From the NCBI RefSeq assembly GCF_900109955.1, contig NZ_FOJB01000002.1:124001-188000 (forward strand): a DNA stretch of 64,000 nucleotides, in the 5' to 3' direction. The notes beneath the pieces were generated by a model. It had not been told where the DNA came from and ran no database searches. It saw only the letters and a list, made by a program, of their open reading frames with translations. Made by a program: the position numbers and the translations under genes. This DNA comes from Aliiroseovarius sediminilitoris. GTDB taxonomy: Bacteria; Pseudomonadota; Alphaproteobacteria; Rhodobacterales; Rhodobacteraceae. Shown piece after piece: positions 1 to 64,000 of the stretch. How positions within the stretch are numbered: position 1 is the first letter of the stretch; every line of letters starts with the position of its first letter.

Positions 1-176
1 GCGGCAACCAGCGTGGTGTGGTCAGCCGAATTTAACGCGTTCTCGACAATATTCTTATCGGCAAACATTGCCGCGCCGCCCACCATCGGATTCTTTTGCG
101 AATGACTGTCTGCGAATGCCGTTGTTGCAACCAATACAAAGGCTGCTGCGGTGTTCAGGACATTAAGTTTGGTCAT
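1..176 (-). CDS. Secreted fasciclin (FAS1) domain protein, N-terminal part only
   Basis: The gene starts at the ATG at 176 and runs off the left edge, so only about 58 codons are visible. The start is set by an AAAGGAA ribosome-binding site six to eight bases upstream. Residues 1-22 form a signal peptide ending in TTAFA, followed by a short polar linker. The segment NIVENALNSADHTTLVA then matches the opening of a FAS1 domain, an extracellular adhesion-like fold. It lies downstream of, and in the same direction as, an ECF sigma factor and its anti-sigma factor; that arrangement recurs in Proteobacteria, where the fasciclin protein is often a regulon member. The 151-bp AT-rich gap before it may hold its own promoter, although I could not fix a -35/-10 pair. 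Confidence 0.7.
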   Translation of the reverse strand, partial: MTKLNVLNTAAAFVLVATTAFADSHSQKNPMVGGAAMFADKNIVENALNSADHTTLVA

Positions 177-327
177 GGTATCGTTCCTTTCAAAGTGAGC
201 CGAGCTTCTTACCCGGAGACATAAGGAACCACGAAAGACTGTCAGAAAAAGTTTCGGCTTTCTTAAAGAAATTTCTCAGAAAAATAAGTCCTGCATAAAT
301 TTCAACGCATTACGCACTCAATTATAT

Positions 328-1023
328 TTACAGCATCTGAATTGGACCTGCCGCCAGAACCGCGCCCGTGGGTTGTCCGGTGGGGGAGCCGCCCTTGGGC
401 TCATCACTGATCGCAAAGGTGGCCGCCGTCAGGCGCGCGCGCAATGCGTCAGGCAGAGTGATCCGGGCATCGTCCTCGTTCGGCACGATGCCAAGCGAGA
501 TCGGTGCTTCGGCTCCGTCGGGAATCAGCCACATCTCTAGATCGCGTCCGCTTGCCGGACCACCGGCGACCCGGCGCACGGTGAATTCCCCGCTGTCAGC
601 CGAGAATGCGGCCGTGACAATCAGGGACCGGTCCTCAGAGCTGATCTCGGCTGTATGGGTCGGGGCAAGCGTTTGCGGTTCCATGAACAGAGGCATCACC
701 GCCACAAGCGAAAGAGCCAACACAGCCGCCACTCCGCCGCCCAGAAGCCAGCCAAACGCGCCGCTCAGCGGTGACGGCTTCTTGACCTCCCCGAACAATC
801 GCTTATGAATCGCAGCCTTTACATGTGCGGGGGGCGCGACGCTGTCAAACTCGTCTGACAGGGCGTGAAACTGGTGATCCCAGTCGCGCACAAGCTCGCG
901 AAGCGCGGCATCATCCTGCATCCGGGCTTCGAACGCGCGGCGATCGTCAGCCGACAGCAAATGAAGGGCATATTCTGCCGCAAGGACATCATCGTCCCGA
1001 TCAAATGTGTCTGTCGTGCTCAT
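328..1023 (-). CDS. Anti-sigma factor, RskA family, membrane-bound
   Basis: A 231-residue protein that would hold the neighbouring ECF sigma factor at the membrane until a signal arrives. The N-terminal cytoplasmic part (residues about 8-60, with AAEYALHLLSADDRRAFEARM) resembles the zinc-free anti-sigma domain that begins with an L-x-x-E/D-rich helix pair. One transmembrane helix follows at about residues 90-115. The periplasmic C-terminal half resembles the RskA domain and contains the typical segment DLEMWLIPDG. The start at 1023 is chosen because the sigma factor stop and this ATG overlap as ATGA (1020-1023), which implies translational coupling; an ATG 12 bases upstream is less likely. 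The pair sits upstream of a fasciclin protein, as in SigK/RskA-type loci. Confidence 0.85.
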   Translation of the reverse strand: MSTTDTFDRDDDVLAAEYALHLLSADDRRAFEARMQDDAALRELVRDWDHQFHALSDEFDSVAPPAHVKAAIHKRLFGEVKKPSPLSGAFGWLLGGGVAAVLALSLVAVMPLFMEPQTLAPTHTAEISSEDRSLIVTAAFSADSGEFTVRRVAGGPASGRDLEMWLIPDGAEAPISLGIVPNEDDARITLPDALRARLTAATFAISDEPKGGSPTGQPTGAVLAAGPIQML

Positions 1024-1562
1024 CGCGTTAAACACTCTCTCAGTTTCAGCAAGCTGCGCCGCAGCCAGGTTCGCATCGTATTCACCGGCACCGCGTATCG
1101 CTTGGCCAGTTCGTCATATGTTTCGCCCAGTAAATAGGCACCGCGCACGGCGCCTGCCTTGGGATCATCCAATTCGTCCAGACAGGCATTGATCCGGTCC
1201 CGTTCCGACGAGGCAAGCGCCGCCTGTTCGGGTGTCGGACCTGCATCGGCGATGTCTTGCCGCGCCGCAATATCGTCGGTTGGGGCTTTGCGGGCGCGCA
1301 GCCGGTCGATCGCCTGATTGCGCGTCACCGTAATCAACCATGTCATCGGGCTGTAGCCGTTTGCCTTGAACCGCTGGGCGTTTTGCCAGACGCGCACAAA
1401 GGCATCTTGCAAGACCTCTTCAGCTTCAGCCCGATTATTCAAGACACGCAAACACACGCCAAAAAGTTTCGCTGATGTTGCGTCATATAGTGCTTCGAAG
1501 GCCGCACGATCTCCAAGGCCAGTCCTGACTATCCAGTCTTCCAGTTCGTTCAGGTCAGCCAT
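1020..1562 (-). CDS. ECF-family RNA polymerase sigma factor (SigK-like)
   Basis: A 180-residue group IV sigma factor. Region 2 occupies roughly residues 20-90 (for example RAEAEEVLQDAFVRVWQ, the core-binding helix). Region 4 occupies about residues 120-175 with the helix-turn-helix YDELAKRYAVPVNTMRTWLRR. Both regions are intact and no C-terminal extension is present. It is first in a three-gene unit with its anti-sigma factor and a fasciclin protein. By homology with SigK/RskA systems it probably drives its own operon and a small set of envelope or oxidative-stress genes, but the inducing signal cannot be read from the sequence. Confidence 0.88.
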   Translation of the reverse strand: MADLNELEDWIVRTGLGDRAAFEALYDATSAKLFGVCLRVLNNRAEAEEVLQDAFVRVWQNAQRFKANGYSPMTWLITVTRNQAIDRLRARKAPTDDIAARQDIADAGPTPEQAALASSERDRINACLDELDDPKAGAVRGAYLLGETYDELAKRYAVPVNTMRTWLRRSLLKLRECLTR

Positions 1563-1697
1563 GAATTTCCCGTATCCGCGTCAACAGACAGCAATGGCGG
1601 GCAAGATGCGCGCGCGCCGATCATGCGGCAATCAGTGTAGAAATACAAAGCCTTCATTGTGTTCCATGCGGATCAAATCGTCTGGACCAGCCGACGG

Positions 1698-2003
1698 TCA
1701 ACTGTCCAACGCCGCCAGCAGATCCCGCCGATTGTGCAGCACGCGCAGGATCGTCACGCCATCTGCACCGACCTGATAGACCACAAGATGCGCCCCGGTC
1801 GGAAAAATGCGCACAGGTGGCGTAAACTCAACCCGCAACCGCGATATTTCAGGTTGGTCAGCGATCAGTTCAAATCCAGTGATCAAGGTATCAAGATAGC
1901 GATCCGCCTGATCGGCTGACCAGGTTCGGGTGCCGTATCGCCATATGTCCGCAAGATCATTTTCCGCCGCCGGGGTCAGACGATAGGTCGCCCTAGTCGG
2001 CAT
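1698..2003 (-). CDS. ParE/RelE-type toxin of a type II toxin-antitoxin pair
   Basis: A 101-residue protein of the RelE/ParE superfamily. The start at 2003 (MPTRATYRLTPAAENDL) overlaps the antitoxin stop by 11 bases, as is usual for parDE pairs; a longer reading to 2120 only adds sequence antisense in character. The family pattern is visible: LTPAAENDLADIWRYG at the N-terminus, then VEFTPPVRIFPTGAHLVVYQV and a final VTILRVLHNRRD strand-helix motif. ParE toxins typically act on DNA gyrase, while RelE toxins cleave mRNA; the pairing with a ParD-like antitoxin favours ParE. Such pairs on a repABC replicon usually help post-segregational maintenance. Confidence 0.82.
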   Translation of the reverse strand: MPTRATYRLTPAAENDLADIWRYGTRTWSADQADRYLDTLITGFELIADQPEISRLRVEFTPPVRIFPTGAHLVVYQVGADGVTILRVLHNRRDLLAALDS

Positions 2004-2232
2004 CTTGTCGCATCCGGGTCTTGAACGCGCCTGCATCAAATGGGGTTGCCGGGCCAGAGGCAAGGGCTGCATCAACCGCAGCCTGCACCTCGGCAATGGC
2101 GGCGGCGCGTTCCTGATCACGCCGGATCAGATCGCGCACATAATCGCTGGAATTGGCAAACCGGCCGGATCGGGATTGTGATTCGACCCAGCTTTTCATC
2201 TGCTCTGGCAGAGATATATTCATCGTAGACAT
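1993..2232 (-). CDS. ParD-type antitoxin, ribbon-helix-helix family
   Basis: A 79-residue protein beginning MSTMNISLPEQMKSWVES. A strong GGAGG site lies eight to ten bases before the ATG at 2232, which fixes this start rather than the upstream one at 2262. The first 45 residues form a ribbon-helix-helix DNA-binding domain of the CopG/ParD kind, with SGRFANSSDYVRDLIRRD as the diagnostic helix. The tail, rich in Ala and acidic residues, would wrap the toxin. It is first in the pair and overlaps the toxin gene. By family it would repress its own promoter, which must lie within 2233-2321, just downstream of nadC. Confidence 0.83.
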   Translation of the reverse strand: MSTMNISLPEQMKSWVESQSRSGRFANSSDYVRDLIRRDQERAAAIAEVQAAVDAALASGPATPFDAGAFKTRMRQDAD

Positions 2233-2321
2233 GGTTGGCCTCCTGTCCGGAATATATGGCAAACTTTGCCATTATTCAAGATACCGGACTCATGGACGCC
2301 ACTCCGACGTGTCGCAGAACC

Positions 2322-3170
2322 TCAGAAATCCAGTCCAAGGTCCACCGTGCGCGCCGAATGGGTCAGCGCGCCGGACGAGATGTAATCGACTCCGGTCGCC
2401 GCGACCGAGGCGACACGATCAAGCGTCACGTTCCCGCTGGCTTCGGTTTTCACGGCACCGTCCACCATCGCCACGGCCTTGCACAACGCGTCGTTATCCA
2501 TGTTGTCCAGCAATACGACCGAAGCACCGCCAACCTCAAGCACCTCGGCCAGTTGGTCCAGCCGGTCCACTTCGATCTCGACCGCCATCATGTGGCTGGC
2601 ATGGGCTTTCGTGGCCTCAAGCACCTGACGCACCCCGCCGGCGGCAGCGATGTGGTTGTCCTTGATCAGGATAGCATCCGACAGGGAATAGCGGTGGTTG
2701 AACCCGCCACCATGCAGCACCGCCAGCTTTTCCACCAGCCGCAGCCCCGGCGTGGTCTTGCGGGTGCAGGTCATGCGGGCATGGGTGCCTTTCGTTTCGG
2801 CCACGAATCCGGCCGTCTTGGTGGCAATCCCCGTCAGGCGTCCCGCGAAGTTCAGCGCCACACGTTCGCCTGACAGGATCGACGCCGCTGATCCCTTGAT
2901 GGTCATCAGCGTGTCACCCTTTCTGCACGGCTGACCGTCCGAGATATGAGTGATGACCTCAAGCGTCGGGTCCACCAGCCGAAAAGCTATCGTGGCCACC
3001 TGCATCCCAGACACCACCGCATCTTCGCGCGCATTCAGCCGGGCGTCATAGGTGGTGCCCGCCGGGATAACGGCGCGGGTGGTGACATCGCCATAGCTGC
3101 CCAGATCTTCCATCAGCGCATTGCGGATCATCGGTTCCAGAACCAGATCGGGGACGGAAGCAAAGCTCAT
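2322..3170 (-). CDS. nadC: Nicotinate-nucleotide diphosphorylase (quinolinate phosphoribosyltransferase)
   Basis: A 282-residue cytoplasmic enzyme that converts quinolinate and PRPP to nicotinate mononucleotide, CO2 and diphosphate, the third step of de novo NAD synthesis. Length is normal for the family. Recognisable segments are the N-terminal EDLGSYGDVTTRAVIP, the central TRKTTPGLRLVEKLAV with the arginines and lysine that bind quinolinate, the HRYSLSDAILIKDNH segment, and the C-terminal GVDYISSGALTHSA. The ATG at 3170 overlaps the nadB stop as ATGA, so it is translationally coupled and last of the nadA-nadB-nadC unit. Confidence 0.96.
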   Translation of the reverse strand: MSFASVPDLVLEPMIRNALMEDLGSYGDVTTRAVIPAGTTYDARLNAREDAVVSGMQVATIAFRLVDPTLEVITHISDGQPCRKGDTLMTIKGSAASILSGERVALNFAGRLTGIATKTAGFVAETKGTHARMTCTRKTTPGLRLVEKLAVLHGGGFNHRYSLSDAILIKDNHIAAAGGVRQVLEATKAHASHMMAVEIEVDRLDQLAEVLEVGGASVVLLDNMDNDALCKAVAMVDGAVKTEASGNVTLDRVASVAATGVDYISSGALTHSARTVDLGLDF

Positions 3171-4735
3171 GACAACTCCTTCACGGCCTGCGCGCGCACG
3201 GCAAGCGCGTCGGCCAGATACAGTTCGGACCGCTGGCCCGGCCCAACGGCGGTTTCAGGGAAATCGGACCGTTCATGCGCGCCGCGGCTTTCTTCACGAG
3301 CCAAAGCCCCCGCTGCGATCAGCGTCGCAGTGGCGCACATGTTCAGAAAGGACGGACTGTCGCCATGGGCCGCTTCCAGCCCTGCGATGGTGGCAAGCGC
3401 GCGGGTCAGCCCGTCCCGGTCGCGCACCACGCCGACATGCTGCGTCATGGTCTGACGCAGGGCCTGGACCGCCTCGGGTGCGGGCGGGGTGCCGCCGTCG
3501 GGAAAGGTGATGTCCAGCGGCGCGGCGTTGGTCACGTCCGTCAGGGTCTGCGCGATCCCTTCAGCACAGATGCGGGCATAGACCAGCGCCTCCAACAGCC
3601 CGTTCGAGGCCAGCCGGTTGGCCCCATGCAGCCCGGTCGAGGAGGCTTCGCCGCAGACCCAAAGCCCCTTGAGTGTGGCGCATCCCTGCGTGTCAGTTGC
3701 GATGCCGCCCATGTGGTAATGTGCGGCGGGGGCCACTGGGATCGGCTCCTTGGCCGGGTCGATCCCGTTGCGGGCGCAATATTCCGCAACGGCCGGGAAT
3801 TGCGTCTTGATCGCCTCGCCCAACACCGCGCGGGTGTCCAGCATCGGGCGGTTTCCGGCTTGCACTTCGGCATAGATCGCACGCGCGACAACATCGCGCG
3901 GGGCCAGTTCGGCATCCGGGTGGATCGCTTGCATGAACCGCTCACCACGCTTGTTGATCAAGGCCGCACCTTCCCCGCGCAGGGCTTCGGTCGCCAGTGG
4001 GGCCGGGTCTTCGCCCACGTCCATCGCGGTGGGGTGGAACTGCACGAACTCGGCATCTGCAATCAACGCACCCGCCCGCGCGGCCATGCCGATCACCTGG
4101 CCGCGAATGCGTGGGGGGTTTGTCGTCAAAGCATACAGCCCGCCCGAGCCACCCCCTGCAAGCAGCACCGCCGACCCGCGTAGCAGAACCGGACCCGACC
4201 GGCCACCATCGGCCTCTTGCAGGACCACGCCGGTCACGCGTCCGTCCGTCACCTCAAGATCGCGCGCCATGGTGCCTTCCAGCGCCTGAATCGAGGGCGT
4301 GTCGCGCACCTGCGCGATCAGGGCGGCCATGATCTCGGCCCCAGCCTGATCGCCCTTCACCCGCACCACCCGCGCGAAACTGTGTGCCGCCTCACGTGAC
4401 AGGACATAGCCGCCATCGCTGGTCCGGTCGAAGGGCGTTCCCATCGTGGTCAGATCAAGGATGTAGTCGCGCGCTTCCCGCGTCACCATATCGGCAACTG
4501 TTGTGTTCACTGTCCCTGCCCCGGCCTTCACCGTATCGGCGGCATGGCTTTCCGGGCTGTCGGCCATGTCCATCGCCGCGGCAACCCCGCCCTGCGCCCA
4601 GGCCGAACTGGCCCCTTCACCCAACACCTCGGGCGAGATCATCACGACCGGGAGCGGTGCCAGTTTCAATGCCGCATAAAGCGCGCCCAGACCGGCCCCG
4701 ACGATGATGACACGATCCGTTTCAACGACCTGCAT
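3167..4735 (-). CDS. nadB: L-aspartate oxidase
   Basis: A 522-residue FAD enzyme that oxidises L-aspartate to iminoaspartate, which NadA then condenses with dihydroxyacetone phosphate. The dinucleotide-binding motif VGAGLGALYAALKLA is at residues about 12-26. The succinate dehydrogenase/fumarate reductase-like active-site segments follow: FVQFHPTAM, EALRGEGAALIN, and HYHMGGIATD with GLWVCGEASSTGLHGANRL near residues 335-375. The C-terminal helical domain carries the usual arginine-rich end. It sits six bases after the nadA stop and overlaps nadC. Length and motifs are complete, and nothing suggests decay despite the plasmid-like context. Confidence 0.96.
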   Translation of the reverse strand: MQVVETDRVIIVGAGLGALYAALKLAPLPVVMISPEVLGEGASSAWAQGGVAAAMDMADSPESHAADTVKAGAGTVNTTVADMVTREARDYILDLTTMGTPFDRTSDGGYVLSREAAHSFARVVRVKGDQAGAEIMAALIAQVRDTPSIQALEGTMARDLEVTDGRVTGVVLQEADGGRSGPVLLRGSAVLLAGGGSGGLYALTTNPPRIRGQVIGMAARAGALIADAEFVQFHPTAMDVGEDPAPLATEALRGEGAALINKRGERFMQAIHPDAELAPRDVVARAIYAEVQAGNRPMLDTRAVLGEAIKTQFPAVAEYCARNGIDPAKEPIPVAPAAHYHMGGIATDTQGCATLKGLWVCGEASSTGLHGANRLASNGLLEALVYARICAEGIAQTLTDVTNAAPLDITFPDGGTPPAPEAVQALRQTMTQHVGVVRDRDGLTRALATIAGLEAAHGDSPSFLNMCATATLIAAGALAREESRGAHERSDFPETAVGPGQRSELYLADALAVRAQAVKELS

Positions 4736-4741
4736 GACCCG

Positions 4742-5791
4742 TCAAAGACCCAGCTTGCGCGACAGGTCGATCATCGCTTGAACGGAGTGACGAGCCTTTT
4801 CCGCGACGTCGGCATCCACCTCGACCTGTCCGTCCATCGTGTGCAGAACATACAGGATCTTCTCAAGCGTGATCTTCTTCATGTAGGGGCACATGTTGCA
4901 GGGGCCGACAAACTCGACCTCGGGCAGTTCATCCGCAATGTTGGACGCCATCGAACATTCAGTGATCAGCATCGCTTTTTCGGGTCTCGTGTCGGTCACG
5001 TATTTCAGGATACCACTGGTCGAGCCGGAAAAATCCGCCTCGGCCACCACGTCGGGCGTGCATTCGGGATGCGCGATCAGCTTGGTGCCCGGGTTCCATT
5101 CGCGGAAATCGCGCAAATCCTGCGCGGTGTATTGTTCATGCACGATGCACGAGCCAGGCCAGTAAACCACATCTTTGTGGCTCTCATTGGCCACGTTCTG
5201 CGCCAGATATTGGTCGGGCGTCATGATCACCGTGTCCGCATCCATCGCATTCACGATCTGAACAGCATTCGAGGACGTGCAACAGATGTCCGACGCCGCT
5301 TTCACCTCGGCGGTTGTGTTCACATAGGACACAACTGGCGCACCGGGATATTTGGCGCGCATCTCGTCGATTCCGCCCGCGGTGATGCTTTCAGCCAATG
5401 AGCATCCGGCTTCCATATCAGGCATCAGCACGATCTTGTCAGGGCTGAGTATTTTCGACGTCTCGGCCATGAAATGCACGCCCGCCTGAACGATCACATC
5501 CGCCTCGACTTCGCTGGCCTTCATCGCCAGTTGCAGACTGTCGCCCACAAAATCCGACACGCCGTGAAAAATCTCGGGCGTCATGTAGTTGTGGCCCAGG
5601 ATCACCGCGTTCCGTTCTTTCTTCAGGGCGTTAATCGCCTTGATGTATGGCGCATGGATCGCAAAATCCGGCGGCGTCACCACCCGATCCATGCGGGCAT
5701 AGATGTCCTGCATCTCGTTGGCCAGCTCGACCGAGGGCGCAAGGTCATAATGTTCGGACAGAACTGTGCGAACGTTCGAAAGATCCAACAA
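4742..5791 (-). CDS. nadA: Quinolinate synthase
   Basis: An iron-sulfur enzyme of about 349 residues that condenses iminoaspartate with dihydroxyacetone phosphate to give quinolinate. The three [4Fe-4S] cysteines expected of the family are visible in AGCSLAES, GSCIVHEQY and CNMCPYM. Substrate-site segments VILGHNYMTPEI and DICCTSSNAV are also present. The open frame can extend to a TTG at 5806, but those first codons themselves contain a GGAGG ribosome-binding site that is eight bases ahead of a TTG at 5791, so I prefer 5791; this start is uncertain. It is the first gene of nadABC and is followed after six bases by nadB. Confidence 0.93.
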   Translation of the reverse strand: MLDLSNVRTVLSEHYDLAPSVELANEMQDIYARMDRVVTPPDFAIHAPYIKAINALKKERNAVILGHNYMTPEIFHGVSDFVGDSLQLAMKASEVEADVIVQAGVHFMAETSKILSPDKIVLMPDMEAGCSLAESITAGGIDEMRAKYPGAPVVSYVNTTAEVKAASDICCTSSNAVQIVNAMDADTVIMTPDQYLAQNVANESHKDVVYWPGSCIVHEQYTAQDLRDFREWNPGTKLIAHPECTPDVVAEADFSGSTSGILKYVTDTRPEKAMLITECSMASNIADELPEVEFVGPCNMCPYMKKITLEKILYVLHTMDGQVEVDADVAEKARHSVQAMIDLSRKLGL

Positions 5792-5880
5792 CGGGCAGGC
5801 CTCCAATTAATTGGCTAAGTGGCTAACACACAGGGCTTGGTACGAAAAGCCACATCAAGGGTTCGGGCCATTGTTGGGCG

Positions 5881-6504
5881 CTAAACTGCATCTGCTTTGG
5901 TCAGCACCAGAAACGTCATCATACCAAGCGGCGGCAACGTCTTATGTTGCTCGACCTCCAGCTTGCGTTCCTGCAAAACGGTTTCGATATGGAAATCGGA
6001 ATGCCACCCGATTGTGTTGGCAAACGGTGCGGAAAGACGTTCCAAAAGCGCTAATATGCCTTGGGTGCGCATGAAATGGTTGGTGATGACCACCCTTCCA
6101 CCGGGCTTCAAAACACGCGCAATCTCGGACATGACGCGTTCCGGTTCGGGCACGACAGACAGCACATGCATTGCGGCAATGGTATCGAAATTGTCATCAG
6201 GGAAGTCCAGCACACGGGCATCCATCTGCCTTAGCGCCACCACGTGCTTCAGTTTCAGCGCGCGTACCTTCGCTTGCGCTTTGGAAAGCATCTGCGCGCT
6301 GAAATCAACACCTGTCACCTTCAGTCCGGGATCATAATGTTCCAACGACAGCCCCGTGCCCACGCCAACCTCCAATACCGAGCCAGCCCGGCTGTTGATG
6401 TAATCAACCGCTCGTCGTCTGCCGGAATGGGTCACAGCTCCGAATGTCCTGTCATAAATCGGTGCCCAACGGGCGTAAGAGGTTTTAACGGCTTCGATAT
6501 CCAA
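5881..6504 (-). CDS. pmtA: Phosphatidylethanolamine N-methyltransferase, Rhodobacter PmtA type
   Basis: A class I SAM methyltransferase of about 207 residues. Motif I is VLEVGVGTGLSLEHY, followed by VTGVDFSAQML and the motif II/III region ARVLKPGGRVVITNH. The N-terminal YARWAPIYDRTFG matches the Rhodobacter/Sinorhizobium PmtA group, which methylates phosphatidylethanolamine three times to phosphatidylcholine at the inner membrane. The neighbouring psd and pssA genes make exactly this substrate, which strongly supports the call. No ATG start exists: a TTG at 6504 directly after the pssA stop has a GAGG site, while a TTG at 6543 inside pssA is an alternative. A generic methyltransferase or UbiE homologue is the alternative reading. 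Confidence 0.8.
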   Translation of the reverse strand: MDIEAVKTSYARWAPIYDRTFGAVTHSGRRRAVDYINSRAGSVLEVGVGTGLSLEHYDPGLKVTGVDFSAQMLSKAQAKVRALKLKHVVALRQMDARVLDFPDDNFDTIAAMHVLSVVPEPERVMSEIARVLKPGGRVVITNHFMRTQGILALLERLSAPFANTIGWHSDFHIETVLQERKLEVEQHKTLPPLGMMTFLVLTKADAV

Positions 6505-6505
6505 T

Positions 6506-7270
6506 TCAGCCTCGCTTTCCGTGGTTCGTCCGACGATTGGCAATTCCGCACCAGATAATCATCGCGATATAGCCGATGCCAAGCATCACCAATGTGATCC
6601 ATGCGTAGGTCAGCGCCGCTGCGCCGACGACCGCGAATCCGACCAGAAAGAATTTAACGTTCTCACGCGACACGCGGTTGGTCTTGAACGACCAGATCGG
6701 CGTCCGGCTGATCATCAACAGCCCGATGGCAACCATATATGCGCTAATGGCCAGGTCAGGTGGCATCGGGACGCCGTCGAACGCAAAGGATGCCGACATC
6801 GGTAACAACACCAACAACGCCCCCGCCGGTGATGGAACGCCGGCAAAGAACGCGTTGGGTGTGTTCTGCCCGTTCTCATTCTTCGCATCGTTACTGACAT
6901 TGAACCGCGCCAGGCGCAGCACGCAGCAAACGGTATAAACCAGAACCGAAATCCAGGCCAGGTTGCGCGAATCCTGCAACGCCCAATAGTATATGACCAA
7001 TGGTGGGGCGACGCCGAAATTCACAAAATCTGCGAGGGAGTCCAACTCGGCGCCCATCTTGCTGCCGCTCTTCATCAAGCGGGCAATGCGCCCATCCAAC
7101 CCGTCCAGAACACAGGCCACCAATATGAGCTGAACCGCCAACCTGAAATCGCCTTGCACACCGAAACGGATCGCCGTCATGCCCGCACAAAGGCCCGCTA
7201 TGGTCAGCATGTTCGGGATCAGCTGGATCAGCGCAAATTCAGACGCGGGCTTATCAGCCGATCTGGTCAC
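6506..7270 (-). CDS. pssA: CDP-diacylglycerol-serine O-phosphatidyltransferase
   Basis: A 254-residue integral membrane enzyme that joins CDP-diacylglycerol and L-serine to phosphatidylserine. The CDP-alcohol phosphotransferase signature D-G-x2-A-R-x8-G-x3-D-x3-D is clear in [10 protein letters not shown] followed by [14 protein letters not shown] (residues about 55-85). Several hydrophobic helices follow. The N-terminus ([18 protein letters not shown]) is the typical membrane-entry segment. The start is a GTG at 7270 overlapping the psd stop as GTGA. The order psd-pssA-pmtA puts the second gene's product first in the pathway. Confidence 0.93.
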
Positions 7271-7980
7271 GATGCGCTCACCTGTTCAACGACCGGGCCG
7301 TTTTCCGAGTTTCCCTCCGTATTTGGCATCTCGGCAATCACGGTTTCACCTGCAATCATCGTCTGGCCGATGCTGACCAGAGGCGTCACTCCAACTGGCA
7401 GATACACATCCAGCCGAGACCCAAAGCGAATGAGCCCGAAGCGTTCACCCGTTTTCATCTGCGCGCCGGGTTTCACGAAACAGACAATGCGGCGCGCCAC
7501 CAGCCCGGCGATCTGAACCACGGCCAGATCCTGCCCATCCGGCATTCGAATGCACAGGCTGTTACGTTCGTTATCCTTGCTCGCCTTGTCCAGCGACGCA
7601 TTGAAGAACTTGCCGGGCCGATAGGCGACGGCGATGATCTCGCCGGCGATCGGCGTGCGGTTCACATGGCAATTGAAGACGTTCATGAACACACTGACAC
7701 GGGTCAGCGGCGTATCGGCCATACCCAGCTCTTCCGGTGGAACAGCGGGTTCGATCAGTGACACAACCCCGTCCGCCGGGCTGACAATCAGCCCCGGTCG
7801 CGTTGGCGTCACCCGCTTGGGGTCACGGAAAAAATAATAGCACCAGACGGTCAGACCGACACCAATCCAACCCAAAACCGATGAAATCAGGAACAAAAGG
7901 GCGGTCACACCCGCAAAAACGGCTACAAACCTGATGCCTTCAGGGTGCATCGGTTTGATGAACGTACGCATCATTTGCAT
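7267..7980 (-). CDS. psd: Phosphatidylserine decarboxylase, short alphaproteobacterial type
   Basis: A 237-residue proenzyme that decarboxylates phosphatidylserine to phosphatidylethanolamine using a self-made pyruvoyl group. The autocleavage site is the Gly-Ser in [13 protein letters not shown] near residue 200, the form found in the short archaeal-type Psd enzymes. Two hydrophobic segments near the N-terminus (residues about 18-50) anchor it in the inner membrane; they are followed by [15 protein letters not shown] and the substrate-site segment [14 protein letters not shown]. An AAGGAA site lies eight bases before the ATG at 7980. It is the promoter-proximal gene of the phospholipid unit. 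Confidence 0.93.
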
Positions 7981-8135
7981 TGAGGTTTTCCTTGGGGCAA
8001 TTCACACCACTCTCATAAGGCGGTTGGGTTCAAGTGCAAGAAAATTCCTGATGGCGGGAGCCGTCCAGCACCACAATGCGTGGGGAACAGCTTTGTCAGC
8101 CTGTCATGCGTGGTGCATGAATATCCTATTGACGA

Positions 8136-8762
8136 TCACTCCCCAAGCCAACCCGGTGAACCCTGGTTCACTCCCGCATCCTCCATCTGTTCGCGGTCCG
8201 GCAAGTCGCGCAGGCTTTTCAGGTCGAAGGCAACAAGGAAATGGTCGGTGGTGACGAACGTATAGGGTGCACCACGGCGGGGCGCGCGGGGGCCGGTGGC
8301 GATCAGGGTGCGGGCGTGCAGCCGCCCGATCAGGTCGCGGCTGATTTCCTTACCGAAGATGTCTTTCAGCCCGTCCCGCGTGATCGGTTGGTGATAGGCG
8401 ATGGCGGCCAGAACCGCGATATCGAATGGGTTCAGGTCCAGAAGCTGATCGTCCACATCTGCCGCCGTGCGGATCGCGGGCGCATAGGCCGGACGAGTGC
8501 GCAGCATCCAGCCCTCTCGCAGCTTGGCAACTTCAAAGGACCGCCCTGCCAGATCGGTGGCAAGGTCGTCGATCAAAAGGTCCACCGATGCCCCCTGCCC
8601 CACCACCTTCGCCAGATCCTCGCGCGCGACCGGGGTTCGACTTGCAAACAACACAGCCTCGATCCGGCGCATCCATTCCCGCCAGCGCAGCTCTGGCGGT
8701 AGATCAGGCAGTTCGCGGTCCAGTTCCGGCTCGGATGGGTTTTCGGCCACATTCATGGTCAC
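8136..8762 (-). CDS. ScpB-family winged-helix protein (SMC partner), short form
   Basis: A 208-residue protein resembling ScpB, the tandem winged-helix subunit that binds the ScpA kleisin in SMC condensin. The first winged helix begins with RRIEAVLFASRTPVAREDLA (residues about 31-50). The second carries LDLNPFDIAVLAAIAYHQPITRDGL, close to the ScpB signature, and ends in a loop with TFVTTDHFLVAF. Its start overlaps the stop of the DUF1403 gene as ATGA (8759-8762), so the two are co-translated. No ScpA or SMC gene lies in the window. Because chromosomal scpAB is normally separate, this copy may be a replicon-specific paralogue; that is inference. Confidence 0.75.
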   Translation of the reverse strand: MTMNVAENPSEPELDRELPDLPPELRWREWMRRIEAVLFASRTPVAREDLAKVVGQGASVDLLIDDLATDLAGRSFEVAKLREGWMLRTRPAYAPAIRTAADVDDQLLDLNPFDIAVLAAIAYHQPITRDGLKDIFGKEISRDLIGRLHARTLIATGPRAPRRGAPYTFVTTDHFLVAFDLKSLRDLPDREQMEDAGVNQGSPGWLGE

Positions 8763-9649
8763 ACCCCGTAAAGCCGGAACGTGTCACGCCCCGTCAATTC
8801 GCGCACGGCGCCAAGATCGACCAGTCGGTCGCACAATCGTCGCGCGGCGCGATCAGACATCAGCGGGGTCAGCGCCGTCGGGGCCAGCCCATCCTGGGTT
8901 AGAAACATCTCAACCGCCGCGCCCGCCCCCCTGGCGCGAAGTTTTGGGGTCACTGCACGTAGATATGCGGCCCGGCGCGTCAGATCGGCGGCCAGACGCA
9001 GGATTTCAGCCGTGAACCGTATTACCGCTTGGTGGCAGGCGGTGGTCAACTCTGCGCCGGTGCTCTGCAAATCCCGGCGCTTCAGCCCGCCTGCCAACAG
9101 TGGCATCAGATGGGTCCACCCCACGCCGCGTGCGAGCGCTGCGTCGGCCAGGATCAGGGCGGCGGCCTCCTCGGTCGGGTGGTCGGTCAGCACCGCTTCC
9201 AACACTGCCGCCGCCCGGCGCACCGGTCCGCCCTGCACCGCAGCCAACCAAATCGGCACATGCGACGCCAACCCATCCGGCATCGCACGTTTCAACGCAG
9301 CGGCCGAGATCGGCCGCCCCGCCGCCAGCCGCCACTGGCGATAAATCTCGCCCGCCGGTCCCGGATGATCGCCGGGGCGCATCAGGTGCAGCGCGTCCCG
9401 CAAGTCCGATGCCCGCTCCGGGCGTCCTGACATGACCACGCAGGCCTCGGCGGCCGACAGCGCCAACCGCGCGCGCAACAAATCATGGGGAACGTCACCT
9501 TGGGCCAGCGCAACATGCAGATGCGCCAAGGCTGCGCCCGACAAAAACGCTATGTCTTCAGATGTTTCCGCGCGACCCGCGATGACCCAGGATGGCATCC
9601 GGGGGATCGTGTCTGCATCATCACTATGGGTCTGTTTGGCAAATGTCAT
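8759..9649 (-). CDS. DUF1403 family protein
   Basis: A 296-residue, mostly alpha-helical protein with no signal peptide or membrane segment. It matches what I remember of DUF1403, a family common on rhizobial and rhodobacterial secondary replicons and often next to a ScpB-like gene, as here. The N-terminal two thirds are Ala-rich helices. The last 45 residues (SDRAARRLCDRLVDLGAVRE then TFRLYGV) look like a winged-helix element: helix, helix, then a short hairpin. Kleisin C-termini also end in a winged helix, so a role as ScpB partner is possible but unproven. The function is unknown to me. Confidence 0.7.
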   Translation of the reverse strand: MTFAKQTHSDDADTIPRMPSWVIAGRAETSEDIAFLSGAALAHLHVALAQGDVPHDLLRARLALSAAEACVVMSGRPERASDLRDALHLMRPGDHPGPAGEIYRQWRLAAGRPISAAALKRAMPDGLASHVPIWLAAVQGGPVRRAAAVLEAVLTDHPTEEAAALILADAALARGVGWTHLMPLLAGGLKRRDLQSTGAELTTACHQAVIRFTAEILRLAADLTRRAAYLRAVTPKLRARGAGAAVEMFLTQDGLAPTALTPLMSDRAARRLCDRLVDLGAVRELTGRDTFRLYGV

Positions 9650-9751
9650 GCCCGGATACTAGTCACGCGCGGCGCTTTTATCCAGACGGTTCGTTCAAAA
9701 CCGCCGCTGCTTTCGGATGCACTACGACGCGCCGTGACCGAGACAACCAAA

Positions 9752-9776
9752 CACCGCCATCAACCCGACGGCGGTG
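9752..9776 (-). terminator. Hairpin after the sugar ABC operon
   Basis: CACCGCC at 9752-9758 and GGCGGTG at 9770-9776 form a 7-bp stem with an 11-base loop. It lies just beyond the stop of the ABC ATPase gene on the minus strand and is followed on that strand by GTTTGGTT. The T-run is weak, so termination may be partial. Confidence 0.5.
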
Positions 9777-9798
9777 CTCTCATTCGCATGGCATTTGC

Positions 9799-10587
9799 CT
9801 AGACCGTGCCGCCGAGGCTTCCTTCCAAGGCGACAAGCTCTTGCCCGCCTGCCATCAGGTCTTGCAGTTCTTCCGGTGTAATCTGGCCGCGCTGCGCGGT
9901 GCCCAGCGTCTGGCCACGGTTCAGCACAGTAAAGCGATCGCCCACGGCCATTGCGTGCCGCACGTTATGGGTGATGAACACAACCGCGATCCCCTGTTTG
10001 CGGACCTTGTCGATAGTCGCAAGAACATTGGCCGTCTGCCGAACGCCAAGCGCCGACGTCGGTTCGTCCAGGATCAACACCTTGGCACCGAAATGCACGG
10101 CGCGCGCGATGGCGACGGTTTGACGCTCACCTCCTGACAGGGTGCCGACCGCCTGATCGGGGCCACGCAGGTTGATGCCCATCTCGCGCATCTCGTCCAT
10201 TGTGACCCTGTTGGCATAGTCATGGTCGAAAAACTTCAGCGGCCCAACCTTCTTCACCGGCTCATTCCCCATGAAGAAATTACGACTGACCGACATCAGG
10301 GGGATCATCGCAAGATGCTGGTGCACAGTCGCAATGCCCGCCGAGATCGCATCTCGTGGATCCTGAAACTGCATCGGCTTGCCTTCAAAGTAGATTTCGC
10401 CGCGCGTGGGCTGATGCACACCGGACATCGTCTTGATAAAGGTCGACTTGCCCGCACCGTTGTCACCCAACAGGCAATGGCACTCCCCCGGGAAGACTTC
10501 CAGCGACACACCTGCCAGCGCGATCACGCTGCCAAAGTGTTTCTCGATATTCTTCATTTGAATGATTGGCGCTTTTTCCGGATTCAT
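9799..10587 (-). CDS. Sugar ABC transporter ATP-binding protein, single-domain FrcA type
   Basis: A 262-residue ATPase with one nucleotide-binding domain: Walker A GDNGAGKST (residues about 42-50), signature LSGGERQ (about 149-155) and Walker B VLILDEPTS (about 170-178), then the switch histidine in FITHN. Most carbohydrate-uptake-2 ATPases are double (about 500 residues); the single-domain type is typified by FrcA of Sinorhizobium. It follows the permease gene by one base. Since the operon is divergent from a LacI regulator and next to iol genes sharing the same operator, the substrate is likely myo-inositol or a related cyclitol. Confidence 0.88.
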   Translation of the reverse strand: MNPEKAPIIQMKNIEKHFGSVIALAGVSLEVFPGECHCLLGDNGAGKSTFIKTMSGVHQPTRGEIYFEGKPMQFQDPRDAISAGIATVHQHLAMIPLMSVSRNFFMGNEPVKKVGPLKFFDHDYANRVTMDEMREMGINLRGPDQAVGTLSGGERQTVAIARAVHFGAKVLILDEPTSALGVRQTANVLATIDKVRKQGIAVVFITHNVRHAMAVGDRFTVLNRGQTLGTAQRGQITPEELQDLMAGGQELVALEGSLGGTV

Positions 10588-10588
10588 A

Positions 10589-11701
10589 TCAACGTTCCCC
10601 CGTGATGATGCGACGGATATAGGTGTTCAGAATGACCGCAAACAAAAGAATCACACCAAGGAAAACCCTGAACAACGAACTTTCGACACCGGCAAAAAAC
10701 AGACCTTGCTGGACGACACCGAAGATCAACGCACCAAGTGCAGCGCCCAGGACCGAACCGTAGCCACCAGTCAGCAACGCACCGCCGATAACAACGGCGA
10801 TGATCGCCTCGAACTCTTTCAACAGGCCCCGGTCGGCACCGGCGGATCCGAATTCCATCACCTGGCAGACGGCAAGAACCGTTGCGCAGAAGGCCGTAAG
10901 CGTAAACATCAGGATCTTGACCTTGTTCACCGGCACACCCGAGTTACGCGCCGCTTCGGGATCACCACCGGATGCAAAAATCCAGTTGCCGAATTGCGTG
11001 CGTGTCAACAGGATATGTCCCAACGAGATCAGGACAATTGCCCAGACAATCAGCATGGGTATGCCGTCAACGACGGGCTGACCTTCGCGCGCGCCACGTT
11101 CGAACACCGAAATAACGCCCGCATCCCCCAGCCACTGGAAAACGGGCTTCCCGATCGTGCCGCCGAAGAGCGGTGCCAACCAATCTCCTTCTGCGGCGTC
11201 ACGAATGCCACCAATGATCGTTTTACGCTCGATCGTTTGCGGGATGTAGATGGTAAAGCCGCGCAGGATGAACAGAAAGGCAAGCGTCACAATGAAGCTG
11301 GGCAAGCCCGTTTTGATGACAATCCAGCCATTCAGGGCACCAAGCAAACAACAAATCACAAACGTAACGATAATCGCGATCCACATGGGCCAGCCCAGAA
11401 CGACACCGAACACGGCAATCATCATACCTGCAAAACCGATCATGGATCCGACCGACAGATCGAATTCTCCGGCGATCATCAGCAGGCACGCGCCGACAGC
11501 GATGATCATGAACTGGGCGGAAACGACCGACCAGTTCAGAACGCCCTGCGAGGCAAACATACCGCTGTCAAACGCAAACAGCAAAAACAATGTAAAGACA
11601 GCGACGGTGCCGACAATACCGCCAAGCTCCGGGCGGATGAGAGCCTGCCGGAAGGATGATATTTCCTTGACACGTTCGTCAGATTGGATGGTCTCAGCCA
11701 T
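10589..11701 (-). CDS. Sugar ABC transporter permease (CUT2/FrcC family)
   Basis: A 370-residue permease with about ten hydrophobic segments, starting with GIVGTVAVFTLFLLFAF and including the family segment LMIAGEFDLSVGSMIG and GALNGWIVIKTGLPSFIVTLA, which mark the RbsC/FrcC branch (BPD_transp_2). The start at 11701 has a GAGGAGG site nine bases upstream; a longer reading to 11770 would run through an intercistronic hairpin and is unlikely. It forms the membrane channel for the ATPase and binding protein that flank it. The predicted substrate is inositol or another sugar of the iol pathway. Confidence 0.9.
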   Translation of the reverse strand: MAETIQSDERVKEISSFRQALIRPELGGIVGTVAVFTLFLLFAFDSGMFASQGVLNWSVVSAQFMIIAVGACLLMIAGEFDLSVGSMIGFAGMMIAVFGVVLGWPMWIAIIVTFVICCLLGALNGWIVIKTGLPSFIVTLAFLFILRGFTIYIPQTIERKTIIGGIRDAAEGDWLAPLFGGTIGKPVFQWLGDAGVISVFERGAREGQPVVDGIPMLIVWAIVLISLGHILLTRTQFGNWIFASGGDPEAARNSGVPVNKVKILMFTLTAFCATVLAVCQVMEFGSAGADRGLLKEFEAIIAVVIGGALLTGGYGSVLGAALGALIFGVVQQGLFFAGVESSLFRVFLGVILLFAVILNTYIRRIITGER

Positions 11702-11745
11702 GACTGGCTCCTCCTCAAGTCCAATGCGGAAGATGGGTGAGAAAC

Positions 11746-11766
11746 GGGCGGCGCAGAAGGCCGCCC
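11746..11766 (-). promoter_or_regulatory. Intercistronic hairpin between binding-protein and permease genes
   Basis: GGGCGGC at 11746-11752 pairs perfectly with GCCGCCC at 11760-11766 around a seven-base loop. It lies directly downstream of the binding-protein gene on the minus strand. Such hairpins commonly protect the upstream message or attenuate read-through, so that binding protein is made in excess over permease. Confidence 0.55.
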
Positions 11767-11798
11767 GCACTGATCACTCGTTTACTTACACACGAAAG

Positions 11799-12749
11799 TT
11801 AGCGGTATTCGCCCGCAAACTCTTCAACCTTGGCCAAGCCGTCCTTGGTGACGAAACCCGGACCAGAATTGATGTTGTTGCCGGGCAGAACCCCGTAACG
11901 GTCCCAATTGGCCAGAATAATGACCGGCATATAGGCTTGCAGGAACGGTTGCTGGTCGATGCCCCAGTTGATGATGCCGTCCTTGATACCTTTGACGATC
12001 TCTTCACCCAGATCGAACGTGCCGAAGTGAATCTCTCCGGCCATTCCGTTTTCCTGCAACGCGGCAATGGTGGGGTCAGCCGAAACCGGGCCAAGGGTCA
12101 GGATACCATTGACATCAGGATTTGCCGACAGATAGGCCAGCACCTTGTTCTTAATTTCCGAAGGGTCGGTGCCTGAATCCATCATCGAGTTCCCCAACTC
12201 GACCCCCAGACCATCCGCATAACCACGGCAACGCTCGCCCACGGTGGGCTGCTGAATGGCATGATTGACACACAGGAACTTGGTCACACCTTCATCTTTG
12301 GCGCGCTGCCCTGCCGCGAAACCTGCGTCATATTCAGGCTGCCCGACATACATCAATGCCCCGACTTCGCGGGCCTGCTCAGGCGTGCCGGTGTTCATGA
12401 TGATCACATCGATGCCCTGATCAACCGCGGCGCGGATCGGCCCTTTCAGAACGTCAAAGTCAGCCAGCGTGGTGATGATTCCATCGGGGCTGGACGCGGC
12501 GGCCTGATCGATAATGCGGGCCATGTCGGCAACGTCCCCGGTGGGCGGATTGCGGTATTCGACTTCGGCACCAACTTGTTCGCCAGCCAGCGCGATACCG
12601 TTCTTGATCGTGTTCCACCAGCTATCGCTGTCCGGAGCATGGCTGACAAGAATGTATTTCTCGCCCTCGGCCATCGCGCCGGTTCCGACCATCAGCGGCG
12701 CTGCGGCGACGGCCGTGGCTAATACGACCTTTTTCATCAGTGATTTCAT
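11799..12749 (-). CDS. Periplasmic sugar-binding protein of the ABC importer
   Basis: A 316-residue periplasmic-binding protein of the RbsB/type I fold. Residues 1-27 are a Sec signal peptide (MKSLMKKVVLATAVAAAPLM, cleaved after GAMA). The mature part shows the two-lobe pattern: YILVSHAPDSDSWWNTIKNG, then DGIITTLADFD, a hinge at DVIIMNTG, and GILTLGPVSADPTIAALQ in lobe two. It is first in the operon, before permease and ATPase, and divergent from the LacI gene. The LacI operator at 12842-12857 lies in its promoter region. Inositol is the expected ligand from context; the residues seen do not prove it. Confidence 0.88.
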   Translation of the reverse strand: MKSLMKKVVLATAVAAAPLMVGTGAMAEGEKYILVSHAPDSDSWWNTIKNGIALAGEQVGAEVEYRNPPTGDVADMARIIDQAAASSPDGIITTLADFDVLKGPIRAAVDQGIDVIIMNTGTPEQAREVGALMYVGQPEYDAGFAAGQRAKDEGVTKFLCVNHAIQQPTVGERCRGYADGLGVELGNSMMDSGTDPSEIKNKVLAYLSANPDVNGILTLGPVSADPTIAALQENGMAGEIHFGTFDLGEEIVKGIKDGIINWGIDQQPFLQAYMPVIILANWDRYGVLPGNNINSGPGFVTKDGLAKVEEFAGEYR

Positions 12750-12841
12750 TTGATCCTCCCAAGATCCACTAATTTTGGCATCTGTTCTAAGAGCGGGTAG
12801 TCCCGGCCTCCGACTCGGAGTTAAGCATATTCATCTTCTTT

Positions 12842-12857
12842 TTGCAACCGGTTGCAA
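12842..12857. promoter_or_regulatory. LacI-type operator, copy 1 (TTGCAACCGGTTGCAA)
   Basis: A perfect 16-bp palindrome centred on CG, the form typical of LacI-family operators. It lies between the divergent binding-protein gene and the LacI gene. An identical 16-mer, extended to 18 bp, occurs at 17223-17240 before the iol genes, so one regulator probably controls both promoters. Confidence 0.85.
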
Positions 12858-12906
12858 TCTGACCCTCTTCTTTTCCTGATGCCCTTAAGGAAGAACTGTT
12901 ATAAAA

Positions 12907-13941
12907 GTGGATAAACAGGCAGTTCCGGGTCAGGCTGACATGGCAGTAACATTGAAAGAGGTTGCAGAACGTGCCGGGGTTTCACGCTCCGCCGTGTCAC
13001 GCACCTTTACGCCAGGCGCTTCAGTTTCGGACAAAACACGACGAAAGGTCGAAAAGGCCGCCGACGAGCTTGGATACAGCCCCAACGCGCTGGCCTCGTC
13101 GCTGACCACAGGGCGCACGAAGCTGATCGGCCTTGTCTCGAACAACTTCCACAACCCGATTCTTCTTGAGGTCTTCGACCTGTTCACCCGTGGCCTTCAG
13201 GACCGTGGCCTGCGACCGTTGCTGGTCAACCTGACAAATGAAACCGATCCCGAACATTCTGTGCGGATGCTTCGGCAATATTCGGTCGATGGCGTTGTCG
13301 TCGCCTCGTCCACCCTTCCGCCGGGGTTTTCAAAAGCGTTCCGCGATGCGGGAGTCCCCGTCGTGAACTCGTTCGGCCGCTATTCCTCCACGCCACAGGT
13401 CCATGTGGTCGGGATCGACAACGTTGAATGCGGGCGGATGGCCGCCCGAACCTTGGTGGCTCGTGGCTACAAGCGCGTCGCGTTTCTGGGCGGTCCGCAA
13501 AGCGCAACATCGACGCAAGATCGCCACAAGGGGTTCATGGCCGAAATGTCAGAACACCGTGAAATCAACACCACCTGCTCATATGCCGAGGCGTATTCCT
13601 TTGAGGCCGGGCGGCGTGAGATGATGAGATTGCTTGAGAGCACCCCGGCCGAGGCCTATTTCTGCGGCGATGACGTGCTGTCGATCGGTGTTCTTTCAGC
13701 CATTCAGGACAGCGGTCTGTCGGTGCCAGAGGACATCGGATTGATCGGACTGAACGACATGGAGATGTCGGGATGGGAGAACATCAACCTGACCACGATC
13801 CACCAACCGATCCGCCAGATCGTCACATCGTCTATCGAGCTTATGGTCGCGATGTTGGACGAGCCGGACCGCTATCCCGAAGCGCGCATTTTCCCATGTT
13901 CAATCGTCGAACGTGGAACGCTGCGCCCACTGAAAAGCTGA
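12907..13941 (+). CDS. LacI-family transcriptional regulator of the inositol regulon
   Basis: A repressor of about 344 residues. The N-terminal headpiece is VTLKEVAERAGVSRSAVSRT with the hinge helix region NALASSLTTGRT, followed by a periplasmic-binding-protein-like effector domain (LIGLVSNNFHNPILLEVFDL to TTIHQPIRQI). Two starts are possible: a GTG at 12907 with AAGGAAG 14 bases upstream, or an ATG at 12940 (MAVTLKEVAERAG) with AGG nearby; the second gives the usual LacI N-terminus. It is divergent from the importer operon, and a perfect palindrome sits between them. The effector is likely an inositol catabolite. Confidence 0.9.
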   Translation: MDKQAVPGQADMAVTLKEVAERAGVSRSAVSRTFTPGASVSDKTRRKVEKAADELGYSPNALASSLTTGRTKLIGLVSNNFHNPILLEVFDLFTRGLQDRGLRPLLVNLTNETDPEHSVRMLRQYSVDGVVVASSTLPPGFSKAFRDAGVPVVNSFGRYSSTPQVHVVGIDNVECGRMAARTLVARGYKRVAFLGGPQSATSTQDRHKGFMAEMSEHREINTTCSYAEAYSFEAGRREMMRLLESTPAEAYFCGDDVLSIGVLSAIQDSGLSVPEDIGLIGLNDMEMSGWENINLTTIHQPIRQIVTSSIELMVAMLDEPDRYPEARIFPCSIVERGTLRPLKS

Positions 13942-13967
13942 CGCGAAACCTCCGAAAGCAACGCACG

Positions 13968-13991
13968 GAAAAACCGGGACACTGCCCCGGT
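13968..13991 (-). terminator. Rho-independent terminator of the minus-strand iol dehydrogenase operon
   Basis: ACCGGG (13973-13978) and CCCGGT (13986-13991) form a stem with a seven-base loop. On the minus strand the stem is followed directly by TTTTTCC. It lies between the convergent LacI gene and the oxidoreductase gene ending at 14032. Confidence 0.7.
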
Positions 13992-14031
13992 CTCTCACAA
14001 GATCAATATGCGACATGCTTTGCACGCGTGA

Positions 14032-15165
14032 CTATCGAAACATCGGTGGGCGGGCGTCAACCCATGTGCCGCCAGCTTTCGCCGACGACACCGCCATATG
14101 CACAGCCGCCATCGACCGCACCCCGTCCGCCGCCGACGGCAAGCCATCCCGCACTTCGCCACGGATTGCATCCGCCAGATCGCAATAGATATTGGCCACC
14201 GCCAACGGAAAGCCTTCGGGATGGGCGATGGCCACGCGGCTCAGACGCTGGGCATCTTCATGCAGACCGCCTTCGCCCTTCTCGATGATCTGTGTGCGCC
14301 CGCCAACTGGCGTATAGATCAATTGGTTCGGCTGCTCCGACGCCCAGCGAAGCCCGCCGGTTTCGCCGAATACCTGAATGTCAAACCCGTGCTGACGACC
14401 GATTGCGACGGACGAGGTCCAAAGCCGCCCGACCGCCCCGCCTTCCATGCGGAAGTTCACCATGGCGTCATCTTCCAGCTCGCGGCTGGCGATGGTCGAG
14501 GCAAAATCGGCGGACAAGGTTTTAACCTCGTCATCAGCAATGAAGCCCGCCATATGCAGCGCGTGAATGCCGCAATCGGCAAACTGGCCGGACACCCCTG
14601 CCATCGCGGGGTCATAACGCCACCGCACGCGCGGATTGTCCGCGTCGGTCGCATCGCCATGATGGCCGTGGCTGAAATTCGTGACAACAAGACGCACCTT
14701 GCCGATCTCGCCCGCCCGCACCATAGCGCGGGCCTGACGCACCATCGGATAAGCGGAATAGCAATAGTTCACCGCGCAGATTTTGCCGGTTTTTTCCGCC
14801 ACACGCACGATTTCTTCACCCTCGTCCACGGTCATGGTCATGGGTTTTTCGCACAAGACGTTGAAGCCTGCTTCCAGAAAGGCCTTGGTAATCTCGAAAT
14901 GCGTTGAATTGGGCGTCGCCACGGTCACCAGATCAACCTTGTCGGCGCGGCCCTTTTCACCGGCCAACATCTCGGTCCAATCGCCATAGGCGCGATCTTC
15001 GGCAATCCCAAGGCGTTGGGCATATTCGCGCCCTACGTCAGGACGATGGTCCAGCGCACCGGCTGCAAACTCAAACCGTCCATCGGCCAAAGCACCCAAT
15101 CGGTGCGCCGGGCCGATCTGACTGCCTTCGCCGCCACCGATCATGCCCCATTTCAGTTTTGCCAT
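14032..15165 (-). CDS. Gfo/Idh/MocA-family dehydrogenase (inositol-type), last gene of operon
   Basis: A 377-residue NAD(P)-dependent oxidoreductase. The N-terminal Rossmann fold is MAKLKWGMIGGGEGSQIG, with TVATPNSTHFEIT and the family motif VLCEKPMTM (catalytic Lys). The C-terminal domain contains CGIHALHMAGF, which supplies the active-site Asp/His region. The start at 15165 has GAGGAG ten bases upstream. It follows the IolE-like gene by 13 bases. It is one of three members of this family in the iol region; they likely act on different inositol isomers or inososes (myo-, scyllo-, D-chiro-inositol), but which does which cannot be read from sequence. Confidence 0.85.
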   Translation of the reverse strand: MAKLKWGMIGGGEGSQIGPAHRLGALADGRFEFAAGALDHRPDVGREYAQRLGIAEDRAYGDWTEMLAGEKGRADKVDLVTVATPNSTHFEITKAFLEAGFNVLCEKPMTMTVDEGEEIVRVAEKTGKICAVNYCYSAYPMVRQARAMVRAGEIGKVRLVVTNFSHGHHGDATDADNPRVRWRYDPAMAGVSGQFADCGIHALHMAGFIADDEVKTLSADFASTIASRELEDDAMVNFRMEGGAVGRLWTSSVAIGRQHGFDIQVFGETGGLRWASEQPNQLIYTPVGGRTQIIEKGEGGLHEDAQRLSRVAIAHPEGFPLAVANIYCDLADAIRGEVRDGLPSAADGVRSMAAVHMAVSSAKAGGTWVDARPPMFR

Positions 15166-15178
15166 GGCTCGTATCTCC

Positions 15179-16072
15179 TCAGTTAAAGCCAATGCTTTCC
15201 AGATATTCACGGTTCAAGCGCGCATCACCCACAGGGTCCGGGTCAAGCGTCGGGTCGCAATCCTGTTCGACCGTGCACCATCCCTGGAACCCGGCATCCA
15301 CCAGCACTTGGCGCACGGCAGGAAAATCGACATCCCCGTCGCCCAGATTGCAGAAAATGCCCTGGCCGCAGGCGTCATAGAACCCGGTGCGTTTCTTGAT
15401 CACCTCGGCTTTGACAGCGGGATCAATATCCTTGAAATGCATGTATGAGATCCGGTCCATGTGCCGCTTCATGAACGCCACCGGATCAAACCCCGCATAG
15501 GAATGGTGTCCGGTGTCAAAGCAGATTTTCAGGATCTTCTCGTCCACTTCATTCAGCAGACGCTCCAATTCGGGCTCGAAATCCATGAAACCCGCCGCAT
15601 GGGCATGAATGCCAACGGTCAGCCCATATTCCTCGGCGCCGATCCGCGCACTTTCCGCGATCCGGTCACGATAGGCCGTCCATTCCGCCTTATCCATCTG
15701 CTCGGCTTCGGTCGCCCGCCCCGCTGTGGGTGCACGACGAGGCGAGATCGAGTCGATCAGCACAAGATGCTGCGCCCCATGCGCCTTCAGCGCCCGCGCG
15801 GTGCGGTGCGTTGCATCCAGCACGTCGTCCCACGCGGTCGGATCGTGATAGGGGCGAAAGACCACGCCGCCGATCAGTTCCAGATCGTTCTCCGCCAGCG
15901 CATCCGCTAAGACCGCAGGGTCTTCCGGCATGAAGCCGACAGGCCCAAGCTCGATCCCCTTATAGCCCGCGGCTGCACAGTCTTTCAGCACGGATTGCCA
16001 GGTCGGATTGCGCGGATCATCCGCAAATTCCACACCCCACGAACAGGGGGCATTGCCAATTCTGATGGTCAC
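15179..16072 (-). CDS. iolE: IolE-type inosose dehydratase / sugar phosphate isomerase-epimerase
   Basis: A 297-residue TIM-barrel protein of the xylose isomerase-like (AP endonuclease 2) family. The opening IGNAPCSWGVEF is characteristic of IolE/MocC, which dehydrates scyllo-inosose (2-keto-myo-inositol) to the diketone used by IolD. Metal-site residues are visible in VGIHAHAAGFMDF, CFDTGHHSYAG, MHFKDID and the late CTVEQDCD glutamate. It lies between two Gfo/Idh/MocA dehydrogenases in one operon that diverges from iolD, as expected for inositol catabolism. An epimerase acting on another cyclitol is the main alternative. Confidence 0.87.
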   Translation of the reverse strand: MTIRIGNAPCSWGVEFADDPRNPTWQSVLKDCAAAGYKGIELGPVGFMPEDPAVLADALAENDLELIGGVVFRPYHDPTAWDDVLDATHRTARALKAHGAQHLVLIDSISPRRAPTAGRATEAEQMDKAEWTAYRDRIAESARIGAEEYGLTVGIHAHAAGFMDFEPELERLLNEVDEKILKICFDTGHHSYAGFDPVAFMKRHMDRISYMHFKDIDPAVKAEVIKKRTGFYDACGQGIFCNLGDGDVDFPAVRQVLVDAGFQGWCTVEQDCDPTLDPDPVGDARLNREYLESIGFN

Positions 16073-16091
16073 TTGGTTCGCCTTTCAAAGC

Positions 16092-17195
16092 TCAGAAATT
16101 GTTGATGTCCTGCCAGCCGCCAGACTGGTCCGAGGCAAGCGCCGCCGCGATCACGCGGTTGACCTCGTGCCCGTCCCGAAAGGTTGGCCAACGGTTTTCT
16201 TGTGTCTCGATCGCGGCCAGAAAATCGCGCGCTTCGATGATGATCTGATCCTGATAGCCGGTGCCATGCCCCGGTCCCTGACAGAAAGCCTCATAGTCGG
16301 GATGCGCCGGTCCGGTCAGGATCTTGGTGAACCCGCGCGTGGCATCCGGCCCCTCGGTGCGATAAAGCCAAAGCGCATTCTGATCTTCCTGATCAAAGCG
16401 AATTGCGCCTTTTGTGCCCGTGATTTCATAGGCATAGCCCATCTTGCGCCCGGTCGCGATGCGGCTGAAATACATCTGCCCCATTGCGCCGTTTCCAAAG
16501 CGGCACATCACTTGGCCATGGTCGTCATTCGTCACCTTGCCACCGGGGCGGGTTTTGTGAACCGTTTCAACCTCGGCCATGACGCGGCTGATTGGCCCCA
16601 TAAGGGCCAGGGCTGCGTTGATCATATGCGGGGCCAGATCGCCCATCGTGCCATTGGCCATGCCAACTGTGCGCCAATTGGCAGGTGTCTCGGGATTGGC
16701 CAGAAAATCTTCGGTATGTTCACCACGAAACCATGTGATGTCGCCAATCGTCCCTTCTGCAATCAGGTGACGCGCAAACTGGCTGGCCGGCGTGCGGATA
16801 TAATTGAACCCCACCATGTTCACGACCCCGGCCCGTTCCGCAGCGGCGGTCATCGCCGCGCTGTCTTCGATCGAAGCGCCAAGGGGTTTTTCGCAAAAAA
16901 CCGGCTTTCCCAAGGCAAAGGCGGCTTCAGCCACATCGCGATGGGTTTCCTGCGGGGATGCAATCACAACCGCACCGACCGCGTCATCATTGACCAAAGC
17001 GCGCCAGTCATCCGTGCCACGTCGGAACCCATAGGCCTTGCGATACCGTTCAGCACTTTCCGGGGTTGTGGCGCAGACCATCTCTAGCCGCGGGCGCAGC
17101 CCCGTGTTGAACACCGCCCCAACAGACGACATGGCGACCGCGTGCGCCTTGCCCATGTAGCCGCCACCAAGGATTCCGATACCGATCTCGGTCAT
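16092..17195 (-). CDS. Gfo/Idh/MocA-family dehydrogenase, first gene of the minus-strand iol operon
   Basis: A 367-residue oxidoreductase with Rossmann motif IGILGGGYMGKAHA at the N-terminus, ASPQETHRDV, and FCEKPLGAS with the catalytic lysine. The C-terminal domain has GDLAPHMINAALAL where inositol dehydrogenases have D-x3-H. GGAG lies about ten bases before the ATG at 17195; longer starts up to 17270 would cover the LacI operator at 17223-17240 and are rejected. It is the first gene of a three-gene unit with iolE and another dehydrogenase. The similarity resembles MocA/IolW-like enzymes more than IolG; the substrate is unassigned. Confidence 0.85.
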   Translation of the reverse strand: MTEIGIGILGGGYMGKAHAVAMSSVGAVFNTGLRPRLEMVCATTPESAERYRKAYGFRRGTDDWRALVNDDAVGAVVIASPQETHRDVAEAAFALGKPVFCEKPLGASIEDSAAMTAAAERAGVVNMVGFNYIRTPASQFARHLIAEGTIGDITWFRGEHTEDFLANPETPANWRTVGMANGTMGDLAPHMINAALALMGPISRVMAEVETVHKTRPGGKVTNDDHGQVMCRFGNGAMGQMYFSRIATGRKMGYAYEITGTKGAIRFDQEDQNALWLYRTEGPDATRGFTKILTGPAHPDYEAFCQGPGHGTGYQDQIIIEARDFLAAIETQENRWPTFRDGHEVNRVIAAALASDQSGGWQDINNF

Positions 17196-17222
17196 GCTTT
17201 GAAGCTCCATCATGAAATACGG

Positions 17223-17240
17223 TTTGCAACCGGTTGCAAA
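17223..17240. promoter_or_regulatory. LacI-type operator, copy 2 (TTTGCAACCGGTTGCAAA)
   Basis: A perfect 18-bp palindrome containing the same 16-mer as the site at 12842-12857. It lies between the divergent dehydrogenase gene (start 17195) and iolD (start 17318), placed to control both operons. Confidence 0.87.
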
Positions 17241-17317
17241 TTTTGTATCGTAAGAATCAAATTCTCGCAAGCTGCATTCGGTGACACGCCGGAAAATCTC
17301 GAAGGGTTCGCGCCAAC

Positions 17318-19186
17318 ATGACGAAACAACCAGACACCATTCGCCTGACCACGGCCCAAGCCATCATTCGTTGGCTGTCAAACCAGTTCATCCAGATCGA
17401 CGGGCAAGAAATGCGCCTGTGTGGCGGAGGGTTCGGGATCTTCGGCCACGGCAACGTGACTTGCCTGGGCGAGGCACTTTACAATGTGCGGGACGAACTG
17501 CCGCTTTATCGCGGTCAGAATGAACAAAGCATGGGATTCGCGGCAGCGGGCTATGCCAAGCAATGGCTGCGCCAGCGGTTCATGTTCTGCACGGCATCAG
17601 CCGGGCCGGGCACCGCAAACCTTCTGACCGCTGCGGGGCTGGCACATGCCAACCGCCTGCCCTTGCTGCTTTTGTGTGGCGACACATTCATCACACGCCT
17701 ACCCGACCCGGTGTTGCAGCAAATGGAGAACTATGGCGACCCGACCCTTGGCGTGAATGACGCGTTCAAACCCGTTGTGCGGTATTGGGATCGCATCAGC
17801 CACCCGGCGCAGATCATCCAGTCGCTGCCAAATGCCATCGCCACCATGCTGGACCCGGCCGATTGTGGCCCCGCTTTCCTTGGTCTGCCGCAAGACGTGC
17901 AGGGCTGGACCTATGACTATCCAAAGGTATTCTTTGAGAAAAAGATGCATCGCATCCGTCGTCAGACCCCCGACTCAGACGAGGTTGCAGATGCGATTGC
18001 CCTTCTCAAAACAGCTAAGCGCCCGATGATCATTGCGGGCGGCGGCGTGCAGTATTCCGGCGCGGTCGATGAACTGACTGCTTTTGCTGAAGCCCACCAG
18101 ATCCCTGTGGTTGAAACCATTGCGGGTCGGGCCAACATGCTGGCCACCCACCCGCTGAATATCGGCCCGATTGGCGTCACTGGATCAAACAGCGCCAATG
18201 CGATTGCTGAAAAGGCCGACGTGATCGTCGCTGTGGGCACGCGGTTGCAGGACTTTACCACCGGATCTTGGACGGCGTTTTCCAAGGACGCGCGCTTCAT
18301 CTCGATCAACGCAGCCCGCCACGATGCAGGCAAGCATATGTCGCTGCCTGTTGTTGGCGACGCCAAACTGGCTTTGACCGCTCTCGGCGCGGCGCTGGAC
18401 TTTCGGGCACCTGCCGACTGGGTTCAAACCGCACAGGACGAGCGCAAGACATGGGATGCCTATGTCGCCGACAACGTGTCTTATGGCAATCGCCCGAACT
18501 CCTATGCCCAAGCCATCGGCGCGGTGAACGAGTTGTGCGACCCCCGCGACCGTATCGTTGCTGCCGCAGGCGGCCTGCCTGCGGAGGTGACGGCCAACTG
18601 GCGCACACTTGATGTCGGCACCGTGGATGTGGAATTCGGCTTTTCCTGCATGGGCTACGAGATCGCCGGCGCCTGGGGCGCACGTATCGCGCAGGCCGAG
18701 CGCGAGCCGGACCAGGATGTCATCACCTTCTGCGGCGACGGCTCTTACATGATGCTGAACTCGGATATTTATTCCAGCGTGTTGAGCCGTAAGAAGTTGA
18801 TTGTGATGCTGCTGGACAATGGCGGTTTCGCCGTCATCAACAAGCTGCAAAACAACACCGGGAATGAGAGCTTCAACAACCTGATCGCCGATTGCCCGAC
18901 CGTGCCTGAACCCTTTGGCGTGGATTTCGTGGCCCACGCGACGTCAATGGGGGCCGAGGCCGAGAAAGTGTCGAACCTGTCTGAACTGGGCGACGCGTTC
19001 AAACGCGCCAAGGCATCGGACAAAACCTATGTGATCGTCATGAATGTGGACCCCTATGAAGGCTGGACCACCGAAGGTCACGCGTGGTGGGAGGTGGGCA
19101 CCCCACACATCACCAACAGCGACCGGGTGCGCGAGGCGCATCAGGATTGGGAAAGCTCCCGCCCGAAACAGCGGAAGGGAGTGTAA
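17318..19186 (+). CDS. iolD: 3D-(3,5/4)-trihydroxycyclohexane-1,2-dione hydrolase
   Basis: A 622-residue thiamine-diphosphate enzyme that opens the ring of the diketo-inositol made by IolE, giving 5-deoxy-D-glucuronate. The ThDP glutamate is in RGQNEQSMGFAAAGYAKQ near residue 70. The central domain starts around ADAIALLKTAKRPMIIAGGG. The C-terminal ThDP/Mg motif is CGDGSYMMLNSDIYSSV ending in LLDNGGFAVINKLQ. The length agrees with the IolD family. It is the first gene of the plus-strand run iolD-iolC-iolB-aldolase-dehydrogenase and has the LacI operator about 80 bases upstream. Confidence 0.95.
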   Translation: MTKQPDTIRLTTAQAIIRWLSNQFIQIDGQEMRLCGGGFGIFGHGNVTCLGEALYNVRDELPLYRGQNEQSMGFAAAGYAKQWLRQRFMFCTASAGPGTANLLTAAGLAHANRLPLLLLCGDTFITRLPDPVLQQMENYGDPTLGVNDAFKPVVRYWDRISHPAQIIQSLPNAIATMLDPADCGPAFLGLPQDVQGWTYDYPKVFFEKKMHRIRRQTPDSDEVADAIALLKTAKRPMIIAGGGVQYSGAVDELTAFAEAHQIPVVETIAGRANMLATHPLNIGPIGVTGSNSANAIAEKADVIVAVGTRLQDFTTGSWTAFSKDARFISINAARHDAGKHMSLPVVGDAKLALTALGAALDFRAPADWVQTAQDERKTWDAYVADNVSYGNRPNSYAQAIGAVNELCDPRDRIVAAAGGLPAEVTANWRTLDVGTVDVEFGFSCMGYEIAGAWGARIAQAEREPDQDVITFCGDGSYMMLNSDIYSSVLSRKKLIVMLLDNGGFAVINKLQNNTGNESFNNLIADCPTVPEPFGVDFVAHATSMGAEAEKVSNLSELGDAFKRAKASDKTYVIVMNVDPYEGWTTEGHAWWEVGTPHITNSDRVREAHQDWESSRPKQRKGV

Positions 19187-19191
19187 GGCAC

Positions 19192-20166
19192 ATGCTCCTC
19201 GACGACATCAGACAGAACAAATTCGTGGTCTTTGGTCGCGCGGGTATGGACCTTTACGCGGACCCCGTCGGCACCAAATCGGAACATGCCGACATGTTTC
19301 ATGCTGACCTTGGCGGCTCATCCGCCAATATCTGCGCCGGGCTGGTGAAGCTGGGGGCAAAGGCCGCTTTGGTTACGTCGGTATCCGATGACGCGGTGGG
19401 GCGGTTCTGTATCAATCGCTTGTGTCACTATGGTGTCGACACCCGTTATGTCCAGTCCGTGGGTGGCGAGGCGCGCACATCGCTTGCCGTCTATGAAAGT
19501 GTGCTGGAGGATTTTCAGAACGTGATCTATCGCAATGGGGCGGCTGATTTTCAGGTGCCTGATGCAGATGTCGACCAAGTTGACTACTCTGCCTTCGGTG
19601 CACTGATCACAGCAGGCACCGTGTTTGCCGCCGAGCCGTCCCGCAGTTCCACTTTCCGTGCCATCGACCATGCGCGTGCCGCCGGGTTGCCAGTGATTTT
19701 CGACATTGACTATCGCCCCTACAGTTGGCCATCCGCCGAAATTGCCGCTGATGTCCTGTCACGCGCTGGTGCAGTCAGCGACATGATCGTCGGCAATGAT
19801 GAAGAGTTCGGTTTCATGGCGGGCGGCATCGAAAACGGTATGGAAAAGGCACGGGAACTCGCCGCCGAAGGCAAACTGATCATCTACAAGATGGGCCACA
19901 AAGGTGCGATCACACTTTGGCAGGGCAACGAAATTCATACCGGGATTTACCCGGTTACGGCCGTTAAACCCAACGGTGCAGGTGACAGTTTCATGGCAGG
20001 GCTTCTGGCCTCGATTGCCGATGGACACAGCTTGCACGATGCCGTTCTGCGCGGCTCGGCCTGTGCATCCATCGTGGTCAGCCAACCCGGCTGCGCCCCA
20101 GCGATGCCGACCACTTTCGAACTCGACGCCTTCCTTGCCCAACATCCCGGCGCAAGCGCTGCTTAA
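19192..20166 (+). CDS. iolC: 5-dehydro-2-deoxygluconokinase
   Basis: A 324-residue PfkB-family kinase that phosphorylates 2-deoxy-5-keto-D-gluconate. The family's N-terminal pattern is seen in DLGGSSANICAGLVKLGAKA and the C-terminal anion-hole signature in KPNGAGDSFMAGLL with catalytic Asp. The start at 19192 follows the iolD stop by five bases with AAGG just upstream; a longer reading overlapping iolD is not supported. In many alphaproteobacteria IolC is fused to a C-terminal DUF2090 aldolase domain; here it is not, and a separate class II aldolase gene supplies that activity. Confidence 0.93.
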   Translation: MLLDDIRQNKFVVFGRAGMDLYADPVGTKSEHADMFHADLGGSSANICAGLVKLGAKAALVTSVSDDAVGRFCINRLCHYGVDTRYVQSVGGEARTSLAVYESVLEDFQNVIYRNGAADFQVPDADVDQVDYSAFGALITAGTVFAAEPSRSSTFRAIDHARAAGLPVIFDIDYRPYSWPSAEIAADVLSRAGAVSDMIVGNDEEFGFMAGGIENGMEKARELAAEGKLIIYKMGHKGAITLWQGNEIHTGIYPVTAVKPNGAGDSFMAGLLASIADGHSLHDAVLRGSACASIVVSQPGCAPAMPTTFELDAFLAQHPGASAA

Positions 20167-20195
20167 GCGCGCCGCCCCTGAAAAGGACCAAACCC

Positions 20196-21038
20196 ATGCA
20201 CATCGCCCCGTACGACAACAAGAACACACCCATCGTTGATGCAGATCACGATCTGGTGCCGCTGAATTATTTCAACATCGTCAAGCTGAAGAAGGGCGAG
20301 ACGTTCGAATACCAGGTGCCCGGCTATGAAACCTGCGTCGTTCCCGCCACCGGAACGGTGGACGTAGAGGTGGAGGGGATGAGCTTCCCCGCTCTGGGAA
20401 ACCGAACCGTTGACGTCTGGGATGGCGAACCCGAAGGCGTTTATGTCCCCGTTGGAGCGAAAGTGACAATCACCTGCGTGACGGACGAAACCGAAACCTT
20501 CATCGCCGGGGCGAAATACGACAAGGTGCTTGATCCGTTTGATGTGCGCGCGGATGAGCTTGACCTTGTGCAATACGGGTCGGACGACACGAAAACCCAC
20601 CGCAAGATCAAGCATATCCTTGGACAGAAACACCACGACAAAGTGGGCCGTCTGCTGGTCAGCGAACTCTACACCGTCGGTCAGGGGGGCTGGTCCGGCT
20701 TCCCCTCGCACAAGCACGACACCGACCGCCTGCCCGACGAGACACGGCATGACGAGACCTATAATTTCCGCTTCCGCCCCAACTATGGCTCGGGCGTTCA
20801 GATGTTGCAGCGCGAAGACAACAAGCCGGGGGATGCTTATCATATCATGGACGGGTCCACGATTGTTCTGGACAAAGGCTATCACCCCTGCGCGGTGCTG
20901 CCCGGTTATGAAATGTATTATTTCACCATTCTGGGCGGTCTCAGCCAGCGGTCGCTGGTGCAGTATTTTCAACCAACACATGCAGGACAGATCGAAACCA
21001 TCCCCGGCATCAAAGACATGATCGCGAAATTCAAATGA
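20196..21038 (+). CDS. iolB: 5-deoxy-glucuronate isomerase
   Basis: A 280-residue bicupin enzyme that isomerises 5-deoxy-D-glucuronate to 2-deoxy-5-keto-D-gluconate. The metal-binding cluster is visible at GFPSHKHDTDRLPDETRHDE, then YNFRFRPNYGSGVQML. A second histidine lies in GYHPCAVLPGYEMYYF. The length is normal. It sits 29 bases after iolC and overlaps the next gene as ATGA (21035-21038), so it is translationally coupled to the aldolase. Confidence 0.94.
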   Translation: MHIAPYDNKNTPIVDADHDLVPLNYFNIVKLKKGETFEYQVPGYETCVVPATGTVDVEVEGMSFPALGNRTVDVWDGEPEGVYVPVGAKVTITCVTDETETFIAGAKYDKVLDPFDVRADELDLVQYGSDDTKTHRKIKHILGQKHHDKVGRLLVSELYTVGQGGWSGFPSHKHDTDRLPDETRHDETYNFRFRPNYGSGVQMLQREDNKPGDAYHIMDGSTIVLDKGYHPCAVLPGYEMYYFTILGGLSQRSLVQYFQPTHAGQIETIPGIKDMIAKFK

Positions 21039-21865
21039 CACTTGCAACGCTTGCTGATGTGCTTCAGCCCGCGCTGAAGCAAGGCTATGCCGTGGCTGGG
21101 CTGGTCACATTGGGCTGGGAAGATATGCGCGCCTATGTCGCCGCCGCCGAAGCCGAAGACGTTCCCGTGATCCTTCAGGCGGGTCCGTCCTGCCGCGCGC
21201 ACACGCCCCTGCCGGTGCTGGGCAAGATGTTCCGTTATCTGGCGGAAGGTGCCAGCGTGCCCGTCGTGGCGCATCTGGATCACGGCTATACGATGGATGA
21301 ATGCCGCGAAGCGATCGACAGTGGGTTCACATCGGTCATGTTCGATGGTTCGCGCAAGCCCATTGCGGACAATATAGCCGCGACCAGGGCGATCGTCGAA
21401 CTTGCCCATGCCGCAGGCGTCTCCTGCGAAGGCGAGATTGGCTTCGTCGGATATTCCGGCGGCGAAGGGTCATCGGGCACAGACCCTGACGACGCAGCCC
21501 GTTTTGCGCGCGAGACCGGCGTGGACGCGATGGCGATCTCGGTTGGCAACGTCCATCTTCAACAGGACAAGGAAGGCGGGCTGGATATACCCCGCATCCG
21601 GGCAATCGAGGCCGTGACCAGCGTGCCGCTTGTCATCCATGGCGGCTCTGGCGTGCCGGTCGAACAAAGACGATTGCTGGCGACAGGTTCAAGTATCTGC
21701 AAATTCAACATCGGCACCGAGTTGCGCATGGCCTTCGGACACGCCCTGCGCAAGGCGGTGAACCGCGACACATCCCGCTTTGACCGGGTCTTGATCTTGA
21801 AAGAAACTCACGACCCCGTCATGGATGCCACGCGCCGGGTACTGCGCGCGTTCAAAGGAGAATGA
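21035..21865 (+). CDS. Class II ketose-bisphosphate aldolase, probable IolJ
   Basis: A 276-residue zinc aldolase of the FbaA/KbaY family. Zinc and catalytic residues are in VVAHLDHGYTMDECREAID, EGEIGFVGYSGGEGSS and LVIHGGSGVPVEQ, followed by CKFNIGTELRMAF. In the iol pathway, class II aldolase IolJ splits 2-deoxy-5-keto-D-gluconate 6-phosphate to malonate semialdehyde and dihydroxyacetone phosphate. Position directly after iolB and overlapping it supports this substrate; fructose or tagatose bisphosphate are alternatives. Note that iolA (malonate-semialdehyde dehydrogenase) is not in the window. Confidence 0.85.
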   Translation: MTLATLADVLQPALKQGYAVAGLVTLGWEDMRAYVAAAEAEDVPVILQAGPSCRAHTPLPVLGKMFRYLAEGASVPVVAHLDHGYTMDECREAIDSGFTSVMFDGSRKPIADNIAATRAIVELAHAAGVSCEGEIGFVGYSGGEGSSGTDPDDAARFARETGVDAMAISVGNVHLQQDKEGGLDIPRIRAIEAVTSVPLVIHGGSGVPVEQRRLLATGSSICKFNIGTELRMAFGHALRKAVNRDTSRFDRVLILKETHDPVMDATRRVLRAFKGE

Positions 21866-21866
21866 C

Positions 21867-22856
21867 ATGTTGAACATCGGACTTCTGGGCTGTGGCCGTA
21901 TCGGGCAGGTTCACGCCCGCTCGATCAGCCAGATCGACGGCGCGCGCGTCGCGGCTGTCTCGGACGCGTTCGCCGACCCCGCCCAAGCCTTGGCATCAAA
22001 GATTGGCGCACAGGTCATGGACAGTGACGCGCTGATCAACAGCAAGGATGTCGACGCCGTGGTGATCGGAACACCAACGGACACCCATTACGACCTGATC
22101 CACGCCGCCGCCCGCGCGGGCAAGGCGATCTTTTGTGAAAAACCCGTCGACATGTCCGCCGACCGCATCCGCGATTGTATCAAGGCAGTCGATGCGGCAG
22201 GCGTTTCCTTCATGACCGCATTCAACCGTCGCTTTGACCCCAATTTCGCCAACATACGATGCCGTATAGAGCAGGGAGAGATCGGGGACGTCGAGATCGT
22301 GACAATCATGTCGCGCGATCCGTCGCCGCCCCCCGTCAGCTATATTGAAAGTTCGGGTGGGCTGTTTCGGGACATGATGATCCATGACCTTGACATGGCG
22401 CGGTTTATTCTGGGCGAGGAACCGGTCAGCGTCTATGCCGTCGGTGCCGCCCTTGTTGATCCGGCCATTGGACGCGCGGGCGATGTTGATACCGCTGCTG
22501 TCACGCTGACCACGGCGTCCGGCAAAATCTGCCAGATTTCCAACTCCCGCCGGGCGACCTATGGCTATGACCAACGGCTGGAAGTGCATGGGTCCGCTGG
22601 AATGCTCCGCGCGGAGAATATACTGGAAACCACGGTTGAAGCCGCAAACGCTTCCGGGTTTCGCAAGGCACCCGCGCAGTATTTCTTCCTTGAGCGCTAT
22701 GAAGCGGCGTATCGCAACGAAATGGTCCACTTTGTCGAAGCCGTTGCGTGCGGGGGTCTGGTTGCCCCGGACATCATGGACGGGCTACGCGCCCAGGTGC
22801 TTGCGGATGCAGCATCTATATCTCTTTCCACGGGGCAGCCAATCAGGGTCGACTGA
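21867..22856 (+). CDS. iolG: Inositol 2-dehydrogenase
   Basis: A 329-residue Gfo/Idh/MocA enzyme that oxidises myo-inositol to scyllo-inosose with NAD. The N-terminus MLNIGLLGCGRIGQVHA is the IolG-type Rossmann motif; IFCEKPVDMS holds the catalytic Lys and FRDMMIHDLDMARFIL the Asp/His pair. AAAGGAG lies six bases before the ATG at 21867, which begins one base after the aldolase stop. Among the three dehydrogenases here this one most resembles canonical IolG in length and motifs, and it ends the plus-strand operon. A short hairpin, GGGTC-GACT-GACCC (22846-22859), overlaps its stop. Confidence 0.9.
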   Translation: MLNIGLLGCGRIGQVHARSISQIDGARVAAVSDAFADPAQALASKIGAQVMDSDALINSKDVDAVVIGTPTDTHYDLIHAAARAGKAIFCEKPVDMSADRIRDCIKAVDAAGVSFMTAFNRRFDPNFANIRCRIEQGEIGDVEIVTIMSRDPSPPPVSYIESSGGLFRDMMIHDLDMARFILGEEPVSVYAVGAALVDPAIGRAGDVDTAAVTLTTASGKICQISNSRRATYGYDQRLEVHGSAGMLRAENILETTVEAANASGFRKAPAQYFFLERYEAAYRNEMVHFVEAVACGGLVAPDIMDGLRAQVLADAASISLSTGQPIRVD

Positions 22857-22980
22857 CCCTTCCGTGTCACCAATACGCGCGTTGGCAAGCAGATCGCGTC
22901 GGCCAACGCGGACATCGGTTATGGTGCCGTTGTTCGGGGTCTGCGCGCTCTAAATGGCTACAGGAGTGGTCCGATGCCGT

Positions 22981-24066
22981 TCAGCTTTTCAGCACTGCCA
23001 TATTGTCCGCCTCCCAGCCGATCCAGACCGGATCGCTGCCGAGCGACTGGCCGGTCTCGGCATCAACATAGGCCTTGAGCACCGCATCGCCGTTCTCGCC
23101 CACAGCGATCTCCATCGTCATGCGAGATCCGAGGAAGGTTCTGCCCACCACGCGCCCCAGCACCGCATTGCCGGTCTGCGGGCGCTCGGTGTGGAAGTCG
23201 AGCTTCTCTAACCGCACTGAAGCGGTGATTGGCTGGCCCGCGTCCGGCAATCTGTCAGGCGCCTTGCCCATAAGGGTTGTTCCCTCCCAGTCCATCACCA
23301 CCTTGTCGCCTTCGGTGCCACGCATCCGGCCTGACAGAAGGTTGGTCTCGCCGATGAACTCGGCCACGAACCGGCTGGCGGGCCGGAAATACAGCTCTTC
23401 CGGTGTGCCGTCCTGTTCCACCCGACCCTGGTTCATCACCACGATCCGGTCGGACATGGTCAATGCTTCTTCCTGATCGTGGGTCACGAAGAAGAAGGTC
23501 TTGTTGGTGCGCCGCTGGATCGATTTCAGCTCCTGCTGAACCTGTCCACGCAGCTTGGCATCCAACGCACCCAGCGGTTCGTCCAGCAACAGCAGTGCCG
23601 GATCGGGCGCCAGCGCGCGGGCCAGTGCCACCCGCTGGCGCTGACCCCCGGACAGTTGCACCGGATAGCGGTCGCCAAAGGCGTCAAGCTCCAGAAACGA
23701 CATGATCTCGTCCGAGCGGCGCTTGATGTCCGCCTTGCCCATCCCTTTCAGCTCCAGCCCGAAGGAAATATTCTGCGCCACGGTCATATGTGGAAACAGC
23801 GCGTAATCCTGAAATACCATGTTCACATGGCGCTTCTCGGGCGGCTGGTCGGTCACGTCCTCGCCGTCAAGGATCACCCGGCCGGTGGTCGGACGTTCGA
23901 ACCCGCCAAGGATGCGCAGCGTGGTGGACTTGCCGCAACCCGACGGGCCAAGAAAGGTCACGAACTCGCCCTGTGCGATGTCCAGTGTCAGGTTGTCCAG
24001 CGCGACGGTCTTGCCGAAATGCTTGGACAGTCCCTCGATGCGGACAAGTGGCGTCTGATCGGTCAT
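22981..24066 (-). CDS. PotA-type ABC transporter ATP-binding protein
   Basis: A 361-residue ATPase with Walker A GPSGCGKST (residues about 40-48), signature LSGGQRQR, Walker B LLLLDEPLGALD and a C-terminal TOBE domain (about residues 280-355), as in PotA/CysA-type importers. It ends the nine-gene operon that begins at 32304 and is convergent with iolG. The transporter family takes up polyamines, Fe3+, thiosulfate or other small compounds; here the enzymes upstream suggest an unusual nitrogen- or sulfur-containing organic compound. The substrate is not assigned. Confidence 0.88.
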   Translation of the reverse strand: MTDQTPLVRIEGLSKHFGKTVALDNLTLDIAQGEFVTFLGPSGCGKSTTLRILGGFERPTTGRVILDGEDVTDQPPEKRHVNMVFQDYALFPHMTVAQNISFGLELKGMGKADIKRRSDEIMSFLELDAFGDRYPVQLSGGQRQRVALARALAPDPALLLLDEPLGALDAKLRGQVQQELKSIQRRTNKTFFFVTHDQEEALTMSDRIVVMNQGRVEQDGTPEELYFRPASRFVAEFIGETNLLSGRMRGTEGDKVVMDWEGTTLMGKAPDRLPDAGQPITASVRLEKLDFHTERPQTGNAVLGRVVGRTFLGSRMTMEIAVGENGDAVLKAYVDAETGQSLGSDPVWIGWEADNMAVLKS

Positions 24067-24069
24067 GGT

Positions 24070-24873
24070 TCAGCTTTCCTTGTTCATGCGGCGGGTGAAA
24101 CGCTCGGCCCAAATGCCGACGGCGGCGGTCAGGATCAGCGCAACAGTTGCGATGGCGTTGATCTCGGGGCTCATGCCCGAACGAAGTTTGGCAAAGATCA
24201 GCACCGGCAGCGTCGGTTCATACCCGCCCAGGAAGAACGATCGGACGAAATCGTCAAACGACAACAGCAGGCAGAAGATCGACGCGCCGAGAATGGCGGG
24301 CACCAGATAGGGCAAAGTGATCCGGATGAACGTGACCAGCGGGTCGGCACCAAGGTCGCGGGCGGCCTCGATCTGGCTTTTCGGCAGGGTCGACAGGCGT
24401 GCCATCACCACCAGCACCACGAAGGGCACGTTGTGCACCGCGTGCGCCCAGACGATCGCGCCCATGCCGGGCTCGATCCCCAGATAGCGGGCATAGATGC
24501 GAAACGCGATGGCCGAAATGATCCCCGGCACCAGCGCAGGCAGCACCGTCATTCCGAAAATCGCAGTGCGGCCAAGGAATTTTCGCCCCTCCAGCAACAC
24601 GGCGATCCACGTGCCGACCATCACTGAAATCAGCGTCGACAGAACCGCGATGGCGATGGAATACCCAAAGGTCGACAAGACCTCGGCATCGGCAAAGACT
24701 CCCGTGTACCAATCCAATGTCCACGACCGGATCGGAAAGCCAATGAACTTCGAATCCTTGAACCCCATCATGATCATGAGGAACAGCGGCACGAAGACGT
24801 AAAGGACAAAGGCCCAATAGATGCAGCTCAGGAAGATCCGGTTGCCCCGGAACAGCTCTGGACGATCGTTCAT
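24070..24873 (-). CDS. PotC-type ABC transporter permease
   Basis: A 267-residue inner-membrane permease with about six transmembrane helices. The EAA loop that contacts the ATPase is seen in IEAARDLGADPLVTFIRITLPYL near residues 162-182, as in PotC. The N-terminal helix is FLSCIYWAFVLYVFVPLFLM. It begins in an ATGA overlap with the PotB-like gene (24870-24873) and is followed after three bases by the ATPase gene, so the three are one translational unit. Confidence 0.88.
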   Translation of the reverse strand: MNDRPELFRGNRIFLSCIYWAFVLYVFVPLFLMIMMGFKDSKFIGFPIRSWTLDWYTGVFADAEVLSTFGYSIAIAVLSTLISVMVGTWIAVLLEGRKFLGRTAIFGMTVLPALVPGIISAIAFRIYARYLGIEPGMGAIVWAHAVHNVPFVVLVVMARLSTLPKSQIEAARDLGADPLVTFIRITLPYLVPAILGASIFCLLLSFDDFVRSFFLGGYEPTLPVLIFAKLRSGMSPEINAIATVALILTAAVGIWAERFTRRMNKES

Positions 24874-25856
24874 TCCTGCTCTCCTTTACGCAGCGAATTC
24901 ATCACTTTCTGGAACGTCGCCGTAATGACAAGCGCCGCCATGAACATGATCGTGGCAAAAGCGGCTCCGGTGGGCCATTCGTCACCGGCCACATGGAAAA
25001 AGCCCGCGATGGTTTCGGCAAACACCGTGGTGGACGGCCCGCCCAGAAGAACCGGCGTCGCATAGAAACCGGTGGAGATAAGGAACACCAGCGTGCAGCC
25101 TGACGAGATACCTTCTATGGTCAGCGGAAGCGACACCCGGCGGAACCGTGTCCATGCCCCGGCGCCCAGATCGGCTGCGGCCTCGTTCATGCTTTGCGGC
25201 AATTTCTCAAGCGCCGAATACAGCGGCAACAGCATGTAAAGCGCAGTCAGATAGACAATGCCGACCCCCATCGAAAAGCTCGTGTACATGAAGGGTATGG
25301 GTCGGTCGATCAGACCCATCCATTTCAAAACAAGGTTCACCGCGCCCGTGTTGCCCAACAGGATCATGATGGCATAGGTGCGCACAATCTCACCCACCCA
25401 GAACGGGATCAGCAGAAGCAGCAGAAACAACATCTGGTTCTTGCGGCTGACATGGCGGGCAAGAAAATAGGCCACCGGATATGTGATGATCAGCGTGCAG
25501 AAGGTGAACACCCCGGCAAAGGCCAGTGTCCGAAAGAACGGCATCCAGAAGATACTATCCCCGAAAAAGCGGGCATAATTGTCCAGGGTGAAATTCTGTT
25601 CGACCCCCGGTGCGACCGGATAGGCATCGGTCAGCGACACCCGAACCATCTGCAACATCGGCCCGAGGTGTTGGGTCAGCACCCACAGGACCGGAAAGGC
25701 GGCAAGGATCAGGAACTGGCGGCGCGGCGAGGCCGTCGCCAGACGCATCAACGTGTGATACGGGCCCCATCCGACCAGGCGGCCCCAGAATGTGCGGTCG
25801 GAAGCGTCATGTGCCTCGGCGCGCTTGCCCCGCTGCGAGGATGCGTCATAGGTCAT
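24870..25856 (-). CDS. PotB-type ABC transporter permease
   Basis: A 328-residue permease. A polar N-terminal stretch of about 45 residues is followed by six hydrophobic segments beginning FLILAAFPVLWVLTQHLG. The EAA loop is MNEAAADLGAGAWTRFRRVSLP. The long hydrophilic N-terminus is somewhat larger than in Escherichia coli PotB but common in related alphaproteobacterial importers. It lies between the solute-binding-protein gene, from which it is separated by a stable hairpin, and the PotC-type permease, which it overlaps. Confidence 0.87.
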   Translation of the reverse strand: MTYDASSQRGKRAEAHDASDRTFWGRLVGWGPYHTLMRLATASPRRQFLILAAFPVLWVLTQHLGPMLQMVRVSLTDAYPVAPGVEQNFTLDNYARFFGDSIFWMPFFRTLAFAGVFTFCTLIITYPVAYFLARHVSRKNQMLFLLLLLIPFWVGEIVRTYAIMILLGNTGAVNLVLKWMGLIDRPIPFMYTSFSMGVGIVYLTALYMLLPLYSALEKLPQSMNEAAADLGAGAWTRFRRVSLPLTIEGISSGCTLVFLISTGFYATPVLLGGPSTTVFAETIAGFFHVAGDEWPTGAAFATIMFMAALVITATFQKVMNSLRKGEQE

Positions 25857-25883
25857 TCAATGGTCTTTCGGAAGGTCAGGGCC

Positions 25884-25908
25884 CCTGCCCCGCACCGGGC
25901 GGGACAGG
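25884..25908 (-). promoter_or_regulatory. Intercistronic hairpin after the PotD-type binding-protein gene
   Basis: CCTG-C-CCCGC (25884-25893) pairs with GCGGG-A-CAGG (25899-25908): nine pairs with one C/A mismatch and a five-base loop. It lies between the binding-protein stop and the permease start, with no clear T-run, so it is more likely a message-stabilising or attenuating structure than a full terminator. Confidence 0.5.
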
Positions 25909-25929
25909 AACAGGTTTCCTAACATGGTA

Positions 25930-27039
25930 TCAGGCGGCCTTGATCGCCTCGACCGCCGGGTCAACAAGCCCGTATTTCATCTCGTTCGCTTCGGCACGGA
26001 AGAATTGCAGGTTCGCCAACTGCTCTTCCGGGAACGAGGTCGACTTCTTCTCGAGATCGCTCAGATATTGCGAGGCATCCTTGTATGTCGAAATGAAGCC
26101 CGATGCCTTGGTCATCGCCGCACCGATTTCGGGCGAGGCAAGGATCGCGTCAAGGAAGGTATAGGCGTTGTCCACATTGGGCGCGTTGTTGGCGATATTA
26201 TAGGTATAGACAAAGCCATATGACCCTTCGCGCGGGATCGTCATTGCCAGCGGGAAGCCATCATTGATCAACGCTGCTGCCGGGCCGTTCCACGAATGAC
26301 CCAACGCGATGTCCTGGTTGACCATCATCTGCTGGAACTCGGCCCCGCCGTCGTAATATTTGCGCACCAAAGGCTTCTTCTCGATCAGGAACTGCTTGGC
26401 CTCCTCGACGATCTGTGCGGCCTTCTCGGGGTCATCCATATATTCGACCATATTGCCGTCATACCCCTTCATCAGCATCACGATCGACATCATGTCCTGA
26501 ATGATATAGGCCGTCTGACCGCTGTATTTCTCGCTGAACAAAGTGTCCCAAGTCAGCGCTTCTTCCTCGCTCACCAACTCGGTGTTGTAGGACAGGACTT
26601 CCATTCCAGACAGGATCGGCGCACCCCATTTGTTGCCGTTGATCGTCGACCAATCGCTTTCCGAGAAGGTCGGGTTGATCTTGCCCCAGTTGGTCAGCCG
26701 GTCAGTGTCAAGCGGCGCCAGAAGGTCGCTGTCGATGAATTGCAGGAACCGGTGGCCGGCGACGGTCATGATGTCGACCGTCGGGTTCGGCTGTTCGGCG
26801 GCCAGCAGGTTGAACTGTTTGCCCTGATCATCCACCAGACGCACATTCACCTTGATACCGGTTTCGGCCTCGAACTGCTCCTTGAACGCTTCGGGCACGA
26901 AATCGTTATAGGTCCAGATGTTCACCTCGCCACCCGACTGGGCCGCAGCGCGACGCAGATAGAAGGGCGATGCCAGCGCAGCCCCGGTGGTGGCGGCGGT
27001 GCCAAGAAAACGGCGGCGGCTATAAAGCAGTTTTGACAT
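25930..27039 (-). CDS. PotD-type extracellular solute-binding protein with Tat-like signal
   Basis: A 369-residue type II binding protein. The N-terminus has a twin-arginine motif SRRRFLGTAATTGAALASP followed by cleavage near RRAAAQS, so export by Tat is likely. The mature part begins EVNIWTYNDFVPEAFKEQFE, typical of the PotD/PotF group, with ligand-lobe segments GAPILSGMEVLSYN and GHSWNGPAAALIND. PotD proteins usually hold polyamines through acidic and aromatic residues, but the family is broad. It is the first of the four transport genes and follows the opine-dehydrogenase-like gene by 56 bases. Confidence 0.86.
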   Translation of the reverse strand: MSKLLYSRRRFLGTAATTGAALASPFYLRRAAAQSGGEVNIWTYNDFVPEAFKEQFEAETGIKVNVRLVDDQGKQFNLLAAEQPNPTVDIMTVAGHRFLQFIDSDLLAPLDTDRLTNWGKINPTFSESDWSTINGNKWGAPILSGMEVLSYNTELVSEEEALTWDTLFSEKYSGQTAYIIQDMMSIVMLMKGYDGNMVEYMDDPEKAAQIVEEAKQFLIEKKPLVRKYYDGGAEFQQMMVNQDIALGHSWNGPAAALINDGFPLAMTIPREGSYGFVYTYNIANNAPNVDNAYTFLDAILASPEIGAAMTKASGFISTYKDASQYLSDLEKKSTSFPEEQLANLQFFRAEANEMKYGLVDPAVEAIKAA

Positions 27040-27095
27040 ATCAGGTCTCCTTGTTGGTTCAGTGGTCTTCTTCTTGGTTATTATCTTGTCGTCGT

Positions 27096-28226
27096 TCAGG
27101 CGCTGGCGGGGTGACGCAACAACCCTGTCTTTGCGGCCTGTTTCAGATCATCAAGGTCATAGCGGCCAAGGTCCAGCGCTTTCAGGATCTCGTTCTCTCC
27201 TTCGAAATCCCGACCATACATGGCCGAAAAAATCCGGATGCCAGCCTCGTGCAGCGGTGCGGGGTGGCCGGTCAGCCGCCCCAGCGCCGCGGTCAGGACC
27301 AACCCATAGGGCACATCCTCGGTCACGTAACGGCTGTCAGCCGTGTCTGGGCCGACACCTCCGTTTCCCTGCGCGTGCATCTGCTGGTTCATCTCGGAAA
27401 TCGAGGCGACGGGCACGTGGAAGGACAGGTGGAAATGTTCAAAGATCGTCTTGACTTCCAGCCCCAGCGCCTTCGCGATGTCCAGTCGCTCACGGTCCAG
27501 CTCTTCCAGCAAACGACCCACTTTGGGGGTGACGTTCTGGCCCTGCGACCATGTCTCGCCGCGTTCCATTCGGGTGATGTTGCCCAAGGCAATCCCCATG
27601 TGGTTTTGCGGGTTCAGGTTGGACAGCGAGATCGCCAACAACCCACTACGTGGCTGGAACCGGTCGCCGAACAGGGTCTGGCACAGGCTCAACGCTTCTT
27701 GGGATCGGTTATCCGGCACGGTGCAAAGATCAACACGGCTGCGCACGGTGTTCACCTTCACCTCGGTGCCCGATTGCCGCCGTCCGGTGCAGATTGTGGT
27801 GCCCCAAGCGGTGATTGGAACATGCACGGCACGCGCGGCCAGAAGCTGCGACAGATAAACCGCCCCCAGCGAGGCATGGGACGAAATGATAACATGATGC
27901 CGCGGTTCGATATGCGGGGCCAGCGCGTCCAACACCGTTTTGTGGCCGTAACCCGGAAGCGCGATGATCAACACGTCATTGTCGCGAGCCAGCATCGCTG
28001 CACTGTCGGCAATGCGGGGCGTCAGCGTTGTCTCGACCGCGCCAACCGCTTTCAGCGCAGCACCGTTCGCCAAGTCCGCCGTGCCCTTGCCCGATGGCGA
28101 CCACAGCATCGGATCGTGGCCAGCCTTATGCAACAGCGCCGCCGTCCCGAACGCAATCGAGCCTGCGCCCGCCAATCCAACCGATTTGCCCACGTCTCCT
28201 CCCATCGTATTTGCCAAACCTTTCAT
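27096..28226 (-). CDS. NAD/NADP octopine/nopaline dehydrogenase-family protein
   Basis: A protein of about 376 residues. The N-terminal Rossmann fold is VGLAGAGSIAFGTAALLHKAG. The C-terminal all-helical domain contains LSNLNPQNHMGIALGNITRMERG, matching the octopine dehydrogenase domain in which a histidine acts in catalysis. Opine dehydrogenases join or split an amino acid and a 2-oxo acid through a reductive C-N bond. The start is unclear: ATG 28226 or ATG 28205 (MGGDVGKSVG). It overlaps the end of no gene but lies 19 bases after the AhpD-like gene. With a dedicated importer downstream, breakdown of an opine-like compound is one possible role; this is inference. Confidence 0.8.
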   Translation of the reverse strand: MKGLANTMGGDVGKSVGLAGAGSIAFGTAALLHKAGHDPMLWSPSGKGTADLANGAALKAVGAVETTLTPRIADSAAMLARDNDVLIIALPGYGHKTVLDALAPHIEPRHHVIISSHASLGAVYLSQLLAARAVHVPITAWGTTICTGRRQSGTEVKVNTVRSRVDLCTVPDNRSQEALSLCQTLFGDRFQPRSGLLAISLSNLNPQNHMGIALGNITRMERGETWSQGQNVTPKVGRLLEELDRERLDIAKALGLEVKTIFEHFHLSFHVPVASISEMNQQMHAQGNGGVGPDTADSRYVTEDVPYGLVLTAALGRLTGHPAPLHEAGIRIFSAMYGRDFEGENEILKALDLGRYDLDDLKQAAKTGLLRHPASA

Positions 28227-28245
28227 CGCGACGCTGATCTTCGCC

Positions 28246-28836
28246 CTACGCTGCGTCTTCCGGCACCCGCACCGGATCGCCCAGAACATGCATCAGCCGG
28301 TTGGCCCAGCCAAACAGCGCGGCGGACAGGGTCAGATCCAGCATCTCGGTCTCGTCCAACCCGGCAGCCTTCAGCGCGTCCATATGCTCCGGCCCCGCAT
28401 TTGACGGTGCTTCGGACAGCGCCACCGCAAAATCAAAGATCGCCCGGTCGCGTGGTCCTAGGTCTGCCTTCGCGCCGTCGCGGAACAGTCTGTCCGTCGC
28501 CTCGGTCGATTTCTCTAGCTGCGCATGGCGCGCGGCATGGACAGCGGCGCAATAGATGCAATGGTTGACCATCGAGGCTCCCAGCGCGCCCAGTTCCCGC
28601 TCTGCCCGGCTCATCCCGCCCCTGTCATACATAATGGCATTAAACAGCGGCGAACGCACCTTCAGGCTTTCGACGTCATGCGCAAGGGTCAGAACATATT
28701 CCGACACCTTGGTATTCGACGGCGTGACCTGCAACGCATCCAACTGCGCGTCGGTCGCTTCAGACAGGTTCACCGGGGTCACGCGCGGCTGCCAATGCGG
28801 CACATTGCGGGTGAATTTCGTGATCACCTTACTCAT
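28246..28836 (-). CDS. Peroxidase-related AhpD/CMD-fold protein with CxxC
   Basis: A 196-residue all-alpha protein of the carboxymuconolactone decarboxylase/AhpD superfamily. The redox motif is HCIYCAAVHAARH near residue 95 (Cys-x2-Cys with a following His), as in alkylhydroperoxidase-type members. The N-terminal MSKVITKFTRNVPHWQP and the ending GWANRLMHVLGDPV agree with the peroxidase-related subgroup. Its start overlaps the preceding CMD gene as ATGA (28833-28836). I recall tandem pairs of such CMD proteins with a flavin enzyme and transporter in Agrobacterium (Avi_7169/Avi_7170-like families); this pair looks like that arrangement. Confidence 0.8.
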   Translation of the reverse strand: MSKVITKFTRNVPHWQPRVTPVNLSEATDAQLDALQVTPSNTKVSEYVLTLAHDVESLKVRSPLFNAIMYDRGGMSRAERELGALGASMVNHCIYCAAVHAARHAQLEKSTEATDRLFRDGAKADLGPRDRAIFDFAVALSEAPSNAGPEHMDALKAAGLDETEMLDLTLSAALFGWANRLMHVLGDPVRVPEDAA

Positions 28837-29312
28837 GCGAACATCCCCTTCATCAGACGCAGCCCGGCAATCAGCCGAATCTGATAGGCCAGAAATGCGT
28901 TCAGTTCCGCCAACCGAACGATGTCGGCATCCGCCACACCTGTCGCTTGCAGACCCGAGATGTCAGTCGCCAAGACATTGCGCGTATCCACCGCCACCTT
29001 GTCCATGAAATCCACGACCTCAGCCAAGCCGTGTGCAGCCCCGTCATTGGCCGGATCGGCCAGATCGGCAAACGCGCCGGCTCCTTCGACATAGCACGCG
29101 GCAAGGTCGGTTTCTGCATTCAGCGCCACAATCCGCGCCGCCAGAGCCGCCCGCAATTCATGCGACCACGGGCCTTTGTCCTTGGGGCGCAGTACCGCTT
29201 CTTCCGCGGCCTGCGTCATCTCGAAGATATTCGCGCGGCCCTCGACGGCAGCCCCCACTGCGGCATCCGTCATGACACCTGCGAATCTCAAAGCGGTCGT
29301 CTCGAACGCCAT
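28833..29312 (-). CDS. CMD-domain protein, partner of the AhpD-like protein
   Basis: A 159-residue helical protein. The start at 29312 overlaps the monooxygenase stop as TGATG; a much longer reading upstream is the shadow of that gene. It lacks a CxxC motif, so it is not a peroxidase by itself. The segment LRAALAARIVALNAE followed by LAACYVEG resembles CMD-type folds in which the Cys pair is reduced to one (CYVEG). It is translationally linked to genes on both sides, which suggests a stoichiometric partner of the CxxC protein. Exact function unknown. Confidence 0.68.
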   Translation of the reverse strand: MAFETTALRFAGVMTDAAVGAAVEGRANIFEMTQAAEEAVLRPKDKGPWSHELRAALAARIVALNAETDLAACYVEGAGAFADLADPANDGAAHGLAEVVDFMDKVAVDTRNVLATDISGLQATGVADADIVRLAELNAFLAYQIRLIAGLRLMKGMFA

Positions 29313-30778
29313 CAGGCCACTTTTCCTTTCTTGTCGTCCGTCACCAGTTCGGAGGGCACCCATTCGCTGCCATCCAGTTCCGGCTTGTCGTAATCCAGCA
29401 TCGCCTGCCAATGCGCGTCTATATCCTCGGCATACAGTCTCGCCGCGATCTCGCGCACCATCCAATTGGCACCTTCCGAGATCCCGGGAATATCGCCCGA
29501 CACCTTGCCCAGGCTGGCCGAGGCGCCGTAGTTGAAGCAATAGACATTGGACAGCCACGGCGCGGTGCCCGGCACCTTTTCGCGGAAGGTGAAATCGTCA
29601 TTCAAATAGGGGAACCGTCCCAAATCGCGTGAGTGCTCGTCCGCTGGTGGTGCGTAAACATCCTGCCACAGCAGAATATCGCTGGCCGCATCGCCGAACT
29701 CGGTTCGTGACAGCGGGTCGATCGTGAAGCCGGTGCCAAGGATAACGAAATCCGCCTCATAAGCCGTGCCATCGGCGAAACCCACTTTGACCGCGCCGTT
29801 CTTTTCGACCGTCGTTTGCACCGCTTTGCCGAAATGGAAATAGGCATTCGGATGACGGCTGACCCGGTTGGTGGACCCGTGCGGCGGTGGCGTTTGAGTG
29901 GCAAAGGAATACTGCATGAAGCGCCAGCGCCATTCATCGGGCAGGCGGGCATATCCGGCGGTGAACCCGAACGAGCCGATCCCCATCATCTTGTTGATCG
30001 TCGGCATTTCAGCGCGGCGGATCAGGTGGCGCACTTCGGCCGCGCCATGTTCCAGCGCCTCGGCGGCATTGTCCACGGCGGACGCCCCCACGCCCACCAC
30101 CGCCACGCGCTTGCCTTTCAGCGTGGCAAAGTCGATCTTGTCGGCACTATGCGCCCAATACTTGCGGTCCAGACCCTGCACGAAGCCCGGAATGTTCGGT
30201 TGCCCCGTGCCATCGCGCCCGGTGGCAAAAACCAGTTTGCGGCACAGGATTGATTCTTCCCTGGCCCCCGAAAGATGCAGCCGCAACAAATCCCCCTCAG
30301 GTTCGACCAGATCGACGGCCACGTTGTTCTCGGTCGGGATGTCCAACACCTGCCGATACCATTGCAGGTATTCCATCCACATCGGGCGTGGGATTTTGTC
30401 CAACGCGTCCCATCCCTCCGTGCCAAACTGCGCGCGGAACCACGCCTGAAAGCTCAGCGCGCCATGGCCGAAGGCCGGGCCGGTCAGTTCCTTGGGCGAG
30501 CGTAACGTCTCCATCCGCGCATAGGTCAGCCACGGGCCTTCCAGCCCCTCGGGGCTACGGTCCAGCACCCGCATGTTATGAATGCCACCGGTTTTCAGCG
30601 CCAGCCACGCCACCATGCCGCACATGCCTCCGCCAATGATCACCACATCGCTCACGCCTTCACGCGCAGGCACCCAATCCTTGCCGGGCCAGCACAAAAA
30701 CTTCAGATCCTCATGCAACCGCGCCTCAAGCCTTGGCAAACCTTGGTCGTCGATGGGTGAAGCGGGATCGCGTGTCAT
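29312..30778 (-). CDS. FAD/NAD(P)-dependent monooxygenase-like protein
   Basis: A 488-residue flavoprotein. The FAD-binding motif is VVIIGGGMCGMVAWLALK (residues about 45-62), the NADPH motif is VAVVGVGASAVDNAAEALE (about 210-228), and FATGRDG and ILGTGFTID are the typical FMO-family ATG/TGF segments. Baeyer-Villiger and N-hydroxylating FMOs share this layout, but the canonical FxGxxxHxxxW/F fingerprint is not obvious, so oxygenation chemistry is an inference. It lies between the class V PLP enzyme and the CMD pair. It may oxidise the imported compound, with the AhpD-like protein removing peroxide. Confidence 0.78.
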   Translation of the reverse strand: MTRDPASPIDDQGLPRLEARLHEDLKFLCWPGKDWVPAREGVSDVVIIGGGMCGMVAWLALKTGGIHNMRVLDRSPEGLEGPWLTYARMETLRSPKELTGPAFGHGALSFQAWFRAQFGTEGWDALDKIPRPMWMEYLQWYRQVLDIPTENNVAVDLVEPEGDLLRLHLSGAREESILCRKLVFATGRDGTGQPNIPGFVQGLDRKYWAHSADKIDFATLKGKRVAVVGVGASAVDNAAEALEHGAAEVRHLIRRAEMPTINKMMGIGSFGFTAGYARLPDEWRWRFMQYSFATQTPPPHGSTNRVSRHPNAYFHFGKAVQTTVEKNGAVKVGFADGTAYEADFVILGTGFTIDPLSRTEFGDAASDILLWQDVYAPPADEHSRDLGRFPYLNDDFTFREKVPGTAPWLSNVYCFNYGASASLGKVSGDIPGISEGANWMVREIAARLYAEDIDAHWQAMLDYDKPELDGSEWVPSELVTDDKKGKVA

Positions 30779-30843
30779 GTCGTCTTTCCTTCAAGTGTGA
30801 ACTTCTGCCCTGATCAGAACAGTCAGGTTTGGCACTGTCGATG

Positions 30844-32304
30844 TCACGAGGCAAGCGTATCCTTGGCGAAATCCTGTGCTTTGAACCGGGCGGTGCTGGT
30901 ATCGACGCGATACTGTGCCGTATAATCTTGGGCGATCCGCGCCAGATCGTCCACCGCATCAATGATTAAATCTGCCTTCGCGTCCGTCATCAAGGCAGAA
31001 AGGTTCAGCCGCACCCAGCCGGGTTTGGCGGTTTCCTGACCCAATTCCAACGCCGCCATAGTGGCATCGGAATCGGACTTGCCAAGACCCAGCAAACGGT
31101 GGCCATAAGGCCCGGCGCAGGCGCAACCGCCACGCGCCTGAACGCCTGTCAGATCGCTGAGCAACCGGGTGAAAAACTGGTGGTGGACCTGCGCGCCGTG
31201 GCCGTCCCGTATCCGGAACGAAAAAATTGGCAGCGCATCGGCTTCGGGTGTGCCCAGTATCTGGATACGATCATTGGCCGCCCAGACCTTCAAGGCACGC
31301 GCCCTGAGCGCCGCTTGCCGTTTATCCAACCAATCCTGCCCCAACGCTTCTTTCACCAGCATCGCCAATGCGGCGCGAATGTCGCCGGTCACATTGGGCG
31401 TGCCGCCCTCTTCGCGCGCGGCAAGGTTTTCGGAATACACATGCCCCCAAGGCGACACGAAACTGACCGTGCCGCCGCCAGGAAGGGTCGGCGTGGCACG
31501 ACACGCGATCGCGTCACGGATCACGGCAATACCGCTGGACCCCGGACCGCCGGGAAACTTGTGCACGGAAAAAACGATGGCATCCTTCTGCGCGTCGCTG
31601 CCCTGTTTCATATCCATTTCGCAATATGGGCCGGCGCAGCCGTAATCCCAGATCGCCAGCGCACCATGGGCGCGCAGCATTCGCGTTACGGTATCCACAT
31701 CCGTCAGAATGCCGGTGACGTTGGACGCTGCTGAAAAGGTGCCGACAATCCGCGCAGCACCCTTGGCCGCCCATAATGCACGGGCCAAATCGTTCATATC
31801 GACACCGCCACCCGGTGCTTCTGCAATCTCGATCACCTCTGCCCCGGTTTCGCGCCACGGCAGAATGTTGGAATGGTGTTCATACGGGCCGGTCAGAACC
31901 ACCACGCGCTGTCCGTCCCTCACCAATCTGGTCAGATCCAGCAGACCGACGATCCGGTTGATCCCGGCGGTCGAACCTGCGCCGGTAAACACCACGCTCA
32001 TCCCCTGCCCCGCGCCGGTCAGGCGGGCAATCTCGGTCCGCGCAGCCTCGCGCAGTTTGGTCATGTATTCACCACAGAACGACGCCTGTGTGTGGGTGTT
32101 GGCATAATAGGGCAGCACTCGGTCACGGATGAAATCCTCGACTTGTGCCAGCGCCCGGCCCGAAGCCACGTAATCGGCATAAATTAGCGGCTTTGGACCG
32201 AACGGCCCGTCTATCTGCACATCCTCACCGATCAGCCCCTTGCGGATCTGGTCGTGAATATCGGAACCTGTCAGCGTAGCCTTGAAATCGTCGAGAGCCG
32301 TCAT
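30844..32304 (-). CDS. Class V aminotransferase / cysteine desulfurase-like PLP enzyme
   Basis: A 486-residue PLP enzyme. The N-terminal segment ADYVASGRALAQVEDFIRD and the glycine-rich VFTGAGSTAGINRI bind cofactor; the Schiff-base lysine is in FSVHKFPGGPGSSG near residue 245, with the following Gly-rich loop typical of class V. A late cysteine-rich stretch GVQARGGCACAGPYGH recalls the loop of SufS/CsdA-type desulfurases, but the protein is about 80 residues longer than those. AGGAG lies six bases before the ATG at 32304. It opens a nine-gene operon and is divergent from an Lrp regulator. A lyase, desulfurase or epimerase reaction on an unusual amino acid is likely; the substrate is unknown. 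Confidence 0.78.
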   Translation of the reverse strand: MTALDDFKATLTGSDIHDQIRKGLIGEDVQIDGPFGPKPLIYADYVASGRALAQVEDFIRDRVLPYYANTHTQASFCGEYMTKLREAARTEIARLTGAGQGMSVVFTGAGSTAGINRIVGLLDLTRLVRDGQRVVVLTGPYEHHSNILPWRETGAEVIEIAEAPGGGVDMNDLARALWAAKGAARIVGTFSAASNVTGILTDVDTVTRMLRAHGALAIWDYGCAGPYCEMDMKQGSDAQKDAIVFSVHKFPGGPGSSGIAVIRDAIACRATPTLPGGGTVSFVSPWGHVYSENLAAREEGGTPNVTGDIRAALAMLVKEALGQDWLDKRQAALRARALKVWAANDRIQILGTPEADALPIFSFRIRDGHGAQVHHQFFTRLLSDLTGVQARGGCACAGPYGHRLLGLGKSDSDATMAALELGQETAKPGWVRLNLSALMTDAKADLIIDAVDDLARIAQDYTAQYRVDTSTARFKAQDFAKDTLAS

Positions 32305-32405
32305 GTTATCTCCTGATTTGATGCAAGCATTGTGACGCAATATCAACAAATTTATTCACAGTTTTTAGCCGTTGTATTTCATTTTTTGGGTCATATAATC
32401 GGTAT

Positions 32406-32870
32406 ATGGCAGATAAATTCGATCAATTTGATTACCGCATCCTGGAAGAACTTCAGCGTGACTCGGCACAGTCCCAACGGGCGCTTGCCGACAAGGTTGG
32501 CCTGTCGCAAAACGCTTGCTGGCGACGGCTCAAGACGTTGGAGGCGAAGGGGGCTATCCGCAACCGAACCGTGGTCATCAACCGCGAGAAACTGGGCGGT
32601 GGCTTCGTCGTGTTTTCGCTGATCAAAACGCGGCATCATTCGTCGGATTGGCTGCGCCAGTTCCGCAATCATGTCTCGGCAATCCCCGAGGTGATCGACT
32701 TCTTCCGCATCGGCGGTGAATATGATTATCTTCTAAAGATTGTTGTCAACAACATGGCCGGGTATGACGAAGTCTATAAGCGCCTGATCGGCAATATCGA
32801 GCTTGAGACCGTCACGTCCTATTTCGCGATGGAGGCGATCGAGGAGCAGCGCCCCATCCCGCTCAGATAG
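32406..32870 (+). CDS. Lrp/AsnC-family transcriptional regulator
   Basis: A 154-residue regulator. The N-terminal winged helix is DYRILEELQRDSAQSQRALADKVGLSQNACWRRLKTLE, and the C-terminal RAM domain (about residues 70-150) contains VSAIPEVIDFFRIGGEYDYLLKIVV. RAM domains bind amino acids. It is divergent from the class V PLP gene with an AT-rich 101-bp gap between them, so it most likely controls that nine-gene operon in response to an amino acid or the pathway substrate. It is convergent with tdh, with only nine bases between the stops. Confidence 0.9.
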   Translation: MADKFDQFDYRILEELQRDSAQSQRALADKVGLSQNACWRRLKTLEAKGAIRNRTVVINREKLGGGFVVFSLIKTRHHSSDWLRQFRNHVSAIPEVIDFFRIGGEYDYLLKIVVNNMAGYDEVYKRLIGNIELETVTSYFAMEAIEEQRPIPLR

Positions 32871-32879
32871 CCTCCGGCC

Positions 32880-33926
32880 CTACCGCCAGTTCAACACCAC
32901 CTTGCCCGACAAGCCGGATTTCATCGCAGCGAACCCCTCTTTGAACTCGTCCACCTTCATCCGGTGTGTGATCACGCGGCTCACATCCAGCCCGTTTTGT
33001 AACATGGCGATCATCTTATACCAGGTCTCAAACATCTCGCGCCCATAGACGCCCTTGATGGTGATCGCCTTGAATACGATGCGCGACCAGTCAACCGGAG
33101 ACTTGCCGGGCGGAATGCCCAGAAGCGCGATCTTGCCGCCCATGATCAGACCTTCTACCATCTGATCCAGCGCCTGCTGACTGCCCGACATTTCCAAGCC
33201 GACATCAAAACCCTGCTTCATCCCCAACTCGCGGATCACATCGCGCAGGTCTTCTGTTGTCACATCGACCGTTCGGATGTTGTGGCAGACATGTTCGGCC
33301 AGCTTCAGGCGATCCGGATTGATATCGGTGATCACCACATGCCGCGCCCCGGCATGACGCGCGACTGCTGCGGCCATGATGCCAATCGGCCCGGCCCCGG
33401 TGATCAACACATCCTCGCCCAGCAGATCGAAACTCAGCGCCGTGTGCACCGCGTTTCCCAACGGATCAAGGATCGCACCAATCTCGTCCGGAATATCATC
33501 CGGCAACGGCACCACATTGAACGCGGGCAGGCGCAGATATTCCGCAAACGCCCCCTGCACATTCACGCCAATGCCCCGCGTTCCGGGGTCCAGATGGAAC
33601 TTGCCCGACCGGCTCTGGCGGCTTTCCGTGCCGACCACATGGCCTTCGCCCGAACACCTTTGACCGATCTCAAGCCCGGTGACATTGCGGCCAAGCTCGA
33701 CGATCTCGCCGGCAAATTCGTGACCCGTTATCATCGGCACCGGCACCGTGGCCTGCGCCCAGTCGTCCCAGTTCCAGATGTGAATATCGGTGCCGCAGAT
33801 ACCCGTGGCATTGATGCGGATCAGCACATCATCCGGCCCGATCTCGGGCACCGGAGCGCGCACCATCCACAACCCTTCTTCGGGCTTGGATTTTTCCAGG
33901 GCTTTCATCGTGTTCGGCAGGCTCAT
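32880..33926 (-). CDS. tdh: L-threonine 3-dehydrogenase
   Basis: A 348-residue zinc alcohol dehydrogenase-family enzyme that oxidises L-threonine to 2-amino-3-oxobutyrate. The catalytic zinc region is [18 protein letters not shown] followed by [12 protein letters not shown]. The NAD fold has [22 protein letters not shown]-terminal segment [14 protein letters not shown] matches Tdh. Length is normal. It overlaps kbl as ATGA (33923-33926); Kbl then cleaves the unstable product with CoA to glycine and acetyl-CoA. Confidence 0.95.
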
Positions 33927-35110
33927 TCGATCACTCCCAGGTTGCGACCCACTTTGCCAAACGCGGCCAGCGCGCGGTCAAGCTGTTCGGTGGTCAATGC
34001 TGCGCTCATCTGGGTGCGGATGCGGGCCTTGCCATGCGGCACCACCGGGAAGAAAAAACCCGAGACATAGACACCTTGGTCAAACAACCCGGCGGCCATC
34101 TTCTGCGCCAGCGGGGCCTCGCCCAGCATCACCGGAATGATCGGATGTTCGCCCTCCAGCAGGTTGAAACCCAGCTTGCTCAGCCCGTCCCGCCAATAGC
34201 GCGCGTTCGCGAAAAGTCGCGCCCGCAGATCGGCACCCGCTTCGACCAGACGGATCGCCTCCAGACCTGCCGCGACAATCGACGGCGGCAAGGCGTTCGA
34301 GAATAGGTAAGGCCGCGCGCGTTGACGCAACAGGTCGATCACCGGTTGCGGTCCGGCGATGTAACCGCCAAGCGCCCCGCCCAGTGCCTTGCCCAATGTG
34401 CCGGTCAGAATATCAACATCGATTCCGAAATGATCCGGCGTCCCTGCGCCCTTCGGTCCCATGAAACCGGTGGCGTGGCAGTCATCCACCATCACAACCG
34501 CGTCATATTCCTTTGCCAACCGGGTGATCTCCGGCAGGTTGGCCAGATAGCCATCCATCGAGAACACGCCGTCGGTGGCGATCATCACATGGCGCGCACC
34601 GCCTTCGCGCGCCTCTTTCAGCTTCGCCTCAAGATCGCCCATGTCGTTGTTGGCATAGCGAAAGCGTCGCGCCTTGCACAGCCGGATCCCGTCAATGATC
34701 GAGGCATGGTTCAGCGCATCCGAGACAATCGCGTCCTCCGGCCCCAGCAGCGGTTCAAACAACCCGCCGTTTGCGTCGAAACAGGCCGCGAACAGAATCG
34801 AGTCGTCCTTGCCCAAAAACGCCGCCAGCTTCTGTTCCAGCTCGCGGTGCAGGTCCTGCGTGCCACAAATGAACCGGACCGAGGCCATGCCAAAGCCCTT
34901 GTCCTCCATCACATCCCGCGCAGCCCGGATCAGGTCCGGGTGGTCGGCCAGCCCCAGATAGTTGTTGGCGCACAGGTTGATCACCTCGCGATTCCCCACA
35001 GTGATCTCGGCCCCCTGCGGCGAGGTGATCAGGCGCTCGCGTTTCATCAAGCCATCAGCCTCGATCCCGGCAAGCGTGGTTTTCAGATCTGCGATGAAAC
35101 GGTCGGACAT
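33923..35110 (-). CDS. kbl: Glycine C-acetyltransferase (2-amino-3-ketobutyrate CoA ligase)
   Basis: A 395-residue PLP enzyme of the alpha-oxoamine synthase family. Recognisable segments are [63 protein letters not shown] and the Schiff-base lysine in [19 protein letters not shown]. It splits 2-amino-3-oxobutyrate from Tdh. It is co-translated with tdh and preceded after 93 bases by a regulator in the same direction. An inverted repeat (35149-35164) lies about 40 bases upstream of its start. Confidence 0.95.
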
Positions 35111-35148
35111 GAGACGACTCCTGTGATTTGCCTGATCTGGATACGATA

Positions 35149-35164
35149 GCGGATATTATTCCGC
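35149..35164. promoter_or_regulatory. Inverted repeat upstream of kbl, candidate operator
   Basis: GCGGA at 35149-35153 and TCCGC at 35160-35164 flank an AT-only core of six bases. It lies between the regulator gene and kbl, within an AT-rich stretch suited to a promoter. It could be bound by the XRE-cupin regulator encoded next to it. Confidence 0.4.
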
Positions 35165-35203
35165 AATATAGGACTACTCTTTGTGAATACGCTCTGCGAC
35201 TGG

Positions 35204-35761
35204 CTACATACCCTTGACGACAAGAAACGCCCGTGCCTGCCCCTCTGCCTTTAGCCGATGCGGCACATCGGCCGCATATCGCGCAGTTTCACCCGTATTC
35301 AACCGATCGGACGCATGCCCGCTGGTCACAGTCAGAACCCCTTCAATCACCGTCAGGTTCTCTTTCGTGCCGCAGGCATGTGGGGCAGAGTCGAGCATAC
35401 CCCCATCGGCAAAGCGCAGCTCATACACCTCGTGGCGGCCCGCATCTTCGGGCGGGGACAGGATGCGGATCGTGCAGCCGTCACCATGGTTCTCGATGGT
35501 CGGCACTTCTTCGGCGCGCAGCAGCTCGATCCGGCTGCCCGCCTGGTCTTCCAACAGCCCCGCGAAATCCACCTGCAAGGTGCGGGTCAGGTTCCAGAGC
35601 GTCGACACCGTGGGCGAGCTTTCGCCCCGTTCGATCTGGCTGACCATGCTGCGCGACACGCCCGACAGCTTGGCCACCGCGTCCAGCGACAACCCCTGCG
35701 CTTGCCGCGCCTGCTTCAGGCGGGCGGAAAGACGAGAGAGGATCGAGTCTGGTTTTTCCAT
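35204..35761 (-). CDS. XRE-family regulator with C-terminal cupin domain
   Basis: A 185-residue regulator. Residues about 8-65 are a Cro/C1 helix-turn-helix with ARQAQGLSLDAVAKLSGVSRSMVSQIERGESSPT. Residues about 105-180 form a cupin (APHACGTKENLTVIEGVLTV then TARYAADVPHRL). This domain pair occurs in small-molecule-responsive regulators such as PuuR-like and amino-acid catabolism controllers. It is directly upstream of kbl-tdh in the same direction, so control of threonine degradation is likely. The inverted repeat before kbl and the one at 35867-35895 are possible targets. Confidence 0.85.
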   Translation of the reverse strand: MEKPDSILSRLSARLKQARQAQGLSLDAVAKLSGVSRSMVSQIERGESSPTVSTLWNLTRTLQVDFAGLLEDQAGSRIELLRAEEVPTIENHGDGCTIRILSPPEDAGRHEVYELRFADGGMLDSAPHACGTKENLTVIEGVLTVTSGHASDRLNTGETARYAADVPHRLKAEGQARAFLVVKGM

Positions 35762-36175
35762 GTTCGGAGGGTAAGGCTGACTCGGATGGCCTTCCAGTGA
35801 AAAATTTGGTCATCAGACCGGTGCGCGGGCGTTCGTCACACATCCACCCTGGTTGCAATCGATCTGAATGCAAATGGGTTTTTTGATTTTGCATTTGACA
35901 GCGACGGCCCGCCAAACGGTCGAACGCCCGGGCAACAAACCGCGACGCGTGTTGGAAGGAAGGCCGCGCCCGAGGTTGCATTGATTCAGAAAAGACTGGT
36001 GTGCGGTATCAACTGACGTTCCCGGAGTGCTTTTCAATGTCGGTTTTCAGCTTCCTTGCTTCAAAACAGTAAACGGCACACTGTTTGGCGATGGACCCTC
36101 ATAGCTGTGACAAGACACGCTGAGCCGCACGTCGGGAAAGTTAAGCGTCATGGACTATGCAGGAAGAACATCCAC
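35762..36175. other. Intergenic stretch with an inverted repeat, no gene seen
   Basis: No reading frame here looks like a gene. AATGCAAA (35867-35874) and TTTGCATT (35888-35895) form a perfect 8-bp inverted repeat around 13 AT-rich bases, about 105 bases upstream of the XRE-cupin gene, and may be its operator. The part from 36000 to 36175 shows nothing that I can name and may be the most decayed part of the adjoining pseudogene. Confidence 0.4.
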
Positions 36176-36708
36176 TCACGATGCGCACGGAAACCGGTTG
36201 GCAGCCATTAAAGTGAGGCTTGAGACACAGGGCATCAAGGAAGTGCGCTCTCTCTGCCGTTTGAAGCAGAACGGTTCGATGGCGCGTTCATGGTACATGT
36301 TGGGATGAACATCCAGGACAAGCAGACCCTGATGCGGGCGTGCGCGTGTTCTCAATCCCGGAGCGAAATTGGGCATCTCTGACATCATGAAGACCAATGA
36401 TGAAAAGCTGATTTACCCCGTCCCTTGGGCAACCACGCCTGAGACAAGCTGGTTGGCTGACCCAGAACACTACCGAGCGCCGTTTGAAGGCAATGGATTT
36501 ACCCTAGCAAAAGAAAACAATAGCCGTGAGTTTGCCATGGAGTTTTTCGGAAAAATGAAGGCAGCAAGCGAAGCCGCAAATGGCCTTCCGCCTTTGGGCT
36601 TGCACGTTCTCATGCAGCAATCGAGCGTAAAATGGTCCCGAACATGGTTGCGAAGTTCGCTGCAAATCGAATTTCGCACATCAAGATGATTGCGGTAAAA
36701 GGCAAATG
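36176..36708 (+). pseudogene. Decayed class I SAM-dependent methyltransferase, C-terminal two thirds
   Basis: Three reading frames on the plus strand together spell the second half of a Methyltransf_11-type enzyme. About 36230-36325 reads TGHQGSALSLPFEAERFDGA then MVHVGMNIQDKQTLM, the region after motif I. A frameshift leads into RVLNPGAKLGISDIMK, the family's RVLKPGG motif, and the same frame continues with YPVPWATTPETSWL and FGKMKAASEAANG. A further shift near 36620 gives the tail IERKMVPNMVAKFAANRISH, ending in TGA at 36708. Motif I and the N-terminus are gone. At least two frameshifts make it non-functional. No insertion sequence was found beside it. Confidence 0.75.
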
Positions 36709-36857
36709 AATTCGACAGTCCAGGCGCGCTATTTGCTGGTGATTGACGTGATCGTTTTGAAGAACGGCGCAATTGCCGACATTCGCCGCACCTATGGCAG
36801 TCGAAATGGGCGGGCCGCCCCCGGCGTTGGTCGCGGCGGTGACAGCGGCCCAGATAT

Positions 36858-38357
36858 TCAGACGTATTCGACCGTTGTCATCATCCCGGCCGCCATGTGG
36901 TACATATTGTGGCAATGCAGCGGCCATTCACCAGGGTTGTTGGCATCAAAAGCGATCGTGACGCTTTCCATCGCCGGGACCAGCACGGTGTCGCGCATCG
37001 CCCCGGACAATCTGGCGCGCCCCAGGCCGACAACCTGAAAATGATGGCCGTGCAAATGCATGGGGTGTGACATCATCGTCTGGTTACGCATTGTGATTTC
37101 AACCCGCTGACCGGCGACAACCTCGACCGGATCGCGATCCGCGAATGACTTGCCGGAAATGCCCCAAGTGTAACTGCTCATGTCGCCGGTCAGATCAATG
37201 GTCAAGGCGGCGTCCGCGGATTTTGGCTTCAGGCCGTCTGTTGCAAGCAACTGGCGTTCAAGATCAAGCAGAACGGGCGGAGCGGTCACATCGGCTGTAT
37301 CGGAAATGCGGTCGATCTTTGCGGACGCCGACGCCAGAACGATGCCGGTGCGATCCTTGCCGCCTTCAAGTTGGGCAAGGATCGGGTAAGCACCGCCATT
37401 TGCAGGAATCGAGACGTCGATATCCAGCCGTTGCGCCATTGCGATTTCAAACCGGGTGCCGCCAATCGGTGAAATATCCATGCCGTCGACCGCCACAAGC
37501 CGCCCGGGCAAGTTGCCGGTGTCGATCCAGAAATTGCTGGACGAGCCAGCGTTGATGATCCTCAACCGGACCTGACTGTTCTTCTCGACCTGCACGATCT
37601 CGGGATCGGACAGATCGCGGTCGTTCGCGAGAAAGGCGTCGAACCCGACATCGTTCAGATCCATCGGCATCCCGGCCATGGTCATTCCGCTGCCATCCAT
37701 CCCTTGCATGTTACCCATGTCCATATTGCTATGGTCCATCCCGGCCATGCTGCCATTCCCGCCGCGGACCATTCCCATATTCATCGCAGCTGCACCGGAC
37801 CCGATCAAAGCCATTGGTTCCGCTTTCAGTCCTGCCAGAATTTCCTCGGGCGCGGTAAAGCTGAAATCATGCAGCAAGATAGTTACCGCTTGTCGGTCGG
37901 CCGACGCATCTTCTGCCGTCTCCACAATCAAGGGGGCGGCCAGAAGCTGTGCCTCCTGCAAGCCAAAATGCGAGTGCATCCAGTGGGTGCCGGGCCTTTT
38001 CAGATCGAAAAGGTAGTCGTGCATGCCGCCTGTCGCGATGGGCACCTGAGAAACGTTGCTTCCGTCAAAGGCGACCGGTGGCGTCAGACCGTGCCAGTGA
38101 ATGACGGTCGGATCAGCAAGCGTATTCAAGACCCGCACATCAAAAGGTGCTCCGACAGGTAGAACCAGTCCGGTTTCCCCAGCGTCGTTCGTGATGCCAT
38201 AGACAGTCGCGGCCCGCCCCCGAATGTCCAGCGTGCGGGTGCCGACGGTCAGAGTGTGTTGCGGGGTGCTCTGGGCAGAACTGCGCATCGGCAACGCCAA
38301 TGTTCCACCAAGGGCGGCAGCCCCTTTCAGAAGCGTTCGTCGGGAAATATGCACCAC
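36858..38357 (-). CDS. Multicopper oxidase (CopA/CueO-like), Tat-exported
   Basis: A protein of about 499 residues. A GTG start at 38357 (or 38354) with AAGGA seven bases upstream gives a twin-arginine signal, ISRRTLLKGAAALGGTLALP. Copper ligands are visible as HWHG, HSHFG, HPMHLHGHHF and the HCHNMYHMAAGMM motif, covering the type 1, 2 and 3 sites with a Met axial ligand. A Met-rich loop between about residues 205 and 245 (MNMGM, MAGMDHSNMDMGNMQG) recalls the Cu(I)-binding insert of CueO. It follows merA by about 105 bases in the same direction, so it may be read with the mer operon. It probably oxidises Cu(I) in the periplasm; laccase-type substrates are also possible. Confidence 0.88.
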   Translation of the reverse strand: MVHISRRTLLKGAAALGGTLALPMRSSAQSTPQHTLTVGTRTLDIRGRAATVYGITNDAGETGLVLPVGAPFDVRVLNTLADPTVIHWHGLTPPVAFDGSNVSQVPIATGGMHDYLFDLKRPGTHWMHSHFGLQEAQLLAAPLIVETAEDASADRQAVTILLHDFSFTAPEEILAGLKAEPMALIGSGAAAMNMGMVRGGNGSMAGMDHSNMDMGNMQGMDGSGMTMAGMPMDLNDVGFDAFLANDRDLSDPEIVQVEKNSQVRLRIINAGSSSNFWIDTGNLPGRLVAVDGMDISPIGGTRFEIAMAQRLDIDVSIPANGGAYPILAQLEGGKDRTGIVLASASAKIDRISDTADVTAPPVLLDLERQLLATDGLKPKSADAALTIDLTGDMSSYTWGISGKSFADRDPVEVVAGQRVEITMRNQTMMSHPMHLHGHHFQVVGLGRARLSGAMRDTVLVPAMESVTIAFDANNPGEWPLHCHNMYHMAAGMMTTVEYV

Positions 38358-38463
38358 TCGTTTTATCCTTGTCAGAAGATTTCTGTCGGCAAGATGACCA
38401 AGGCATGCGCCCAAGACGATCAGGGCCAGACCTCGCCTATAAATCCATCCTTGTTTCGATTCG

Positions 38464-39894
38464 TCATCCGGCGCAACAACTGAGCTTGGCCACGTCCACC
38501 TCGAAGCTCTGAGCGGCAAGTTTCAGCCCCTCTACGGTGGTCAGATAGGGAAAGATCGTGCCGCCCAATGCCCGGGCCGTCATGCCGAACTTCATCGCCA
38601 TGACCAGTGTCTGGATAGTGTCCGATCCTTCGGGTGCAATAATCTGGCCACCCAGCAACCTGTCAGTTTTCCTGTCCGCCACCAGCTTGATCAAACCACG
38701 CGTATCACGGGCGGCCAGTGCGCGCGGCACCTGGTCCAGCGGCACGATAGAGGTCTTGACCTCGAACCCGGCATCCCGCGCCTGTTGCTCGCTCAGACCG
38801 ACCCCGGCAACCTGCGGGTCACAGAACACGACCCAGGGCATGACGGAGTTGTCATATCGCCTGTCCTCGTTCAGAACCGCGTTGCGCGCGGCCAGCTTGG
38901 CCCCATAAGCTGCCATGTAAACAAACTGGTCGCGGTCGGTCACGTCGCCCGCCGCATAGATGCCGGGCACTGTGGTTTGCATGTCGTCGCCGATGACGAT
39001 GGACCCGCGTGCGTCGGTCTCCACGCCGATCTCTTCCAGACCCATACCGTCGGTATTGGCGCGCCTGCCAGCGGTCGAGACAAGACGATCCGCTGTCACT
39101 TCGACAGGTTCGCCGCTCTGCATGACCCGCAAGGTCACGCCCGCTGCATCACGGCGCACGCTCTGATAGCTTAGTCCTGACAGCAGGGTGATTCCCTCGG
39201 CGGCAAAAGCGTCCGCCAATTCCGCAGACACTTCCGGTTCGGCACCGGGCAGCAAATGTGACCGTGTTACCAGCGTGACCTTCACACCCATTCTGCTCAT
39301 CATCTGCGCAAGTTCCGCGCCGATGTAGCCCGCCCCGATAAAAATTAGGCTTTCCGGCAGGGTTTCAAGCTCCAGCAGGCTGGTGCTGTCGAGCACGCCG
39401 ATATCCTCGATCCCGTCAATCGTCGGCAGAACCGGATGACCTCCGGTCGCGATGATCAGTTTCGGTGCGGTTAGAATGCGACCGCCGACGATAGCGCCAC
39501 CCTCGGTCAACCGCGCCGGACCGGTGTCGATATAATCCACACCCGCGTGTTCCGGCAGTAAGTCGGCGTATTTCTTCTGGCGCAGACTCGCCACCAGATC
39601 TTCCTTGGACTGGATCAGCGTAGGCCAGTCATCGACTTGGGCGTGACCCGACAGGCCGGGAAACCGCTTCGCCGCATGTGCGCCATGGATCGCTTCCGCC
39701 GCGCGGATCATCGCCTTGGACGGCACGCATCCGACGTTCACGCAAGTGCCACCGATGGTGCCATGCCCGACCAGCGCGACCCGCTTTCCCGCGTCCGCCG
39801 CCGTGATCGACGCGGAAAAGCCCGCCGATCCGGCCCCGATGACGATCAGGTCGTAACCGTCGTGTCCGTCGGCGTTCTTGTCGATATCTTTCAT
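38464..39894 (-). CDS. merA: Mercury(II) reductase
   Basis: A 476-residue flavoprotein that reduces Hg(II) to Hg(0) with NADPH. The FAD motif is LIVIGAGSAGFSASITAAD and the redox-active disulfide is in GGTCVNVGCVPSK. The NADPH fold has SLIFIGAGYIGAELAQMMSRMG. The C-terminal mercury-binding pair is present in the ending LSCCAG. There is no N-terminal heavy-metal-binding domain: the protein begins MKDIDKNADGHDGYDL, and the longer frame upstream is only the shadow of merF. The ATG at 39894 overlaps the merF stop as ATGA. Confidence 0.95.
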   Translation of the reverse strand: MKDIDKNADGHDGYDLIVIGAGSAGFSASITAADAGKRVALVGHGTIGGTCVNVGCVPSKAMIRAAEAIHGAHAAKRFPGLSGHAQVDDWPTLIQSKEDLVASLRQKKYADLLPEHAGVDYIDTGPARLTEGGAIVGGRILTAPKLIIATGGHPVLPTIDGIEDIGVLDSTSLLELETLPESLIFIGAGYIGAELAQMMSRMGVKVTLVTRSHLLPGAEPEVSAELADAFAAEGITLLSGLSYQSVRRDAAGVTLRVMQSGEPVEVTADRLVSTAGRRANTDGMGLEEIGVETDARGSIVIGDDMQTTVPGIYAAGDVTDRDQFVYMAAYGAKLAARNAVLNEDRRYDNSVMPWVVFCDPQVAGVGLSEQQARDAGFEVKTSIVPLDQVPRALAARDTRGLIKLVADRKTDRLLGGQIIAPEGSDTIQTLVMAMKFGMTARALGGTIFPYLTTVEGLKLAAQSFEVDVAKLSCCAG

Positions 39895-40280
39895 TTCAGC
39901 AAATCTCCTGCCGGTTTCGTTCGGTTGAGAAAAAAGGCGTATGCGCCGACAGCCAATACCGCGCCGACGGTGATGCGTAGGGCAAAGCGGAAGTCGATCC
40001 AGATGATGATCGCGGACAGCGCAGCGGCAATCAAAGTCGCCCAGAGTTTTGGGCTTGGTCCAAATTGCCCTGCCCGCAGCCAAAGCCCCTGCGCTACGAC
40101 GGCGAGGCAGAAGAACAATAGCGGGAACAGTGCATAGTCCAGCCAGCCGGTGAGGGCAGACAGGCCGACACCTGCGACGACAATGACCAGAAGAGGGGTG
40201 AAGCAGCACACGGCGGCAAAAATCGTGCCGCCCAGCCCCCATTTCAGCAAACGGTCGGGGTTTTTATCGGTTTGTGTCAA
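39891..40280 (-). CDS. merF: MerF-type mercuric ion transport protein
   Basis: A 129-residue membrane protein with about four hydrophobic segments. The paired cysteines in FAAVCCFTPLLVIVV lie in the first transmembrane helix, as in MerF and MerT, where they pass Hg(II) across the inner membrane. It is longer than the classic MerF (about 81 residues), owing to two extra helices at the C-terminus. The only start in frame is a TTG at 40280. It overlaps merA by ATGA, which supports direct hand-over to the reductase. Confidence 0.82.
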   Translation of the reverse strand: MTQTDKNPDRLLKWGLGGTIFAAVCCFTPLLVIVVAGVGLSALTGWLDYALFPLLFFCLAVVAQGLWLRAGQFGPSPKLWATLIAAALSAIIIWIDFRFALRITVGAVLAVGAYAFFLNRTKPAGDLLK

Positions 40281-40337
40281 AAGGCGTTCTTTCGTTCTGT
40301 GCGATTTCGGCGTGAGAAGTTGCAGCCCGGCACTTTG

Positions 40338-40643
40338 TCACGACGCAGGGTCGGGCAGCAGTTCGGCGGGATAGCCATTCGCCGTCACGGCCTCGATGAT
40401 GCTTTCAACAGTGGCTTTGGTATCGTCGAAGGTGACGCTGTAGACGCCACGATCATCCTCGGGGCCTTCCACGAAATCGTTGATCTGGACCGATGGAACA
40501 CCACGCAAGGAACTGGCGACAATGAAAGAGCATGAAGGACAGGTCAGCTCGCTGACGGCGATCTCGACTGTGCGCTCCTCTGCGAGGGCTGTCGAACCAA
40601 ACGCGGCCACGACCAGTGCCGTTGATAGAATGATGCGTTTCAT
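40338..40643 (-). CDS. merP: Periplasmic mercury-binding protein
   Basis: A 101-residue protein with a signal peptide (MKRIILSTALVVAAFGSTALA, cleaved before EERTVEI) and one heavy-metal-associated domain. The metal motif is SELTCPSCSFIVASSL; the sequence CPSC replaces the more usual CAAC. It ends with EAVTANGYPAELLPDP, the typical HMA finish. It binds Hg(II) in the periplasm and passes it to MerT/MerF. It lies 15 bases after merT and 57 bases before merF. Confidence 0.92.
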   Translation of the reverse strand: MKRIILSTALVVAAFGSTALAEERTVEIAVSELTCPSCSFIVASSLRGVPSVQINDFVEGPEDDRGVYSVTFDDTKATVESIIEAVTANGYPAELLPDPAS

Positions 40644-40658
40644 GATTTTGATCCTTGC

Positions 40659-41066
40659 TCAGAATGTCAGGATGAAGGGCGTGAGGTAGGGAAAGATCAT
40701 CGCCACAAAGACGAGTGCAGCCGCAACCCAAAGGGTTGCACGCATGGCTTTGCGGGTGATCGGGCGGGCGCAGGTTCCGTCCGCGCAGGCTCCTGTGGTC
40801 ACAGGCTTATAGGCCTTGTAAAACCCATATCCAAGGAACGCGGAACTAAGCGCGAAAGTATACCACTTATACGCATAAAGCGCACCAAGCTGCGCGATGA
40901 AAACACCGGTCACACCGAAGCTTACCAGCACCAGCGGCAGAATGCAGCACGAGGTCATCGCCAACGCGCCAAGAACACCGACGCCGGTCGCGCCCCACCC
41001 TGTCGCCGCATCATCGCCAATCTGGCGTGTCTGGTCGGGTGTCTGTGTCGTGACGCTCTGTCCCAT
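40659..41066 (-). CDS. merT: Mercuric transport protein
   Basis: A 135-residue inner-membrane protein with three or four hydrophobic helices. The mercury-binding pair in the first helix is LAMTSCCILPLVLVSFG. A second cysteine pair lies in the cytoplasmic loop at GACADGTCARP, as in MerT. It is the first structural gene of the mer operon, and its start at 41066 follows the MerR-type promoter by about 30 bases. A GGAGGAGG run at 41089-41096 lies too far upstream for it; AAGGG is nearer. Confidence 0.92.
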   Translation of the reverse strand: MGQSVTTQTPDQTRQIGDDAATGWGATGVGVLGALAMTSCCILPLVLVSFGVTGVFIAQLGALYAYKWYTFALSSAFLGYGFYKAYKPVTTGACADGTCARPITRKAMRATLWVAAALVFVAMIFPYLTPFILTF

Positions 41067-41095
41067 AGTATCGCCCTTGTTCTGTTACCTCCTCC

Positions 41096-41126
41096 GTTGT
41101 AAGGTCTGTAGTTGATACAGGCTCAA
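41096..41126 (-). promoter_or_regulatory. MerR-type promoter/operator of the mer operon
   Basis: On the minus strand a -35 box TTGAGC (41121-41126) and a -10 box TACAAC (41096-41101) are separated by 19 bases, the long spacer that MerR activators untwist. The spacer holds the dyad CTGTA-N5-TACAG (41106-41120), which is the MerR recognition site. It lies between merT and the divergent merR gene. Confidence 0.85.
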
Positions 41127-41142
41127 GGGATATCTGCGAAGT

Positions 41143-41556
41143 ATGGATAACAGAGGCGTGAAAGCCCTGCGGCGGGTCGATCTGGCGCGTGCCACGGGCT
41201 GTAATCTTGAAACCATCCGCTATTACGAGAGGGTCGGCATCATGCCAGACCCGCCCCGCACTGCAAACGGGTATCGCAGCTATGATGATGCCCATGTCAA
41301 ACGGTTGAAATTTGTCATACGGTCCCGTGACCTCGGTTTTTCACTGGAAGAGATCCGGGGATTGCTTGGATTGGTCGATGACCAAAGTCAGACCTGCGGC
41401 GAAGTCCAGACCGTCGCCAAGGCGCACCTTGAAGATGTGAAGGCAAAAATTGCCGATCTCGTGCGAATTGAACGTGTCCTGTCTGAAACTGTCGCCCGAT
41501 GCACGGGGGATGACGCCCCGGAATGTGCGGTTATCGATGCACTTCTGGACCCATAG
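41143..41556 (+). CDS. merR: Mercury-responsive MerR-family regulator
   Basis: A 137-residue regulator. The N-terminal winged helix contains LARATGCNLETIRYYERVGI and the wing RTANGYRSYDDAHVKRL. The three mercury-binding cysteines expected of true MerR are present at positions 85 (QSQTCGEV), 120 (VARC) and 128 (APECAV), separated by the dimer coiled coil. It is divergent from merT, and the operator between them has the 19-bp spacer. It represses in the absence of Hg(II) and activates on binding it. Confidence 0.94.
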   Translation: MDNRGVKALRRVDLARATGCNLETIRYYERVGIMPDPPRTANGYRSYDDAHVKRLKFVIRSRDLGFSLEEIRGLLGLVDDQSQTCGEVQTVAKAHLEDVKAKIADLVRIERVLSETVARCTGDDAPECAVIDALLDP

Positions 41557-42089
41557 GTTTCGGTGACAGCGGATATGACGTTCTGCCATGACATTCGCGG
41601 TAATGACCTCGTTGAACGTGGTTCGGGATTTGTCTAGAAATACCAGCGCAGCGCTGGCGCGGGCCTGTTGGACAGCATGGCAACCGCGATTATCCGCAGG
41701 CCAATGGCTCTGACTGGAATGGTTTTGACAAAGCGATGGGCCGCCGATTTGGCGCAGGGGTCGATCCGCGCAGGCATCTCGGGTGCGAAGCGGACCAAGC
41801 CAGCGGACAGCACAGTCTGCGCCGCATTTCGGAACAACCAGAGCGAAGCCCTTTGTTGGTCGGGCCACGAAAAGAAAATGACGCAGCCGGGCTCTGAATG
41901 CGGCTGAACCAGTCTTTCGGGACCCGGGCCATGACCTTACCAGCGTCGAGGACATCGCCCGGTGGGTGGGATTGACCCTCCGCATCACATGTTGCACCGC
42001 AGCTCCAGCGGTTTACGTGATGTCGTTTGTGGCCACACCATGCCCTTGAACTTGCCCGCCCGGACGGTGCGGGAACCGTATCGCGGGCG
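41557..42089. other. Gene-poor stretch between merR and the antiporter gene
   Basis: About 530 bases with several short overlapping frames but none that I can match to a family. The frames are rich in Arg, Ser and Pro on both strands, without a ribosome-binding site, and look like degraded coding DNA rather than a regulatory region. No terminal inverted repeats were seen. Confidence 0.4.
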
Positions 42090-43256
42090 TCACCGGTCTT
42101 GTTCCGCGCGTTCGACGTGGCGTAGCGCCACAAGCGTAGCAAGAGGACCGACGATTTCAAAAAAGACAGTGGCCGAAATGGTCAGCGTCATGATTGCCGC
42201 CGCCCAATCGGGAAACGATTCAGCAGCCACCAGCGCCATTCCGACGGCGACCCCTGCCTGCGGCAACAGCGCCGGCCCATAGATATGCAGCTGCGCGCGT
42301 GGCACGCCGCCAATACGGGCACCGATTGCACCACTTGCAAGCCGGGCGGCGATACGAAGACCGACATAGGCCAGGCTGATCCAGCCAAGCGCCCAAAGTG
42401 CACCCAATTCAAGCGACGCCCCGGCAAACAGGAAGAAAAGCAGCATGAAGGGCCATTCTATATATTCGATCTCGTGAAAGGCATGATCGTGATGGCGCGC
42501 GAAATTGGCGATCATCGCGCCGGCAGTCATCCCAGCCACAAGGAACGAGACTTCCAGCCAGATCGCAACGCCCGCCGTCAGAAGAACGACGCCAATCGCC
42601 TCGGTCTGAAGCGGTTCGCCCTGTTTCAGGCGTCCGGTCAGGAACGCGGAGGGGATGCCGACACCGATACCAAGCAAGATGCCGCCTCCGATGTCGCGAC
42701 CAGCCCCCAACAGTGGCGCAGCCCAACTGCCGGACTGGTCTATGAGTGCAAGGCAAAGGCTGAACACCAGCAGCCCCCAGACATCGTCGATAGCGACGAT
42801 GCCGCTGAGGGTTTCAGTAAACCCGTTGCGCAGGCCCGACTGGCGGATGACATCCGAAATTGCTGCCGGATCCGTCGCCGTGGCAATCGCGCCGAGCAGA
42901 AGCGCCAGGCCGGGGTCGAGGCCCAGCATCGTGAGGCCGCCCCAGACGATGACAGTCGTGCCGACCACGATACTAAGAGAAATCGAGGAAATGGCACGAC
43001 CATGACGCGACAAGTTTTTGCGTGTCAATTCCCCGCCAAGCAGGAACGCAACCATCGTCAAGGCGACGACAGAAATCGGTTCGAACAACTCGGTGACAGA
43101 GGTGGGCAGCAAGTTCAGACCGGACGGACCGACAAGAAGACCGAGAAGCAAAAACATCGTAACACGCGGCAACCGTGTGAGGTGGCCAACCTTATCTGCC
43201 AGCAAGCTGCCAAGAAAGATCAGGCCAAGCGTAATAAGAAATAGCGCCTGTTCCAT
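42090..43256 (-). CDS. Cation:proton antiporter (CPA family)
   Basis: A 388-residue membrane protein with about 12 hydrophobic segments. The ion-binding region in the fifth helix is IATATDPAAISDVIRQSG, and the following DDVWGLLVFSLCLALID matches the second conserved Asp pair of Na+/H+ exchangers. The opening MEQALFLITLGLIFLGSLLAD and DKVGHLTRLPRVTMFLLLGL are typical for CPA2/KefB-like and NhaP-like members. No regulatory RCK domain follows. The ATG at 43256 with AGGAA nine bases upstream is preferred to a TTG at 43277. The transported cation cannot be told. Confidence 0.87.
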   Translation of the reverse strand: MEQALFLITLGLIFLGSLLADKVGHLTRLPRVTMFLLLGLLVGPSGLNLLPTSVTELFEPISVVALTMVAFLLGGELTRKNLSRHGRAISSISLSIVVGTTVIVWGGLTMLGLDPGLALLLGAIATATDPAAISDVIRQSGLRNGFTETLSGIVAIDDVWGLLVFSLCLALIDQSGSWAAPLLGAGRDIGGGILLGIGVGIPSAFLTGRLKQGEPLQTEAIGVVLLTAGVAIWLEVSFLVAGMTAGAMIANFARHHDHAFHEIEYIEWPFMLLFFLFAGASLELGALWALGWISLAYVGLRIAARLASGAIGARIGGVPRAQLHIYGPALLPQAGVAVGMALVAAESFPDWAAAIMTLTISATVFFEIVGPLATLVALRHVERAEQDR

Positions 43257-43799
43257 CGCGTGCGGTTCCTGTGTCAAGCTGTGCCATTGGCCGGCACCGG
43301 GTCACTTTGAAACTCTCTCGTGCGGGCCGGGTTTCTTGGGTGCCTACTTATTAACGTCGATGATAGCAACCAGATCAGAAATATCCCAGAGGCGGTCAGT
43401 CAGGCCAGCGCAGCCAGCCAGGGCTCCGTTAGTTGAGGTCTCCACCCTGTCAGGCTGCGCTACTGTCACATCCCGGGGTGACGCTTCTGCTTTGCACAAA
43501 CAGTGACATTTCTACTTGGTTGCAACTGTTCACATCGCCACCAAACGCGCCCTTTACGGCGTCCAGATAGGCTTTGTGGCTACGCGCAGTGCAGGATCGG
43601 ATGGAAGGCGCATGTGCAGCTCGCGGTGCAGTCTTGCGGCTTTCTCTCTGTCGAATGTCGGGATCGTGCATTCCCTTAAGATCAAAGTCCAAGGAAACCA
43701 CTGCACCTGTCAAAATTGGCGGGGCCCACACGCACTTTCTACGAATTCGAACACCAAATCCTCGAAATGCCCGGCGAACCCTTTGGATCGAATTGCTGG
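43257..43799. other. Degraded stretch between antiporter and glgB genes
   Basis: About 540 bases without an intact gene. Apart from the possible transposase scrap at 43525-43581, the frames are short and unrecognised. One plus-strand frame near 43740-43800 (FYEFEHQILEMPGEPFGSNC) reads protein-like but runs into glgB on the other strand. Together with the stretch after merR, it brackets the antiporter with broken DNA. Confidence 0.4.
43525..43581 (-). mobile_element. Possible remnant of an IS1-type transposase
   Basis: A minus-strand frame reads SHKAYLDAVKGAFGGDVNS, which resembles the segment before the last catalytic residue in IS1-family transposases (HKAYL-x-AVE-x-AFG-x-DVDY). Only this short piece is recognisable; no terminal repeats or second open frame were found. 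The match is from memory and short. Confidence 0.35.
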
Positions 43800-46022
43800 T
43801 CAGTCAGCATCCAGGTCGCCCAGACGAAAGAAAAGCGCCGTGTTGCCGGGCAAATCAAAACCGATGGATTGGGTCTGTCCACTCCACGCGATGTCTTCGC
43901 TGTCGCAAGAAATCGGCCCATGTCCTGAACCGCCAAACGGGGTGTCGTTGCTGTTGAGGACAACTTGCCATCGCCCAGTATTGGGAACGCCCAGACGGTA
44001 GCCTTCGCGGGGCGCAGGGGTCATGTTGCAAACCACGATAACCGGATCTTCCCCGTCTTCACCTTGGCGCACCCAAGCATAGACGGACAGATCCGACTGA
44101 TCGACTTCCAGCCAGTAAAACCCTGACGGATCACTATCGGTGGCATAGAGCGTGGGCGTCTCTCGATAGAAAGTGTTCAGCGCCTTGACCCAGGCTTGCA
44201 CACCGCAATGCCAGTCGTGATCCAGCAGATGCCAGTCAAGCGACCGCTCGTGGTTCCATTCTGCGCCTTGGGCGAACTCCTGTCCCATGAACAGAAGCTT
44301 CTTGCCCGGGTGTCCCCACATGAACCCATAATAGGCGCGCAAACCGGCGAACTTGTCAAAACCGTCGCCCGGCATCTTGCTCAGCATCGACCCCTTGCCG
44401 TGGACCACCTCGTCATGGCTGATCGGCAGGATGAAGTTTTCCGAGAACGCGTAGGTCAGGCCAAAGGTCATCTGGTGATGGTGATGTGAACGATGGATCG
44501 GGTCACGGCCCATGTAATCCAGCGTGTCGTTCATCCAACCCATGTTCCACTTGAACCCAAAACCAAGCCCGCCCTGATCGACAGGTTTGCTGACACCGGG
44601 GAAGGATGTGCTTTCTTCGGCAGCCATCAGCACCCCGGCATCCGCGTCATAAACCAATTGGTTCGTGCGTTGCAGGAAGGCGATCGCCTCAAGGTTCTCG
44701 CGCCCGCCATGTTGGTTGGGGATCCACTCGCCGTCTTTGCGCGAATAATCGCGGTAGAGCATGGAGGCAACGGCATCGACGCGCAAACCGTCGATGTGGA
44801 ATTCCTTGATCCAATAGAGCGCGTTGGCGCAGAGGAAGTTTTGAACCTCGCGGCGGCCATAGTTGTAAATCAGAGTGTTCCAGTCCTGATGGAAACCTTC
44901 GCGCGGGTCGGCGTGTTCGTAGAGCGCGGTGCCGTCGAAATTGCCCAGACCATGCGCGTCCGTCGGGAAGTGACCCGGCACCCAGTCCAGCAGCACGCCA
45001 AGTCCCGCAACGTGAGCGGCGTTGACGAATGCGCGGAACTCATCGGGTGTGCCAAAACGGATTGTCGGGGCGAAAAGCCCGATGGGCTGGTATCCCCAAG
45101 AGCCATCGAAGGGAAATTCCGAGATCGGCATAAGCTCGATATGGGTGAAACCCATGTCGCGCACATAATCGACCAGTTCCGAGGCGAATTCGAGATAGCT
45201 GAGCGGGCGATCACCGTCTTCAACCTTGCGACGCCACGAACCAAGATGCACCTCGTAAATCGACACCGGTTTGTCGTGGCGATTGCGGTCAGCGCGCGTG
45301 GTCATCCATTCTTCGTCGCTCCATGCGTAACCATTAAGGTCCCGCACGACCGAGGCTGTTGCCGGCGGATGTTCTGCACCAAACCCAACAGGGTCCGCTT
45401 TCAGCGGCTGAATGGTCCCTGCCCCGTCGCGAATTTCATATTTATAGACCGTGCCTTCACCCAGATCCGGAACAAAGATTTCCCAAATGCCGGTCGATCC
45501 GCGCGCGCGCATCACGTGCCGCCGACCATCCCATTGGTTGAACTCGCCAACGACAGAAACGCGGCTCGCGGCAGGTGCCCAGACTGCAAAATGCACACCA
45601 GCGGTTCCTTGATGGGTCATCGGATGCGCACCCATACGGTCCCAAAGCTGCAAATGCGCACCTTCCGCGATCAGGTATTCGTCCAGCTCGCCCAGAACGG
45701 GGCCAAAACGATAGGCGTCGTCTTGTTCCCACTCGGCTTCCCCACTGCGGGCGCGCAAACGATAGCTACCGGTCGCAACGCCTTTACGGACAAAACCGGA
45801 AAACAATCCGCGCCCGTCCAGCCGTTCCAGCGTGGCCTCGGGTTTGCCTGTCTTGCCGTCCAACACATCGACGCTCTGCGCGCCGGGCAAAAGCGCCGTG
45901 ACGCTCCAGCGACGGCCATTCTTGTGTGGTCCAAGGACCGAGAACGGGTCGGACATCGTGCCTGTCAGCAACGCTTCCGCAGTGCTGGCATCAAAGGTCG
46001 GTGTGTAGGTCGCGGTGTTCAT
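43800..46022 (-). CDS. glgB: 1,4-alpha-glucan branching enzyme
   Basis: A 740-residue GH13 enzyme that makes alpha-1,6 branches in glycogen. The N-terminal carbohydrate-binding modules run to about residue 240 (SDPFSVLGPHKNGRRWSV, then VHFAVWAPAASRVSVVGEFN). The catalytic barrel shows LDWVPGHFPTDAHG, GLRVDAVASMLYRDY (nucleophile Asp), LMAAEEST (acid Glu) and LPISHDEVVHGKGSM. The all-beta C-domain ends the protein. Length is normal. It overlaps glgP as ATGA (46019-46022) and is the last gene of the glycogen operon. Confidence 0.96.
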   Translation of the reverse strand: MNTATYTPTFDASTAEALLTGTMSDPFSVLGPHKNGRRWSVTALLPGAQSVDVLDGKTGKPEATLERLDGRGLFSGFVRKGVATGSYRLRARSGEAEWEQDDAYRFGPVLGELDEYLIAEGAHLQLWDRMGAHPMTHQGTAGVHFAVWAPAASRVSVVGEFNQWDGRRHVMRARGSTGIWEIFVPDLGEGTVYKYEIRDGAGTIQPLKADPVGFGAEHPPATASVVRDLNGYAWSDEEWMTTRADRNRHDKPVSIYEVHLGSWRRKVEDGDRPLSYLEFASELVDYVRDMGFTHIELMPISEFPFDGSWGYQPIGLFAPTIRFGTPDEFRAFVNAAHVAGLGVLLDWVPGHFPTDAHGLGNFDGTALYEHADPREGFHQDWNTLIYNYGRREVQNFLCANALYWIKEFHIDGLRVDAVASMLYRDYSRKDGEWIPNQHGGRENLEAIAFLQRTNQLVYDADAGVLMAAEESTSFPGVSKPVDQGGLGFGFKWNMGWMNDTLDYMGRDPIHRSHHHHQMTFGLTYAFSENFILPISHDEVVHGKGSMLSKMPGDGFDKFAGLRAYYGFMWGHPGKKLLFMGQEFAQGAEWNHERSLDWHLLDHDWHCGVQAWVKALNTFYRETPTLYATDSDPSGFYWLEVDQSDLSVYAWVRQGEDGEDPVIVVCNMTPAPREGYRLGVPNTGRWQVVLNSNDTPFGGSGHGPISCDSEDIAWSGQTQSIGFDLPGNTALFFRLGDLDAD

Positions 46023-48445
46023 TTGTCGTCCTCCAACAGCGATGAGACGCCCCAGATATCATCGGCATAGCCCTGAATGGTGCGGTCCGATGAGAACCAG
46101 CCGGAATGCGCGGTGTTAAGGACCGCCATCCGCGCCCAGCCATCGCTGTCGGCGAAACCTTCATCAACCTTGCGCTGCGCGTCCCAATAGGCGTCGAAAT
46201 CCGCGGCTACCATGAAATAGTCGTCGCGCAAGAGCTTTTCGAGAACGGGCCAGTGGCGCGTCGGATCACCGGGTGAGTAGAACCCGGTGCGGATTTGGTC
46301 GATCACCTCGCTCAGGATCGGGCTTTGGTCGATATAGTTCTGCGTGACATATCCTTCGCGCGCGCCCTCGACCTGATCCGCCGTCATGCCGAAGATGTAG
46401 ATATTGTCGTCCCCGACACAATCGCGGATTTCGACATTCGCGCCGTCCAGCGTGCCGATTGTCACCGCTCCGTTCAGCGCAAACTTCATGTTGCCGGTGC
46501 CCGAGGCTTCCTTGCCTGCGGTCGAAATCTGTTCGGACAGGTCTGCGGCGGGGATCAGGATTTCCGCCATGGAAACGTTGTAATTGGGCGGATAGACCAC
46601 CTTGAGCCGATCACCGATGACCGGGTCATTGTTGATCGACTTGGCAATGTCGTTGATCAGCCGAATGATATTCTTGGCGTCGATATAGGCGGGTGCCGCC
46701 TTGCCTCCGAAGAACTTGACGCGTGGGGTCCATGCCGCGCCGGGATCGCGGCGGATCGCATTGGCAAGGGCCGCCGTTTCCAGCGCGTTCATCAGTTGGC
46801 GCTTGTATTCGTGAATGCGCTTGATCTGGATGTCGAACATCGCGTCTGGCGCGATGTCGACCCCCAATTTGTCGGAAACCCAGTCCGTCAACCGCCGCTT
46901 GTTTTCCTGTTTCACCGCCATGAACCGCTGGCAGAAATCCGGGTCGTCGGCCAAGGGTGCAATCCGTTTCAACTGCTCCAGATCGCGCACCCATTCGGTG
47001 CCTATGGTGTCGTTCAACAGATTGCGCAGGCCGGGATTGCAGCCATGCACCCAACGACGCGGAGTCACACCATTTGTCTGGTTCAGGATACGGTCGGGAT
47101 AGACCGCGTGCAGATCGCTGAAGACGGTCTGTTTCATCAAGTTCGTGTGCAGTGCCGACACCCCGTTGACCTTCCGCGCACAGGTGAAGGCAAGTGTCCC
47201 CATATTGACCTTGCCGTTATCAACGATATGGGTGTTGACGCCCGTTTCGGACGCTTTCACATCGCGGGCCAATCGGTCGTCAATACGTTCGATCAGTTGC
47301 ATGTGCCGGGGCAGGATTGCGCCCATCAAGGACACCTCCCATGCCTCCAGCGCTTCGGGCAAAAGCGTGTGGTTGGTATAGTGCAGCGTTCCCTGAGCGA
47401 TGTCGAAAGCCGCGTCGAAGCCCAGTCCGTGAACGTCCATCAACTGTCGGATCAACTCAGGCCCCGCAATCGCGGGGTGAGTGTCGTTCATCTGGATGGC
47501 GACCTTTGACGGCAGTGCCCGTAAATCGCCGTTATGCGCCAGAAAGCGGCGCATCAGGTCTTGCAGAGAGGCCGAGGTGAAGAAAAACTCCTGCTTCAGG
47601 CGCAGCTCCTTTCCGATCTCGGTGCTGTCGTCGGGATAAAGCACACGAGAGATCGTTTCGGCCAAAACCTCGGGGGCGGCGGCCTGCATGTATTCCCCAC
47701 GGTTGAACGGGTCCAGATCGAAGATTTGTCGGGGCTTGGCAGACCACAGGCGCAGCGTGTTGGTCCAGCTTGCGCGCCACCCCGGAACGGGCGTGTCATA
47801 GGCTTGTGCCATCACGATGTCGGACGGCGTCCAGACCGCGCTTTTGCCGTTCTCTGTGACCTGACCCCCAAACCCGATGTCATAAAGACATTCAGAGCGT
47901 TCAAATTCCCAGTTGTGCTGGTGGCGCAGCCAATCTTCGGCCATTTCCATCTGGCGGCCATCTTCGAAGGATTGCCGGAACAGACCATGCGCATAGCGAA
48001 TGCCATAGCCGTGGGCCGGGATGCCAAGGCAGGACAGGCTGTCGAGAAAACAGGCGGCAAGCCGACCCAGCCCGCCATTGCCCAATGCGGCGTCGGGTTC
48101 ATCCCCCACAACATCGACAAAATCCACATCGTAAGCCGCAAGCGCCTCTTTCGCTTCGTCCTCAAGGCCAAGGTTGTTCACCGCGTCTTCAAGGATGCGG
48201 CCCAACAGGAATTCCATCGAAAGATAGTAGACCCGCTTGCGGTCCTTCGCGTAGGTTTGATGCGTTGCATCGAACCATGGCGTGATCAGCCTGTCACGGA
48301 CGGCTCGGGACAGGGCCAGACGCCAATCGGTGATGGATGCGCTGTCCGGCGTCTTGCCCACGCTATGGGCAAGATGGAAGTCGATCGCGCTGGCAAGTGT
48401 GCCTGAGGCATCGAAGTCTTTCATGGTTTTTCCAGTCAAGGTCAT
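46019..48445 (-). CDS. glgP: Glycogen/maltodextrin phosphorylase
   Basis: An 808-residue GT35 enzyme that releases glucose 1-phosphate from alpha-1,4 chains. The N-terminal half includes YYLSMEFLLGRILEDAVNNL and DAALGNGGLGRLAACFLDS. The PLP-bearing lysine is in EASGTGNMKFALNGAVTIGT near residue 660, followed by LDGANVEI. The two possible starts, 48445 and 48424, both have weak ribosome-binding sites. It lies 25 bases after pgm and is coupled to glgB, so synthesis and breakdown are encoded together. Confidence 0.96.
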   Translation of the reverse strand: MTLTGKTMKDFDASGTLASAIDFHLAHSVGKTPDSASITDWRLALSRAVRDRLITPWFDATHQTYAKDRKRVYYLSMEFLLGRILEDAVNNLGLEDEAKEALAAYDVDFVDVVGDEPDAALGNGGLGRLAACFLDSLSCLGIPAHGYGIRYAHGLFRQSFEDGRQMEMAEDWLRHQHNWEFERSECLYDIGFGGQVTENGKSAVWTPSDIVMAQAYDTPVPGWRASWTNTLRLWSAKPRQIFDLDPFNRGEYMQAAAPEVLAETISRVLYPDDSTEIGKELRLKQEFFFTSASLQDLMRRFLAHNGDLRALPSKVAIQMNDTHPAIAGPELIRQLMDVHGLGFDAAFDIAQGTLHYTNHTLLPEALEAWEVSLMGAILPRHMQLIERIDDRLARDVKASETGVNTHIVDNGKVNMGTLAFTCARKVNGVSALHTNLMKQTVFSDLHAVYPDRILNQTNGVTPRRWVHGCNPGLRNLLNDTIGTEWVRDLEQLKRIAPLADDPDFCQRFMAVKQENKRRLTDWVSDKLGVDIAPDAMFDIQIKRIHEYKRQLMNALETAALANAIRRDPGAAWTPRVKFFGGKAAPAYIDAKNIIRLINDIAKSINNDPVIGDRLKVVYPPNYNVSMAEILIPAADLSEQISTAGKEASGTGNMKFALNGAVTIGTLDGANVEIRDCVGDDNIYIFGMTADQVEGAREGYVTQNYIDQSPILSEVIDQIRTGFYSPGDPTRHWPVLEKLLRDDYFMVAADFDAYWDAQRKVDEGFADSDGWARMAVLNTAHSGWFSSDRTIQGYADDIWGVSSLLEDDK

Positions 48446-48470
48446 GTTTGTTTCAGGCCTGCGCGATGCG

Positions 48471-52067
<3,597 letters not shown>

Positions 52068-52071
<4 letters not shown>

Positions 52072-54167
52072 GCTGTGACCTGCGTGCCGACAAAGACCAC
52101 CAGAGAATGGGCAGCAACCGGCTGCCTGTGACGTTCGGTGACGATTGCGGTGGGAACGGTGGGGGCGGCAGTGTCCAGCACACGTTCCCATTGTTGCTCT
52201 GAACCCGGATCAGGCAGCATCGCACATTTGTCGCTTGCCCCGCCATTCACCACGATCACAACCATACCCGACTGTGACAGCGTGCTTTCCACGCCGCCAC
52301 GGATAAGCAGACAAAATCCGTCAAGCGAGGAATCGCGCCAGTTCAACGCGCCACCCTTCAAACTGTACCAAGCGACATCCGGCAGCTCATCTTGCCGCAA
52401 ACGCCCGTGCAGGTAATGGCCCTGTCGCAAAACCGTGTTGTCCCGGCGCAACGCAATCAGGCGCTTGGCGAAGTCCAGAAGGCCGCTGTCAGCGTCTGCC
52501 CAATTGATCCAGCTGGTTTCATTGTCCTGACAATAGGTGTTGTTGTTTCCACGCTGCGTGCGCCCCAGTTCGTCCCCGGCCAGAAGCATGGGCGTTCCTT
52601 GGGACAGGAAAACCGTCGCCAAAAGATTGCGCGCCCGCTGCGCGCGGCGGGCCAGGATAGCGGCGTCCCGCGTATCACCCTCGACACCGCAATTGTCGGA
52701 CAGGTTATGCCCATGGCCATCGGCGTTGCTTTCGCCGTTGGCTTCGTTGTGCTTTTCGCGATAGCGGGTCACATCGGCCAGCGTGAAACCGTCATGGGCG
52801 GCGACGAAATTGATCGAACTGTAAGGCTTGCGCCCGGAGTGATCGAATATCGATGCCGTGCCCAGCAAATTGCCCGCCAGTTCCCGCGCCGCATGTGCGT
52901 CGCCACGCCAGAATTTGCGTGTGGTGTCGCGGAACCTGTCGTTCCATTCACCCCAATCGGCGGGAAACCCACCAAGCTGGTAGCCCCCGGGGCCGATATC
53001 CCATGGCTCTGCAATCATCTTGCACCGGCTCAGGACCGGGTCCTGACGGATTGCATCAAAGAATCCGCCGCGCAAATCAAAGCCATGCTGTTCGCGCCCC
53101 AACGTCGTGGCAAGATCGAACCGGAACCCGTCGATCCCCATGACTGTCACCCAATATCGCAGGGAATCCAGAACCATACGCAGAACATAAGGATGATGGA
53201 CCGCCACGGTGTTTCCGCAGCCGGTATCGTTCACATAGTACCGGGCATGACTGGCCTGAAGCGCATAGTAAGCTGCGTTGTCCAACCCGCGAAAAGACAG
53301 GGTCGGCCCGCGATGATCACCTTCGGCGGTGTGATTGAAGACGACATCCAGAATGACCTCGATGCCCGCGGCATGAAGCCGGTCGACGGCATCACGGAAC
53401 CCATCTACACCGTTCGGCCCGAGATAGCGGGGTTCAAGGGCAAAAAAGCCAAGGCTGTTATAGCCCCAATAATTCGTCAGCCCGCGCTCGACCAGGAAAC
53501 CATCGTCAAGAAACGCGTGCACCGGCAACAGCTCCAGCGCGGTTACACCCAGATCGCTGAGATGTGCGATGATGGCATCACACCCAAGCGCCTCGTAGGT
53601 GCCACGCAGGTTTTCCGGCACATCGGGATGAAGTTGGGTCAGGCCTTTGACATGGGCCTCGTAAATGACGGTTTCCGACCACGATCTGCGCGGGGCTGGC
53701 GTTCCGCTCCACGGCATGTCGGGTTCCGGCACGATGGATTTGGGAACAAAGGCGGCGCTGTCTACCTGGCTTGGCCCAGCGTCGCGTTCAGGCATCGCAA
53801 TGTCATAACCCAATGTTTCCTTGGCTGCACGCCACTCACCATGAAACGCGCGGGCATATGGATCAGCAAGCAGTTTCTTCGGATTGAAACGGTGGCCCCG
53901 ATCCGGTTCATAGGGCCCGTGCGCCCGGTATCCATAAAGTGTTCCGGGTTTCAGACCCGGGACATATCCATGCCAGACGGGGCCCGTGCGATCCGGTAAT
54001 GCCACACGCGCGGTTTCACGCTGTCCGTCAGGGCTGAACAGGCACAGCTCGATCTTTGTTGCGTTCGCGGAAAAGACTGCGAAGTTGACGCCTTGGCCGT
54101 CAAATATTGCACCCAGACGGGTGTGATCTCCGGCGACGATGCTAAGGATAGGCGCGGCTTCATGCAT
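52068..54167 (-). CDS. glgX: Glycogen debranching enzyme
   Basis: A 699-residue GH13 isoamylase-type enzyme that removes alpha-1,6 branches from phosphorylase-trimmed glycogen. The N-terminal CBM48 begins with RLGAIFDGQGVNFAVFSANA. The barrel shows LDVVFNHTAEGDHRGPTLSF, DGFRFDLATTLGRE (nucleophile), MIAEPWDIGPGGYQLGGFP (acid) and INFVAAHDGFTLADV. It starts six bases after the glgA stop and overlaps malQ. All catalytic residues are present. Confidence 0.95.
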
Positions 54168-54173
54168 CTGTTC

Positions 54174-55619
54174 TTAGGCTCCCGCCAAGTTGTTATATAT
54201 ATCCGCCATCCGCTGCGCCGAGACGTCCCAGCCCACAGGATGTTTCATCCCGTTGCGTTGGATCTTCTGCCACGCCGTCCTGTCGGCATAGATCGCCATG
54301 GCACGATCAAGTGCGGCACCCAGTTTCTCCGCCGTCGTTGGCGCGAATTGCAGACCTGTCGCACAGCCTGCGGCCAGTGCAGCCTCATTGGCGTCAATGA
54401 CCGTATCGGCCAGACCACCGGTGACGGATACAATCGGCACCGTGCCATAACGCATTGCGCAAAGCTGGGTCAGGCCGCAAGGCTCGAACCGTGATGGAAC
54501 CAGCGTGGCATCCGCCCCCGCCTGCATCAGATGGGCGAGGTCTTCGTTGAACCCGATCTCGACACCGACACTGCTGGGAAAGCGGGCGGCAAGTTGTCGA
54601 AAACCGTGTTCCAGCTCTGGTGTCCCAGACCCCAGCAGCACAAACCGCGCGCCTTTCTCAAGGATCGCAGGCAACGCTTGCAGCGCAAGATCCAGCCCTT
54701 TTTGCTCTGACAAGCGGCTGATGACCGAAAAGAGCGGCGCGCTGGTGTCCGGGCCAAGACCGAAATGGTCCAGCACCGCTTGTTTGTTCACAGCCCTTTT
54801 CGCCAGCGTGCGGCTGGTGTAATTCTGCGCCAGAGCCGGGTCGGTCGCGGGGTCCCAGGCGACCATGTCGATGCCATTAAGAATGCCGGAAAGGTCCGCC
54901 TTGCGCGCCATCAAGACGCCCTCAAGCCCCATTCCGAACTCCGGCGTCATCAGTTCTCGTGCATAGGTCGGGCTGACCGTGGTGATCTGGTCTGCCTGCG
55001 TCAGACCACCTTTCAGAAAGCTGATCTGGCCGAAATACTCAAACCCGTCCTGCGTGAAGCCTTTGGGATCAAGACCCAAAGTGCCCATAGTCGTTGCCGG
55101 GAAATTGCCTTGAAAAGCGATGTTGTGAATGGTCAGGACACACGGCGGCGCAGCGCCAGCAGCTTGACGCAAATAGACCGGGGCCAACCCGGCCTGCCAG
55201 TCGTGTGCGTGGATCACATCGGGCATCCAGCCTGCGATACCGGTGCGCCCGATTTCGGCACCCAACCAGCCAAGCAAACCAAAGCGCAAATGATTGTCGG
55301 CCCAATCCACACCACTTTCATTCAGATAAATCTGACCCGGACGGTCATAGAGATGCGGCGCGTCGATCAGCAAAAGATCTATGCCGCTTTCACGTTTTTC
55401 CAATACACGCACCGGTCCGCCAAAATGCGATCCGACATTCAGGGCTTCTTTTGCCCCGCTCGCAAGATGTGCGATCTGGCGGTAAAGCGGCAGCAGGACG
55501 CGACATTCAACATCATGCGCACCCACAACGCGCCCAAGTGCGCCAACAACATCGGCCAGCCCCCCCGTCTTGACGAAAGGCGCGCATTCAGACGCAACAG
55601 AGAGCAGTTTGAGGGTCAT
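54174..55619 (-). CDS. glgA: Glycogen synthase (ADP-glucose)
   Basis: A 481-residue GT5 enzyme that extends glycogen from ADP-glucose. The substrate motif [19 protein letters not shown] (K-x-G-G-L) is at residues about 18-36. The second GT-B domain carries [20 protein letters not shown] and [20 protein letters not shown], with the E-x7-E acid pair. The start at 55619 overlaps the glgC stop as ATGA (55616-55619), and the longer frame to 55658 is rejected. Coupling to glgC places synthase and ADP-glucose supply at equal translation. Confidence 0.96.
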
Positions 55620-56875
55620 TGCTCCAACTTGTCGATCATAGCTTGCGTAATGAGACATATCCCATTCTCGGAGCGCCGAAACCTCTCGGCGTCCTCTTTT
55701 GCGTTTTCGCCCACAACAAGCCCCGCAGGAATACGCACAGACCGGTCAATTATGACGTTCTTCAATCGGGCTTTGCGCCCGATACTGACATCCGGCAACG
55801 CAACAACACCATTGAGTTCGGAGTACGAATTTGCATGCACGCCACTGTGCAACAGGCACTGATTCAACTGCGCACCCGATATGATGCAACCACCCGCAAC
55901 CATCGAAGAGACGGCCATGCCGCGCCGATCTTCCTCGTTATGTATGAATTTTGCAGGTGGGGTCAGTTCGGAATAGGTCCAGATCGGCCAGCCATGGTCA
56001 TAAAGGTCCAACTCCGGCTCGAAATCGGTCAGGTCGATACTTGCCTGCCAGTAGGCATCAATCGTTCCGACGTCTCGCCAGTATGCTTTTTGCTCAAGCG
56101 AACTGGTCACGCAGGAACGGCTGAACGGATGCGCATAGGCATTGCCCGCCGCAACCAATGCGGGGATTATGTCTTTGCCGAAATCATGCTCGGACGTCTC
56201 GGACAAAGCGTCTTCACGCAGCAATTTGATCAGCAGTTCCGTCTTGAAGACATAGATACCCATGCTGGCCAAGGATTGCGTTTCGTCACCGGGCATGGAA
56301 GGCGGATCAGCGGGTTTTTCAACAAACTCAAGAATACGGTCGCTCTCGTCGACTGCCATCACACCGAACGCGCTGGCTTCACTCCGAGGTACCTCGATGC
56401 AGCCGACGGTGACGTCCGCACCGGTCTCTACATGCTGTTTCAGCAACAGCGAATAATCCTGTTTGTAGATGTGATCGCCCGCCAGAATAAGAATGTATTT
56501 CGGGGCATAGCCTTCGATGATGTCGATATTCTGTGTGACGGCATCTGCCGTGCCAAGATACCAGTTACGCTCGTTCACCCGTTGTGATGCGGGCAGGATA
56601 TCAAGTGACTCGTTTCGTTCTGCCCGGAAGAAGCTCCAACCGCGTTGTAGGTGGCGGATCAGGCTGTGCGCCTTGTATTGCGTTGCCACACCAATGCGGC
56701 GGATGCCGGAATTCACCGCATTTGACAGCGCAAAGTCGATGATCCGCGTCTTGCCGCCGAAGTATACCGCAGGTTTTGCCCTGACATCGGTAAGCTCCTT
56801 AAGGCGGCTACCCCGCCCTCCGGCCAATACGAATGCCATTGTCTCGCGTGCAAGTCTATGAGTTGAAACGCTCAT
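55616..56875 (-). CDS. glgC: Glucose-1-phosphate adenylyltransferase
   Basis: A 419-residue enzyme that makes ADP-glucose, the committed step of glycogen synthesis. The nucleotidyltransferase motif is [23 protein letters not shown]; the domain continues with [19 protein letters not shown] and YRDVG-type [12 protein letters not shown]. The C-terminal left-handed beta helix starts after residue 290 with [27 protein letters not shown] lies eight bases before the ATG at 56875, which decides against an upstream start at 56902. It is the first gene of the operon, unlike the glgP- or glgB-first order of many relatives. Confidence 0.96.
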
Positions 56876-57063
56876 TTCTAATCCCTCCCGTATCGGCGTC
56901 ATCGCAGCGCCGAATCGTCATCCTGGCCTTACAATCATCTTAACCTCTAATGACCAGTTTGCTTGCATCGGTCAATTATTAATTCACTCTTATTTACTTA
57001 TTGACTTCATCCGTCGTCTTGGTCACTTTCACAGCAAAGGCAGATAATGAAGACAGGGACACG

Positions 57064-58293
57064 ATGGGCCAGGCTTTGACAATCAAAGGCGGAAAAGCCA
57101 GCCCGGATACCCCGCGCCGGGGTTCAAACCAGAGCGGGATGCGCGCCTATAATGAACGGCTTGTTTTGTCGCTGATCCGACAAAGCGGTCCCTTGGCCAA
57201 GGCCGAAATCACCCGCACCACTGGACTGTCAGCGCAGACCGTTTCTGTCATCATGCGTGCATTGGAAGCCGAAGGGCTGCTTGTACGCGGAGAGCCGGTG
57301 CGCGGCAAGATTGGGCAACCTTCCGTTCCCATGAGCCTTGCCAAGGATGGCGCTTTCTTTTTCGGACTGAAGGTCGGTCGTCGCAGTCTCGATCTCGTGC
57401 TCACAGATTTCCTGGGTGAGGTTCAACACCGTGTCCGCATCAGCCACCCCTACCCGACGCCCGATAAAACAGTGCAGTTCGCAACCGACGCTGTCGGTCA
57501 AGTGCTCGATAATCTGCCCGAACAGCTCCATTCCCGCATCGCGGGACTTGGCATCGCCTTGCCGTTTCAACTTTGGGATTGGGCCGAAACGCTGGGCGTC
57601 GAAGATGCCGACATGCGTGATTGGAAAGACCGCGATATCGCCAAAGAGATTGGTGCGGTATGTGACTTCCCTGTATTTGTTTGCAACGATGCTTCTGCCG
57701 CCTGTGGGGCGGAATTGGTGTTCGGCAGTCAAAACAAACCCCAGGATTTTCTGTATGTCTTTGTCGGCTTCTTCATTGGCGGCGGCCTGGTGCTGGATGG
57801 TTCTCTCTATACCGGGCGCACTGGCAATGCAGCCGCCTTGGGGTCGATGATGCTGTTGGCTCAAGACGGCAACCTGCGCCAGTTGGTCGATGTCGCCTCG
57901 CTGGCGGTGCTGGAAGGCGCGCTGGTCGAAAGCGGCGACGAATACTCCATGGCTTGGGACAATCCCGAAGGCTGGAACATTCCCGACGGCCCGCTCGATA
58001 TCTGGTTGAACGATGCGTCATACGGTATCGCGCAAGCAGTTCTTTCCTCTGTCTGTCTGATAGATGTGGGGAACGTTCTTATTGATGGCTGGATGCCAGA
58101 GCACATGCGGGCGGAACTTGTCCGGCGTGTCCGGAAATACATCGGTAATACATCAGTCGCTGGCGTCGCAAAGCCCGATATCCTTGAAGGGTCGATCGGG
58201 TCGGATGCACGCGCCCTTGGTGCAGCCAGTCTGCCCCTTTCCGAACGCTTTTTGGTCGAGCGCGATACCTATCAGAAAGGCCACGCCAAATAG
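57064..58293 (+). CDS. ROK-family transcriptional regulator (NagC/XylR type)
   Basis: A 409-residue protein with an N-terminal winged helix (SLIRQSGPLAKAEITRTTGL then VIMRALEAEGLLVRGE) and a C-terminal ROK domain with VFVCNDASAACGAELVFGS and the glycine-rich VGFFIGGGLVLDGSLYTG. The CxCGxxGC zinc motif of typical ROK proteins is not seen. The start at 57064 (MGQALTIKGG) is preferred to 57001. It is divergent from glgC with about 190 bases between the starts, so it probably senses a sugar and controls the glycogen operon. Confidence 0.85.
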   Translation: MGQALTIKGGKASPDTPRRGSNQSGMRAYNERLVLSLIRQSGPLAKAEITRTTGLSAQTVSVIMRALEAEGLLVRGEPVRGKIGQPSVPMSLAKDGAFFFGLKVGRRSLDLVLTDFLGEVQHRVRISHPYPTPDKTVQFATDAVGQVLDNLPEQLHSRIAGLGIALPFQLWDWAETLGVEDADMRDWKDRDIAKEIGAVCDFPVFVCNDASAACGAELVFGSQNKPQDFLYVFVGFFIGGGLVLDGSLYTGRTGNAAALGSMMLLAQDGNLRQLVDVASLAVLEGALVESGDEYSMAWDNPEGWNIPDGPLDIWLNDASYGIAQAVLSSVCLIDVGNVLIDGWMPEHMRAELVRRVRKYIGNTSVAGVAKPDILEGSIGSDARALGAASLPLSERFLVERDTYQKGHAK

Positions 58294-58842
58294 CTTCGCA
58301 TGCTGCAAGGAACTGGGACCATCGGAGAGCCGGAAGACCACTGCCGTCTGCTTGCCCTGCCCTCCAACGTCCCATGTGCGCCGGGGCGTCCACCCGATAT
58401 TAGATCCACGACAGAGCCATTCACAAAGCTCAGGTTCATTGAGCTACCAATCACGACGCCAGCCTTGAGTTCATCCGCTTCCTCTTTGAAGAAGTCCCTC
58501 TGAATCATCGTGTTGTTCCAAAGCGAGGAAAGCAGGCGGCCATTGGCGACAAACTTCTGGATGTCTGGCGGGGTTACTCTTGAAGAACCAAAGCATCGAA
58601 CATAGCGAAGGCCGGGTTTGGCCGAAATGCAACAATCTCAAGTGTTTCTCCGTGTTCCGAGATGACCCGGAGCGATATGTTGGTTAGACTTCTCCGGTCG
58701 TTCAAGATCGTCGCGGACTGACAGGTCGTGTCACAAGATCAATCGTGCACGGCGCTTTCTGCCGCAAAGCACCACACAAACCGCCGCACCTTGTCTAATC
58801 TCATCATGTCCAATAAAGTTGCCTTATCGGACGCGAGAAGAT
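58294..58842 (-). pseudogene. Remnants of unrecognised genes between the ROK regulator and integrase
   Basis: Two minus-strand pieces read like real protein. The first (58714-58574) contains LNDRRSLTNISLRVISEHGE and ends AMFDALVLQE at a TAA. The second (58577-58380) contains PPDIQKFVANGRLLSSLWNN and FFKEEADELKAGVVIGSSMN, then VNGSVVDLISGGRPG, after which the frame loses protein character near the ROK gene end. They overlap by four bases and may be two genes or one frameshifted gene. I do not recognise either. They lack starts with a ribosome-binding site, so decay is likely. Confidence 0.45.
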
Positions 58843-59952
58843 ATGTTCGGCGACATGTCAGAAAACAACGAGAAATCGAGCTCGGACCCGAAAGTTGGCC
58901 CCTTACCCAACGAGGACGACGAGAGAGTCCCGCCTTCTGGTGAGGCTCTGACTCTCCCCTCCCATATGGCCGGCTCGGGAACTCTTGATCGGCTGGTCGA
59001 CACGGCGCGGAACTACGCGGTGGCCTCGACGGCCGAGAACACCAACAAGGCCTACGCAGCCGACTGGAAGCACTTCGCACGGTGGTGCAGATTGAAGGGC
59101 ACAGACCCGCTGCCGCCCTCACCGGAAATGATCGGCCTCTACCTTGCGGATCTGGCGTCCGGTTCAGGGTCCTCCCCTGCCCTATCGGTCAGCACCATCG
59201 AACGCCGCATGTCCGGTCTCGCCTGGAACTACGCACAGCGCGGCGTTTCCCTCGATCGCAAGAACCGCCACATCGCCACGGTGCTCGCCGGGATCAAACG
59301 CAAGCATGCGCGCCCACCCGTTCAGAAGGAAGCGATCCTGCCGGAAGACATCCTCGCCATGGTTGGCACCCTAGGTTTCGACCTGCGCGGGCTGAGAGAT
59401 CGGGCAATCTTGCTCCTGGGATATGCCGGTGGTCTCAGGCGCTCGGAAATCGTCAGCCTTGATGTCGGCAAGGATGATACTCCCGACAGTGGCGGCTGGC
59501 TCGAGATCCTCGACGACGGCGCGGTGCTGACGCTGAATGCAAAGACGGGCTGGCGCGAAGTTGAGATCGGACGGGGATCTTCGGAACAGACCTGCCCCGT
59601 GCACGCGTTAGAGCAATGGCTGCGTTTTGCAAAAATCGACTTCGGCCCAATTTTCACCCGAACCTCGCGCGATGGCAAGAAAGCCTTGGAGGCTCGGCTC
59701 AGTGACAAACACGTCGCGCGTCTGATCAAGCAGACCGTACTCATGAGCGGCATCCGTGCCGAGCTGCCCGAGAAAGACCGCCTCGCCCTGTTCTCAGGCC
59801 ACAGCCTACGCGCCGGTCTGGCCAGCTCGGCAGAGGTCGACGAGCGCTACGTCCAAAAGCAGCTCGGGCACGCCTCTGCCGAGATGACCCGTCGCTACCA
59901 GCGTCGTCGGGACCGGTTCCGGGTGAACCTGACCAAGGCCGCAGGCCTGTAG
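58843..59952 (+). CDS. Tyrosine recombinase / site-specific integrase
   Basis: A 369-residue phage-integrase-family protein. The SAM-like core-binding domain is at about residues 60-160 (STAENTNKAYAADWKHFARW). The catalytic domain shows LGYAGGLRRSEIVSLDV (Arg I), HSLRAGLASSAEVDERYV (His-x2-Arg) and QLGHASAEMTRRYQRR with the nucleophile Tyr. A lysine lies in LNAKTGWREVEIG. GAGAAG precedes the ATG at 58843; an ATG at 58855 and a TTG at 58819 are alternatives. It ends 25 bases from repC, convergent with it. On a repABC replicon it may resolve dimers or be the integrase of a small mobile island; no att site was identified. Confidence 0.88.
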   Translation: MFGDMSENNEKSSSDPKVGPLPNEDDERVPPSGEALTLPSHMAGSGTLDRLVDTARNYAVASTAENTNKAYAADWKHFARWCRLKGTDPLPPSPEMIGLYLADLASGSGSSPALSVSTIERRMSGLAWNYAQRGVSLDRKNRHIATVLAGIKRKHARPPVQKEAILPEDILAMVGTLGFDLRGLRDRAILLLGYAGGLRRSEIVSLDVGKDDTPDSGGWLEILDDGAVLTLNAKTGWREVEIGRGSSEQTCPVHALEQWLRFAKIDFGPIFTRTSRDGKKALEARLSDKHVARLIKQTVLMSGIRAELPEKDRLALFSGHSLRAGLASSAEVDERYVQKQLGHASAEMTRRYQRRRDRFRVNLTKAAGL

Positions 59953-59976
59953 CTTCGACAATCGGACAGATAGGCA

Positions 59977-61260
59977 TCATGCTGCCTGCCCGCTCAACCG
60001 GCCATAGAAACTGCGCTCCAGATGCAGCTCCCCTGCCCGGGCTTTTTCGATCATGCCGCGCAGATACCCGCCCGGGGAAGCCACTTCGCCCGCCGCGTGC
60101 TTGTCAAACACCAGAACAAGCGCCGCTGTCGCGATTTGTGGACCGAGCCGGTCCTGTGCAAGGTTCCAGGCGTGTTCGGAAATGCCAATCATTGGCCTGA
60201 GTTGACCGGCAACCCGGTGCAGATCACCCCAATCCTTCAAGTACCCGCCCATGTTGTGCGCCCAGGACGCAAATTCAGGACAAGCCTGCATCACTGTTGG
60301 CAAATCAAGCGCTGCGCCACGCTTCTTGCGGGTTTCGGCCACCCAATCTTCCAACGCCCTATCCACTTGCTCTTCTGGTGGCGCATTTGGCACCATGCCC
60401 GCCGCGTTCTCTTTTTCTGAGGACTTACAGATTACAGGATAAAGTTGGTTTGTAATTAGTATATGCGGGTCAGAAATGGCCTCCCTGGGGTTCATTTCTT
60501 GAGTCTGTTCAGTAACTTGCTCACTGGTTTCAACGGTGTTTTCCACAACCGCATCCGCACGGACTGCCTTGAGATAAGCCGCCTCGACGCGCGCCTGAAG
60601 CTCCCTGAACCATGCCAACAGCCGTTCAAGTGTCTCAGAGCCCACATTCCGGCGTGGCAGGCGGTCCAGAAGCTCCTCGAAGAGGTTGGTAAACTGCGCC
60701 CACGGGCCTCTCAGCGCGCCGCTGACGGCCGCCTCGATCCGGGCGCGGATCATCCGGCGCGCCACCGTGACCTGGCGCTTCAGGCGCTGGCAGAGCTCAC
60801 GCTCGGCCTGCAATTCGGCGTGCAGCTGCTCGAACTCCTCGACGCGGGCCGATAGCGGCGACAAATCGAAACCATAGGCCTCGACGATGCGCCCGTCTGC
60901 GTCCCTGCGTCCCCAACGCTTGCCGTTGGGGCTGTCCTTGAAGGCAACCACACCAATCTCTGCCAGGCGACGGGCATGGCGTTTGAGCGCCGACAGGGAA
61001 AAGCCCGTCTGCTCCATCAGATAAGCGTTGGACGCCCAGACGATCGGGCGCTGCCCCTCCTCCCAGTCCTGGGCCTGCGTAAAGGCTCCCAGCGTGTCGA
61101 GAAGCATCATGTCGCCGGCCTTCAGGCCGATATGAGCGCCCACGCGCTTCACAGCGACAACGGCCTGTCGCTTGGGAACACCTATCCGTTCACCGGCTTG
61201 GGCAAGCTGCTCAGCAACTCCAAGACCCGGTGTCGGCTTGCGCCAACCTGTATGTTTCAT
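59977..61260 (-). CDS. repC: RepC replication initiator
   Basis: A 427-residue initiator specific to repABC replicons. The N-terminal half has the family segments GERIGVPKRQAVVAVKRVG, LLDTLGAFTQAQDWEEGQRP, and the DNA-binding region FSLSALKRHARRLAEIGVVAF (winged helix). The C-terminal third contains AALVLVFDKHAAGEVASPGGYL, the segment that ends many RepC proteins. In repABC plasmids the origin lies within the repC coding sequence. GGAGGT lies ten bases before the ATG but is hidden in a hairpin (61273-61290). It follows repB after 164 bases that hold a ctRNA gene on the opposite strand. Confidence 0.94.
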   Translation of the reverse strand: MKHTGWRKPTPGLGVAEQLAQAGERIGVPKRQAVVAVKRVGAHIGLKAGDMMLLDTLGAFTQAQDWEEGQRPIVWASNAYLMEQTGFSLSALKRHARRLAEIGVVAFKDSPNGKRWGRRDADGRIVEAYGFDLSPLSARVEEFEQLHAELQAERELCQRLKRQVTVARRMIRARIEAAVSGALRGPWAQFTNLFEELLDRLPRRNVGSETLERLLAWFRELQARVEAAYLKAVRADAVVENTVETSEQVTEQTQEMNPREAISDPHILITNQLYPVICKSSEKENAAGMVPNAPPEEQVDRALEDWVAETRKKRGAALDLPTVMQACPEFASWAHNMGGYLKDWGDLHRVAGQLRPMIGISEHAWNLAQDRLGPQIATAALVLVFDKHAAGEVASPGGYLRGMIEKARAGELHLERSFYGRLSGQAA

Positions 61261-61272
61261 GCCTGTATTTCA

Positions 61273-61290
61273 CCTCCGTTTTTGTGGAGG
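61273..61290 (-). promoter_or_regulatory. Hairpin that sequesters the repC ribosome-binding site
   Basis: On the minus strand CCTCC (61290-61286) can pair with GGAGG (61277-61273), the Shine-Dalgarno of repC, around an A-rich loop. Formation would block repC translation. In repABC plasmids ctRNA binding upstream favours this closed form, so the structure fits the known control of repC. Confidence 0.75.
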
Positions 61291-61326
61291 CAAAAGATCC
61301 CCGTCCGCCAAAACGACGTTCTTTCG

Positions 61327-61416
61327 TTGACAGTGATTCGCGGGAGCGGTATCCAGTAGGTGTCTAATCTAATCGGATAAGCTCTCGGGCCGGATCGGCT
61401 TGGGGGCTTTTCTTTT
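61327..61416 (+). ncRNA. Counter-transcribed RNA (ctRNA) of repABC with its promoter and terminator
   Basis: On the strand opposite repABC, a consensus -35 TTGACA (61327-61332) is followed after 17 bases by TATCCA (61350-61355), so transcription would begin near 61362. A terminator stem pairs AAGCTCTC (61379-61386) with GGGGGCTT (61402-61409), using some G-T pairs, and runs into TTCTTTT ending at 61416. The predicted RNA is about 55 nt, the usual size of repABC ctRNAs, and lies in the expected repB-repC interval. It should set incompatibility and copy number by repressing repC. Confidence 0.75.
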
Positions 61417-61424
61417 GCCTCAGG

Positions 61425-62420
61425 TCATGATGTCGTTGTCTCCTCGGATTGAGAGAGAAAATCCGCATAGAGTTGATCGAGGTTCTCCGAGAGAAACTCA
61501 CCAAACGCAGCGGAGTCCTTGGATGTTAATGAAATGCTGTAAGCCCGCCCTGAGCGTCCGATGACGCCCTTGATCCTGCCTTCTCCGGCAGTCCAGGTCC
61601 GCCTGGCAGGCTTGGCCTTCGACGCACGGCGTTTCGGTGCCTTACCTGCCTCTGCCAATTTGCTGTGCAGTATTTCGAATTTTGCATCGCTGTTGAGTTG
61701 ATCAAAGCCATCCATGGATAAGATAGTTTCAGCAACGGTGTGGTTTGATTTCACCGCCATCAACCTTTTAAAGTCTTCCCAGCGATCCCGCCCGATCTGT
61801 TTTGCAGGCCCAATTGCGTCAATGATATGCGCCGGAATCGTTCCAGCGACGGACAACATGCGCGAAAGCAGTGTGCCATCGATAGTGAGCGCCTGTTGAA
61901 TCACGTCTTTGGCTTGACCCAAGTCGTGCAGATTCTTGGCAAAGAGCGCTTTTTCGATGAAAGACAGATCTGCCCGTGCTGTGTTTTCCTGCCCCTGCGC
62001 CAAAACGTGGGCGACGTCGTCCATTTCCTTAACCACGGCCCGCACCGGAAATCCAAGCACGCGCGCGACCCGCACACGACGATGTCCGAAGACCACCATA
62101 TACCGGTTTGGGATTTCTGGATGGGGTCGCAGCAGGATCGGCGTGTCCTGCCCATTGGCAGAAATCGACGCCTTCAACTCCTCGAAGGCCTCATCGTCTC
62201 CGCTTAGGCGGTCATTTACAAATGAGGCATCAATGAACGCCGGATCGATCTCGACAATTGTTTCACCTTCGAGAAGACGTTTGGAGTTCTCCGCCAGACT
62301 GTCGATGGAAACCTTCATCGACTTCGACGCACCGCGCATAGCATAGCTGGAGCGCGCACCATCAATGGGTTTCTCGGTCGGTTGCCCGATCACGGATTTC
62401 AACAGATCTTTTCTGGCCAT
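61425..62420 (-). CDS. repB: RepB, ParB-type centromere-binding protein
   Basis: A 331-residue partition protein of the ParB/RepB family. The N-terminal region holds the CTPase/Arg patch as VVFGHRRVRVARVLGFPVRA and QENTARADLSFIEKALFAKN (box II pattern), followed by a helix-turn-helix around DVIQQALTIDGTLLSRMLSV. The Lys/Arg-rich linker (KRRASKAKPARRTW) precedes the C-terminal dimer domain. GGGAGAA lies seven bases before the ATG at 62420; the frame up to 62450 would include a centromere-like repeat and is rejected. It lies downstream of repA. Confidence 0.93.
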   Translation of the reverse strand: MARKDLLKSVIGQPTEKPIDGARSSYAMRGASKSMKVSIDSLAENSKRLLEGETIVEIDPAFIDASFVNDRLSGDDEAFEELKASISANGQDTPILLRPHPEIPNRYMVVFGHRRVRVARVLGFPVRAVVKEMDDVAHVLAQGQENTARADLSFIEKALFAKNLHDLGQAKDVIQQALTIDGTLLSRMLSVAGTIPAHIIDAIGPAKQIGRDRWEDFKRLMAVKSNHTVAETILSMDGFDQLNSDAKFEILHSKLAEAGKAPKRRASKAKPARRTWTAGEGRIKGVIGRSGRAYSISLTSKDSAAFGEFLSENLDQLYADFLSQSEETTTS

Positions 62421-62453
62421 GTTGTTCTCCCTTTTGGGGTGATCACGCACCCT

Positions 62454-62471
62454 TCTGCACGGCTGTCAAAA
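62454..62471. repeat. Centromere-like repeat, copy 1 (TCTGCACGGCTGTCAAAA)
   Basis: An 18-nt direct repeat with a partly palindromic core (CACGGCTGT), lying between repA and repB. A second copy begins 22 bases on, and a third lies upstream of repA at 63978. RepB binding sites (parS) of repABC replicons occupy such positions, but the exact sequence is not one that I can confirm from memory. Confidence 0.7.
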
Positions 62472-62475
62472 CTCA

Positions 62476-62493
62476 TCTGCACGGCTGTCAAAA
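62476..62493. repeat. Centromere-like repeat, copy 2
   Basis: An identical copy of the 18-mer at 62454-62471, in direct orientation, with a 22-bp period (two helical turns). It ends right at the repA stop codon. The phasing suggests that two RepB dimers could bind on the same face. Confidence 0.7.
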
Positions 62494-63711
62494 TCATAGA
62501 CTGTCGCGCCCCCAGGCCTGATGCACAAGATCAGCAATCTCGTCATTCACAGCATTGAGCGATGTGATCGCACGGTCATATGTCGAACGTACAAACTGTG
62601 ACCGCTCAACCTCGTACAGCGTCTGCTTGGTGATTCCAGCATCAGAAATGGCTGTCGATTTTACCATTTGCGCTTCGAGCATCTGATTTGGAAACATTGC
62701 CTGCAAAAAGCCGACCATCTGCTTTTGCGGGCCGTCGGTCGGCTCAAAGCGCGTCACGAGGTATCGAAACCACTTCAGCCGCATTTCGGCGCCGGCTTCC
62801 CGAATGGTTCGCAAAATACCGCCAAGCATCAAAAGGAACTGGCTCATCGACATCACGTCCAGCATTTGCGGATGAACCGTAATCAAGACGGAGCTTGATG
62901 CGGTTAGGGCGGTTAGGGTCAAATAACCCAGCTGCGGCGGGCAGTCGATCACGACCACATCATAGCGATCCTCAACTTCTTCGAGGGCTTTTGAGATTCT
63001 GGTGAAGAAAGCGCGACCCTCGGACGGGTCGCGACTCGTAAGCGCGACAGGCGTATCGTATTCGTACTCCTGCAAATCCAGACTAGCGGGCACAATATCT
63101 AGATTTGGGAAATTCGTCGGCCGGATAACTGCGCTGATCGGTTGGCGCTCGTCGTCATAGCGCAGAGTCTCATACAGGGATAAAACAGAGTCTAACTCAG
63201 GCTGAATTCCATGTAACGCAGTGAGTGACGCCTGCGGATCAAGATCCACCGCCAACACACGATGACCTTTAAGCGCCAGATGTTGGGCAAGATGTGCAGC
63301 GGTTGTCGTCTTGCCGCTACCACCTTTGAAATTCACGACCGAGATCACGTGAAGTTCCTCGTTTTCTGTCCGGTGGGGCAGATACTGCCGCTTTCCGGGC
63401 CGACCATGAACGTCAAGATAGGCGCGGAGTTCCAGCATTTGCTCGGCGGAGTAGGAACGACGACCAGAAGAAGATGTCTCTGGCTCGGGCCCTTTACCTT
63501 CAAGATGCAACTTCTTGATAGTTGATTGGGTGACACCGAGAAAATATGCAACCTCGGCCAGAGAGAATTGCCGCAACCCTTTCTGGGCGTCGGGTGGATA
63601 TTGCTCCTGACGCAATATATTGAGTCTGTCAGAAATCAATTCCCCTTGTTGGAGGATGATCTCGTCGAAGGCAATCGCGCCCGTATCATTTTGGAATGGT
63701 GCTGCTTCCAT
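62494..63711 (-). CDS. repA: RepA, ParA-type partition ATPase
   Basis: A 405-residue Walker-type ATPase that segregates the replicon and represses the repABC operon. An N-terminal helix-turn-helix (LAEVAYFLGVTQSTIKKLH near residues 50-70) binds DNA. The deviant Walker A is VVNFKGGSGKTTTAAHLAQH, followed by VLAVDLDPQASLTALHG and VVIDCPPQLGYLTLTAL (Walker B). Length is usual for RepA of repABC. The start at 63711 has only a weak GGGG site. It is the first gene of repA-repB-repC. Confidence 0.94.
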   Translation of the reverse strand: MEAAPFQNDTGAIAFDEIILQQGELISDRLNILRQEQYPPDAQKGLRQFSLAEVAYFLGVTQSTIKKLHLEGKGPEPETSSSGRRSYSAEQMLELRAYLDVHGRPGKRQYLPHRTENEELHVISVVNFKGGSGKTTTAAHLAQHLALKGHRVLAVDLDPQASLTALHGIQPELDSVLSLYETLRYDDERQPISAVIRPTNFPNLDIVPASLDLQEYEYDTPVALTSRDPSEGRAFFTRISKALEEVEDRYDVVVIDCPPQLGYLTLTALTASSSVLITVHPQMLDVMSMSQFLLMLGGILRTIREAGAEMRLKWFRYLVTRFEPTDGPQKQMVGFLQAMFPNQMLEAQMVKSTAISDAGITKQTLYEVERSQFVRSTYDRAITSLNAVNDEIADLVHQAWGRDSL

Positions 63712-64000
63712 TCTGTCGCCCCACTAAATATCGCTTTTATCGCGATTTCTATCCTTAAACTGTGAATACAGCGGAAGCTGGCTATCCACAACGATTATTT
63801 CTGTGGATGACCATACACCGCTTTGCGACGACAGAACTTGTAACGGTGTCTAAACCTTGCTGGCCAGGGGAATGTAACCGCTAAATCTGGTGTGCCGCTT
63901 CATTTTAGCACTCGCGCTAAGGCATTTATGTTGCAAGCAATGACATCTAAGTATTTGTTTCTTTATTATTTTTAGAATCTGCACGGCTGTCAAAAAGGTT
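63712..64000. promoter_or_regulatory. repA upstream region with DnaA-box-like sites and a third centromere-like repeat
   Basis: An AT-rich region without a gene that must hold the repABC promoter. Two near-perfect DnaA boxes lie in opposite orientation: CTATCCACA at 63782-63790 and TGTGGATGA at 63802-63810 (each one mismatch from TTATCCACA or its complement). The 18-mer TCTGCACGGCTGTCAAAA recurs at 63978-63995, next to the window end. More repeats may follow beyond the edge. Confidence 0.6.

Follow-up and report, generated by a model that had tools for sequence, protein, structure and literature searches.

What compound might be handled by a gene set that combines a class V PLP enzyme, a flavin monooxygenase, two AhpD-fold proteins, an opine dehydrogenase-like enzyme and a PotABCD-type importer next to a divergent Lrp/AsnC-family gene? 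The preliminary description of the window (the whole 64,000-nucleotide stretch of DNA that was analysed) placed nine such genes in a minus-strand run, from the class V PLP enzyme to the PotA ATPase. The window ORFs and their matches to family profiles confirmed that this run and the divergent Lrp gene are real, with the following features.

22981..24066, minus strand: PotA-like ATPase (TIGR01187, 360.6 bits versus a cut-off of 355.6)
24070..24873, minus strand: PotC-like permease (NCBIfam PotC, 156.2 bits, under the cut-off)
24870..25856, minus strand: PotB-like permease (NCBIfam PotB, 186.7 bits, under the cut-off)
25930..27039, minus strand: PotD-like periplasmic binding protein (Pfam PF13416; alignment with E. 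coli PotD)
27096..28226, minus strand: octopine/nopaline (opine) dehydrogenase family enzyme, ODH (Pfam PF02317; start codon uncertain)
28246..28836, minus strand: CMDc, peroxidase-related AhpD-family protein with CxxC (HCIYCAAVH) (Pfam PF02627; TIGR01926)
28833..29312, minus strand: CMD2, AhpD-fold protein without the CxxC pair
29312..30778, minus strand: FAD/NAD(P)-dependent monooxygenase, FMO-like (Pfam PF13738/PF07992; alignments A1 and A5)
30844..32304, minus strand: class V PLP enzyme, SufS-like, with conserved Lys249 and Cys396 (Pfam PF00266)
32305..32405, no strand: divergent promoter region with a conserved TCATATGA-like element (motif counts)
32406..32870, plus strand: Lrp/AsnC-family regulator of the DecR/CyuR (cysteine-sensing) type (Pfam PF01037/PF13404; DecR similarity)
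32880..33926, minus strand: tdh, L-threonine 3-dehydrogenase, probable functional neighbour (NF003808, 538.5 bits, over the cut-off)
33923..35110, minus strand: kbl, glycine C-acetyltransferase, probable functional neighbour (TIGR01822, 619 bits, over the cut-off)
35204..35761, minus strand: XRE-family regulator, with homologues recurring beside kbl or ODH (homology cluster)

Conservation of the gene set

The core, consisting of the FMO, the two AhpD-fold proteins, ODH and the PotDBCA-type importer, was complete in 58 of the 65 long loci, which were mostly from Rhodobacterales and Rhizobiales, and co-conservation was also observed in 12 of 12 genomes. The neighbourhood check that had been proposed was borne out. 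The named relatives closest to the window were Rhodobacterales, and the FMO-CMD core was found in marine Rhodobacterales, rhizobia, agrobacteria and Halomonas, suggesting that it handles something available in both sea and soil. The FMO and CMD genes occurred without ODH in 6 of the 65 long loci, and the PLP gene was undetected near the FMO gene in 26. One locus (L103) carried kbl-tdh-FMO-CMD2-CMDc-ODH-PotDBCA all on one strand, and another (L024) carried ODH and PotDBCA with kbl, without FMO or CMD. Locus ORFs were picked by homology score with no gene finder, so that small genes were missed, and two protein sequences (P0005 and P0007) have one extra residue ahead of the start codon. The set of 106 sequences compared for neighbours counts some genomes twice (e.g., L027/L050, L035/L087 and L037/L096), and the plasmid records opened for neighbours were 11 of 79 for PLP, 8 of 334 for FMO and 1 of 234 for ODH.

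The regulator and the SufS-like enzyme

The window Lrp was nearer to E. coli DecR (44% identity, 140 bits) than to Lrp (78 bits) and AsnC (33 bits), which places it in the DecR/CyuR group. It was also the best DecR match among 15 in its own genome (131 bits), the runner-up (122 bits) adjoining a gene of the nitrite/sulfite-reductase family that scores below the family cut-offs. According to the available text on CyuR, this protein, when activated by cysteine, switches on an operon for a cysteine importer and desulfidase, which adjoins serine/threonine genes (PMC9040844). Judging from sequence, cysteine may also be the activating signal of the window Lrp. In the promoter region, exact TCATATGA was present in 37 of 65 distinct intergenic regions, and in 56 when one mismatch or fewer was allowed, versus mononucleotide-shuffle expectations of 0.2 and 4.0, respectively. 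The window copy, TTATATGA, lies on the minus strand within 32386-32401, adjoining the lrp start, and fits a longer pattern of the element with one mismatch. The element may be an operator or the -10 box of a leaderless lrp promoter. Scans for sigma-70 promoters and terminators performed no better than on shuffled sequence.

The PLP enzyme scored 127 bits against NCBIfam SufS, for which the cut-off is 475.1, and is hence a relative rather than SufS itself; its closest solved sequences were cysteine desulfurases. K249, C394 and C396 were invariant in the alignment of 17 sequences (A2), which provides the PLP-binding Lys and persulfide-forming Cys of the SufS/NifS type, the Cys that we take to match the SufS catalytic Cys having been assigned by eye. 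PLP was present in 52 of 198 family genomes (E 1e-100) versus 19 for FMO (E 1e-30), and many roseobacters carry Lrp-PLP apart from any FMO. Lrp and PLP form a module of their own with a wider distribution and, as it often occurs without FMO and PLP was unseen in the 26 long loci mentioned above, the PLP enzyme and the FMO need not share a substrate. Furthermore, LysR takes the place of Lrp in four Hyphomicrobiales plasmid loci. The idea of a nine-gene operon under Lrp control, which is putative, therefore holds at most for lineages like that of the window.

In all six Rhizobiales loci opened, the gene after PLP encoded an MBL protein of the Blh persulfide-dioxygenase type (519-535 bits for three of the six; five with 66-79% identity to the R. 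etli one), of which the solved relatives include the persulfide dioxygenase ETHE1, and a TauE-type exporter gene came next in two of the six. Against a sulfur-related function, MBL was seen in none of the five Rhodobacterales plasmid PLP loci opened, and a Pfam search found no persulfide-dioxygenase or TauE gene among the window operon proteins; the Blh-type match of this genome is on a different contig. Glutathione-type neighbours included ChaC and membrane dipeptidase with PLP, FMO and TRAP in a Thioclava locus, GATase-II and 5-oxoprolinase-type genes beside PLP (L176), HyuAB beside FMO and PLP (L038), and gamma-glutamyltranspeptidase beside ODH (L172). These neighbours were counted in favour of sulfur, with the reservation that they sit with distant FMO homologues (47-51%) or with PLP or ODH without FMO.

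The monooxygenase, the CMD pair and the opine dehydrogenase

The FMO matched solved FMOs weakly and has the two Rossmann dinucleotide sites of class B flavin monooxygenases, the glycines of GGGMCG and GVGASA being invariant. It is a predicted oxygenase, with sulfur or nitrogen as its putative target. CMDc carries the CxxC redox pair (TIGR01926, 185.8 bits versus a cut-off of 81.8), whereas CMD2 shares only the AhpD-like fold, with no conserved Cys in 18 sequences. Besides removing peroxide, as originally proposed, the CMD pair, one partner of which is without the cysteine pair, could act as a safeguard in thiol/disulfide or sulfenate chemistry. DsbA-like genes were near AhpD in some loci, and OsmC neighbours were also present; AhpD with DsbA-like neighbours resembles the genes that counter disulfide stress in allicin resistance, as far as the available text describes them (PMC7119367), and was counted in favour of sulfur.

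ODH scored 128.5 bits against PF02317, well over the gathering cut-off of 30, and its closest solved sequence was 1bg6 (E 1e-50). H210, R300 and D305, invariant in 15 sequences, align with the catalytic His202, Arg292 and Asp297 of 1bg6. The enzyme is opine dehydrogenase-like, as had been noted, and is predicted to join an amino acid and a keto acid or, in the putative opposite direction, to split them. A search of open-licence PubMed Central papers for homarine or other roseobacter opine routes gave none that was relevant. In the available text of the respective papers, a B12-linked octopine/nopaline-dehydrogenase context (PMC2667541) and MocR/TauE regulons (PMC5320631) did not match the window set.

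Importer, exporters and threonine-pathway neighbours

Only the CMD pair and ODH were more constant neighbours than the importer, which was found in 58 of 65 long loci. Where E. coli PotD has the motif WMD, the window protein has FVY (Trp to Phe and Asp to Tyr), and a gap falls at one acidic position; the Trp of WNG is retained, and similar residues occur at other pocket positions. These acidic and aromatic residues bind polyamine in E. coli PotD. The PotABCD-type assignment stood by family matches, but a polyamine ligand, as implied by the name, is doubtful with the pocket partly altered. Some loci have an amino-acid ABC importer or TRAP instead of PotDBCA, which would fit an amino-acid-like or acidic ligand. 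Among the 106 compared sequences, in which some genomes appear twice, an MFS exporter cluster was found in 40 and a MATE cluster in 15, the MFS protein of relatives having a His-rich tail; no exporter gene was found within the window operon. Metal transporter genes were near some loci.

kbl and tdh were present in 14 of the 65 long loci, which are not independent because Aliiroseovarius and Pseudotabrizicola, with their respective allies, share the window arrangement; the arrangements in rhizobial loci differ from it. Neither was seen in 20 PLP loci that lack an FMO match (L174-L193), a loose control since the loci were picked by PLP. tdh scored slightly under the TIGR00692 cut-off (443.3 versus 458.35 bits), and kbl, the only match in this genome at E 1e-60, may simply be a housekeeping gene. 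The XRE regulator cluster had 19 members among the 106 sequences, including that of the window, and the L103 homologue matched HTH and cupin. In our assessment, kbl/tdh and, in relatives, the MFS or MATE exporter probably belong to the system.

Proposed function and alternatives

Our leading interpretation, on which belief and doubt are evenly balanced, is that the operon takes up an organosulfur amino acid derived from cysteine or glutathione and breaks it down oxidatively. It is suggested by the Lrp being nearest to DecR/CyuR, the desulfurase relatives of the PLP enzyme, the Blh-type MBL after PLP and the glutathione-type neighbours. PotDBCA would bring in the compound, and the FMO would oxygenate it, most likely on the sulfur or an adjacent atom, so that the C-S bond opens or a sulfoxide forms. 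The CMD pair may clear sulfenate, disulfide or peroxide by-products, and ODH would take off or add an N-carboxyalkyl group, in a direction that is putative. A freed cysteine-type product could act on the Lrp to induce the SufS-like enzyme, which, considering its conserved Cys and the rhizobial persulfide-dioxygenase-type and TauE genes, may remove sulfur as persulfide. Where kbl/tdh adjoin the operon, they would yield glycine and acetyl-CoA from a C4 amino-acid product, and the MFS or MATE exporter of relatives may dispose of toxic products. Opine chemistry on the C-N part of the compound, with threonine-pathway enzymes alongside in some lineages, is also part of this reading.

A more specific version, which we consider improbable, is the salvage of a cysteine adduct with its N blocked by an opine-type N-carboxyalkyl rather than N-acetyl group, in which the FMO opens C-S, ODH deblocks, the SufS-like enzyme desulfurises and the C4 half passes via Kbl; if true, it would give the bacterial octopine/nopaline-dehydrogenase family a catabolic job. 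Candidate substrates in that case are an S-/N-substituted cysteine or a thioether-linked cysteine/threonine compound, such as methyllanthionine.

One alternative, sulfur-free opine catabolism, in which ODH oxidatively splits an imported N-(carboxyalkyl) amino acid into a keto acid and an amino acid (threonine or similar, passed to Tdh and Kbl), the FMO oxidises related opines at their secondary amine and PLP/Lrp is a separate neighbour, agrees with the aligned His/Arg/Asp of ODH, the gene orders of L024 and L103 and the 26 of 65 long loci in which no PLP was detected close to FMO. This account is unlikely but deserves consideration; it leaves unexplained the two conserved AhpD-fold proteins, the DsbA-like neighbours, the FMO-PLP pairs of distant relatives and the 6 of 65 loci having FMO and CMD without ODH. 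It is rather improbable that the system is for detoxification, with the FMO and CMD neutralising a reactive sulfur or electrophilic compound, ODH capping an amino acid and MFS/MATE exporting the product, because a dedicated importer is near-constant (58 of 65) and the window operon has no exporter gene, although exporters recur (40 MFS and 15 MATE of the 106 sequences, some genomes twice) and the neighbours AhpD, DsbA and OsmC are reminiscent of allicin resistance in the available account (PMC7119367).

The co-occurrence of ODH, exporter and importer, the His-rich MFS tail in relatives and the metal transporter genes close to some loci could also represent a biosynthetic cluster, in which ODH makes an opine-type metallophore or signal that is exported by the MFS and re-imported by PotDBCA. 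We consider this very unlikely, as TRAP or amino-acid importers stand in for PotDBCA in some loci, the regulator belongs to the cysteine-sensing type, Pfam detected no ligase or peptide-synthetase family in the ten proteins and the window operon lacks an exporter. Least credible is a plain polyamine uptake and oxidation operon: the sequence names of the transporter, PotA over its NCBIfam cut-off and several similar PotD pocket positions speak for it, but the Trp and Asp of WMD are replaced, an acidic position is gapped and a Pfam search recognised no polyamine-degrading enzyme set in the operon.

Taken together, co-conservation, import plus breakdown and the ODH family are supported from the preliminary description; of its "opine-like or sulfur/nitrogen compound", the sulfur half gains most, from the DecR-type Lrp, the SufS-like PLP enzyme and the persulfide-dioxygenase-type neighbours. 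Lrp control of all nine genes and the CMD role are modified as described above. If cysteine or glutathione adducts are degraded, dissolved organic sulfur and nitrogen would have a further route, and ODH, the AhpD-fold protein that lacks cysteine and the SufS relative, now mere family names, would gain a testable role.

Comparison with known systems

Searches of open-licence PubMed Central papers found no described pathway with the whole gene set, in agreement with the earlier statement that none was known. CyuA and CyuP are not known to be related to the window PLP enzyme and PotDBCA. E. coli CyuR/DecR-cyuPA resembles the window in having a cysteine-activated regulator type, a sulfur-removing enzyme with an importer and serine/threonine genes nearby, but its available account includes no FMO, AhpD pair or opine dehydrogenase, all three of which the window has (PMC9040844). 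The Pseudomonas allicin resistance islands share the thiol/disulfide defence of AhpD, DsbA-like (FrnE-like) and OsmC proteins, but, as far as the available text goes, they are a tolerance system rather than a catabolic operon, and the word "monooxygenase" is absent from the main text (PMC7119367). In the available description of the Bacillus yxe/scm pathway for S-(2-succino)cysteine, the likeness is an importer with a monooxygenase that splits an S-substituted cysteine to a cysteine product; however, YxeK is FMN-dependent, and an N-acetyltransferase and a deacetylase are present where the window has an opine dehydrogenase (PMC9706529). No acetyltransferase or deacetylase Pfam family was found among the ten window proteins. 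In the garlic-type alliin route, S-substituted cysteines undergo S-oxygenation by an FMO and cleavage by a PLP C-S lyase, with gamma-glutamyl removal; the likeness is to a plant biosynthesis with a different PLP enzyme family. Finally, known opine dehydrogenases (CENDH 1bg6 and octopine dehydrogenase) have PF02317 and the catalytic His, Arg and Asp in common with the window ODH, which differs from them in being conserved with an importer, an FMO and CMD proteins.

Conservation of the gene set

The genes under study are as follows.
22981..32304, minus strand: nine-gene operon encoding a class V SufS-like PLP enzyme (PLP), an FAD monooxygenase (FMO), AhpD-fold proteins without (CMD2) and with (CMDc) a CxxC motif, an octopine/nopaline dehydrogenase family enzyme (ODH), and a PotD/B/C/A-type importer (PotDBCA)
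32406..32870, plus strand: divergent Lrp/AsnC-family regulator gene (lrp)

When species genomes were scanned with an alignment of FMO sequences, 536 matches were confirmed; the best 80 were retained, and neighborhoods were counted in the 65 loci of at least 19 kb among these 80. FMO, CMD2, and CMDc were present in that order in all 65, ODH in 59, PotDBCA in 58, and the complete set of these genes also in 58, whereas PLP was found in 39, 38 of which also had lrp. Because these loci had been selected by FMO, a selection-free test was useful, and it was made across 198 genomes of the family Rhodobacteraceae. An FMO match (E 1e-30) was found in 19 genomes and an ODH match (E 1e-60) in 14; a close FMO (at least 68%) was present in 12 genomes, all of which were among those with an ODH match, whereas none of the seven with a distant FMO only were. 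The co-conservation that the preliminary description named as a check was borne out, and the operon is real and conserved. No description of this gene set was found among the papers listed by our most relevant literature searches.

Modular composition of the operon

The lrp–PLP pair is an independent module. A PLP match at E 1e-100 was present in 52 of the 198 family genomes, and lrp lay beside PLP in 18 of the 20 PLP loci opened from genomes without an FMO match; in nine of the 20, a ribosomal S4 gene was near PLP. In Paracoccus marcusii, PLP is found beside kbl (glycine C-acetyltransferase), tdh (L-threonine 3-dehydrogenase), an XRE regulator gene, and lrp, without FMO or ODH, and in A. tumefaciens 1D1609, ODH and PotDBCA are found with kbl, without FMO. 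Salipiger as well as Aliiroseovarius carries the operon, and in S. meliloti the module is plasmid-borne. On a Ruegeria conchae plasmid, a PLP homologue was observed beside a TRAP transporter, an OsmC-family protein, and a cytochrome P450, with no FMO in the stretch shown. Two distant FMO matches (L018 and L019) were each observed to carry one in-frame stop (TGA and TAG, respectively).

The importer type varied by locus, being PotDBCA in most, a TRAP importer in Halomonas, with the same clusters in Roseinatronobacter, and an amino acid–type ABC importer in the Jiella, Rhizobium, and Pantoea loci. An exporter was common in relatives, being either an MFS protein, often encoded between PLP and FMO (L051:8622-9965 and homologues; a cluster of 40 of the 106 sequences compared, in which some genomes are present twice), or a MATE protein, found in rhizobia and some Rhodobacterales (a cluster of 15 of the same 106). 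The conserved, histidine-rich C-terminal tail of the MFS protein points to an exporter that binds, or is linked to, metals. No gene for either exporter type lies in the window operon, and an MFS protein homologue (43%) is encoded on contig C1 of the genome.

The kbl and tdh genes beside the operon were genuine by NCBIfam, with tdh narrowly below one of two cut-offs. They were found next to the module in four or more different arrangements and in 14 of the 65 long loci among the best 80 of 536 FMO matches; in one related locus (L103), kbl-tdh-FMO-CMD2-CMDc-ODH-PotDBCA form a single-strand run. Because no second close kbl was found in the genome, the window pair may also be a housekeeping one.

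Regarding other window genes, an adjacent plus-strand run at 17318-22856, which includes a TPP enzyme and a KduI/IolB-family protein, is probably for myo-inositol catabolism, and a multicopper oxidase beside a 592-aa pyridine nucleotide-disulphide oxidoreductase (36858-40242) is a possible metal-related pair.

Evidence for the substrate

In an alignment of ODH with N-(1-D-carboxylethyl)-L-norvaline dehydrogenase, the His, Arg, and Asp that we take to be catalytic in the latter were retained, and ODH is, hence, probably a working opine dehydrogenase. When the PotD-like protein (25930-27039) was aligned with E. coli PotD, it had Phe for Trp and Tyr for Asp in the WMD motif, and a gap covered one acidic position, with the WNG Trp and some other pocket positions kept or similar. 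With the roles that we assume for these positions, a polyamine ligand appears doubtful.

Four lines of sequence evidence, namely the regulator, the PLP enzyme, the rhizobial genes following PLP, and the glutathione-type neighbors, point to cysteine chemistry. The window Lrp was 44% identical to E. coli DecR/CyuR (140 bits, versus 78 for Lrp and 33 for AsnC) and, of the 15 DecR matches in its own genome, it scored highest (131 bits). CyuR is reported to be activated by cysteine and to control a cysteine importer and desulfidase, adjoining serine/threonine genes (PMC9040844). The runner-up in the genome (122 bits; C1:1220000-1230000) lies between a nitrite/sulfite-reductase-family gene, which scored below family cut-offs, and a P450 gene, and may be another regulator linked to cysteine.

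The lrp–PLP intergenic region contains a TCATATGA-type element, some 8 bp away from the start of lrp (window site, 32386-32401). It was exact in 37 of 65 distinct intergenic sequences and present with at most one mismatch in 56, compared with 0.2 and 4.0, respectively, in mononucleotide shuffles, a comparison that overstates the enrichment because the intergenic sequences are related. The element may serve as an operator for Lrp or, if lrp is transcribed without a leader, as its -10 box.

The solved relatives of the PLP enzyme are cysteine desulfurases, and its Lys249, Cys394, and Cys396 were invariant among 17 aligned sequences; its score was far under the SufS cut-off. In the Rhizobiales PLP loci opened, a Blh dioxygenase-type MBL gene followed PLP in six of six and a TauE-type exporter gene followed in two, whereas the MBL gene was found in none of the five Rhodobacterales plasmid PLP loci opened. 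Three of the six MBL copies scored 519-535 bits to NF040641 (cut-off, 625), with only the later part matched, and the other three were 66-75% identical to the R. etli copy; ETHE1 persulfide dioxygenase is among the solved relatives of the protein. As for the glutathione-type neighbors, Thioclava has ChaC (PF04752), membrane dipeptidase, PLP, FMO (47%), and TRAP genes together. Genes that, by their domains, presumably encode a class-II GATase and a 5-oxoprolinase-type enzyme adjoin PLP in a related locus, hydantoinase/oxoprolinase genes adjoin FMO-PLP or FMO-CMD, a gamma-glutamyltranspeptidase gene adjoins ODH in a locus without FMO, and DsbA-like proteins are encoded beside FMO; these neighbors accompany distant FMO homologues, or PLP or ODH alone, the exception being A. 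fabrum, in which a DsbA-like protein accompanies a 60% FMO.

Proposed mechanism

Beside the families, residues, gene order, and co-conservation observed, we infer the following order of steps. The importer would take up its putative ligand, an organosulfur amino acid derived from cysteine or glutathione, which FMO would attack, presumably at the sulfur side. The CMD pair would act as a thiol/disulfide or peroxide safety. Resistance to the disulfide stressor allicin is reported to result from overexpressed ahpD or dsbA, each singly (PMC7119367). ODH would act, in a presumed direction, on the N-substituent, and PLP would desulfurize under the control of the putatively cysteine-sensing Lrp. Most probably, the operon represents a novel form of organosulfur amino acid breakdown, and a precedent for the proposed FMO step is provided by YxeK, which is described as a monooxygenase able to break S-substituted cysteine (PMC9706529).
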